A stretch of DNA of 26,678 nt from positions 1 to 26,678 of IMG/VR virus record IMGVR_UViG_3300030202_001955; one strand, 5' to 3'. A program made the position numbers and the translations under genes. The DNA is from a virus. Positions 1-26,678 of the stretch are shown here, piece by piece (positions within the stretch are counted from its first letter, which is position 1; each line of letters starts with the position of its first letter). The notes under the pieces are model-generated. The model saw only the letters and a list, made by a program, of their open reading frames with translations, had not been told where the DNA came from and did no database searches.

Positions 1-1791
1 AGCAATTTGTATTTTGAAGACAACGACAACCATGTGTATAATTCTCCTTCACCACAACAGATGGTGTTTTCACATAACATGATGAGGCGCGTTAACCCTG
101 CACTCAAACCTCTCGACCCTTCAACTACGAAAACTTACATGGCTGGCTATCAACACTCCGATAACGAACCAAACCCAAATACGCGTGTAGGTCAAGCCAT
201 CAATCAAACAATGGCTATGCAACCGGACATGCCATTGACACCGGGAGTAATCCAATCCACAGACCCCTCACTCTTCGCTCACTCTTCACATCTTCTTGAT
301 GTCGCGCTTGATGACACACTCATCATCAAAGACGATGGGAAACCACAACCAGTCAAGTTTATGCATCGCATCTTTGATTTAGAAGACTTGAAGCATTTGC
401 GCGGATTTGTTGGTGATTGGGTCATCACTTTGTATCCTCAAGGGGAACATATCATCGCGACAAAGAAAGGTAAAAAGATAACTGCTTACGGTGCTGATGG
501 TGAAATCAAGTTGGATGATGTATTCAATGAAGAAGTCAACAGGGTGCATGACAAAGATTTCGTGGTTCACGCTATACTTCATGACGGGATAATGACTGTC
601 ATTGATTTGTTAAAAACAGCAGACGAAGATACACATAATATGCCAACGAAAGACCGCATTCGTCATCTTCGCGCTCAATACGAATCAAGCGAACATATCA
701 AAATGCCCGAACCAATCAACACCAAGCGTAGTGACGATGAAGGATTATCCGTAGCAGTTGATGGATTGCAAAATGAAAACAACATGGATATTCTTTTGCG
801 CGATGCTAACGCTACATACATGAAAGGTGAACCTCGCCACCCCAAGTGGGTGCTGTTAAGTAAAGAAAAAATGGTTGATGTCATCATACTTTCGCGTGCT
901 GGTAAAAACTACACTATTGGTGTTGGACCACTCATGAACCCCGAACACTATGGTAAGCGCGCACAGCAAGTTGGTGAAGAACACTACATGAATGTAGGAA
1001 GCGCGAAAGGTCCACGCGGTTTCAATGTTGGTGACTTCGCTACGGTTCGATGCACAGGTGTGAGCGCATCTAAGAGCGAACATCCAGTATATCGTATCCG
1101 TTCAGCCAAGTTAACCGACGCTGAACCACTCGCCGCAAACAGTGTTGAAACACTTGCTATATTGGCTGGCGACCACCACATTCCTCAACAAGTCAATATG
1201 AAGAAGGGTAAAATCACAATCTTATTCCCCGCGTTTGACGATGAAGTTATTTGCAAAACGCACAAAGAAGAAGGGTTTTGGTTTGTCGAACCTCAATCTT
1301 CTATATGGGGCAATGACTATCTTGTTAAATTAGCCAACGACCAAGAAGCGTATTGGGAGGCTAAAGCCATTTGGTTGCTAAAGAGAGAAGAGTCCGAAGA
1401 ACCCGAATACGATGAAGTCAAACCCGAACCCCCAGCAGGTCATAGTAAGAAACCAAAGAAGGTTCTTGAAGAGGAGGAGGAGGTTATCAAGCGTGGACTT
1501 GAATTGATGGAGCGCGGATTGGAACATCTTACTAAAGAGAAGATTACCAGCACAGGTGTTCAAGGTCTTGGCATAGGATATGCAAGCCTCGACCACTCAC
1601 CGCGAGGACCTACTGAAAATATCCGCGATGACACCATGCCCGATTTTGACCCTCAAGCGCGAAGAGATGATGAGTTGAAGCCAGCAACTAAGAAGAAAAC
1701 CAAGAAACTGCGGACAAGTCAAGGAGAAACTGCGAGTCTTGAAGACGATGGTGTCATCGCGATTGACAAGGGTTCTATTGATATACCATGA
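1..1791 (+). CDS. 5'-truncated structural-region protein with a degenerate ATP-dependent DNA ligase-like fold
   Basis: The frame is open from the first base, so the true start is upstream; the TTG at base 7 has no ribosome-binding site and is only the first possible start codon in view. Residues are numbered from that TTG. Residues 133-300 follow the order of a ligase nucleotidyltransferase domain: a strand pair near 135-160, DFVVHAILHDG (184-194) followed by TVIDLL where ligases have DGE and FDLL, PTKDRIRHL (213-221) like the PLxxRR segment, MDILLRD (260-266) at motif IV, and HPKWVLLSKEK (278-288) at motif V. Residues 300-375 (YTIGVGP, later GDFATVRC) look like the OB fold. The motif I KxDG lysine is not visible (VGDW instead) and motif III lacks DGE, so ligase activity is unlikely. 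The C-terminal 130 residues are charged, with a glutamate run. The gene lies just before the capsid protease, where a portal normally sits, so it may be the end of a portal fusion or a separate accessory protein. The fold assignment is by eye. Confidence 0.5.
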   Translation, partial: SNLYFEDNDNHVYNSPSPQQMVFSHNMMRRVNPALKPLDPSTTKTYMAGYQHSDNEPNPNTRVGQAINQTMAMQPDMPLTPGVIQSTDPSLFAHSSHLLDVALDDTLIIKDDGKPQPVKFMHRIFDLEDLKHLRGFVGDWVITLYPQGEHIIATKKGKKITAYGADGEIKLDDVFNEEVNRVHDKDFVVHAILHDGIMTVIDLLKTADEDTHNMPTKDRIRHLRAQYESSEHIKMPEPINTKRSDDEGLSVAVDGLQNENNMDILLRDANATYMKGEPRHPKWVLLSKEKMVDVIILSRAGKNYTIGVGPLMNPEHYGKRAQQVGEEHYMNVGSAKGPRGFNVGDFATVRCTGVSASKSEHPVYRIRSAKLTDAEPLAANSVETLAILAGDHHIPQQVNMKKGKITILFPAFDDEVICKTHKEEGFWFVEPQSSIWGNDYLVKLANDQEAYWEAKAIWLLKREESEEPEYDEVKPEPPAGHSKKPKKVLEEEEEVIKRGLELMERGLEHLTKEKITSTGVQGLGIGYASLDHSPRGPTENIRDDTMPDFDPQARRDDELKPATKKKTKKLRTSQGETASLEDDGVIAIDKGSIDIP

Positions 1792-1808
1792 GTTAGAGTT
1801 GGGTTGCA

Positions 1809-3218
1809 ATGGCGATTCTCGCGGCCCCGTCTTCGACCTCTAACCCTGTCATTTTGAAGGGTATTGGTGATGACCTTGTTGTTGCTGGATACGCGTCCGT
1901 TGAAATGGTTGACAAGCAAGGCGACCTTATCACCCGTTCAGCACTAAAAGATGCATTTAGCGGGTTCATGAAAGCAGAAGGATTTCGCAATGTTCAACTC
2001 GCACACTCTAACATTCAAGTAGGAACAGTTATTCCTTCTTACACTGATTCAAGTGGTCGTCTTTGGAAATCCGAAGTTGACGATACAGGAATGTTCGTAG
2101 TCATTAAACTACGCGGGGACATTGAAAAAGCCCGCGAAGTTGCATCCGAAATCCGTAAGGGCAACCTACGGTCTTTCTCAATTGGCGGTCAAGCCTTTGA
2201 GAGAGTCAATAAGAGCGACCAAACACGCGGGGATTACCGCGAAATTCGTCGTATGGAACTCCATGAGGTCACAATTTGCGAGAAAGGTATTAACCCCGAA
2301 GCGCAATTTCGCATCCTCAAGGAAGACACAGGAAATGATGATATGACCAACCCAATGAGCGAACTGCAAAGTGTCCTTGAGAGATTGTCTAAGAAACTTG
2401 ACGATAAGGATAAGGAAGAAGATAAAGAAAAGGGCTTTATGCCCGACATTAAAGACCTTGACGACGACGGCGACAAGAAAGAACCTATGGTGGAAGCACG
2501 AAAGGACAAGAAACCCGCAATGGACGACGAGGACGATGAAGACGAGGACATGATGTATTCCGACGACAAAAAAGAAGACAAGGACGATGATAAAATGGAC
2601 AAAGCAGAAGATATGATTACGACAGACTATTTGACTTGGTTAGAGTCAACCGTGAAAAGCGCAGGGTTTGACCCAAGCGCGGCTCGCGACCACTTTAACA
2701 AAGGCTACGGACCGGGTGAATCCGGCTTCGACCACCGCGGACAAGGTTCCCTTGAAGGTGCTGGCGAAGAAGATTCCGGCAAGCGACCTAAGATGGACAT
2801 GGGAGCCGCACCAAGCGGAAACAAGAATGTCATTAAGGGTGATTACCTAAACGCTTCAAATGTTTCATCCAGCGAAGTTGAAGCCGCTTACGAAGTGTTC
2901 AAGGCCGCGGCACAAGAACAACAGTTCAAGTCCGACCTTAACAACCAATTCACACAAAGGTTCCTAAAAGAACAGAAGCAAGAAGCAGATGCAGTCGCAA
3001 AGGCTAACTTCGATTCTCGCGGACCAATGGTTGAACTACAAAAAGCAGTCATCGCACTCAATGAGCGCATCGACAATGTTTCAACTGTTTCAAGCACAAT
3101 TGCAAAGTCCGCTGACCGAGCAACTGTCACTATTCCCGAAACCGCCGAACTTGCAGACATGTCGTGGGACGATGTTCACCGACTTGCTGGTAAAGCGTTG
3201 ACAGGAGGCGATTATTGA
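1809..3218 (+). CDS. Prohead maturation protease fused to capsid scaffold
   Basis: This 469-residue protein would template procapsid assembly and then digest the scaffold. Residues 15-173 match the HK97/XkdF-like serine prohead protease family: GYASVEMVDKQGD near the start, a candidate catalytic His66 in LAHSN, a candidate nucleophile Ser124 in SFSIGG, and the ELHEVTICEKGINPEAQF block (150-167) that ends these domains (usually E.SLV..PANP). Residues 180-270 are extremely acidic and lysine-rich (DDEDDEDED). Residues about 350-430 form charged helices likely to be coiled coil. The C terminus (SWDDVHRLAGKAL) is a short amphipathic helix of the kind scaffolds use to touch the coat protein. The stop overlaps the capsid gene start as TGATG, so the two are translationally coupled. 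The ATG has only a weak upstream site. Protease and scaffold in one frame is a known arrangement; the catalytic residues are inferred from motif position. Confidence 0.85.
   Translation: MAILAAPSSTSNPVILKGIGDDLVVAGYASVEMVDKQGDLITRSALKDAFSGFMKAEGFRNVQLAHSNIQVGTVIPSYTDSSGRLWKSEVDDTGMFVVIKLRGDIEKAREVASEIRKGNLRSFSIGGQAFERVNKSDQTRGDYREIRRMELHEVTICEKGINPEAQFRILKEDTGNDDMTNPMSELQSVLERLSKKLDDKDKEEDKEKGFMPDIKDLDDDGDKKEPMVEARKDKKPAMDDEDDEDEDMMYSDDKKEDKDDDKMDKAEDMITTDYLTWLESTVKSAGFDPSAARDHFNKGYGPGESGFDHRGQGSLEGAGEEDSGKRPKMDMGAAPSGNKNVIKGDYLNASNVSSSEVEAAYEVFKAAAQEQQFKSDLNNQFTQRFLKEQKQEADAVAKANFDSRGPMVELQKAVIALNERIDNVSTVSSTIAKSADRATVTIPETAELADMSWDDVHRLAGKALTGGDY
2343..3218 (+). other. Candidate internal in-frame start giving free scaffold protein
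   Basis: An ATG at the exact border between protease domain and acidic scaffold begins MTNPMSELQSVLERL. AGGA lies 9 bases upstream, in the same register as other starts in this window. Use of this start would give a 291-residue scaffold without the protease. Nested protease and scaffold genes of this kind are known (lambda C and Nu3). Use of the start here is inference. Confidence 0.4.
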
Positions 3219-4366
3219 TGGCAAGAAATTATGTAAGAACAGTGCAAGACATGGAGCGATACTATTACGGTGGCGCATCCCAAACCGGCTACACCTACGG
3301 TGCAGGTGACATTCTCAAGGCAGACGCGCCTTTGATGTCAACCACCGCTGGAACATACCAAGCGATTTACGGACGAAAAGTATGGTCACAGTTGAACCAA
3401 GAGTTCAACGCGTTTTCTATCCTTCCTAAGAAACCGTGGGAAAGAAGTGGATGGCGTATCCTTACTGGTCGCGCTGACTTTACCAAAGGTGGCGGAATTG
3501 CAGAAAACGGAACTCTACCGGACACAAGCCGACCGGAGTTCCTACATGTTGCCGCAAAGCCAAAGACCGTCGCGCACACTTTCGACCTATCGGAAGTTAG
3601 CATGTTCTTGTCCGACAAGGACGACGGATTGGGCGATGTTCGCCAAGTTCTAAAGGAAGAGATGGGTAAGCACCACGCTGAACATATCAACCGAATGATG
3701 CTTGAAGATGTTGACACACCAGTTGGCAACGACTTTGAATCCCTTGACCGTCTTACCTCCGACCCGGACAAGATGACCACAGGAACAGGCCATGTAAGCG
3801 CAACTACTGACCACGACATTTACTCTATTACCCGCGACGGAAGTGCAGATTTCCACAGCGCAGAAGTTGATGTTGCGGCTTCAAGTTCAACTAACAGAAA
3901 CCTTTCTTTGAATCAACTTGATGGATTGTTCCAGCAACTATGGACTCGCGGTGGTAATCCGAAGGTTATGCTAACTGGATATGATACTCTAATGAGAGTT
4001 CAACAGTTGCTACAATCCCAACAAAGATTCATGGACAGCAAGCGTGTCACTCCTACCTACAACGGTGTGAAAGGTGTTCCCGGTCTTGAGGCTGGTTTCA
4101 TCGTCGCAACCTACAACGGTGTCCCAATGATTCCAACAAAGGATATGCCACAAGATGGAGCAGGTTCTCTATCTCGTATGTATTATCTTGACACGGATTA
4201 CCTGTGGTTCCAAACCGCAATCCCGACACAATACTATGAATCCGGTATCGAAACCGGCGACCCATTCGCGATTAACCGTCTTGGACAAGAAGGACTCTAT
4301 CGAACTATGGGTGAGATGTGGTGTTCTTTCTTTGGTGCAAGTGGCTCTATTCGTGACCTACAATGA
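3218..4366 (+). CDS. Major capsid protein, HK97 fold
   Basis: The 382-residue product is the shell subunit. The ATG overlaps the previous stop by one base, and AGGAGG lies 9 bases upstream; an in-frame TTG one codon earlier is less likely. Features typical of the family, in order: a flexible N-terminal arm; residues 50-72 with GRKVWSQLNQEFNAFSILP; a glycine-rich E-loop-like hairpin at about 78-105 (FTKGGGIAENGTLPD); a strand (KTVAHTFDLSEVSMFL); a long spine-like helix at about 138-164; an A-domain segment with NPKVMLTGYDTLMRVQQLL (247-265) and VPMIPTKDMP; and the late GLYRTMGEMWC strand. The length is normal for a mature HK97 coat without a delta domain, fitting a separate scaffold encoded just upstream. 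The highly ordered codon use and strong ribosome site suit a very abundant protein. Family assignment is confident from pattern and context; no covalent crosslink residues were assigned. Confidence 0.88.
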   Translation: MARNYVRTVQDMERYYYGGASQTGYTYGAGDILKADAPLMSTTAGTYQAIYGRKVWSQLNQEFNAFSILPKKPWERSGWRILTGRADFTKGGGIAENGTLPDTSRPEFLHVAAKPKTVAHTFDLSEVSMFLSDKDDGLGDVRQVLKEEMGKHHAEHINRMMLEDVDTPVGNDFESLDRLTSDPDKMTTGTGHVSATTDHDIYSITRDGSADFHSAEVDVAASSSTNRNLSLNQLDGLFQQLWTRGGNPKVMLTGYDTLMRVQQLLQSQQRFMDSKRVTPTYNGVKGVPGLEAGFIVATYNGVPMIPTKDMPQDGAGSLSRMYYLDTDYLWFQTAIPTQYYESGIETGDPFAINRLGQEGLYRTMGEMWCSFFGASGSIRDLQ

Positions 4367-4380
4367 GGAGATGATTAAAT

Positions 4381-4992
4381 ATGGTAGCAAAAACACATAG
4401 AGGAATAACATATACAAGTAGCGCAGGTGGCGTTGATGTCCTATTGGACTTACCACTTCAAGGCGGAGTTGACCAAGATGAAACAGGATGGTTGGGTTCA
4501 ACCTATCCGGGTGCATTGACTTCTTTCGAGCCGCGACAGACTGACGGAACAAACAAATTCAACCCACGATTGGTTGTTGTTCATTGGTCAACCGCGACAG
4601 ACAATGCAACTTTGACCCTATCCGGTCAATGCAGTGAAATTATGCACGCATCATGTCAATGGGCTGAATCCAATGCGGCTCCGGGTCTATCCCAACACGC
4701 CGCAAGTGGAGTTCTAATCAATGACGGTTCACACTTTTTAACAAGTGAGGCCACCGTAGCAGTTGATACAGTTGACGCGACAACACAATTTAGTGTTGGT
4801 GATTTCGTCCTTGATGCAGAAGGAGCAATTGTTGGAACACTAACCGCTGTTGGTGCAACATCAATCACTCTCGCGGCAAACGCAACCGTTCAAATGAACG
4901 ACAACGCGGCTTTGCACAAGAGAACTCCTTTGGTCTTGACAAACACATCGGGAACAACCGAGTCTGTCACACTACTACTACTATTGGCTTGA
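4381..4992 (+). CDS. Putative capsid decoration or head-associated beta-rich protein
   Basis: The 203-residue product follows the coat gene directly, after GGAG ten bases before its ATG. It has no transmembrane segment or catalytic motif. The sequence is rich in Thr, Ala, Val and Gly and looks all-beta. Residues about 130-190 (QFSVGDFVLDAEGAIVGTLT, then ATSITLAANA) have the VGD..VxDAEG..VGT..AV pattern of small beta-barrel modules common in viral structural proteins. The C terminus VTLLLLLA is encoded by four consecutive CTA codons. The position immediately after the coat gene and the lack of charge suggest a decoration or stabilising protein on the capsid surface, but the family is not recognised. 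Confidence 0.6.
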   Translation: MVAKTHRGITYTSSAGGVDVLLDLPLQGGVDQDETGWLGSTYPGALTSFEPRQTDGTNKFNPRLVVVHWSTATDNATLTLSGQCSEIMHASCQWAESNAAPGLSQHAASGVLINDGSHFLTSEATVAVDTVDATTQFSVGDFVLDAEGAIVGTLTAVGATSITLAANATVQMNDNAALHKRTPLVLTNTSGTTESVTLLLLLA

Positions 4993-4998
4993 GGTGAT
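4991..4998 (+). promoter_or_regulatory. Shine-Dalgarno site pointing to a CTG start
   Basis: GAGGTGAT begins at the last two bases of the preceding TGA stop. Its spacing to CTG at 5003 is 4 bases. This matches GGTGAT sites before other genes here, which sit 3 to 5 bases from ATG, GTG or TTG. No ATG, GTG or TTG occurs at that spacing, so a rare CTG start is the simplest reading. Confidence 0.45.
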
Positions 4999-5374
4999 TC
5001 TTCTGCCTACTATAACCTACAAAGGCTCGCGTAAAACAGGCGCAAACATGGGTCGCTTAGGTTGGTGGATTTGGGGTAAGCCGGTTGAAGTCACAGCCTC
5101 TTGGCTTGATGCTAACCGCGCTTCGGTTGATGGACCGGAGTTTTTGATTGATGGACACTCCTTCACTGATGAAACAACGGAATTGACTGATAACTCAAGA
5201 CCCGATATGGGCTGGACAAAGGGCGATATTATGTCTTGGATGGGTGACAAGGGTATTCAATACTCCGCGTTATCCACTAAAGCCAAGTTGCTCGCGGCGA
5301 TTGAAACACATCTCAATCCACCCGAAGAGTCTATAACCGAAGGCGAAGAAGCACAAACAACAGGAGATGAATGA
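4994..5374 (+). CDS. Head-region protein with a C-terminal SAP/HeH-like helical domain
   Basis: Up to 126 residues. The N-terminal half contains a tryptophan-rich stretch (RLGWWIWGKPVEVTASWL) and no known family. Residues about 74-108 (TKGDIMSWMGDKGIQYSALS followed by TKAKLLAAIETHL) have the helix-extended-loop-helix pattern of SAP or HeH domains, which often contact nucleic acid. The tail is acidic. The start is unclear: GTG at 4994 lies inside the GAGGTGAT ribosome site, so it cannot use that site. CTG at 5003 is spaced exactly as the other starts here, and the first ATG is at 5048. The coding region is certain from about 5003; the start codon is not. A second SAP-type gene lies in the tail module. 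Confidence 0.65.
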   Translation: MILLPTITYKGSRKTGANMGRLGWWIWGKPVEVTASWLDANRASVDGPEFLIDGHSFTDETTELTDNSRPDMGWTKGDIMSWMGDKGIQYSALSTKAKLLAAIETHLNPPEESITEGEEAQTTGDE

Positions 5375-5376
5375 TT

Positions 5377-5622
5377 ATGGCATTTACAAGTGATAACAGA
5401 CCGCATACGATTGGTGACTTGATTGTGATTACAGGCACAGTCGCGAATGGTGATACAAGCACAGACCTTAGCGCGTTCATGAGTGAAATACTTATGGCGA
5501 GCGTTTCCCCTATTTCGGGTTCCGCCGCGCCAGTTGAATCCGCTATCAACGGAACTACCGTAGTCCATGCTGACCCCGGTGTAGCCGCAGGTGGAAAATT
5601 ATTCGCAGTCGGTAAGAGATAA
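5377..5622 (+). CDS. Small hypothetical head-region protein
   Basis: The 81-residue product is not recognised. It is non-charged, Thr, Ser and Gly rich and probably beta-structured (TIGDLIVITGTVANG, then GKLFAVGKR at the end). Two ATGs compete. The one at 5371 overlaps the previous stop as ATGA but is only 4 bases from AGGAG. The one at 5377 is 10 bases away, the usual register in this window, and is preferred. It sits between the SAP-like gene and another tiny gene, all downstream of the coat. A small capsid decoration or tail-fibre-accessory role is possible but not shown. Confidence 0.6.
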   Translation: MAFTSDNRPHTIGDLIVITGTVANGDTSTDLSAFMSEILMASVSPISGSAAPVESAINGTTVVHADPGVAAGGKLFAVGKR

Positions 5623-5635
5623 GGTGATTCACCTT
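5621..5635 (+). promoter_or_regulatory. Inverted repeat covering a ribosome site and TTG start
   Basis: AAGGTGATTCACCTT is a perfect inverted repeat (AAGGTGA, one base, TCACCTT). In RNA it could form a small hairpin of at least four to five pairs, covering the Shine-Dalgarno AAGGTGAT and two bases of the TTG start of the next gene. Upstream ribosomes ending at the TAA here would melt it, which would couple translation of the two genes. The pairing is seen; the function is inferred. Confidence 0.4.
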
Positions 5636-5801
5636 GTCCGATACCACAGTGTTTGAGTTCACGCCCGAACAAGCGTGTGACACAGCAGGTGCAACTGGCG
5701 TTCAATTGGTGCTTGATGCTCACACTTCCGGCAAGACCGTCGAAGGCGTGACATCATATACCATGCAAGGTAATTTGTATGTTGTAGTTGTCACCGCTTG
5801 A
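5634..5801 (+). CDS. Very small hypothetical protein (55 residues)
   Basis: A TTG-started frame preceded by AAGGTGAT at standard spacing. The product begins MSDTTVFEFTPEQACDTAG and ends in a beta-type run NLYVVVVTA. It lies exactly between the preceding TAA and the next ribosome site, with no other coding possibility, and its stop is joined to the next site as TGAAGGTGAT. It has no recognised family, signal peptide or membrane segment. The perfect fit of start, site and stop makes it a real gene despite its size. Confidence 0.6.
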   Translation: MSDTTVFEFTPEQACDTAGATGVQLVLDAHTSGKTVEGVTSYTMQGNLYVVVVTA

Positions 5802-5811
5802 AGGTGATACT

Positions 5812-6078
5812 ATGGACTTACACGAACTGCAACGGCTTGAAAAACAAGGCTGGCGTAAAGCCGAAGAGTCAATGGTCAAGACCGATGAGCGCGACAAGTT
5901 GAAAGGTGTTGTTAAGCGTCAAAACATGAAGACGCGCAATATCCGAGATATTGTCAACATCGGTGCTGGCACTCGCTGTAAGTTCTGTGGCATGTTGCAT
6001 TTCTGTTATCTTGAACGATGCGGAGCGTGTAAGAAGCCAATGGACTACAATCTCGCTAAAACCGAAGAGGTGATTTGA
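5812..6078 (+). CDS. Small zinc-ribbon protein
   Basis: An 88-residue protein starting at ATG 3 bases after AAGGTGAT; an upstream in-frame GTG at 5788 lies inside the previous gene and has no site. Residues 1-50 are strongly charged and helical (KAEESMVKTDERDKLKGVV). Residues 56-73 form a zinc knuckle pair, Cys56-x2-Cys59 and Cys70-x2-Cys73, with an extra Cys65 and His63 between them. This is the classic two-knuckle zinc ribbon. Such proteins bind nucleic acid or act as assembly factors; the position among head genes suggests a structural or morphogenetic role rather than transcription control, but either is possible. The stop overlaps the next ATG by one base (TGATG). Confidence 0.68.
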   Translation: MDLHELQRLEKQGWRKAEESMVKTDERDKLKGVVKRQNMKTRNIRDIVNIGAGTRCKFCGMLHFCYLERCGACKKPMDYNLAKTEEVI

Positions 6079-6419
6079 TGAATCCTATGGAAAAAGCATG
6101 GATATTACTCAAAGAGTTGACTGCGGAACAAGAGCAAAGGTTGGAAGAGTTAGTTCAATCCGGTGACGGATATATGGCAGACCAGTTGCGTCAAGCATAC
6201 GAAGCAGGGAACGCCGCTGAACAACAAGCGCGTGAATCTAAACCTGTGATGACACCTAAAATTCAACAAGATTATGTTGACCCGCTCGCGGCCATCCAAG
6301 AACAAAAAGATTCAGCGGCGGCGGTGAGGAGAGCAAAGAAACAAGGACGAGTTAATTCACCACATTACAAAGCGTTGCGCGATGCACATGAGGCAAAATA
6401 CGGGAAAATGAGGCGATGA
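6078..6419 (+). CDS. Small charged protein with the MNPM-x2-AW-xx-LK N-terminal tag
   Basis: This 113-residue protein starts at ATG overlapping the previous stop, with GAGGTGAT just upstream. It opens with MNPMEKAWILLKELT, a tag shared with two other small genes in this window. The rest is Glu, Gln, Lys and Arg rich and probably one long helical or coiled-coil region (EQEQRLEELVQ, then QLRQAYEAGNAAEQQARES), ending in a basic tail (KALRDAHEAKYGKMRR). There is no membrane segment or catalytic motif. It lies between the zinc-ribbon gene and the connector. An internal capsid or assembly role is possible; no family is recognised. Confidence 0.68.
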   Translation: MNPMEKAWILLKELTAEQEQRLEELVQSGDGYMADQLRQAYEAGNAAEQQARESKPVMTPKIQQDYVDPLAAIQEQKDSAAAVRRAKKQGRVNSPHYKALRDAHEAKYGKMRR

Positions 6420-6422
6420 TGT

Positions 6423-8003
6423 ATGCCTACGGTTTTTCAAACAGGTGAACGCGAAGGACGACCTTTATTCCCCGATAGGCTTTACTACACATCTGCACAG
6501 AAAGTAGCAGACATTCTTCAAATACCATTCCCCGACCCTGTTTATTTGGCCGCAGAAGATGGTGGCACAGATGTTGACATTTCCCCCGCAGACTACCGAC
6601 TGGTTGGTTTTGAAGTAGGTGATAAAATTGAAATCACCAGCGATACTGAAATGGGCGAAGAGCGAACTATTACAGCAATTACTCGCGCTTCCGGCAATGT
6701 GCGTCTTTCTTTTACGGGGGTTTTGACGGGTGATTATACCACAGCGGATAACGCGCAAGTGCAGAATCTTCAATCATTCACCAACGGTAAGCGAAAGGGT
6801 GTGACTAAAGCGCAAGTTGAAACTCTCATCTTGCGAACACAAGACAAGATTGACAACCTAACAAACAACGCGTGGCGACCTATGTTGCAGACCGCAGAAT
6901 ACATCAACTTTGACACATACAAACCATACCGACGCAGATACTATACCGATTATGTTGGGACTACACCATTGCTATTCCGCAATGTGCAACACATTCTTCG
7001 ACTTGAGATATGGCAAGGTGCTGATTATCGCGAGATAGCCGCGGCTGAAATACGATTGAAGATTGAAGACTTTACTCAAATAACGGCTGATACTGACAAA
7101 GTGTTCCTATGTCCCGGTGGGGGTGGTGTTGCAACACTCACAGCAGGTGATGGCTCATCGAAGTTCCGCGCGCAGTTTGATAATGTAAGCACAGCGCAAC
7201 AACTCGCAGACCTCATCAACATGGATGCGCGCAAAGCCAAGAGTGCAACACCGTTCAGTCCATCTTTTGAGTTTGAAGATGTCACCGAGGCTGATGGGAC
7301 GATTACAGCCAATGTTCATCATGAGTTCATGGCTTCCGCGAACGCTGATTACGGTGGCGGTCAAATTAAAATTACTTCTATGCGTCGTGGTGAAGCAGGT
7401 GAGAACGCAACCTACGCTTGCACATCATCCGGTGTCACATTTACAGGGGCAACTGACACAAGTAAAACGGTGTCATCATCCACAGCCACCACTATCGTTC
7501 TCAACGATGTCACAGGTCTTGCACCATACGGCATCATCAGTATTGGTGCAACACACGGATACTACACCAGCATCACAGGAACTACACTCAACGGTGTAGT
7601 TGACCTCGTAGGTGACATTAGTGCGGCGGCAACCAACGGTGCAACACTTCTTCAAAAGAAATTCAAGATTGATTATGTCGGAACAACCACAGGTGACGAG
7701 GCTCGTCTTCGCGATTGGTGGGCTGACTACGATATGGGTATCATTTACTTCAACAACTCATACCCTTATTTCTCATGGAACGCAGTCAAGGCATCGTATG
7801 TCTATGGTGAGCGATATGTTGAGAAAGCGATTGAAGATATATGCACCAAATTGGTCGCGATGGACTTGATACTGTCCGACGACCGAAGCGTGCTACTACC
7901 CGAAGGAACACAGAATGTGGACTTGGGTAGCAAGTATCAACTATTCAAAGCGCAAGTGGCTGAAACACTACCGCGCTACACAGAAGTAATGACGGTGTTG
8001 TGA
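6423..8003 (+). CDS. Head-tail connector (adaptor) protein with inserted beta modules
   Basis: This 526-residue protein probably joins the portal to the tail. The signature is split. Residues 126-155 (VTKAQVETLILRTQDKID, then NNAWRPM) have the helix pattern of gp6-like connectors. The last 80 residues, with YGERYVEKAIEDICTKLVAM, give the paired C-terminal helices. Between them sits a large beta-rich insert. Residues 240-345 contain TAQQLADLI, GEAGENATY and FTGATD, a module widespread in tail and neck proteins. Residues 355-410 (DVTGLAPYGIISIG, YYTSITG, LNGVVDL) form a second small beta module. Residues 55-115 resemble a further beta barrel (VGDKIEITSD). It is about four times longer than a plain connector, so it may add a collar or neck ring. 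The next gene follows after 4 bases. Role from motif pattern and position; moderate confidence. Confidence 0.62.
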   Translation: MPTVFQTGEREGRPLFPDRLYYTSAQKVADILQIPFPDPVYLAAEDGGTDVDISPADYRLVGFEVGDKIEITSDTEMGEERTITAITRASGNVRLSFTGVLTGDYTTADNAQVQNLQSFTNGKRKGVTKAQVETLILRTQDKIDNLTNNAWRPMLQTAEYINFDTYKPYRRRYYTDYVGTTPLLFRNVQHILRLEIWQGADYREIAAAEIRLKIEDFTQITADTDKVFLCPGGGGVATLTAGDGSSKFRAQFDNVSTAQQLADLINMDARKAKSATPFSPSFEFEDVTEADGTITANVHHEFMASANADYGGGQIKITSMRRGEAGENATYACTSSGVTFTGATDTSKTVSSSTATTIVLNDVTGLAPYGIISIGATHGYYTSITGTTLNGVVDLVGDISAAATNGATLLQKKFKIDYVGTTTGDEARLRDWWADYDMGIIYFNNSYPYFSWNAVKASYVYGERYVEKAIEDICTKLVAMDLILSDDRSVLLPEGTQNVDLGSKYQLFKAQVAETLPRYTEVMTVL

Positions 8004-8007
8004 TAAT

Positions 8008-8391
8008 ATGAACCCAATGAATGAAGCATGGATATTTTTGAAGGCGAACCCCGATATGACTGACTCCGAAGGACGAACCGTTCCTCCCGCGGTAATGAAC
8101 TACGCTCAATATGCACGCGCTTTACAAGATAGTATAGATTACAACCTTCAAGAAGAATACCCCGATGCAATTGTAGCCGATTCCACTTACGATGATAACG
8201 CATCACGATTCCGTCAAAATCTAAAAACAAGTCCTTCATTTAGGCAAGAAAAAGTTGGCGGAGAAACTATGCAAGAACATCACGACTTCGCTCGCGACCG
8301 AGCAAAGCGCGACACAAGCATGTATATGAATCAAGACGAAGGACATAATCAGTTTGGAAAAGACCCACATGTCCAAAGAATGCCCCGGTGA
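8008..8391 (+). CDS. Small charged protein with the MNPM-x2-AW-xx-LK N-terminal tag (second copy)
   Basis: A 127-residue hydrophilic protein whose first residues MNPMNEAWIFLKANPDM repeat the tag of the gene before the connector, although the rest of the two proteins does not align by eye. The codons differ at silent positions, so the likeness is at protein level. The body is rich in Asp, Gln, Asn and Arg (NYAQYARALQDSIDYNLQ) and ends with a basic, His-containing region. No membrane or catalytic signal is visible. It lies between the connector and another small gene. Its ribosome site is weak (TGTGATAATATG), implying coupling to termination of the connector four bases upstream. Confidence 0.68.
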   Translation: MNPMNEAWIFLKANPDMTDSEGRTVPPAVMNYAQYARALQDSIDYNLQEEYPDAIVADSTYDDNASRFRQNLKTSPSFRQEKVGGETMQEHHDFARDRAKRDTSMYMNQDEGHNQFGKDPHVQRMPR

Positions 8392-8395
8392 TAAT

Positions 8396-8665
8396 ATGAA
8401 AGAAGCAATCAAGAAGGCTATCGCTAAGGCTATGATAGAGCCTGTCATGAAAGCGCGTGAGAATAGCGTATTCAGTGATGAAGGGTATGTTTTCCTTGAT
8501 GCGTGTGCCTCTACCTATGACGCATCAGTTAGTGACGGAAAGTTGATTGACGCGAACGGAAAGGTGATGGATAAATCAAGCCCCGAATACAAAGCAATAG
8601 TTAACATGGCTAAGATACAGGCTCGCGCACAATCAAGTGTGGGGAGTGATTTGATTGGCCCTTGA
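8396..8665 (+). CDS. Small hypothetical neck-region protein
   Basis: The 89-residue product starts at ATG 3 bases after CGGTGAT, which overlaps the previous stop; an in-frame TTG at 8354 has no site. It opens with a strongly amphipathic, basic helix (MKEAIKKAIAKAMIEPVMKA) followed by a short alpha/beta body. It is not recognised. Its last 11 bases overlap the next gene. Given its place between connector and tail genes, it could be a head-completion or neck protein. Confidence 0.6.
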   Translation: MKEAIKKAIAKAMIEPVMKARENSVFSDEGYVFLDACASTYDASVSDGKLIDANGKVMDKSSPEYKAIVNMAKIQARAQSSVGSDLIGP

Positions 8666-9095
8666 ATCTGTTGAACTCATCAAAGGTATTCTCACCGATG
8701 GGTGGAATCGCGGCAATACAGACCAGCGAACACCTATCATTGAAGACATCACTACGGTTGAGGCTGGTCGCGGAAAGCGTCTTGACCTCACTAACAAAGA
8801 CGCTATACTGCTGTATGAAACTGTCCACAACGAAGAACAGCCGGAAGTATTCTATGATTTTGTCCACACGCGAATCAATGTCACCGTTGATGCGCGAACA
8901 ATGAGTGGCAGAAAACATCTCATGAAAATTGAAGATGAAGTTCGGCGCATTATTCACAGCAAAAGAAAGGGTGACGGTGCTAATTTTGACCGATTACTCT
9001 ATAAGATGAGAACTGACCTTTCGGATAGAACGAAGAGGCTACATCGCATGACCTTCCAAGTCGAAATAGTGATATTCTCGGAACTCATCGCGTAG
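8655..9095 (+). CDS. Putative tail terminator or neck protein
   Basis: The 146-residue product starts with TTG, 4 bases after GGAGTGAT, overlapping the previous gene. The pattern is an N-terminal helix (ELIKGILTDGW), a strand block with YDFVHTRINVTVDART, a central helix (HLMKIEDEVRRIIHSKR), and a final long strand HRMTFQVEIVIF. This alpha/beta order, together with the position directly before the tail-tube gene, fits the tail-terminator/neck family (lambda gpU and HK97 gp10-like), which caps the finished tail. No diagnostic residue is visible, so the assignment leans on gene order. Confidence 0.5.
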   Translation: MALESVELIKGILTDGWNRGNTDQRTPIIEDITTVEAGRGKRLDLTNKDAILLYETVHNEEQPEVFYDFVHTRINVTVDARTMSGRKHLMKIEDEVRRIIHSKRKGDGANFDRLLYKMRTDLSDRTKRLHRMTFQVEIVIFSELIA

Positions 9096-9115
9096 GACAA
9101 GGCGGAGCAGATAAT

Positions 9116-11029
9116 ATGGCATCAACAGTGTATAAAGGCGACTTATCCGAAGTGACATTCGGCAAAGAGTGTGGAATAGCGTTAGCGTATGACGGCTTCG
9201 GTGGTCTTCGTTTCGCGACAAATGCCGCTGGCACTTTAATCACTTTCACAGGCGCAAGCGAAGGTTTCTTTGACGGCTCATCTAAACTTCGCTACCCTGT
9301 TGGGATGCTTGTTGGTTCACAACTTCGCGTCATTGGTGGTGGCAACTTCACCCTTGATGATAACGCTACCAAAGGCCATGTTTATACAATTGTTGCAAAC
9401 AGTGGTGATACAATCACAGTTTCCCCACCAATGAAAGAGGTAAGCACTACATCGGTATCCGGTGATGAACTACTCATTGATACCGTAGGAACACCAACAA
9501 TTGACACAGGTATGACATTTCACGCATCCGCTTCTTCTTCGGATGAATCAGTTCTTACTGACCAATTCATCGGACTTGCCGCAACTGTCGCGCTACCGGA
9601 AACAAAAGTCGAAGTGCGCCGTTCACACATTGTAGGTGTAGGCCGTGATGTTGTCATTCAAGAACCTCAACGCTTCTCTAACGAAGGTGGTTCTCTTGAA
9701 TCAATGATGAACAGCGCGCGCTGGTTGTATTACGCGCTTGGTCGCGAAGTCATTGATATTCCCGCCGCACTCATGACCGACCCAAGTGGACACGGAAAAC
9801 TTGACATTTCAAATGGTGACTCTTACATTGGCTACACAGGCACACTATCCAACCTCGCCGCTGGTGACTATGTTATTGTTCAAGATAGCACAGCAACAGA
9901 TTTTCCTAAAGACACACCTGCCGCCGCATCAAAAGAATGGGGTGCTGACGGTGTTGGTATAGATATGGAGAATACCGAGCGAAACGAAATCCGTCAAGTG
10001 CTTTACATTGATACAACTACGCGACGAATCCATGTTGAAGAACCATTTCACTTTAATCACCTTGCGAGTGTATATTCATTGAGGGCTTTGAAATACGATA
10101 CAGGCTCAAGCAACGGTTCACCGGATTTCGTCACTACCGCCGCCAACTTCGGAACAATCACCAACCGCCAATCACGACTTCTGTTCTCCGGTCCTACGCT
10201 CCCGTCTTTTGCGATTGAGTCCAGTATCCGAACAACCAATAGTGGCTCATTCAACGCCAGCGCAGAAGGTATAGGTGCGCCCGGTTCAGCAAACGACAAC
10301 AAGCAACTTACGCGCGTTTGGAAAGGATGCAAAGTGAAAGACTTCTCTATCGCGGCAGACGCAGATGCAGAAGTCAAACTATCAATCAATTTTGATGCGC
10401 TTTACTGTTATACCGACACAGGCCGTCTTGAGAACAGCAACAAAGGTGATAGATACACCGCACACCGCATGTTTGAGAACACTGCTAACAGCGTCATTAA
10501 CCGTAAGAAGGCCGGTATCGCACCAAACACCGAGAAACCATTCTTCTTTTACAATGGTCAAATCAGTTCATTCGGAATCAACATCGCGCAAGTCACCAAC
10601 TTTTCACTAAGTGGTAATAACAACGCAGAAGCAATTTACACTATTCGTGGCAACAGTCAAGCAGAATCTCGCAACACTGCTGGTGATTCTCTTGAGCAAA
10701 TACCATTCGGTGGCTCACGCAATGCTAACCTCATGATTGAGAAGGCTATGGAATACGAGTTGAGTATGAGCGTCATTGCATCCGACCCGTTGATTTGGCA
10801 TGAGTTCCGAACCAACAGAACACACGCGTTCACTGAACCAATCACACTCACACTGACAAAGGCTGGTTCCGGTGCTAACCGCGAAGAGGTTATCATTGTC
10901 ATTGACGACTACATTATCACGGAAGCACCGCTTCCTATACCCGAAGATAAGGGTGTTATCAAGAGTGAGTTGAAGATTATGCCGAAGCATGTTCGCGTAA
11001 TTTCACACGACGCATTCTTACACATGTGA
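9116..11029 (+). CDS. Major tail tube protein, enlarged with extra beta domains
   Basis: This 637-residue protein is likely the subunit of the tail tube. It starts at ATG 8 bases after GGAG. The C-terminal third carries the pattern typical of tube proteins: WKGCKVKDFSIAADADAEVK from about residue 404, then SSFGINIAQVTNFSLSGNNN from about 483, then NLMIEKAMEYELSMSVIAS. These are long beta strands broken by a short helix. Residues 60-150 and 225-310 are extra beta modules (VGSQLRVIGGG and NLAAGDYVIVQD patterns) not found in minimal tube proteins of 150-300 residues, so the surface of the tail may be decorated. The chaperone and tape-measure genes downstream support this role. The stop is joined to the next ribosome site (TGAGGTGA). 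Confidence 0.68.
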   Translation: MASTVYKGDLSEVTFGKECGIALAYDGFGGLRFATNAAGTLITFTGASEGFFDGSSKLRYPVGMLVGSQLRVIGGGNFTLDDNATKGHVYTIVANSGDTITVSPPMKEVSTTSVSGDELLIDTVGTPTIDTGMTFHASASSSDESVLTDQFIGLAATVALPETKVEVRRSHIVGVGRDVVIQEPQRFSNEGGSLESMMNSARWLYYALGREVIDIPAALMTDPSGHGKLDISNGDSYIGYTGTLSNLAAGDYVIVQDSTATDFPKDTPAAASKEWGADGVGIDMENTERNEIRQVLYIDTTTRRIHVEEPFHFNHLASVYSLRALKYDTGSSNGSPDFVTTAANFGTITNRQSRLLFSGPTLPSFAIESSIRTTNSGSFNASAEGIGAPGSANDNKQLTRVWKGCKVKDFSIAADADAEVKLSINFDALYCYTDTGRLENSNKGDRYTAHRMFENTANSVINRKKAGIAPNTEKPFFFYNGQISSFGINIAQVTNFSLSGNNNAEAIYTIRGNSQAESRNTAGDSLEQIPFGGSRNANLMIEKAMEYELSMSVIASDPLIWHEFRTNRTHAFTEPITLTLTKAGSGANREEVIIVIDDYIITEAPLPIPEDKGVIKSELKIMPKHVRVISHDAFLHM

Positions 11030-11039
11030 GGTGAACAAG

Positions 11040-11183
11040 ATGAATCCGTTTAGAGAAAGTTGGGGAATGCTACTGAAAAAAAATATGTGCAAAGAAGATG
11101 ACTGTAAAGGTTGTCGAGGTTGTAAGACCTGCGCTGAATGCAAAGAAAAAGGCTCAACTTGTGAAAAGATGGGGTGCGCTTGA
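11040..11183 (+). CDS. Cys-ladder mini-protein with the MNP-tag
   Basis: A 47-residue peptide starting at ATG, 5 bases after AGGTGA. Its opening MNPFRESWGMLLK is a third version of the tag in two other small genes of this window. The rest has eight cysteines; five of them (22, 25, 28, 31, 34) are spaced exactly three residues apart, giving four overlapping CxxC pairs. Such spacing could hold zinc or an iron-sulfur cluster. The stop overlaps the next ATG (TGATG), which supports reality. No family is recognised. It sits between the tail-tube and SAP-domain genes, an unusual place for a metal-binding peptide. Confidence 0.68.
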   Translation: MNPFRESWGMLLKKNMCKEDDCKGCRGCKTCAECKEKGSTCEKMGCA

Positions 11184-11620
11184 TGAAGCGCGACATGCAT
11201 ATTGGTGGTGAACGACCGCTTCACATTCGTGCTGTTGAGAAAGACACTTTCATCGCTGAACCCGTTGAAGAAGTGTTCAACCCCGAAGCCGCAAAAACAG
11301 ACGGTAATCCATTTCCCGAAGAACAACAAGAAGAAGTTGTTGAAACCACACCTGTTGGAGAAGAAGGTCCAACTGATTACGAATCCTTAACCGTTGAAGA
11401 ACTGAAAGCACTCTTAAGAGCGCGCGGTCTTGATGTTAAAGGTAAAAAGGCGGAACTCGTTGCTCGCCTAATTGAAGCGGATACCCCCTCGGAAGAGGCA
11501 GTTGAAGTGGATGAAGTCGTTCCTTCGCAAGAAGCCGCGACAAGCGATGATGGAGTAAGTGAGAACAATGCCGAAAATAGCAGACCCGATGAGCCTCTTG
11601 GTGAACAGCCAAGCAGTTGA
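11183..11620 (+). CDS. Acidic protein with a SAP domain
   Basis: The 145-residue product starts at ATG overlapping the preceding stop; an earlier in-frame GTG at 11174 is less likely. Residues 66-100 (YESLTVEELKALLRARGLD then VKGKKAELVARLIEAD) form a clear SAP motif: two helices joined by a bend with the conserved Gly and Lys. SAP domains usually bind DNA. The flanks are very acidic (EEQQEEVVETTP and SEEAVEVDEVVP) and look disordered. It precedes the chaperone pair, and its last 53 bases overlap the first chaperone. Its place between tail tube and chaperone genes is unexpected for a DNA binder; it may act as a protein-protein adaptor. Confidence 0.7.
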   Translation: MKRDMHIGGERPLHIRAVEKDTFIAEPVEEVFNPEAAKTDGNPFPEEQQEEVVETTPVGEEGPTDYESLTVEELKALLRARGLDVKGKKAELVARLIEADTPSEEAVEVDEVVPSQEAATSDDGVSENNAENSRPDEPLGEQPSS

Positions 11621-11930
11621 ACACGAAATACAAGCCGATGAAAGCGACCCCGATGTGGTCGTAAAAGTATGGGTGAAAGAATTATCTTTCATGCAGTTGC
11701 AAGAAGCAATCAAAACTTTTGTCACCATCACCACCGCTGGTGGAGTGGATATTGACCTCGCGGCATATTGGAAATACATGTTCGCAGAAGCAATTGAAAA
11801 GACCGAACCTCGTCTGTCTATACCGCAAATGTTGTCACTAAGACCATTTATCGCTAATCAAATAACCGCACTATTACCGCAACCACAGGACTTGATGAGT
11901 GGCCCTTTAGCGGATGGGGCGACAGAATAG
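11568..11930 (+). CDS. Tail assembly chaperone, first product (TAC1, gpG-like)
   Basis: The 120-residue product keeps tape measure and tube subunits apart before assembly. ATG is preferred, with GGAG 12 bases upstream; GTG at 11559 is only 3 bases from the site. The body starts with a strand pair (VVVKVWVKELSFMQLQEAI), as in many gpG-type chaperones, then helices with AAYWKYMFAEAIEKTEP. Seven codons before the TAG stop lies a CCCTTTA slip site that leads into an overlapping open frame with the features of the second chaperone. It overlaps the SAP gene, which is typical of translational coupling. Position between tube and tape-measure genes is the usual one for this pair. Confidence 0.72.
   Translation: MPKIADPMSLLVNSQAVEHEIQADESDPDVVVKVWVKELSFMQLQEAIKTFVTITTAGGVDIDLAAYWKYMFAEAIEKTEPRLSIPQMLSLRPFIANQITALLPQPQDLMSGPLADGATE
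11903..11909 (+). other. Programmed -1 ribosomal frameshift site (CCCTTTA)
   Basis: The heptamer reads C CCT TTA in the first chaperone's frame, the exact X XXY YYZ form. A one-base back slip gives CCC TTT AGC and continues in the frame of the second chaperone, open from base 11858. The first-frame TAG follows 18 bases later. A possible downstream stem pairs GCGGA (11910-11914) with TCCGC (11950-11954). Frameshifting at this gene pair is the rule in long-tailed phages. Confidence 0.8.
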
Positions 11931-12190
11931 AGGACGCGTATCAATACCTCCGCAACCCGTCGCCCGATTTGGATTACGGCTTCAATGCGGCCTCGTATTT
12001 TGTCGCGAAACATTATGGAATCAGTATGCAAGAAGTGTGGGACATGAGTATAGAAGCATTCGAGCAGTCTTTCATTTGGGCTAATGCCGCTGAAAAAATA
12101 AAAGCGGAACAAATAGAAGATGCGACCGCGGGTGCTAAGAACAAGACACGCGTAGGGTCAACCCACGGCGCGATGCCATTTAGTCAATGA
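11909..12190 (+). CDS. Tail assembly chaperone, frameshift extension (TAC2, gpGT-like)
   Basis: This segment is read only after a -1 slip at CCCTTTA and is fused to the first chaperone, giving a 207-residue product (114 residues from the first frame plus 93). It begins SGWGDRIEDAYQYLRNPSPD, then has a long helix with MQEVWDMSIEAFEQSFIWAN and a charged tail. No start with a ribosome site exists inside; the only candidate is a TTG at 11969 with no site before it. The extension probably holds the tape measure, as in lambda gpGT. The stop is joined to the tape-measure ribosome site as TGAGGTGA. Confidence 0.75.
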   Translation, partial: SGWGDRIEDAYQYLRNPSPDLDYGFNAASYFVAKHYGISMQEVWDMSIEAFEQSFIWANAAEKIKAEQIEDATAGAKNKTRVGSTHGAMPFSQ

Positions 12191-12199
12191 GGTGAGAAT

Positions 12200-13912
12200 G
12201 TGGCAGATGATTTAGACGCAGTGGCAAAACAAGTCGAAGACTTGACAGTCGCGCTTGAACAATTCGGTGTCTTCAATCTTAACGCATCAAAGAAAATGGG
12301 TATCTTTGAAAAACAACAATCGAAGATTGCAACTGCTATCAAGAAATCTCCTATTGTTGGTATGGTTCAAACACTTGGTGGATACGCGAAAGCGATTGGT
12401 AATGTCACTAAAATCACAGGACAAAATGTGACTATGAGCGCGGAACAAAAAAAGAAACATCGCGAAGGTATGACAGTGATGCAGAAATTAGTCGCTGGCA
12501 CTATCGCACATGGTGTAGCGCAGAAAATGAGCAACAAGATGTTGAAGATTGCAAACAACAGATTCACGCGTTTGATGACAACAGCGTTCTCGCTGGTCAG
12601 TATTTTCCTTATTGTTGGTTTTGCTTTAGCCGCTTTGTCAATAGCGTTTGATGGGGCGAATAGCCCTATTCTCAAATTGACCGAAGACTTAGGACCACTC
12701 CATGACGCGATGCAAGGGTTGGTGCTTGTCATATCGGGAGAAGGTGATGAAGGTGGTGCGGCGGCGGCATTTGATGTGTTAGCCGCATCAATGCTTGGTG
12801 CATCAGTCGCCGCGCTTGCGCTTGGTGGCACAGTGGGTGTGGTAGTAGGGTTCTTGATTTTAGCCGCCGGAGCAGGTCGTATGTTTTACAATGAGTTTGG
12901 TAATTTGTATGCATCTATCGGCGTTGCTATTGGTATTTTTATGACTTTGATTGGTTCAGTTATGATGTTGAAAACTGTTTTTGCCGCGTTGAAAGCGGGA
13001 AGTCTTATCGCGGTAAAAGGCACAGTAGGTGCAGTGGTAGCAGGTATTGGTATGGTCATTGCTGGTATTGCCGGTCTTGTGGCGTTTGCGATGGGTGCTG
13101 GTGAAGGTATCAAGGGTGTTCTTCTTGGTATTATTAGCGCGTTGCTCGTATTTGTTGGATTATTTATAGCAGGTGTCGCTATAATCCCCGCGGCTATCAT
13201 CGCTTTTGTTGCTCTTTTAGTTGCAAGTATTATTCGTTATTGGGACGAGATAAAAACATTCTTGGGTGACGCTTTAGATTGGTTGATTGGTGTCGGCGGT
13301 TTAATTTTCTATGGTTTCATCTCCGGTCTTACTCTCTTAGTTGGCACTATCATCGGTTTGATAACAGGTGCTGTTGGTCTTGTTGTCGGTGCTATTACTG
13401 GTGTAATAAATGCTATATTCCAAGTTGGTAAATCATTCTATACTGATGTTATCAAAGGTGGAGGCTCACTCATCAAATGGTTCATCAGCATACCCAGCAC
13501 AATCAAGAAAGGGTTTGTTGACGGGTTCAAGAGCATCTTTAATGGTGTCACAGGCATTTACAACGGTTTTGCGAAGAAAATGAAATTCAAAATACCTAAG
13601 TGGGTTCCGGTTGTCGGTGGTAAGAATTTCAAACTACCCACTATTCCAAAGTTAGCAAAGGGTGGTGTTGTAAATGACCCAACGCTTGCTATGATTGGTG
13701 AGGATGGACCGGAGGCTGTTATCCCACTTAACCGCAAGAATAACCCTAACGGTATTGGTATAGGTGGTGGTGGTGTCACAGTCAACATCAATGTTGGTGG
13801 TGTCACAGACAGGACCGATAAGCGCGCATTAGCGAAAGAAATTGGTGATTTGATACGCGCTGAAATGACTCGCGGCGGTCGCTCTCACGGAAACAGGAGG
13901 TCGGGTGTATGA
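12200..13912 (+). CDS. Tape measure protein
   Basis: The 570-residue product sets tail length and is probably ejected into the host with the DNA. It starts at GTG 4 bases after AGGTGA. The first 120 residues are charged helices. Residues 129-150 and about 190-405 hold at least five long hydrophobic, Gly and Ala rich segments, likely to act as membrane-spanning helices on ejection. The C-terminal motif LAKGGVVNDPTLAMIGEDGP (485-504) with EAVIPL is the hallmark of tape measures. Gly-rich VNINVGG follows. At 1.5 angstrom per residue it would specify a tail of about 85 nm. Its last bases overlap the next gene by ATGA. No lysozyme or peptidase domain is visible. Confidence 0.88.
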   Translation: MADDLDAVAKQVEDLTVALEQFGVFNLNASKKMGIFEKQQSKIATAIKKSPIVGMVQTLGGYAKAIGNVTKITGQNVTMSAEQKKKHREGMTVMQKLVAGTIAHGVAQKMSNKMLKIANNRFTRLMTTAFSLVSIFLIVGFALAALSIAFDGANSPILKLTEDLGPLHDAMQGLVLVISGEGDEGGAAAAFDVLAASMLGASVAALALGGTVGVVVGFLILAAGAGRMFYNEFGNLYASIGVAIGIFMTLIGSVMMLKTVFAALKAGSLIAVKGTVGAVVAGIGMVIAGIAGLVAFAMGAGEGIKGVLLGIISALLVFVGLFIAGVAIIPAAIIAFVALLVASIIRYWDEIKTFLGDALDWLIGVGGLIFYGFISGLTLLVGTIIGLITGAVGLVVGAITGVINAIFQVGKSFYTDVIKGGGSLIKWFISIPSTIKKGFVDGFKSIFNGVTGIYNGFAKKMKFKIPKWVPVVGGKNFKLPTIPKLAKGGVVNDPTLAMIGEDGPEAVIPLNRKNNPNGIGIGGGGVTVNINVGGVTDRTDKRALAKEIGDLIRAEMTRGGRSHGNRRSGV

Positions 13913-15084
13913 CGAAGGTTCGATTGATTCGCAACGATGGGGCAGTGTTAGTCGTTGATGTGACCGATTACAGCCTCAACATGACGCGAAGCGTTCCTGT
14001 TTTGCCTGTGCCGGTTCTTGGTGAGCGATACGCTATTGACTTGAATATGGTCACAGCAGACTTCAAACTGAATGTTATTCTCGCGGATGATGATTGTGCG
14101 GCAAACTCATTTGATAAAACAGCGGCTAAAGCATCTATTGATTTTAGCGCGTTAGCAAACAGTGATGGTGGCACGCACCAAGCATACATGTCGGGTGGTA
14201 GCCCGAATGTTTCTGTTAACGATTTACATGATTTATTCTTTGAAATTGAATCAACTTACACAGGAGAGAATACAGTTCGTCCCCCTGTCCGCATCAAATT
14301 CAACAAGAACTCGGCATCGCATAGCGCATCAAATACACCATCACAAGTGCTTGTTGGTATTCAAGGTATCACCACGGATAATGCATTAGCCTCCGCGGTC
14401 AAGACTGCGTGCGAAGCGGCTAATTTCACACAGCAATTAACAACTGGTGGCGGCACATCTTTCAGTAGCGCGTTCACTATTACCGTATCCAACGGTTTGA
14501 AAACAAATAACGCGAAACTAACATTTACTCAAACCGAAAAAGGGGCAGGTGGCAACAATAGAACACCTATATTCAAGAAAGGTTTTTCCGCTTTCATGCC
14601 TCTTTTTGACGAGTTTGCAGGTGGAACAGATAAGTCATGCAAAAGCGCGGGAGATAAACTCCAAGACCTTATCGCGTATGTAGGCAATGCCAGCCTACTC
14701 GGAACATCGGGTTCTGCTCTTGGTGGTCGCGCAGACCCCGATGACACCAATTCTTTGATTGAATCGGACATCTCTTTATCGGATAAGCAAACCGCTGACT
14801 ACATTATTGGAATGCAACTCCCTTACAACTCACTTGTCCAAAGCACATCAGCAAACGATGATTACATCGAACGCAATTTAATTATGGTGACAGGTAGGTC
14901 GGATGCAGACCAACAAGACTCAAAAGCAAACACACTTGATGTTGGTGTTCTTTTTGACCCTACCAACAAATTCACAGGTATCGCTGGGACAGTTGTAGCA
15001 ATGTCATTCAGTTTCATTGCTGGTGAAAATGTGTATGAAGGCTCATTAACCTTCATGCCTGTCGATTTTATTGTGGGGAGTTAA
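13909..15084 (+). CDS. Tail-tip or distal tail structural protein
   Basis: The 391-residue product follows the tape measure, with AGGAGG 8 bases before its ATG and an ATGA overlap. Residues 1-65 (VRLIRNDGAVLVVDVTDYSL; later AIDLNMVTADFKLNVILADD) resemble the first strands of distal tail and baseplate hub-ring proteins. About residues 100-245 form an insert with NALASAVKTACEAANF, TFTQTEKGAGGNNRTP and FAGGTD, the same type of module seen in the connector. The final part returns to long strands (TVVAMSFSFIAGENVYEGSL). It probably links the tube end to the giant fibre gene that follows. The role rests on gene order and a general pattern, not on a specific family. Confidence 0.5.
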   Translation: MTKVRLIRNDGAVLVVDVTDYSLNMTRSVPVLPVPVLGERYAIDLNMVTADFKLNVILADDDCAANSFDKTAAKASIDFSALANSDGGTHQAYMSGGSPNVSVNDLHDLFFEIESTYTGENTVRPPVRIKFNKNSASHSASNTPSQVLVGIQGITTDNALASAVKTACEAANFTQQLTTGGGTSFSSAFTITVSNGLKTNNAKLTFTQTEKGAGGNNRTPIFKKGFSAFMPLFDEFAGGTDKSCKSAGDKLQDLIAYVGNASLLGTSGSALGGRADPDDTNSLIESDISLSDKQTADYIIGMQLPYNSLVQSTSANDDYIERNLIMVTGRSDADQQDSKANTLDVGVLFDPTNKFTGIAGTVVAMSFSFIAGENVYEGSLTFMPVDFIVGS

Positions 15085-15086
15085 GT

Positions 15087-18000
15087 GTGGCGGTTATTGG
15101 TTTATCGAGTCACGCGCTATTCTTTAATGGTGTAAGTGATAGCGTTGTTTGCCCTCAAGGTGATTTTACCAAAACTGGCATCAAACGCGTTCTTAATGGT
15201 GTTGAAGCGCGCTCATCAGCACCTATACTACAAGACGATGACGGACATCGTTTCGCTAACCCCAACAATCAATCGTTGAATAATTTCACAGTAGAAGCAT
15301 GGGTATCACCGGACTGCGGTGGAGTTATCGCCAGTAAAGCAGGTTTGTTTGAACTTCGTATGGGGGACATCAATGGACCGGATGCCGCTTCATTCAAAGT
15401 TGAGTTCTCTAACGGTGTGACCGCGATAGCATCAAGCGCAAATAGTTATCCAACAGCGGCGGCATCATTCATCAGCAACAATGTTGGCTACAACACAGGA
15501 CAGCGCGAACTGTATCACATCTCCGGCGAGTTCAACGGAGAGCAGGTCAAACTTTATGTCAACGGAGAATTGATGGCTTCGCATAAAATGAACAAAAAAT
15601 ACTCATGCAATATCAATGACCAAGACTTATTCATTGGTGGTAAAGGTGGTGAGTATCGCGGATACATAGAGTCACTCCATTGGAAAGCGGATGTGTCAAC
15701 TATGGAATCGCGCGCAAAGCCGTTTATGCTATCAACAAGCACTCTTGGTCTTTGGAGATTTGAAGAGCCTGTTGATGTTGACAGCACTGTGTTTAAAATC
15801 ACATCTAATGTAGCGGCAGGTGCAACATCAATCACTATTGGGGCAACTCAATGTCAATCGCTTTACGAACTGGTGAGTGGTAAAAGCGACACACTGGCAA
15901 CAAACTACACACTTGATAGTCTTGGTAATTACCGAGTTGCTAATGCGGCACATAGCGGTGGTGCGCAAGTTATCAGCGTAGCCCATACGCCGTTCAATCT
16001 TCTCATAAACCCAACAGCGACAGATATTCTCACAGGTATCCCTAACGGTTCTCCGCCGGAAAGAGTTCGACTCAAAGCAATCAACACCAACGGAACTATC
16101 ACAGTTGACAGCATCCACCTCGACTTCGGTGTATCACTTGATACAGGTTCGCGCGGTGTATTACACGCACGAACAGCATTTGACACAAGCAACAATTTTG
16201 CAAATGATTCAACAATGGTTCTTGTTCGTTCGGACATACTCATCGACGGAGAAAGCGGGAAGCCGTATCAAAGAGTTGGAACAGGTAGTCAAGCGATTGA
16301 CAGAACAGGAGCGATGGTTATTGATGAGAGTGCCAATGAGTTTCACGGCTTCTTGTATTCGCGCTCACTTGCTGTCAATACGAATAACTTTGCACCTTCT
16401 TCTTGGAGTATTGCGGAGCGTTTCAAAACAGGACACACAGGTCGTCATCATTTTACTCAATTAGAAGGACACCCTTACCTGCGTTTATTACCTCCAATCC
16501 ACGAACAAGAATTAACAAGAACGATTGATGGAATAGCAGATGACGCGCTAATCACATTTGCTGGGAGTTATCTTGGACTCAAAGATTCTTTACCAATTAA
16601 CAGCAAAGTTGCTGTCACGCATACAGCGTTCAACGCTCGTATTGTTGATGTAAAAACAAGTGCGACAACTAACGGTGTTGTTCTCAACGGTATGCATGGA
16701 ATAGAAAATAACCGCAACGGTGTAATCGCAATATCAGTTGATGACATCGAACCATTCTTGTTGAAAGGTGGAGGTATTGGTGTATCATCAACCACTGATT
16801 CTCAATACACAAAACATCTTACACCCGAAACAGAATCACGCGTTGCTATTCTTGAAGTGTCGGGATTGACCGCTGGTTATGTTGAGATTCATTACAACGC
16901 AGTTGACCTTACAGGTGGTAAAATGGGTTTAAGCAACCCTGCATTGCTCATCACCAAAACCGTTCCCGATGGTGGTTGCTTTCTTAATTCAAAGCGCGTA
17001 GCCGAACATATTGCTGATGCCGTTGGTGCTGGCGCGACAATACACTCACCGGGCGGTGTTGTGATTGCCTCATCGAAAGATGTTGGAAGTGCGCAAGTAG
17101 CGATGAAACCTCATCACCTTGTTGGTGATAACACAGGTGGTATTGAATACGACGAAGAATTAGATGAAAGCCTCATACCTTCAAATCACACACCTCTTAG
17201 CGCAGGTGATGAAGCACGCGCGCCACCTCAAGGTGTTGGCACAAAACTTCACCCATCGGTATATCACAAAATACATATTCAACCCAATCAAAGAAGTCAA
17301 AGCGACCCACCTGTTGGAGAAGCCCCAACTCACTATCAAGAATCTGTTCAATTCGCATCACAGAAAGGTGGCGCGTTTGAGATGTTTGACATTATTGACA
17401 ATGATAAAAAAGGAGATTCATACATTTTTATCGTTCAACCATCTAAACGCGAACGCACAATGCAATTGTCAAGAGTCACACCTGTATCAATAGATGCTAA
17501 CGATTCAACTTATTTCACTATTGAATATGTTCAATCTAATGTGCGCGTCACTTCTATGGAAGTTAATGATTCGGGAATGGGTCGTTTTCTTGTCATGGAG
17601 GGTCAAGGGTTGATGAGTGATGTCGCAGACCAAACTGTATCATACTCCGGTGATGGTAGTCGCGATTCTCACATTGTTAAAGAGATACAACCGGGTGCGC
17701 CTGTCGTATCAGTCACTCTTGGTGGCGCAGGTCAAGGTGCAATCAACACAAAACCAACTTGGGACCCAGCCGCTTTATCGCGAATTGGATGGAATACGCG
17801 ACATGATTGCACAACAATGGTGCAATCATTCACAAGCACCACTCTCACTGTTGTTCCTTTGAATAATAATGGCACTTATCTTGACAGTTGGGGGACATAT
17901 TGTTTTCCGGCAACAGGCCGTATCTATTTAGAAAACGGCGCATACGCTGAATATGCATCAAAAAGTGGTAGCGGATTTACATTCGCAGGTGGAGCAACAC

Positions 18001-21000
18001 ATCTTGGAACAAGTAAGTATGTCTTAGCCAACGGGAGAGATACTACTTCATTCGCGCAATGGGCAATTGAAAACTCTATAACCGCGGGAATAAAAATACT
18101 ACTTGACCCACTTTTCGATTCGTTATCTATTTGCGGTGATGGAACTACAATAAATGACAGGTTGTTTCAGTCGATTGGTTCTGTAAAACATGATTACCAA
18201 CTCGGAACACAGTATGCAAGCACACGCGCGCTTGCTGAAATACCACTCTTCCCTCAACAGTTCTTTGAAGACCGCGATGCTGGTCTTTTCCCCGGACCGG
18301 ATAACAGCATGAAGTTGCATCTTGATGCAACAATGACTGCACAAGCATGGAACCCTTCGCCTGTTGGTCGTCGCGCACCAAACTTCCCCGCAACAGACTA
18401 CGAAGCATTCGGTTATTATCAATATGCGAAAAGCAACAATTTACCTATCCGAAGCATTGTCACTGAAATCACAAGAAACGCTTCGACCAACACAATGAAT
18501 CTTAATACAAATGTTATACCCGATTCAAAATTTGACTCTTTCGGTGATGTATTAGGTGTTAGCACACAAAGAACGCGAAGAATTGTATTAGGTAATGGTG
18601 AATGGGCTTATTATGAAAAAACCGGAGTTGGGGTATGCCAACTTACTCTAAGCAATTTGGCTTCTCATTCGAGTGAAAATTTCTTTTCAACTGTTCGTGT
18701 TGGTTCACAAGTTATAGTTGGTGAATTACCCGACAACTCTAATTTTCCACTTGCTGGTGATGTTGGTTATGGTTCATCCGCTCAAGAATATCGTCGTCCG
18801 TTTTACTATGACCGCGGTAGCGTAATGACGCAGGGTGGTAATCTTGACTATGGATTGCGTCAATATGTTAGCGCAGTCGAGTTCAAGGCTGGTCCAACAT
18901 CAAACCCTCATTTACCGCGCATTAAAAGTAAAAACGCGGTGCTGGATTTGATACTCTATACGCCGTTATCAAGTCCACAGGAATTTACTTTTGAGGGTGA
19001 TTTACCAAAAGGTAAGTTATCAACAAATTATCATTTCGCGGGCATCAATGAAGTCACAGGAAGAAAATACAGAATCAATTACAATTCTTCAACTAATGCA
19101 AATTTGATTACTGTTGAAGCACACCCAATACTTGACTCAACAGCACCCGCTCTTTCGCAAGGAGATAAACTCACACTGCTTGGTGTTTATTCTGTTGCCC
19201 CGACAACTATGCCTTTGAAGATTGAAGACGGTATTGCGAACGCAACATGGAATAATCCGTATTGCCCCGGTGGACTGCGCTATGGTGATACTGTTTGGAT
19301 GAATATGCACTACACCAACCCTCACGCCATAGAAGGAATGTTCGCAAAATCGCGCGGTGTGTTAAACGAATACGAAGTATGGCGAGGCTTCAACGGTGGT
19401 AAGGGTGAGTTAGGAACAGAAGCGCGAGATACATTACCAATCGAGAACTTTCTCATAGGTGATACCTGTCTTGAAACTGCTCGCAACTTTGTTCAACATG
19501 TGAACAAGACCATCGAACTTAACTGGATTGAACTTGGTCACGAAACAGACCCAACACAAGCCGATTACAGTGCGCCACCTATCGTTGCATACCTCGACCC
19601 TTATCTTAGCACAGAACAACACGCGCGAGTCTTACTCTATGATGTAGCACATGACCGTGAGTTCATCGCGTTTCATGACCTACACATGCAAGTGCAAACA
19701 AACCCAACCACTCCAACAATCAACGGGCTTGATGTAGCGGCTGGTTTTAGAACACAAAACAAAGATAAGCAACTTATCACTAAATATAATTCTCAAACAC
19801 TCAATAGCGTATCATACACTTATGAAGATGGTCATGGTAAGTCACAGTTTGTTGAAGGTGCATACGCGCATCGCGCTTGGTATTTGATGGACCAGTCGTT
19901 TATGGTCACTACTGGTAGTGCGGCATTGCAACATTACAATCGCAAAGAACGAAACACTCCACATTATGTCAAATTCGGTCATGAAACAACACAGTATGGT
20001 CAAGGTCGCGTATCTCAATCAACGGTTGATATGGACATAGCCGCTTTGCGCCACGCTGAAACTATACCTTACAATGAATCCAATGATGTTCAACAAAATA
20101 GCCTAACAGCACCTCAATTTACAGCAACATTTTTTGACACACCCGAAGGAACTCGCGTCATATCGGCATTCCTTTGTTTGAAAGGTAAGCGCGCAAATGC
20201 TAACAATCTTTCATCTCATTACGAAAATAGATTGCAACACTTACCGCATTGGAGTGAAATGGACTTTATTCGTCGCTTGACGATAGATATGGGTGAAATA
20301 GGAATCAAAGAAGGTGTGACTGATATTGAAGCCGCCGCAAAAGAAGTTGTTCGTCTTATCAATCAAGGTGGTGCATTCAATGGTCGTAGCAGTCAACGAC
20401 GACCATCCGACCAATACGCCGGAGAAGGAGAAAGGTTCGACATCAATCGTCGTAGTATTTCGACAGGTGGCACAGATACAGAAGAACCAACAGACGCTAC
20501 CGCGGTTCATCAACACGCTGACTTTGCTGTGACTGGTTCAACTCACGACCCTGCACCGTTTTGGATGGATAACGCGTTCACATCATTTGACCGTGGTTCA
20601 CACATGGGTTATCTTCGCGCACATTTAGGTCGCGTAGTTGAAGACGCTAACGGAAACGAAGGATACAGTATCGTCATACATAGCACAGTTCCGGGTGCAA
20701 CAGGTCGTAATTTCTGCGTTTGGCTTGACAACAGCAAATCACAAGCCGAATACAAACCGCAATTCCTTATCGGTCACGGTGGTCGTTTCCGTAATTTTTA
20801 CTGCGCGCCGCCGGAAATGGCCGGAGAAAACATGCACCCTGCGCCAATGCCAATTGACAAAAACGGTAAGCCATTTGCACCAATTACAACATTAAGAGAG
20901 TATGTTGCTTTAGATGAAGCCTCGGATGAGTTCTTTACAAATCAACATCTTGGGTTTGATAAAAATTACAACACGACGATGGAGGGAGAAGAAAGTCCTA

Positions 21001-24000
21001 ACACCGGAGCAACAACTGGACGCGCTTCAAACACAGGTAATATGGAGTCTTTTGAGAACAGTGGTCAAAAGTTCACTGTGCGCGAAGGATTACAAACAGG
21101 TAGTCGCGCTAAAGCACGAATAAATTTTGGTGGTATTGTAGCCGCTGGCATTCCCGGTTTCGCCCCGGACGCAGGTATATGGGGATTCGGAGAAGATGGA
21201 AAAGATACAGGTCGATTTATGTCTTCGATATATGGTAATCATTTACTTACCACAGATGTAAATTACAATGTGTATCCTAAATATGCACCAACCGCACAAA
21301 CAGGTGACGGTGTAGTAGGAACTCAATCTTTGTATGGATTGAAAATGGTTGACCATCGAGGAAAAGCGCACATTCTTCGCTATATTTATCGAACAGAAGG
21401 TCAAACTTTTTCGCATAAAAACTCCGTTATGCCACCAACCATTGATGAAGAAACGCTGATTTACTTTGATGACCGTGATATTGCGCAAGGTGGTTTTACG
21501 ATTGGTGCAAACATGTGGGGTAATGGAGGAAACGGAACGCCTTTCTTTTACGAAACAGGAGCAGTTGGACAGGAATCTCGCAGTTGGCGAGGTAATAAAT
21601 GGAGAGGGGTTCATACACCTAACGCTGGATACGCCGTTGCAGTTGACCCCACAATGGCTGATAACACTTTCAGTTTGACACAAGGCGGTGGCGCGGCTGG
21701 TTATCACGGTGGTGGAATTTGGCATCATCTTCCTAATACTGACGATGTTCTTGGATGGATGGGTTTTCCCGATAGTGGGTTAATTTGGATGGCTATACCC
21801 GCCAGTGCATCATTATATGGTGAAATCGGTGCTGTTTTTTCATACACTTCGCGCACTCATAATGGTCGTGGTGGTCCACATCATTTCTTCGGTATCAATG
21901 GAGAATTGATGACGAGTGGTAATATGAATGATGTGTGGTTTGACACAGCCGCAAAGTGTGGACCAACAAGCATTTCTCAAAACAAAACTCCTGTCATCAT
22001 CAGTCCACACTTAAATCAAACAACCATAGTGACTGACGAATTGATAGCCGCGGCTACTGCTTATGCTTTCACCGTTGACCCTAATGAAGATGACCAATAC
22101 TTTGATTGTTCACATTTGCGCGCACCGGACGGTCGCACTTACGGAGAAATCATGGGGAACAATGCGCAGACTGCTGTTAAAATAACCAAATTTAATCGCG
22201 ATAAAGAAGTCATACCACTCAAGAATATGTTTTCTGTATCGCTTTCGCGTGATTGGGGACTTCAAGCAAGCACAATAGATTCGCAGGTTATCACTGGTTC
22301 TGCTGGTGGTCAACTCGGTGGTGCGCAAGTGAATCATCGAAAAAGAGAAAGAATGAATGATACGGGCTACCTACCATACACTTTGTTGCAGATAACCACT
22401 CGATATAAAGGAAGCAACGCGAACACTGCTACACCAATACTCATCGACCAAACAAACAATTCTGTTCCGGTTGATGATTGGAAAAAACATTTGCGTGGCG
22501 AAAAACACACACGATATGAAGGTGACCATATCACACCATCTCTTGGTGCATCAACATACGAAATTAACGCGCAATCGGGTTCATTAACATTGCCCGGTGG
22601 AACTGCTCGCACAACTTATCAAATAGAACTGCGCGACCCTGCGCATTTTGCTGTGCTTGGTCGTCAATACGCTTGGCAACTACAACATGTTAGCGGTGGA
22701 ACAAATCTCAATTTTGATTCATCGACTGAATTTAGCGGTGCGATTGATGGCTCATGGTCACCATTTAGACGAATGGATATTGATAAGGATACATATTTAC
22801 ACTGCGCGGCTTTTAGTTCTATTGATAATCCAACTAATGTTGCTAATCATCTCATCGGGTGGAAACATGATGACTCGGTAGGTGACTTCAAAGATACTTT
22901 AGCAGTTGACCTCATTATGCAACCATTCAAATTTGAAAACGACATACAAGGATTGCGTCTTCGCGCTAATCGAAGAGGTAATCCTTTGTTGTATTTCCGA
23001 GGCGCGCAAGACAGCATTGACAGTCATGTTCCGCTTTACTTTGGTGGTGGTTTTAGTGGAGTTGTAATGGACATCAATGATGGGTCAAGAGTTGACTATT
23101 CAACGCATAATAAACACCCATACGCTAAAGGACCAACGGGTAGTGCAGGTATGCAAGACATCGGTGAAAAGATGGGTGCATACGCGCTTCTTGACACAAC
23201 AGCGTTGTTTGCTATGTTCCCCGCCGCTGTTCTTGCAAACCAACACCGCGGTGAACCATCACCACCGTTCGCTAACCAAGACGCTATACTCAACCCCGAC
23301 ATTGATGGTAATACCAACACTCACACTATTCCTAACACAACTTACACCAATGTCAAAATCGCTCAACCAACACCTGTTGTATTGAGATTTGCTCACCCAT
23401 ACGCGCGATATGACGATTCTGTTAACAGCGTTGCTTACATGGTCTTTGGTCCGGGTCAAGCGGTTCCTAAGCATTGGAGCGGTGAAGGTGCTACTTTAAC
23501 AACATCAGTTGAACCTTCTGCTAAGTGGACAGTTGCAAACAAAATATATACCGCGCTTGACGGCGCAGTTGGAACAACATTCAATGCAGGTGTGCCATCG
23601 GGATATTTCCTACCAAACGAATTAAGCAACGGAACTCTTAATGGTGCGGCAAATCAATTTTTACCACCAACAGACGCATATAGCGCGAACAATGCATTTC
23701 CTTACACAACCTTCCGACATTGGGAGCCGTCGTATGGTTCACCAAACAGCGCGTTTAATCAAACTTTTTCAACAGAAGCACGCTATGTTAGCAATCATTT
23801 TGTTAGTTTTAATTCCGGCGCACAAAGCGCGGCCAACGAATACGCTCATCCATTCTCGCATTATCGGGGTGCTACAAGATTCGCAAACAGTCATTGGGAA
23901 TTAAGTCAAATGATATATCATCTCGATGGTGGATACACTGCTGGTGGTTCTTGGTTTGACAATAGCGTGCGAAAAAATGCACCACACCCTGTCACAGCAA

Positions 24001-26678
24001 CACTTGTCAATTCAGCAAACGCGGCTGTCCAATATATTGACAGAATTGGTTTAAACGCGACAATGTTCCGAGTTGGTTCACAAGTGTTAACCGATTATGA
24101 CCACGACATTAACGCGGCTGTTCCCGATGATGTGTTTTTAATTGACGCAACGCGTTGTCAAAACAGCGAAGAGTTGGGTGCTGTTGTTGCGGCGGCAATC
24201 AACACTTTTCCCGGTCGCGCTAATCTCAAGGCTCTCGGTGGTTCTTTCTTACCATCGTTCCAAGATGCTCAACGACAAGATAGATACAGTTGGATTGATG
24301 TTGGTGATATGGGGACCTATGTTGCTAATGCGGGTGGTTCAGTCGTAGGAACAGTAAGTGTCACAGGTGGTGCTTTACCGAAAAATTTACCGGAATATGG
24401 ATGGATAAGACTATCTAATGGCACTAAATCGTATTATGGTTATTACTCACACTACGATAAAACGAACGGAACATTCATTCTTGGTGTTAATCAAAGAAGC
24501 AATTTCGCGCATTTAGAAGAACCTGCGATTGGCGGAACAGGTAATGTGACCAGTGTTGATACTGATGCTGGTGCATTGAAGGTGTTTGTGTGGAGTAAAA
24601 CTGGTAATTTGCGATGGGATAATGGTTTTCAAAATGCGACAGACGGCACACGCTCAACAAGCGCAACAGCATCGGCTGATGCGTCGAACAGTCCTTTCGA
24701 CCACTACGCAACAACTCAAGTTCATTTTAGCGGTGTCACCGACGCAATAGACAGAACGCGCGCGGTTGGTGCTGTTGGTTGGCATGGTGAAAGATATTCA
24801 TACTTTAACAGTCTTACCATCACAGACGGCACAGCAAAGGTAGCCGCTGGTCTTGGTGCTTGGCATCCTATGATGGGTTTTACACCATACGGTGCGGCAA
24901 CCTCTTGTCATCAATCAAGTTCTATCAAGTGGGTTTTACGCCCAGCAACAGGAGAAGGTGATGAAGAACATGTTCAAGGTGTGTGGGAACCAAAAACAGA
25001 TAATCACGACGCAATAGGTCTTCATCAACGCCACTTCATTGTCGTATCATACGAAGGTGACTTGCCTATTATAGCAAAGGCTTCGCGTAATGGTCAACAA
25101 ACTTGCGGTGACATGTTGCAATTAAAATGGTCAACAGGTGGTCAAGGAGGGACAGTGACAGCGTATCACAACGAGAGATTCAACAACGACCGATACAATG
25201 CTGAATCAAACGCTGGTCCTCATGTCGAAGCAATCTATGATACCACTATAACAATGCCAACAAACGATGACGCGAACAGTCGTCTTTGGACACACGCGGC
25301 AACAAACCCGTCAGCGTTAACACAAATGGAAACATGTTTATTCCCAACTGGTGATTTGTTTTATGATAAAACCGAAAATAAAAACAAAGACTTGTATGCT
25401 AATGACCCAATTTTTGATAGTGAAGCACACACTGTTGACAATATTGGGTATGATAATTACGAAGGTCACCGCCGTGGAATATACAATCATTGGAAATCGA
25501 GAAACGCGGCACGCAACTTTTTCACAGAACATGTAGTTTGGAAAAGAATGGGTGGAGGCAATCTCACACTCCCTGCTCAAAATGCGCGTGGGCTTGGTAG
25601 CATACCGTGGGCTGTTCACAAAGTTGGTAGCGCGTATGTTAAGTTCGGAGAAACAATATACGGCAATGTTCGCTTTTCGTTTGAATCAACCAACGCCGCT
25701 ATGTATCCAATTATACAAGCACAAGAGTTAGCGCATCCAGCATTAGCCGAACAATACCCTTACGAAGTAAGAAACGCGCTAACAATACCCAACGAAGAGA
25801 TGCAATTCAAAGAGATGGTTGTCGTTGATGATACAGGTCAAGAACACATCATCGCCGGGGGTTCACCGCTCGGTGTTGTTATTCGCGATTATGAGTTAAT
25901 ACACGACCGAGAAAGTGAAGGTCTTGCACCTGCTTTAGCAGGTTCGGGTATCGCACCAAACATGAAAATACAACTCCCCGACCATGATGAGATACCGGGC
26001 AACATTCTTGTTCGTGCTGGATTCGATAGACTCCAAGCATATCAAAACGAAACACTTGGTGGTGGAGGATTGCAAAACCCAACACAACCGTCACAGACCG
26101 TGAAGGATGCTTTTGAGTCCACAGTTGCAAGCCCGCGAACAGAACCATTTTGGGAGCAAGAAGGATACGAACACATCAATCAAAACCCCAACAACTTCCC
26201 CGACAGCAACAATAGTCTTCAATCAAACAACATTATCGAAACGGCATACGAACCTCATGACCGCGCTTTATATTTTCACATTACCAAAATGGGCTACACT
26301 TACACCGAGCGCGAACCTATGGCTATTGTCAATAATGCTATGACTATCAATCGTCTTACTGTTGCTGAAATAAGTCAATCTCTTGGTGCTATTCTAACTA
26401 ATGAAGACATTGAACCTTTGGTATGGCAACAAGACCCTACACCCGATGGTCGTTATTTTATTTCTATCAACGGAACAATTGCATCATTTACAGGGTTAGC
26501 AGACGCAAGCGGAGGGGTAGGTTCACCAAAGAGAAGATTTACAGGCGTTGTTTTTGCACCGGATTTTACAGCCAAAGGAAACGACCAAATCAAACCATCA
26601 TACTATATTCCCGCAGGTTCAACAAGACAGTTTGCCGCTCGTCGCTTACGCGACCATGCAGAAGTGAGTGGCAACAGC
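15087..26678 (+). CDS. Giant LamG-containing tail fibre/adhesin, 3'-truncated by the window
   Basis: One frame stays open from GTG (GGGGAG 6 bases upstream) to the last base, at least 3,864 codons, more than 400 kDa. I read it across its whole length and saw no in-frame stop. Residues about 62-227 are a LamG/concanavalin-like lectin domain: LNNFTVEAWVSP, YHISGEFNGEQVKLYVNGEL, LFIGGKGG and the closing GLWRFEE. Such domains bind sugars, so host attachment is likely. The rest is mostly beta-type and poor in long helices. Residues about 627-665 and 3018-3050 contain a helix like the inserted modules of the connector and tail-tip genes. Residues about 1760-1810 are a low-complexity linker rich in Arg, Ser, Thr and Glu. 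Further enzymatic domains are not recognised. It is the last tail gene in the window, where receptor-binding proteins lie. Fibre versus central tip protein cannot be settled without the end of the gene. Confidence 0.8.
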   Translation, partial: MAVIGLSSHALFFNGVSDSVVCPQGDFTKTGIKRVLNGVEARSSAPILQDDDGHRFANPNNQSLNNFTVEAWVSPDCGGVIASKAGLFELRMGDINGPDAASFKVEFSNGVTAIASSANSYPTAAASFISNNVGYNTGQRELYHISGEFNGEQVKLYVNGELMASHKMNKKYSCNINDQDLFIGGKGGEYRGYIESLHWKADVSTMESRAKPFMLSTSTLGLWRFEEPVDVDSTVFKITSNVAAGATSITIGATQCQSLYELVSGKSDTLATNYTLDSLGNYRVANAAHSGGAQVISVAHTPFNLLINPTATDILTGIPNGSPPERVRLKAINTNGTITVDSIHLDFGVSLDTGSRGVLHARTAFDTSNNFANDSTMVLVRSDILIDGESGKPYQRVGTGSQAIDRTGAMVIDESANEFHGFLYSRSLAVNTNNFAPSSWSIAERFKTGHTGRHHFTQLEGHPYLRLLPPIHEQELTRTIDGIADDALITFAGSYLGLKDSLPINSKVAVTHTAFNARIVDVKTSATTNGVVLNGMHGIENNRNGVIAISVDDIEPFLLKGGGIGVSSTTDSQYTKHLTPETESRVAILEVSGLTAGYVEIHYNAVDLTGGKMGLSNPALLITKTVPDGGCFLNSKRVAEHIADAVGAGATIHSPGGVVIASSKDVGSAQVAMKPHHLVGDNTGGIEYDEELDESLIPSNHTPLSAGDEARAPPQGVGTKLHPSVYHKIHIQPNQRSQSDPPVGEAPTHYQESVQFASQKGGAFEMFDIIDNDKKGDSYIFIVQPSKRERTMQLSRVTPVSIDANDSTYFTIEYVQSNVRVTSMEVNDSGMGRFLVMEGQGLMSDVADQTVSYSGDGSRDSHIVKEIQPGAPVVSVTLGGAGQGAINTKPTWDPAALSRIGWNTRHDCTTMVQSFTSTTLTVVPLNNNGTYLDSWGTYCFPATGRIYLENGAYAEYASKSGSGFTFAGGATHLGTSKYVLANGRDTTSFAQWAIENSITAGIKILLDPLFDSLSICGDGTTINDRLFQSIGSVKHDYQLGTQYASTRALAEIPLFPQQFFEDRDAGLFPGPDNSMKLHLDATMTAQAWNPSPVGRRAPNFPATDYEAFGYYQYAKSNNLPIRSIVTEITRNASTNTMNLNTNVIPDSKFDSFGDVLGVSTQRTRRIVLGNGEWAYYEKTGVGVCQLTLSNLASHSSENFFSTVRVGSQVIVGELPDNSNFPLAGDVGYGSSAQEYRRPFYYDRGSVMTQGGNLDYGLRQYVSAVEFKAGPTSNPHLPRIKSKNAVLDLILYTPLSSPQEFTFEGDLPKGKLSTNYHFAGINEVTGRKYRINYNSSTNANLITVEAHPILDSTAPALSQGDKLTLLGVYSVAPTTMPLKIEDGIANATWNNPYCPGGLRYGDTVWMNMHYTNPHAIEGMFAKSRGVLNEYEVWRGFNGGKGELGTEARDTLPIENFLIGDTCLETARNFVQHVNKTIELNWIELGHETDPTQADYSAPPIVAYLDPYLSTEQHARVLLYDVAHDREFIAFHDLHMQVQTNPTTPTINGLDVAAGFRTQNKDKQLITKYNSQTLNSVSYTYEDGHGKSQFVEGAYAHRAWYLMDQSFMVTTGSAALQHYNRKERNTPHYVKFGHETTQYGQGRVSQSTVDMDIAALRHAETIPYNESNDVQQNSLTAPQFTATFFDTPEGTRVISAFLCLKGKRANANNLSSHYENRLQHLPHWSEMDFIRRLTIDMGEIGIKEGVTDIEAAAKEVVRLINQGGAFNGRSSQRRPSDQYAGEGERFDINRRSISTGGTDTEEPTDATAVHQHADFAVTGSTHDPAPFWMDNAFTSFDRGSHMGYLRAHLGRVVEDANGNEGYSIVIHSTVPGATGRNFCVWLDNSKSQAEYKPQFLIGHGGRFRNFYCAPPEMAGENMHPAPMPIDKNGKPFAPITTLREYVALDEASDEFFTNQHLGFDKNYNTTMEGEESPNTGATTGRASNTGNMESFENSGQKFTVREGLQTGSRAKARINFGGIVAAGIPGFAPDAGIWGFGEDGKDTGRFMSSIYGNHLLTTDVNYNVYPKYAPTAQTGDGVVGTQSLYGLKMVDHRGKAHILRYIYRTEGQTFSHKNSVMPPTIDEETLIYFDDRDIAQGGFTIGANMWGNGGNGTPFFYETGAVGQESRSWRGNKWRGVHTPNAGYAVAVDPTMADNTFSLTQGGGAAGYHGGGIWHHLPNTDDVLGWMGFPDSGLIWMAIPASASLYGEIGAVFSYTSRTHNGRGGPHHFFGINGELMTSGNMNDVWFDTAAKCGPTSISQNKTPVIISPHLNQTTIVTDELIAAATAYAFTVDPNEDDQYFDCSHLRAPDGRTYGEIMGNNAQTAVKITKFNRDKEVIPLKNMFSVSLSRDWGLQASTIDSQVITGSAGGQLGGAQVNHRKRERMNDTGYLPYTLLQITTRYKGSNANTATPILIDQTNNSVPVDDWKKHLRGEKHTRYEGDHITPSLGASTYEINAQSGSLTLPGGTARTTYQIELRDPAHFAVLGRQYAWQLQHVSGGTNLNFDSSTEFSGAIDGSWSPFRRMDIDKDTYLHCAAFSSIDNPTNVANHLIGWKHDDSVGDFKDTLAVDLIMQPFKFENDIQGLRLRANRRGNPLLYFRGAQDSIDSHVPLYFGGGFSGVVMDINDGSRVDYSTHNKHPYAKGPTGSAGMQDIGEKMGAYALLDTTALFAMFPAAVLANQHRGEPSPPFANQDAILNPDIDGNTNTHTIPNTTYTNVKIAQPTPVVLRFAHPYARYDDSVNSVAYMVFGPGQAVPKHWSGEGATLTTSVEPSAKWTVANKIYTALDGAVGTTFNAGVPSGYFLPNELSNGTLNGAANQFLPPTDAYSANNAFPYTTFRHWEPSYGSPNSAFNQTFSTEARYVSNHFVSFNSGAQSAANEYAHPFSHYRGATRFANSHWELSQMIYHLDGGYTAGGSWFDNSVRKNAPHPVTATLVNSANAAVQYIDRIGLNATMFRVGSQVLTDYDHDINAAVPDDVFLIDATRCQNSEELGAVVAAAINTFPGRANLKALGGSFLPSFQDAQRQDRYSWIDVGDMGTYVANAGGSVVGTVSVTGGALPKNLPEYGWIRLSNGTKSYYGYYSHYDKTNGTFILGVNQRSNFAHLEEPAIGGTGNVTSVDTDAGALKVFVWSKTGNLRWDNGFQNATDGTRSTSATASADASNSPFDHYATTQVHFSGVTDAIDRTRAVGAVGWHGERYSYFNSLTITDGTAKVAAGLGAWHPMMGFTPYGAATSCHQSSSIKWVLRPATGEGDEEHVQGVWEPKTDNHDAIGLHQRHFIVVSYEGDLPIIAKASRNGQQTCGDMLQLKWSTGGQGGTVTAYHNERFNNDRYNAESNAGPHVEAIYDTTITMPTNDDANSRLWTHAATNPSALTQMETCLFPTGDLFYDKTENKNKDLYANDPIFDSEAHTVDNIGYDNYEGHRRGIYNHWKSRNAARNFFTEHVVWKRMGGGNLTLPAQNARGLGSIPWAVHKVGSAYVKFGETIYGNVRFSFESTNAAMYPIIQAQELAHPALAEQYPYEVRNALTIPNEEMQFKEMVVVDDTGQEHIIAGGSPLGVVIRDYELIHDRESEGLAPALAGSGIAPNMKIQLPDHDEIPGNILVRAGFDRLQAYQNETLGGGGLQNPTQPSQTVKDAFESTVASPRTEPFWEQEGYEHINQNPNNFPDSNNSLQSNNIIETAYEPHDRALYFHITKMGYTYTEREPMAIVNNAMTINRLTVAEISQSLGAILTNEDIEPLVWQQDPTPDGRYFISINGTIASFTGLADASGGVGSPKRRFTGVVFAPDFTAKGNDQIKPSYYIPAGSTRQFAARRLRDHAEVSGNS

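Follow-up and report, generated by a model that had tools for sequence, protein, structure and literature searches.

Pseudo-enzymes made from nucleotidyltransferases are already known. The m3G cap-binding domain of snurportin-1 (PF21974) is a non-catalytic relative of the capping-enzyme fold, in which a dead nucleotidyltransferase fold binds nucleotide. ATP-dependent DNA ligases are built of a nucleotidyltransferase core and an OB fold, in this order; an N-terminal DNA-binding domain (PF04675) occurs in larger ligases only, and minimal ligases lack it. A catalytically dead yeast DNA ligase IV (dnl4-K466A) was found to bind DNA breaks and to support a repair mode without catalysis of its own (PMC3694833). 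It is a precedent for an architectural role of a ligase, but it is an engineered mutant of an active enzyme and not a naturally fixed pseudo-ligase (PMC3694833).

Among described viruses, the magroviruses (Magrovirales: Aoguangviridae, Apasviridae; PMC10768690, PMC12999244, PMC10160649) fit those analysed here in genome size, in the presence of PolB (family B DNA polymerase) and thermosome, and in a Druskaviridae-related major capsid protein (MCP). Magrovirus papers list an ATP-dependent DNA ligase (PMC10160649, PMC10768690, PMC12999244) and place it in the replication machinery, whereas the sole ligase homologue detected in our material is a domain without catalytic residues, encoded in the head gene block. 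Such a dead DNA ligase, fixed among the capsid genes of a large group of viruses, appears to be unreported in the literature searched; that search, whose scope excluded most subscription journals and the original magrovirus description, returned nothing relevant on an inactive ligase as a virion part. The haloviruses HVTV-1 and HCTV-1 offer a second comparison, as their gp115 and gp109, giant proteins annotated as zeta toxin, are likewise large, lie shortly upstream of the prohead protease and are accompanied by a related MCP. Profile comparison of our giant protein with halovirus gp112-115 and gp119, HCTV-1 gp107 and gp109, and vir519 gene 22 gave no significant match. In two halovirus loci, giants are found between portal and protease at L036:2146-5292 and 6539-10480, and at L038:1646-4786 and 7744-11376. 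One has a HExxH-like stretch (SHEMGHAF) and one is annotated zeta toxin, and by eye the last domain of HVTV-1 gp115 resembles an ADP-ribosyltransferase.

The DNA analysed, called the window below, is positions 1 to 26,678 of the virus record IMGVR_UViG_3300030202_001955, a 26.7-kb fragment. The record itself ends at the window start, so that the first ORF, of interest here, is truncated at its 5′ end (Table 1). Relatives 94-96% identical to it extend upstream to a GTG, probably the start codon of the giant genes, placed after a purine-rich stretch. The closest complete copies have 1,976-1,990 aa, the closest of all (L007) about 1,990 aa, and judged from these relatives the window protein lacks about 1,400 N-terminal residues. 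The family ranges from about 1,793 to 2,400 aa. It is carried by more than 240 IMG/VR loci, recovered by an initial search and three further scans; some contigs were fetched more than once with shifted offsets, which makes the number of distinct contigs lower than that of loci, and all residue counts given below refer to 122 distinct domain sequences. Among bacterial and archaeal genome contigs no relative could be confirmed, and GenBank phage records gave no real match. Comparison of the N-terminal 1,400 aa with Pfam, PHROGs and PDB yielded single weak matches, which we took as chance, and no toxin domain. Two members, L026 and L064, have 127 additional aa bearing CxxC and HH motifs; this insertion follows the residue equivalent to L006 1857 and separates the OB part from the acidic tail.

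Table 1. Features of the window discussed in the text (residue numbers are those of the truncated ORF).
Feature	Position	Strand	Remarks
Giant protein, C-terminal 596 aa	1..1791	+	ORF open at 5′ end, cut by window start
Nucleotidyltransferase (adenylation) core	310..873	+	residues about 104-291; model residues 19-206 on ligases; PF01068 in relatives
Motif I position, Y-P-Q-G-E-H	433..450	+	residues 145-150; K-x-D-G-x-R in ligases; lysine replaced by Y145
Motif III position, H-A-I	568..576	+	residues 190-192; D-G/A-I or V in relatives; DGE glutamate lost
Degenerate motifs IV and V, DILLRDANATYMKGEPRHPKWVLLS	787..861	+	residues 263-287
OB-fold part, motif VI degenerate	871..1179	+	residues about 291-393; model to residue 307 aligned with 2cfm, 4eq5 and 3gde
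Extra beta/alpha segment after OB	1180..1398	+	residues about 394-466; kept in family; no match found
Acidic and basic low-complexity C-terminal tail	1399..1791	+	conserved helix; GLGIDY...SPRGPT...PDFDP motif
Prohead protease (S78), acidic scaffold-like C-terminal half	1809..3218	+	directly downstream of giant gene
Major capsid protein	3215..4366	+	phrog_24667, 4.4e-59; 34% identical to halovirus HCTV-1 MCP

Gene order around the giant gene was found to be fixed. The S78 prohead protease follows it directly in 234 of the 234 loci with room for it, at a median gap of 18 nt, the MCP lies downstream in 182 of 182, and a portal gene upstream in 187 of 188 (contigs fetched more than once are counted here too). 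The head block reads portal, three small genes, giant, protease, MCP. A preliminary description of the window, made from the truncated ORF, had put the protein in the slot of the portal and had suggested that it might be fused to one. Neither idea is supported: the portal is a separate gene of 615 aa (phrog_18178, E 2.7e-74), its end lying about 1.3 kb upstream of the giant ORF, and sequence searches with the N-terminal 1,400 aa gave no match to a portal family. The fusion was therefore not adopted as the reading. Directly upstream of the portal in locus L028, at L028:3-797, a homing-endonuclease-like sequence, LDADGYITITKR (phrog_5046, HNH endonuclease, 3.6e-11), probably lies inside or beside the terminase gene. 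Within the window, the head block also holds a 96-aa ORF with a zinc-ribbon-like CxxC...CxxC pattern (5788-6078, + strand). Further downstream, the tape measure protein (12200-13912, + strand) has just 570 aa, which is short for a tailed virus of such size, while very large tail-like proteins surround it. One uninterrupted reading frame of more than 3,864 aa (15087-26678, + strand) runs off the window end; its product is likely a giant tail or adhesin protein, with an N-terminal part that looks LamG-type by eye.

Taken alone, the window ORF sequence matched no PHROG, no Pfam family above cut-off and no PDB sequence to a meaningful degree. Its relatives were more telling. The DNA ligase family PF01068 (DNA_ligase_A_M) matched 17 of the 32 members of set A2 and all 11 of set A5, the best match (7.9e-7, locus L100) being above the curated cut-off. 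Searched against all PDB sequences, the A5 profile gave eight matches, all eight to DNA ligases, with that of Thermococcus sibiricus (4eq5) in front at 1.8e-6. Comparison of set A6 with the phage SB3 ligase by hhalign was significant (2.8e-5, probability 74%), and with the HGTV-1 ligase it was not. An AlphaFold model of window residues 86-470, computed with 80 diverse sequences in the alignment, reached a pLDDT of 83.2 and a pTM of 0.70, model residues 1-21 remaining below pLDDT 50; an earlier run, covering all 596 aa and using 17 close relatives, gave a pLDDT of 45.5 and was not interpreted. The model matches archaeal ATP-dependent ligases, with nucleotidyltransferase core and OB fold both present. 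Foldseek found 4eq5 at 3.3e-13, and VIA superposed the model on the Pyrococcus furiosus DNA ligase 2cfm with a Z of 20.2 and an rmsd of 3.8 over 269 residues spanning both parts. Among the structure matches listed, 50 of 50 were ligases; the segment after the OB fold (about residues 394-470) was barely tested by these matches. Outside the ligases, PF21974 gave a weak match, to 2 of the 11 A5 members (1.3e-5, just under the curated cut-off) and to 8 of the 32 A2 members, also below cut-off.

The domain and the ATP-dependent ligases (2cfm, 4eq5, human LIG3) also share motif neighbourhoods, PMxx...W..x.YDGxR, LNxFDIL and ..LxxRxxSTYxxG.R..KW, and the ligase motif order first noticed by eye (I, III, IIIa, IV, V, OB) is borne out by sequence profiles and predicted fold, an unrelated fold being what the prediction did not give. 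We conclude that an ATP-dependent DNA ligase core, nucleotidyltransferase with OB, was the ancestor of the C-terminal domain. Unlike these ligases, it is part of a 2,000-aa protein in a virion gene block. A sequence search of 15 genomes gave no match to PF04675.

The ligase fold is kept, but not the residues of catalysis. At the position of the motif I lysine (KxDG), the 122 distinct sequences have W (76), Y (30), I (10) or F (6), and none has K, while the G that follows in the motif is invariant. The glutamate of motif III is I in 98 sequences and V in 24 (I192 in the window), that of motif IV is replaced variably (D, N, V, I, Q, T, R, C), and at the two lysine positions of motif V stand L, V, M or I (L285 in the window) and R, S, T or Q (S287). 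The absence of the KxDG lysine and of the DGE of motif III, reported for the window at the outset, thus extends to the whole family, and alignment uncovered an intact motif I in no relative. A quick tree groups the motif I variants by clade. It contains open forks, raised long-branch warnings and was used solely to ask whether the lysine was absent from every clade. As no clade retains it, its loss is most simply ancestral. With lysines lost from motifs I and V and glutamates from motifs III and IV, the domain, judged by its residues, would be unable to perform covalent-lysine chemistry.

This domain is nevertheless by far the best conserved part of the giant protein across the family, with an identity of at least 97% at 43 of 385 positions. 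Many of these fall in the old motif IV-V region (LLRD..sTYM.GE.RHPKW), where R267, D268, T272, Y273, M274, G276, E277, R279, H280, P281 and W283 are at least 97% conserved. Pairwise dN/dS (Nei-Gojobori) of the domain was 0.034-0.084 in comparisons with the window; dS was saturated in the more distant pairs, and the weight rests on the two nearest comparisons (L002, L007). For full-length pairs, values of 0.041-0.062 were obtained for the domain, versus 0.137-0.149 for the N-terminal 1,380 codons. The domain is under strong purifying selection, and is presumably maintained by something other than ligation.

A working ligase encoded elsewhere was looked for in 15 virus records of 77-118 kb that contain relatives. 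All 15 encode PolB and thermosome, which have been described together in viruses of Marine Group II archaea (PMC5332604, PMC10768690). The window MCP is related to those of HCTV-1 and HVTV-1 (34%). The host viruses fit magrovirus-type tailed viruses of marine archaea (Poseidoniales), an assignment read from gene content which, the window contig being a 26.7-kb fragment, rests for the window virus on these 15 relatives. PF01068 matched in 13 of the 15 records, every time inside the giant ORF, and neither NAD ligase (PF01653) nor RNA ligase (PF09414) was found in them. Because PF01068 missed the SB3 ligase used as a control, the search was repeated with phrog_114. This family recovered both control ligases (1.8e-72 and 5.1e-59) and no ligase in the 15 records. 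Used as a tblastn query in 19 genomes, the HGTV-1 ligase had no match, a result that carries no weight because a positive control was missing. As the records may be incomplete, this absence holds for the sequence present. The dead domain may be the source of the ATP-dependent DNA ligase reported for magroviruses.

The reading that we favour, with a probability of about 0.6, is that the giant head-module protein contains a ligase module without catalytic function, which binds either nucleic acid or a component of the head. That a pseudo-ligase was recruited as a structural or packaging protein, as proposed in the preliminary description, is to this extent a reasonable inference, because gene order is fixed and the domain is constrained without its catalytic residues; the portal fusion attached to it is not supported. 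The assignment of the giant to virion or head assembly derives from gene order, and the halovirus giants of the same interval lend it a weak analogy, weak since no homology to them is detectable. The ligase-derived domain would be kept as a binding module for nucleic acid or its end, for nucleotide or for a head protein, and would recruit the N-terminal 1,400 residues, which diverge fast, to the inside or the surface of the head as it is assembled. We favour a virion-internal or procapsid protein with a ligase fold that would hold the packaged DNA or dock it to the portal/protease complex. The aromatic residue in place of the lysine, together with its conserved surroundings, fits non-covalent binding of nucleotide or nucleic acid, for which snurportin-1 offers a precedent and a weak profile match. 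The core is slightly acidic (28 K+R against 36 D+E over residues 101-300) and PF04675 was undetected, which would speak against a plain DNA clamp. Attachment to portal, protease or capsid would be just as plausible.

Could the domain still be an enzyme? Its pocket might perform a different reaction, or the nucleophile might have moved, either to the lysine that precedes the motif I position in one large clade (K-W-Y-D-G) or to an invariant residue such as H122 (MHRIFD). We consider these variants, taken jointly, very unlikely. A K does stand one residue before the canonical position in 66 of the 122 sequences, and both the rest of motif I (YDGxR) and the LLRD-TYM-GE-RHPKW block show strong conservation. 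The other 56 sequences, that of the window included, have L, H, S, A, I, D or R instead, so that a shifted nucleophile cannot be a family feature; within the K-bearing clade itself, it keeps a small residual chance. In the clades retaining Y-D-G-x-R, W or F rather than K aligns on the catalytic lysine of 4eq5, and comparison with the SB3 ligase likewise puts W/F there. Moreover, an adjacent residue within a strand would face the opposite side, and the motif III and IV glutamates and the motif V lysines are lost as well. The chance that a functional ligase was misread through sequencing or alignment error, or that the gene is simply decaying, is negligible: the same loss is seen in more than 240 loci (some contigs repeated) from many metagenomes, frames are open over 1.8-2.4 kaa, and dN/dS of the domain is below 0.1. 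We regard that explanation as already refuted.

Two further proposals keep the domain non-catalytic and differ in what it does. It could be a pseudo-enzyme that senses nucleotide or cap, its emptied pocket binding a nucleotide or a nucleic-acid end non-covalently and so gating assembly or ejection. The PF21974 matches, the nearly constant replacement of the lysine by an aromatic residue and the conserved pocket motifs go in this direction, but the profile scores stay below the curated cut-off, the conserved residues could be structural, and snurportin-1, unlike the giant, is a cellular nuclear import adaptor. We think it unlikely that sensing is the function. Some phages deliver giant proteins into the host at infection. 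The giant could similarly be packaged and co-injected as an effector, with the ligase fold acting as a decoy or a DNA-end protector. Its size, its position before the protease and the zeta toxin annotation of the halovirus proteins in the same interval would agree with this, but the giant has no homology to those proteins and no toxin domain was found in it, which makes delivery to the host quite improbable in our eyes.

A ligase-fold protein without catalytic lysine beside the capsid genes, first suspected from a single truncated ORF, is thus supported by profiles, predicted fold and more than 240 loci (some contigs repeated). The non-catalytic head-module reading, if true, would provide an example of a replication enzyme turned into a virion part, and it would give a handle on the role of the giant protein between portal and protease in Poseidoniales viruses. 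A likely annotation error would also be corrected, as magroviruses have been described with a nearly self-sufficient replisome that includes an ATP-dependent DNA ligase. More tentatively, and somewhat short of an even chance, the ligase of a whole order of abundant marine archaeal viruses may have become an essential non-catalytic part of head assembly or genome packaging, borne in every member by a giant protein, these viruses having no working ligase of their own and the reported replisome ligase being this pseudo-enzyme of the virion module. A dead domain as the only detectable ligase homologue, as in the 15 large genomes, would mean that these viruses depend on the ligase of their host.

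Follow-up and report, generated by a model that had tools for sequence, protein, structure and literature searches.

Why should three small and otherwise unlike proteins of one virus begin with nearly the same dozen residues? The question is raised by the window, which is the whole analysed stretch of 26,678 bases from IMG/VR virus record IMGVR_UViG_3300030202_001955. Its genes run from the C-terminal part of a large protein, through an S78 prohead protease with an acidic scaffold-like region, to an HK97-fold major capsid protein (MCP). Small head and tail genes are located 3′ of the MCP, followed by genes for a SAP-domain protein and a tape measure protein and, last, by that for a giant protein, which continues beyond the end of the stretch. 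The MCP shares 34% identity over 98% with its counterpart in Haloarcula virus HCTV-1, has 591 relatives in IMG/VR, and matches no solved structure in the PDB. The related MCP and protease, encoded in the order protease to MCP, place the window among the HCTV-1/HVTV-1-like archaeal tailed viruses. Family B DNA polymerase (PolB) occurs in eight of 12 long relatives and, together with the haloviral-type MCP, fits magroviruses as compared by their published description only (PMC10160649). The gene profile and that publication point to marine group II archaea as the putative hosts.

Several neighbouring genes have features of their own. The large protein upstream of the protease has no match in Pfam and PHROG searches, and the label of a suspected DNA-ligase-like domain was dropped for this reason. 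The protein is also encoded just upstream of the protease in the related record L199 (4586-10432), and HCTV-1 has a zeta-toxin-domain protein at this position. The open frame of 3,864 codons that runs off the 3′ end (15087-26678) probably encodes a giant tail or fibre protein; relatives L227, L238, and L196 have long frames of about 4,600-5,300 aa. The SAP-domain protein (11183-11620, Pfam E=2.4e-15) is acidic, and its gene adjoins the tagged gene for a Cys-ladder miniprotein. SAP domains usually bind DNA.

A shared element at the start of unlike proteins

The first-pass annotation had placed the shared N-terminal tag on genes starting at 6078, 8008, and 11040, and all three are present there, as ORFs of 113 aa (6078-6419), 127 aa (8008-8391), and 47 aa (11040-11183) with the starts listed in Table 1. 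Their bodies are unlike each other, as had been claimed, and belong to three different families. The body of the first protein is probably helical, and neither it nor the second has a match in Pfam or PHROG. Tags 1 and 2 have the 11-mer GCATGGATATT in common. Tag 3 contains Ser in place of Ala and one extra residue ahead of LLK; the start of its gene was assigned to the ATG at 11040, despite an in-frame GTG at 11031, because of the GAGGTGA located just upstream. When the window was scanned with degenerate DNA letters encoding MNP-h-xx-[AS]W, two matches were obtained (6078 and 8008), against 0.01 matches expected from dinucleotide shuffles, and two matches were found in none of 100 dinucleotide shuffles of the window.

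Table 1. Features of the window, with presumed cut positions marked by an arrow (↓) and phi-L-K denoting a hydrophobic residue followed by Leu or Ile and by Lys
Feature	Position	Strand	Remarks
Large protein, C-terminal part	7..1791	+	About 1,950 aa in relatives; encoded upstream of protease
Lys codon of tag-like A-I-W-L-L-K	1381..1383	+	C-terminal part of large protein upstream of protease
S78 prohead protease fused to acidic/coiled scaffold-like region	1809..3218	+	Pfam PF04586 E=1.4e-9; PHROG head maturation protease 3.7e-14
Lys codon, phi-L-K↓[GSA] site ahead of protease domain (residue 17)	1857..1859	+	40/40 non-redundant homologues; K17 invariant (21-sequence alignment)
Lys codon, F-[RS]-I-L-K↓[EQ] site at protease/scaffold junction (residue 171)	2319..2321	+	40/40 homologues; I169, L170, K171 invariant
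Lys codon, N-x-V-I-K↓x site in scaffold-like region (residue 343)	2835..2837	+	Mostly conserved
MCP, HK97 fold, HCTV-1/HVTV-1 type	3218..4366	+	PHROG phrog_24667 4.4e-59
Lys codon, [DE]-[IL]-L-K↓[AS]-D site near MCP N-terminus	3317..3319	+	14/14 non-redundant homologues
Tag 1, MNPMEKAWILLK	6078..6113	+	Predicted cut after K12 (codon 6111-6113); in all orthologues with visible start
Body 1, 101 aa, pI 8.3, Glu/Gln/Lys-rich	6114..6419	+	Family 2
Tag 2, MNPMNEAWIFLK	8008..8043	+	Predicted cut after K12 (codon 8041-8043); kept in orthologues, internal in L066
Body 2, 115 aa, pI 5.1	8044..8391	+	Family 7
Tag 3, MNPFRESWGMLLK, variant with one extra residue	11040..11078	+	Predicted cut after K13 (codon 11076-11078)
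Body 3, Cys-ladder miniprotein	11079..11183	+	Family 1

The tag is kept in orthologues of the three genes. Profile searches with the bodies alone identified 20, 7, and 16 distinct stretches for bodies 1, 2, and 3, respectively, and the tag is present in every case where the match extends to a start within the contig. Over 175 tagged genes, P3 is encoded by all four CCN codons, A7 by GCA, GCG, or GCT, and L11 by all six Leu codons. The variation at silent sites reported for the window extends to these genes, and the conservation is thus at the protein level.

The idea that a shared address tag defines a set of proteins that a motif search can list is borne out by the related genomes. One strict DNA scan of viral contigs provided 94 stretches, and the viral-contig tag search, MCP-anchored loci, and whole-virus pieces together contain 259 distinct tagged proteins from 116 body families. 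Both outcomes that, according to the first-pass annotation, would refute the idea, namely an absence of further tagged proteins from related genomes and a lack of conservation in orthologues of the three genes, are contradicted by these results. The consensus is M-[NTS]-[PA]-[FMLI]-[DNE]-x-A-W-x-[LVFI]-L-K, followed mostly by A, M, E, or G, and the 12 residues are predicted to form a helix. The strict scan required M-N-P, A-W, and L-K; at position 2, roughly one in three of the collected proteins has T, S, or a different residue. A relaxed tag pattern matches the ORFs of 12 long virus records 117 times, as opposed to once in reversed ORFs and zero to two times in shuffled ORFs, and 63 of the 117 tags are positioned at ATG starts of separate genes. 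When ORFs were picked by the first half of the tag alone, 147 continued to phi-L-K; clear tags that depart from this end have LLRK, IVK, or one extra residue. Judged from these patterns, the first half and the phi-L-K end may be separate functional halves. We found no report of the tag in the open-access literature, which was the scope of the search.

The tagged genes are linked to the head genes. In the 12 long records, 115 of the 117 tags are on the capsid-gene strand, and the strand of the tags and MCP is opposite to that of DNA polymerase B in all eight records that have one. In six records, a distance of about 14-32 kb separates the main tagged cluster from the capsid gene, which lies downstream of the cluster; in others, as in the window, tagged genes are 1-8 kb downstream of the capsid gene. 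Tagged genes often adjoin each other. The S78 prohead protease of the window is present in 37 of 39 tag-bearing records; of the other two, one is a record of 257 kb in which the only motif is doubtful, and one is a fragment of 25 kb. Ten of 53 MCP-anchored loci of at least 12 kb are without a tag in the stretch read.

Most of the tagged bodies match nothing. Those with matches include an HD phosphohydrolase (HD_4, 1.2e-6), YspA/SLOG (9.5e-8), and DUF7831 (4.8e-38), and there are weak matches to an acetyltransferase and a ParB-like protein. The DUF7831 and YspA/SLOG genes (L220:11632-12060 and L220:12061-12537) are adjacent, both tagged and both TTG-started, and possibly encode a nucleotide- or NAD-related cargo pair. 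In the model of a family 3 protein (L033:274-750, mean pLDDT 77), the tag forms a separate helix at residues 3-14. Among the PDB matches listed for this model, almost all have the ADP-ribosyltransferase fold (Tpt1/KptA, Arr, PARP), and the similarity is weak (best E 7.5e-3, TM about 0.4), so that the ADP-ribosyltransferase-like assignment of the body is a lead only.

Matching sites in the prohead protease and the capsid protein

The tag ends in phi-L-K↓[A/E/G/M], and sites that match this end are conserved in the S78 protease encoded by the virus itself and near the N-terminus of its MCP. The site ahead of the protease domain has the pattern x-[VIL]-[VIL]-L-K↓[GSA], and that at the protease/scaffold junction, extended by one residue relative to Table 1, is [QT]-F-[RS]-I-L-K↓[EQ]. 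In the AF2 model of the window protease, which has low confidence overall and was used with caution for its linker prediction only, K171 is within a low-confidence linker (residues 159-183) and K343 is at the end of a low-confidence stretch (residues 311-344), both of them modelled as unstructured. K17 borders a predicted strand and is not in a clear linker. A tag-like A-x-W-L-L-K is also present in many relatives of the large protein upstream of the protease, of which 26 of 41 homologues have phi-L-K at the place of A-I-W-L-L-K, in several cases as KAAWLLKE. Furthermore, phi-L-K occurs inside the folded MCP core (residue 145, VLKEEM, 11 of 14 homologues), so that more than this triplet is needed to define a cut site.

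The haloviruses HCTV-1 and HVTV-1 have homologous MCP and protease, and equal site positions in the MCP and at the junction. However, their sites differ, with V/M-S-K↓A-D at the aligned place in the MCP, V-S-K↓A at the protease junction, and VSK↓A again at the scaffold and gp106 sites, and no AWxxLK tag is found at the starts of the late proteins listed. The capsid and junction sequences have thus changed together in the haloviruses, as is expected if one enzyme reads both, in a match that represents one closely related lineage. Methanogen viruses were compared as further lineages, of which vir519 is weak but suggestive (N at both sites) and vir335 is unclear. HK97 gp5 has a lysine at position 103, before Ser104. 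The mature HK97 gp5 starts at Ser104, and is cut by a protease of the same family as the S78 protease. From the aligned sites, the S78 prohead protease appears to use phi-L-K on itself and on the MCP; the identity of these sites with the end of the tag suggests cutting rather than proving it.

The first-pass annotation had offered two roles for the tag, a loading signal or a propeptide removed by the prohead protease. Both gain support from the phi-L-K end that recurs in the protease and MCP and from the late strand, and it is from these that we infer packaging and cleavage themselves.

Internal tags and the proposed function of the element

The tag had been described as N-terminal, but it is not strictly so: internal copies, unforeseen in that description, are present in polyproteins. 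A tag without a start codon mostly reads [GS]-E-P-M-D-x-A-[WFM]-[RQ]-L-L-K. Among the 12 records there are 13 ORFs with more than one tag (two to five), each tag opening a new unit, and an 839-aa ORF of L213 contains five. The units of 11 families are found in single tagged proteins as well as internally, and the similarity begins directly after the Lys, as in MNPMQRAWLFLK↓MPVVDTNVPG compared with TGEPMDLAWRLLK↓MPVVDTDIPE. Many multi-tag chains (e.g. L189:13813-16695) end in one common basic domain, KYRxxLNxERRRRGIYGxGxxDVSHTxGGKLTLExxHxNRARHFK, the sequence of which reads like an HNH-type or DNA-binding domain.

Since the tag ends in an apparent cutting site of the virus's own head protease, it is probably a loading label for proteins inside the particle. 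We estimate a probability of about two in three that the 12 residues are a module for capsid targeting and processing in a group of marine archaeal tailed viruses, and that this module is partly delivered as a cleavable polyprotein. The odds are even for the wider proposal that this one portable module loads and matures an open-ended set of effectors virus-wide, either one by one or in polyproteins that are delimited by tags and that the prohead protease dices in the assembling head, with the units swapped freely between viruses.

The first step of the targeting and processing mechanism is seen in the sequences: late genes encode many small proteins, the presumed cargo, starting with M-N-P-F/M-D-x-A-W-x-L-L-K or, alternatively, polyproteins with G-E-P-M-D-x-A-W/F-x-L-L-K before each unit. 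The element is predicted to be a short N-capped amphipathic helix, the face of which, formed by F/M4, A7, W8, and L10/L11, would dock on the protease-scaffold core or the inner shell. Docking during prohead assembly would pull the cargo inside. The S78 prohead protease would then cut after the Lys, freeing a single cargo protein or dicing a polyprotein, and the protease and scaffold would also be cut for head expansion. The freed cargo (HD, SLOG/YspA-like, ADP-ribosyltransferase-like, Cys-rich, and basic proteins) would stay in the head with the DNA, enter the next host cell, and may act there early against or on the host, by analogy with the IPs and Alt of T4 and Dar of P1.

It is unlikely that the tag is for docking only, with a helix that remains on the protein after attaching it to part of the virion, be this the scaffold, portal, inner shell, or tail. 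Such a helix would account for the conservation of the whole element (P, F/M, D, A, and W), not just of its last residues, and multi-tag chains could bind multivalently, but phi-L-K would have to be part of the binding face, with a coincidental resemblance to the protease and capsid sites. The Lys is nearly invariant, phi-L-K is fixed at the borders of the protease domain and near the MCP N-terminus, and every unit of a polyprotein has its own tag, with homology starting after the Lys, where a single tag should suffice.

A function in cleavage only is improbable. The tag would then be an extended recognition site at which the prohead protease, or a protease of the host, separates the units of a polyprotein, and a relic without targeting in single proteins. 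The MCP and protease sites are without the P-F-D-x-A-W part, which is hence not needed for cutting and yet is kept in single proteins, and the tags at ATG starts of separate genes have nothing to separate; what the cleavage function does explain is that phi-L-K is identical to the presumed self-cleavage sites and that the tags are interdomain in polyproteins.

Some of the bodies (HD, SLOG, and acetyltransferase-like) could act in the producing cell, where the tag might address them to a host factor, such as RNA polymerase, a chaperone, or the proteasome, or to an intracellular virus compartment. An address in the infected cell instead of the particle is very improbable, given the confinement of the tag to the late strand with the head genes and its co-occurrence with the prohead protease. 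Furthermore, the strict pattern returned only six stray matches from about 85,000 prokaryote species, five of them in ORFs of at most 33 codons, which indicates that hosts do not share the tag. The frequent adjoining of tagged genes would suit N-termini without present function that were spread by recombination or duplication among small genes, but this has a negligible probability, because synonymous codons vary freely and the tag persists both in orthologues that have diverged and at places other than start codons. On these data, the free codon variation also rules out that the tag reflects a regulatory element in the DNA at the start codon.

Relation to known cargo-loading systems

The proposed targeting and processing module resembles the capsid targeting sequence (CTS) of phage T4, which is carried by IPI, IPII, IPIII, and Alt and cut by gp21. 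Ten CTS residues of IPIII suffice for loading, with positions 4 and 7 contributing to targeting and 8 and 10 to processing (PMC9026906), and the CTS has 10 aa in IPIII and 7 for Alt (PMC9026906, PMC3012670). Both in T4 and in the archaeal viruses, a short N-terminal element is found on otherwise unlike small proteins and the cargo, putative in the archaeal viruses, is diverse and fast-changing; that of T4 differs from phage to phage (PMC9026906, PMC3012670, PMC5694885). The layout is also similar, as early residues of the CTS target and the last form the protease site, and the archaeal-virus tag has a hydrophobic face and then a charged P1 residue. Alt is a packaged ADP-ribosyltransferase (PMC9026906), to which family 3 may correspond according to its model.

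The two elements differ in sequence. The annotated leader of T4 IPII has 10 residues (AA -10 to -1, MKTYQEFIAE), and MKTYQEFIAE↓A and MNPFDxAWxLLK↓A have no similarity recognisable by eye; P1 is Lys here and Glu in T4. Further differences are the archaeal tailed viruses as carriers, the fusion of the S78 protease to a scaffold, the many more cargo families, the tags inside polyproteins, and packaging that we infer here. The tag shares with a T4-type CTS a short N-terminal element on unrelated bodies, in addition to which it has internal copies, and a virus-encoded prohead protease. It thus appears to work like a CTS, but it is not filed as a member of that class because it has no sequence relation to the T4 CTS that is recognisable by eye.

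In the jumbo phages SPN3US and phiKZ, inner-head ejection proteins have propeptides that are removed by the prohead protease and were proposed to target the head (PMC5694885), but these are mostly longer than 100 residues, have no shared 12-mer, and are cut after A/S-x-E. The Dar proteins of P1 (DarA, Hdf) are packed into the capsid and co-injected, and the prohead protease removes the N-terminus of DarA; however, no common short tag is described for them (PMC12810830).

What is new beyond the first-pass annotation is the match to the phi-L-K sites, the tags inside polyproteins, and the cargo matches (HD, SLOG/YspA, and ADP-ribosyltransferase-like). Magrovirus-type viruses are abundant and mostly uncultured and, to our knowledge, nearly all of their small genes are unknowns. 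Should the tag indeed mark cargo, searching for the motif would list what each virus carries into its host, and more than a hundred anonymous families would become candidate effectors. The archaeal tailed viruses would then have a counterpart to the T4 CTS, with polyproteins as a new mode, and the element would provide a short helix to try for loading proteins into archaeal capsids.

Follow-up and report, generated by a model that had tools for sequence, protein, structure and literature searches.

The last gene of this viral fragment is one giant frame, whose product we read as a tail-tip scaffold that would carry exchangeable receptor- or glycan-binding cassettes in a magrovirus, with a probability of roughly 0.7. 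A tail-tip recognition device is the best reading because three lines of evidence converge on it: the position of the gene, the lectin fold at the N terminus of its product, and the exchangeable binding modules carried by its relatives. Anything said here about presence in the virion, tail-tip location, symmetry, stoichiometry, and receptor is what we infer.

The giant frame and its conservation

The window (the whole stretch of DNA analyzed) is a complete IMG/VR record, a linear fragment of 26,678 bases. Its last gene (Table 1) is a single forward frame with zero stops that is still open at the edge of the record, and the coordinates and size given for it in an earlier note, made from the letters alone, were borne out. 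The frame starts with GTG, and the stop codon of the upstream gene lies 2 bases ahead of this start. By simple arithmetic for random sequence with equal codon use, the chance of an equally long open frame is ∼e^-185. The visible part (3,864 versus 570 aa) is indeed almost seven times as long as the tape measure protein, as had been claimed, and the whole protein, sized from relatives, is ∼9 times as long. The giant gene directly follows the genes for the tape measure and distal tail proteins, in the window as well as in the relatives examined.

Relatives that continue past the window edge were found by searching with the last 564 residues, and their 30 complete frames supply the stop that the earlier note had proposed to look for. 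Most of these frames (27/30) encode 5,100 to 5,980 aa; the other three, broken or shortened, are those of two near-identical contigs, G015 and G022 (2,912 + 2,003 aa), and that of G029 (960 + 4,411 aa). The chaperonin gene of G029 is split as well as its giant gene, which suggests sequencing errors in that contig. Because the giant protein of the nearest relatives measures 5,109 to 5,162 aa, the window copy is short of ∼1,280 residues, or about a quarter of the gene. In near-complete relatives, the giant gene takes up ∼15% of the genome. The N terminus is encoded by 107 viral contigs in IMG/VR and the most conserved core by at least 277; the frame is open to the limit of the sequence in 77/80 contigs found by the N terminus and in 75/78 contigs found by the core.

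Alignments of 18 and 28 members show the giant protein to be collinear along its full extent, at 42 to 76% identity overall and at 43 to 76% identity to the first member in the alignment of 18. In comparisons of the window with close relatives, dN/dS was 0.11 overall and 0.05 to 0.16 in all 400-codon bins; the gene is under purifying selection. A chance frame or an assembly chimera is ruled out by the open frames of relatives, the collinearity, and the dN/dS values. The earlier note had named an in-frame stop or a chimera as grounds for withdrawing its claim; the frame proved open, and a chimera is excluded by independent contigs, whose copies of the protein align collinearly throughout.

The giant gene has diverged less than the genes for the tape measure and distal tail proteins and more than that for the capsid protein. 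Its best-conserved stretches sit deeper inside, with the N-terminal LamG domain ranking below them. The backbone comprises ∼5,000 residues and is invariant at its two ends and, internally, at many glycine, aromatic, histidine, arginine, and proline positions; in all complete members, the C terminus lies 3 to 21 residues past one invariant histidine. No tandem repeats were found in the gene by TRF, and in an hhalign comparison of all 260-residue windows the best candidate for a hidden internal repeat reached ≤56% probability over 49 residues. A giant adhesin or classical tail fiber built from repeats is disfavored on these grounds.

Table 1. Positions of the giant gene, its parts, and neighboring virion genes in the window
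Feature	Position	Strand	Basis or remark
Prohead protease	1809..3218	+	Pfam Peptidase_S78, E 1.4e-9
HK97-type major capsid protein	3215..4366	+	Druskaviridae are the nearest named relatives, 33-34% identity
Tail protein, 637 aa	9116..11029	+	phrog_290 minor tail protein, E 7.7e-8
Tape measure protein, 570 aa	12200..13912	+	PHROG tail tape measure, E 1.1e-12
Distal tail protein candidate, 391 aa	13909..15084	+	Synteny; directly upstream of giant gene
SD-like GGGGAG	15075..15080	+	6 bases ahead of the GTG of the giant gene
Giant gene, putative tail-tip scaffold	15087..26678	+	3,864 codons visible, 3' end missing; dN/dS 0.11
LamG/ConA-like lectin domain, aa 52-196	15240..15674	+	Pfam PF13385, E 3.5e-9; AF2 model
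Beta-rich block, aa 210-845, unnamed	15714..17621	+	AF2 pLDDT mostly 80-95
Slot 1 (position approximate)	16926..16928	+	∼80-90 extra residues in one major clade, none in window
Separate small beta domain, aa 908-1009	17808..18113	+	AF2; after poorly predicted linker
Most conserved core, motif ENMHPAPMPI	20529..20906	+	83% mean column identity, divergent members
Second confidently modeled block, aa 2009-2489	21111..22553	+	AF2 pLDDT mostly 75-95
Slot 2 (approximate)	21640..21660	+	GYxVGD-type insert in G010
Slot 3 (approximate)	22641..22796	+	GYxVGD-type insert, ∼200 aa in G010 and 60 aa in G024
Slot (approximate)	25455..25475	+	Insert in G025, phrog_460/2885-like
Second highly conserved core	25479..26096	+	75% mean column identity (alignment)

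Lectin fold, unnamed folds, and inserted cassettes

Laminin_G_3 (PF13385) is the sole Pfam match in the visible giant protein, scoring 37.4 bits against a curated cutoff of 27.6. An AF2 model of aa 1 to 1100, built with 56 relatives, had a mean pLDDT of 77; aa 1 to 845 and 908 to 1009 were mostly well predicted and beta-rich, with a low-confidence linker at aa 847 to 907. Foldseek searches with this N-terminal model led to PAPP-A and neurexin LNS/LamG domains (TMt of ∼0.6 for neurexin), matches that confirm the lectin fold, a predicted LamG jelly roll whose sugar binding is putative. The lectin domain proposed by the earlier note was thereby upheld by Pfam as well as by the structure comparison, and the mostly beta character that it described holds for the modeled N terminus. 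Foldseek also returned receptor-binding domains of toxins, which fit a lectin fold of this general kind and say nothing about function. The PDB matches listed for the model of aa 1 to 1100 were of the ConA/LamG type and were not split by segment. The nearest viral structure model was an unnamed UniProt entry, 35% identical over 1,218 columns, which evidently belongs to the giant-protein family.

A PDB sequence search with the beta-rich block at aa 210 to 845 gave zero matches. A second AF2 model covered aa 1300 to 2490 with 65 relatives (mean pLDDT 64), and the two modeled pieces of the giant protein comprise ∼1,100 to 1,200 residues each. The most conserved stretch was poorly predicted in isolation (pLDDT <50 over aa 1833 to 2004), as would be expected if its folding needs other parts of the protein or partners. 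Foldseek comparison of the second model with the PDB yielded zero matches at an E value of ≤0.001. Zero significant matches to PDB sequence profiles were obtained with aa 1 to 1100, with aa 1300 to 2490, or with the regions 2640 to 3880 and 3881 to 5162 (numbering of relative L005), four segments that span most of the giant protein; the 391-aa neighbor likewise had zero significant matches in this search. A translated search of phage records, haloviruses included, with the N terminus and aa 1001 to 3863 gave zero matches. The assertion that most of the length holds no nameable domain thus stood up to Pfam, PHROGs, PDB profiles, and Foldseek. The accompanying suggestion of carbohydrate-active modules did not, as zero carbohydrate-active enzyme domains were found and the modules are of the binding type only.

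Length differences among members consist of whole domains inserted at a few fixed backbone positions (613, 2195, 2535 to 2590, 3160, 3490 to 3546, 3962, 4434 to 4460, and 4960 in the numbering of relative G003). The window member is lean in its visible part, with the N-terminal LamG domain only and empty slots. GYxVGD-type inserts occur in other members, and domains of this type are also present in very large virion proteins from other phages. At slot 4434, several members carry ∼300 residues assigned as propeller-like from weak profile scores (Pfam Beta-prop, E 2.4e-5) and a repeat pattern. Slot 4960 holds a LamG/ConA-like domain in three members (phrog_10356, E 5.6e-22 and 2.3e-21, with a weak Laminin_G_3 score).

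As judged from 27 complete sequences, gain, loss, and exchange of these cassettes outpace change in the backbone. Over a backbone that is 96% identical, G034 and G028 differ by an entire propeller at slot 4434 (302 residues in the former, 11 in the latter). The propellers of G027 and G035 are 80.5% identical within a flanking backbone of 64% identity, and because the inserts are more alike than the backbone around them, this pair points to exchange. Between G018 and G019, the LamG inserts share 37.5% identity and the flanks ∼79%. Such variation at slots is what one would expect if receptor-binding modules sit on a constrained scaffold.

Proposed role and alternative readings

In the proposed mechanism, the backbone would form a giant single-chain scaffold, as a baseplate or adhesion device, at the distal end of a non-contractile tail. 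We infer this distal placement from the adjoining genes for the tape measure and distal tail proteins. The N-terminal LamG domain and the slotted cassettes would bind host surface glycans or S-layer glycoproteins, and a change of cassette would change host preference without rebuilding of the tail. Against this reading, neither the giant protein nor the 391-aa protein showed a recognizable hub, Dit, or known baseplate fold. Profile searches for a hub domain (Tal/gpJ/gp27-like) gave zero matches in Pfam, PHROGs, the PDB, and HCTV-1 tail proteins, hub folds being known to diverge past the reach of sequence.

Profile comparison also found no similarity of any giant segment to the tail proteins of HCTV-1 or vir519, a result that likewise counts against the tail-tip reading and also bears on whether the chain might be a polyprotein, cut by the prohead protease or another enzyme into separate tail or baseplate proteins. 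Zero similarity to the several tail proteins that are encoded separately in haloviruses argues against such cutting, as does the single frame in nearly all other contigs. The length, the absence of repeats, the alternation of conserved islands with variable stretches, and the low-confidence linker at aa 847 to 907 would all suit a polyprotein, and the split frames (2,912 + 2,003 aa and, in G029, 960 + 4,411 aa) could be tolerated if the parts separate; such splits, however, are seldom seen and may reflect sequencing errors. Overall, we regard a polyprotein as unlikely.

A very large adhesin or receptor-binding fiber was the suggestion of the earlier note. What survives of it is a giant protein of the tail module that bears a lectin domain; the expectation of a fiber fares less well, in that the protein is not fast-evolving but collinear, nonrepetitive, and more conserved than the tape measure and the distal tail protein. 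A long trimeric tail fiber or tailspike with a receptor-binding tip at one end, for which the tail-module position, the beta-rich N terminus, and the lectin domain would speak, is slightly less probable than a polyprotein: internal repeats were not detected, overall conservation exceeds that of the tape measure, and both ends are conserved, with an invariant C-terminal histidine. Moreover, neither the N-terminal LamG domain nor the C terminus is hypervariable, and variability resides in the internal inserted domains. Placement elsewhere in the virion, as neck whiskers, a decoration of the head, or a protein that is ejected into the cell, is improbable. In the relatives examined, the gene comes after the region of the tape measure and distal protein, and its LamG modules are seen again in the distal tail protein and in a halovirus gene next to the baseplate gene. 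In favor of such a placement, some insert profiles (phrog_10356 and phrog_460) are labeled head or connector in PHROGs, and the HFTV1 head has glycan-acting turrets (PMC12494034).

The preferred reading, a tail-tip scaffold with binding cassettes, has partial counterparts in known systems. In HVTV-1 (Druskaviridae), a LamG protein (gene 137) is likewise encoded directly after a gene annotated "tail baseplate," but it is a separate 367-aa gene without a giant scaffold. HFTV1, an archaeal tailed virus, has a putative glycan-binding tail-tip device (gp44 hub and gp42 tail fiber), with a carbohydrate-binding domain predicted in the baseplate hub (PMC12494034). That device is built of several smaller proteins, however, and a PDB profile search with the giant protein found no sequence relation to it. 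By analogy, HVTV-1 and HFTV1 would both support a function in tail-tip recognition. The families PHROG 2885 ("baseplate wedge," 4,179 positions) and PHROG 18802 (3,007 positions) are also very large and have the GYxVGD-type insert domain in common with the giant protein; this small domain is all that is shared, and the backbones are dissimilar. More tentatively, and at somewhat less than even odds, one collinear chain of ∼5,000 residues, its folds largely undescribed, may replace a multiprotein assembly of baseplate plus fibers in magroviruses and offer fixed slots for receptor-binding cassettes.

Laminin_G_3 has been reported from four magrovirus groups and listed there among the auxiliary metabolic genes (Xu et al. 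2023, PMC10160649). In the relatives studied here, the domain was present in 14/16, with every match in the giant gene or in an upstream tail frame of 839 to 868 aa. The magrovirus Laminin_G_3 "auxiliary metabolic gene" is therefore probably part of the virion, a conclusion drawn from the relatives studied here.

Viral group, host, and neighboring genes

The giant-gene contigs match the magroviruses (Magrovirales: Apasviridae, Aoguangviridae, and Krittikaviridae), tailed viruses of marine Poseidoniales (Marine Group II), by published group traits. These traits, which the giant-gene contigs share, are a halovirus-like capsid protein, a family-B polymerase, a chaperonin, a genome of ∼100 kb (90 to 110 kb) whose replication and virion modules lie on opposite strands, and a marine origin (PMC12999244, PMC10768690, PMC5332604). 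The capsid protein is 33 to 34% identical over 98% of the query to those of HCTV-1, HVTV-1, and HCTV-5 (profile E 3e-40). A family-B DNA polymerase is encoded in 11/14 relative contigs and a chaperonin in 12/14, that of G020 being of the thermosome type. G020 (102.9 kb) has its replication and virion modules on opposite strands; G024 (110 kb) and G021 (118 kb) are of comparable size, and no contig is certified complete. The host is most likely archaeal, with Poseidoniales taken from the literature on magroviruses. A search of genome collections for the host gave one match, L209 (PAUP01000059.1), a contig in a Cytophagaceae MAG. This contig is a near-identical virus (94% identity to the N terminus), and its placement in that MAG is probably mis-binning.

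Magroviruses are among the most abundant marine viruses reported, and to our knowledge neither they nor their Poseidoniales hosts have been cultured. We know of no earlier identification of the magrovirus host-recognition device. The giant gene is a specific candidate for this device, with specificity suggested to be encoded in the inserted cassettes, and host-virus links could be traced by following cassettes across near-identical viruses. The giant protein is also a large unexplored source of protein folds. If the proposal is true, a single-gene tail-tip chassis would be a new host-recognition architecture in tailed viruses. We found no description of the giant gene in the magrovirus literature searched, of which coverage was partial, and an earlier report is possible; the accounts searched name only generic minor tail, tail fiber, or baseplate proteins.

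Several other genes in these contigs deserve mention. Other very large frames are present in G020 (72014 to 78061, 2,015 aa; 94996 to 101928, 2,310 aa) and in G021 (5784 to 14900, 3,038 aa; 30522 to 37709, 2,395 aa); a Pfam and PHROG scan of the 2,015-aa frame gave zero matches. In the window, the small gene after the capsid gene (4381 to 4992) is poorly conserved, matching relatives at 31 to 42% over part of its length, in a module that otherwise shows good conservation. In one clade, the 391-aa distal tail protein is apparently duplicated (L198, 5425 to 7944 and 7954 to 9963; 839 and 669 aa), and the longer copy bears an inserted LamG domain. The tape measure is apparently reduced to ∼160 aa in the clade of relative G033 (L198, 4936 to 5424), in which the giant gene is full length, and the C terminus of this short protein matches that of the 570-aa tape measure of the window. 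With the tape measure cut to this size, G033-clade viruses should have a very short tail. Finally, a chaperonin gene lies on the opposite strand, from a few to ∼15 kb downstream of the giant gene, in G010, G020, G021, G024, G025, G027, G028, G033, and G036, and its product might help to fold virion proteins.
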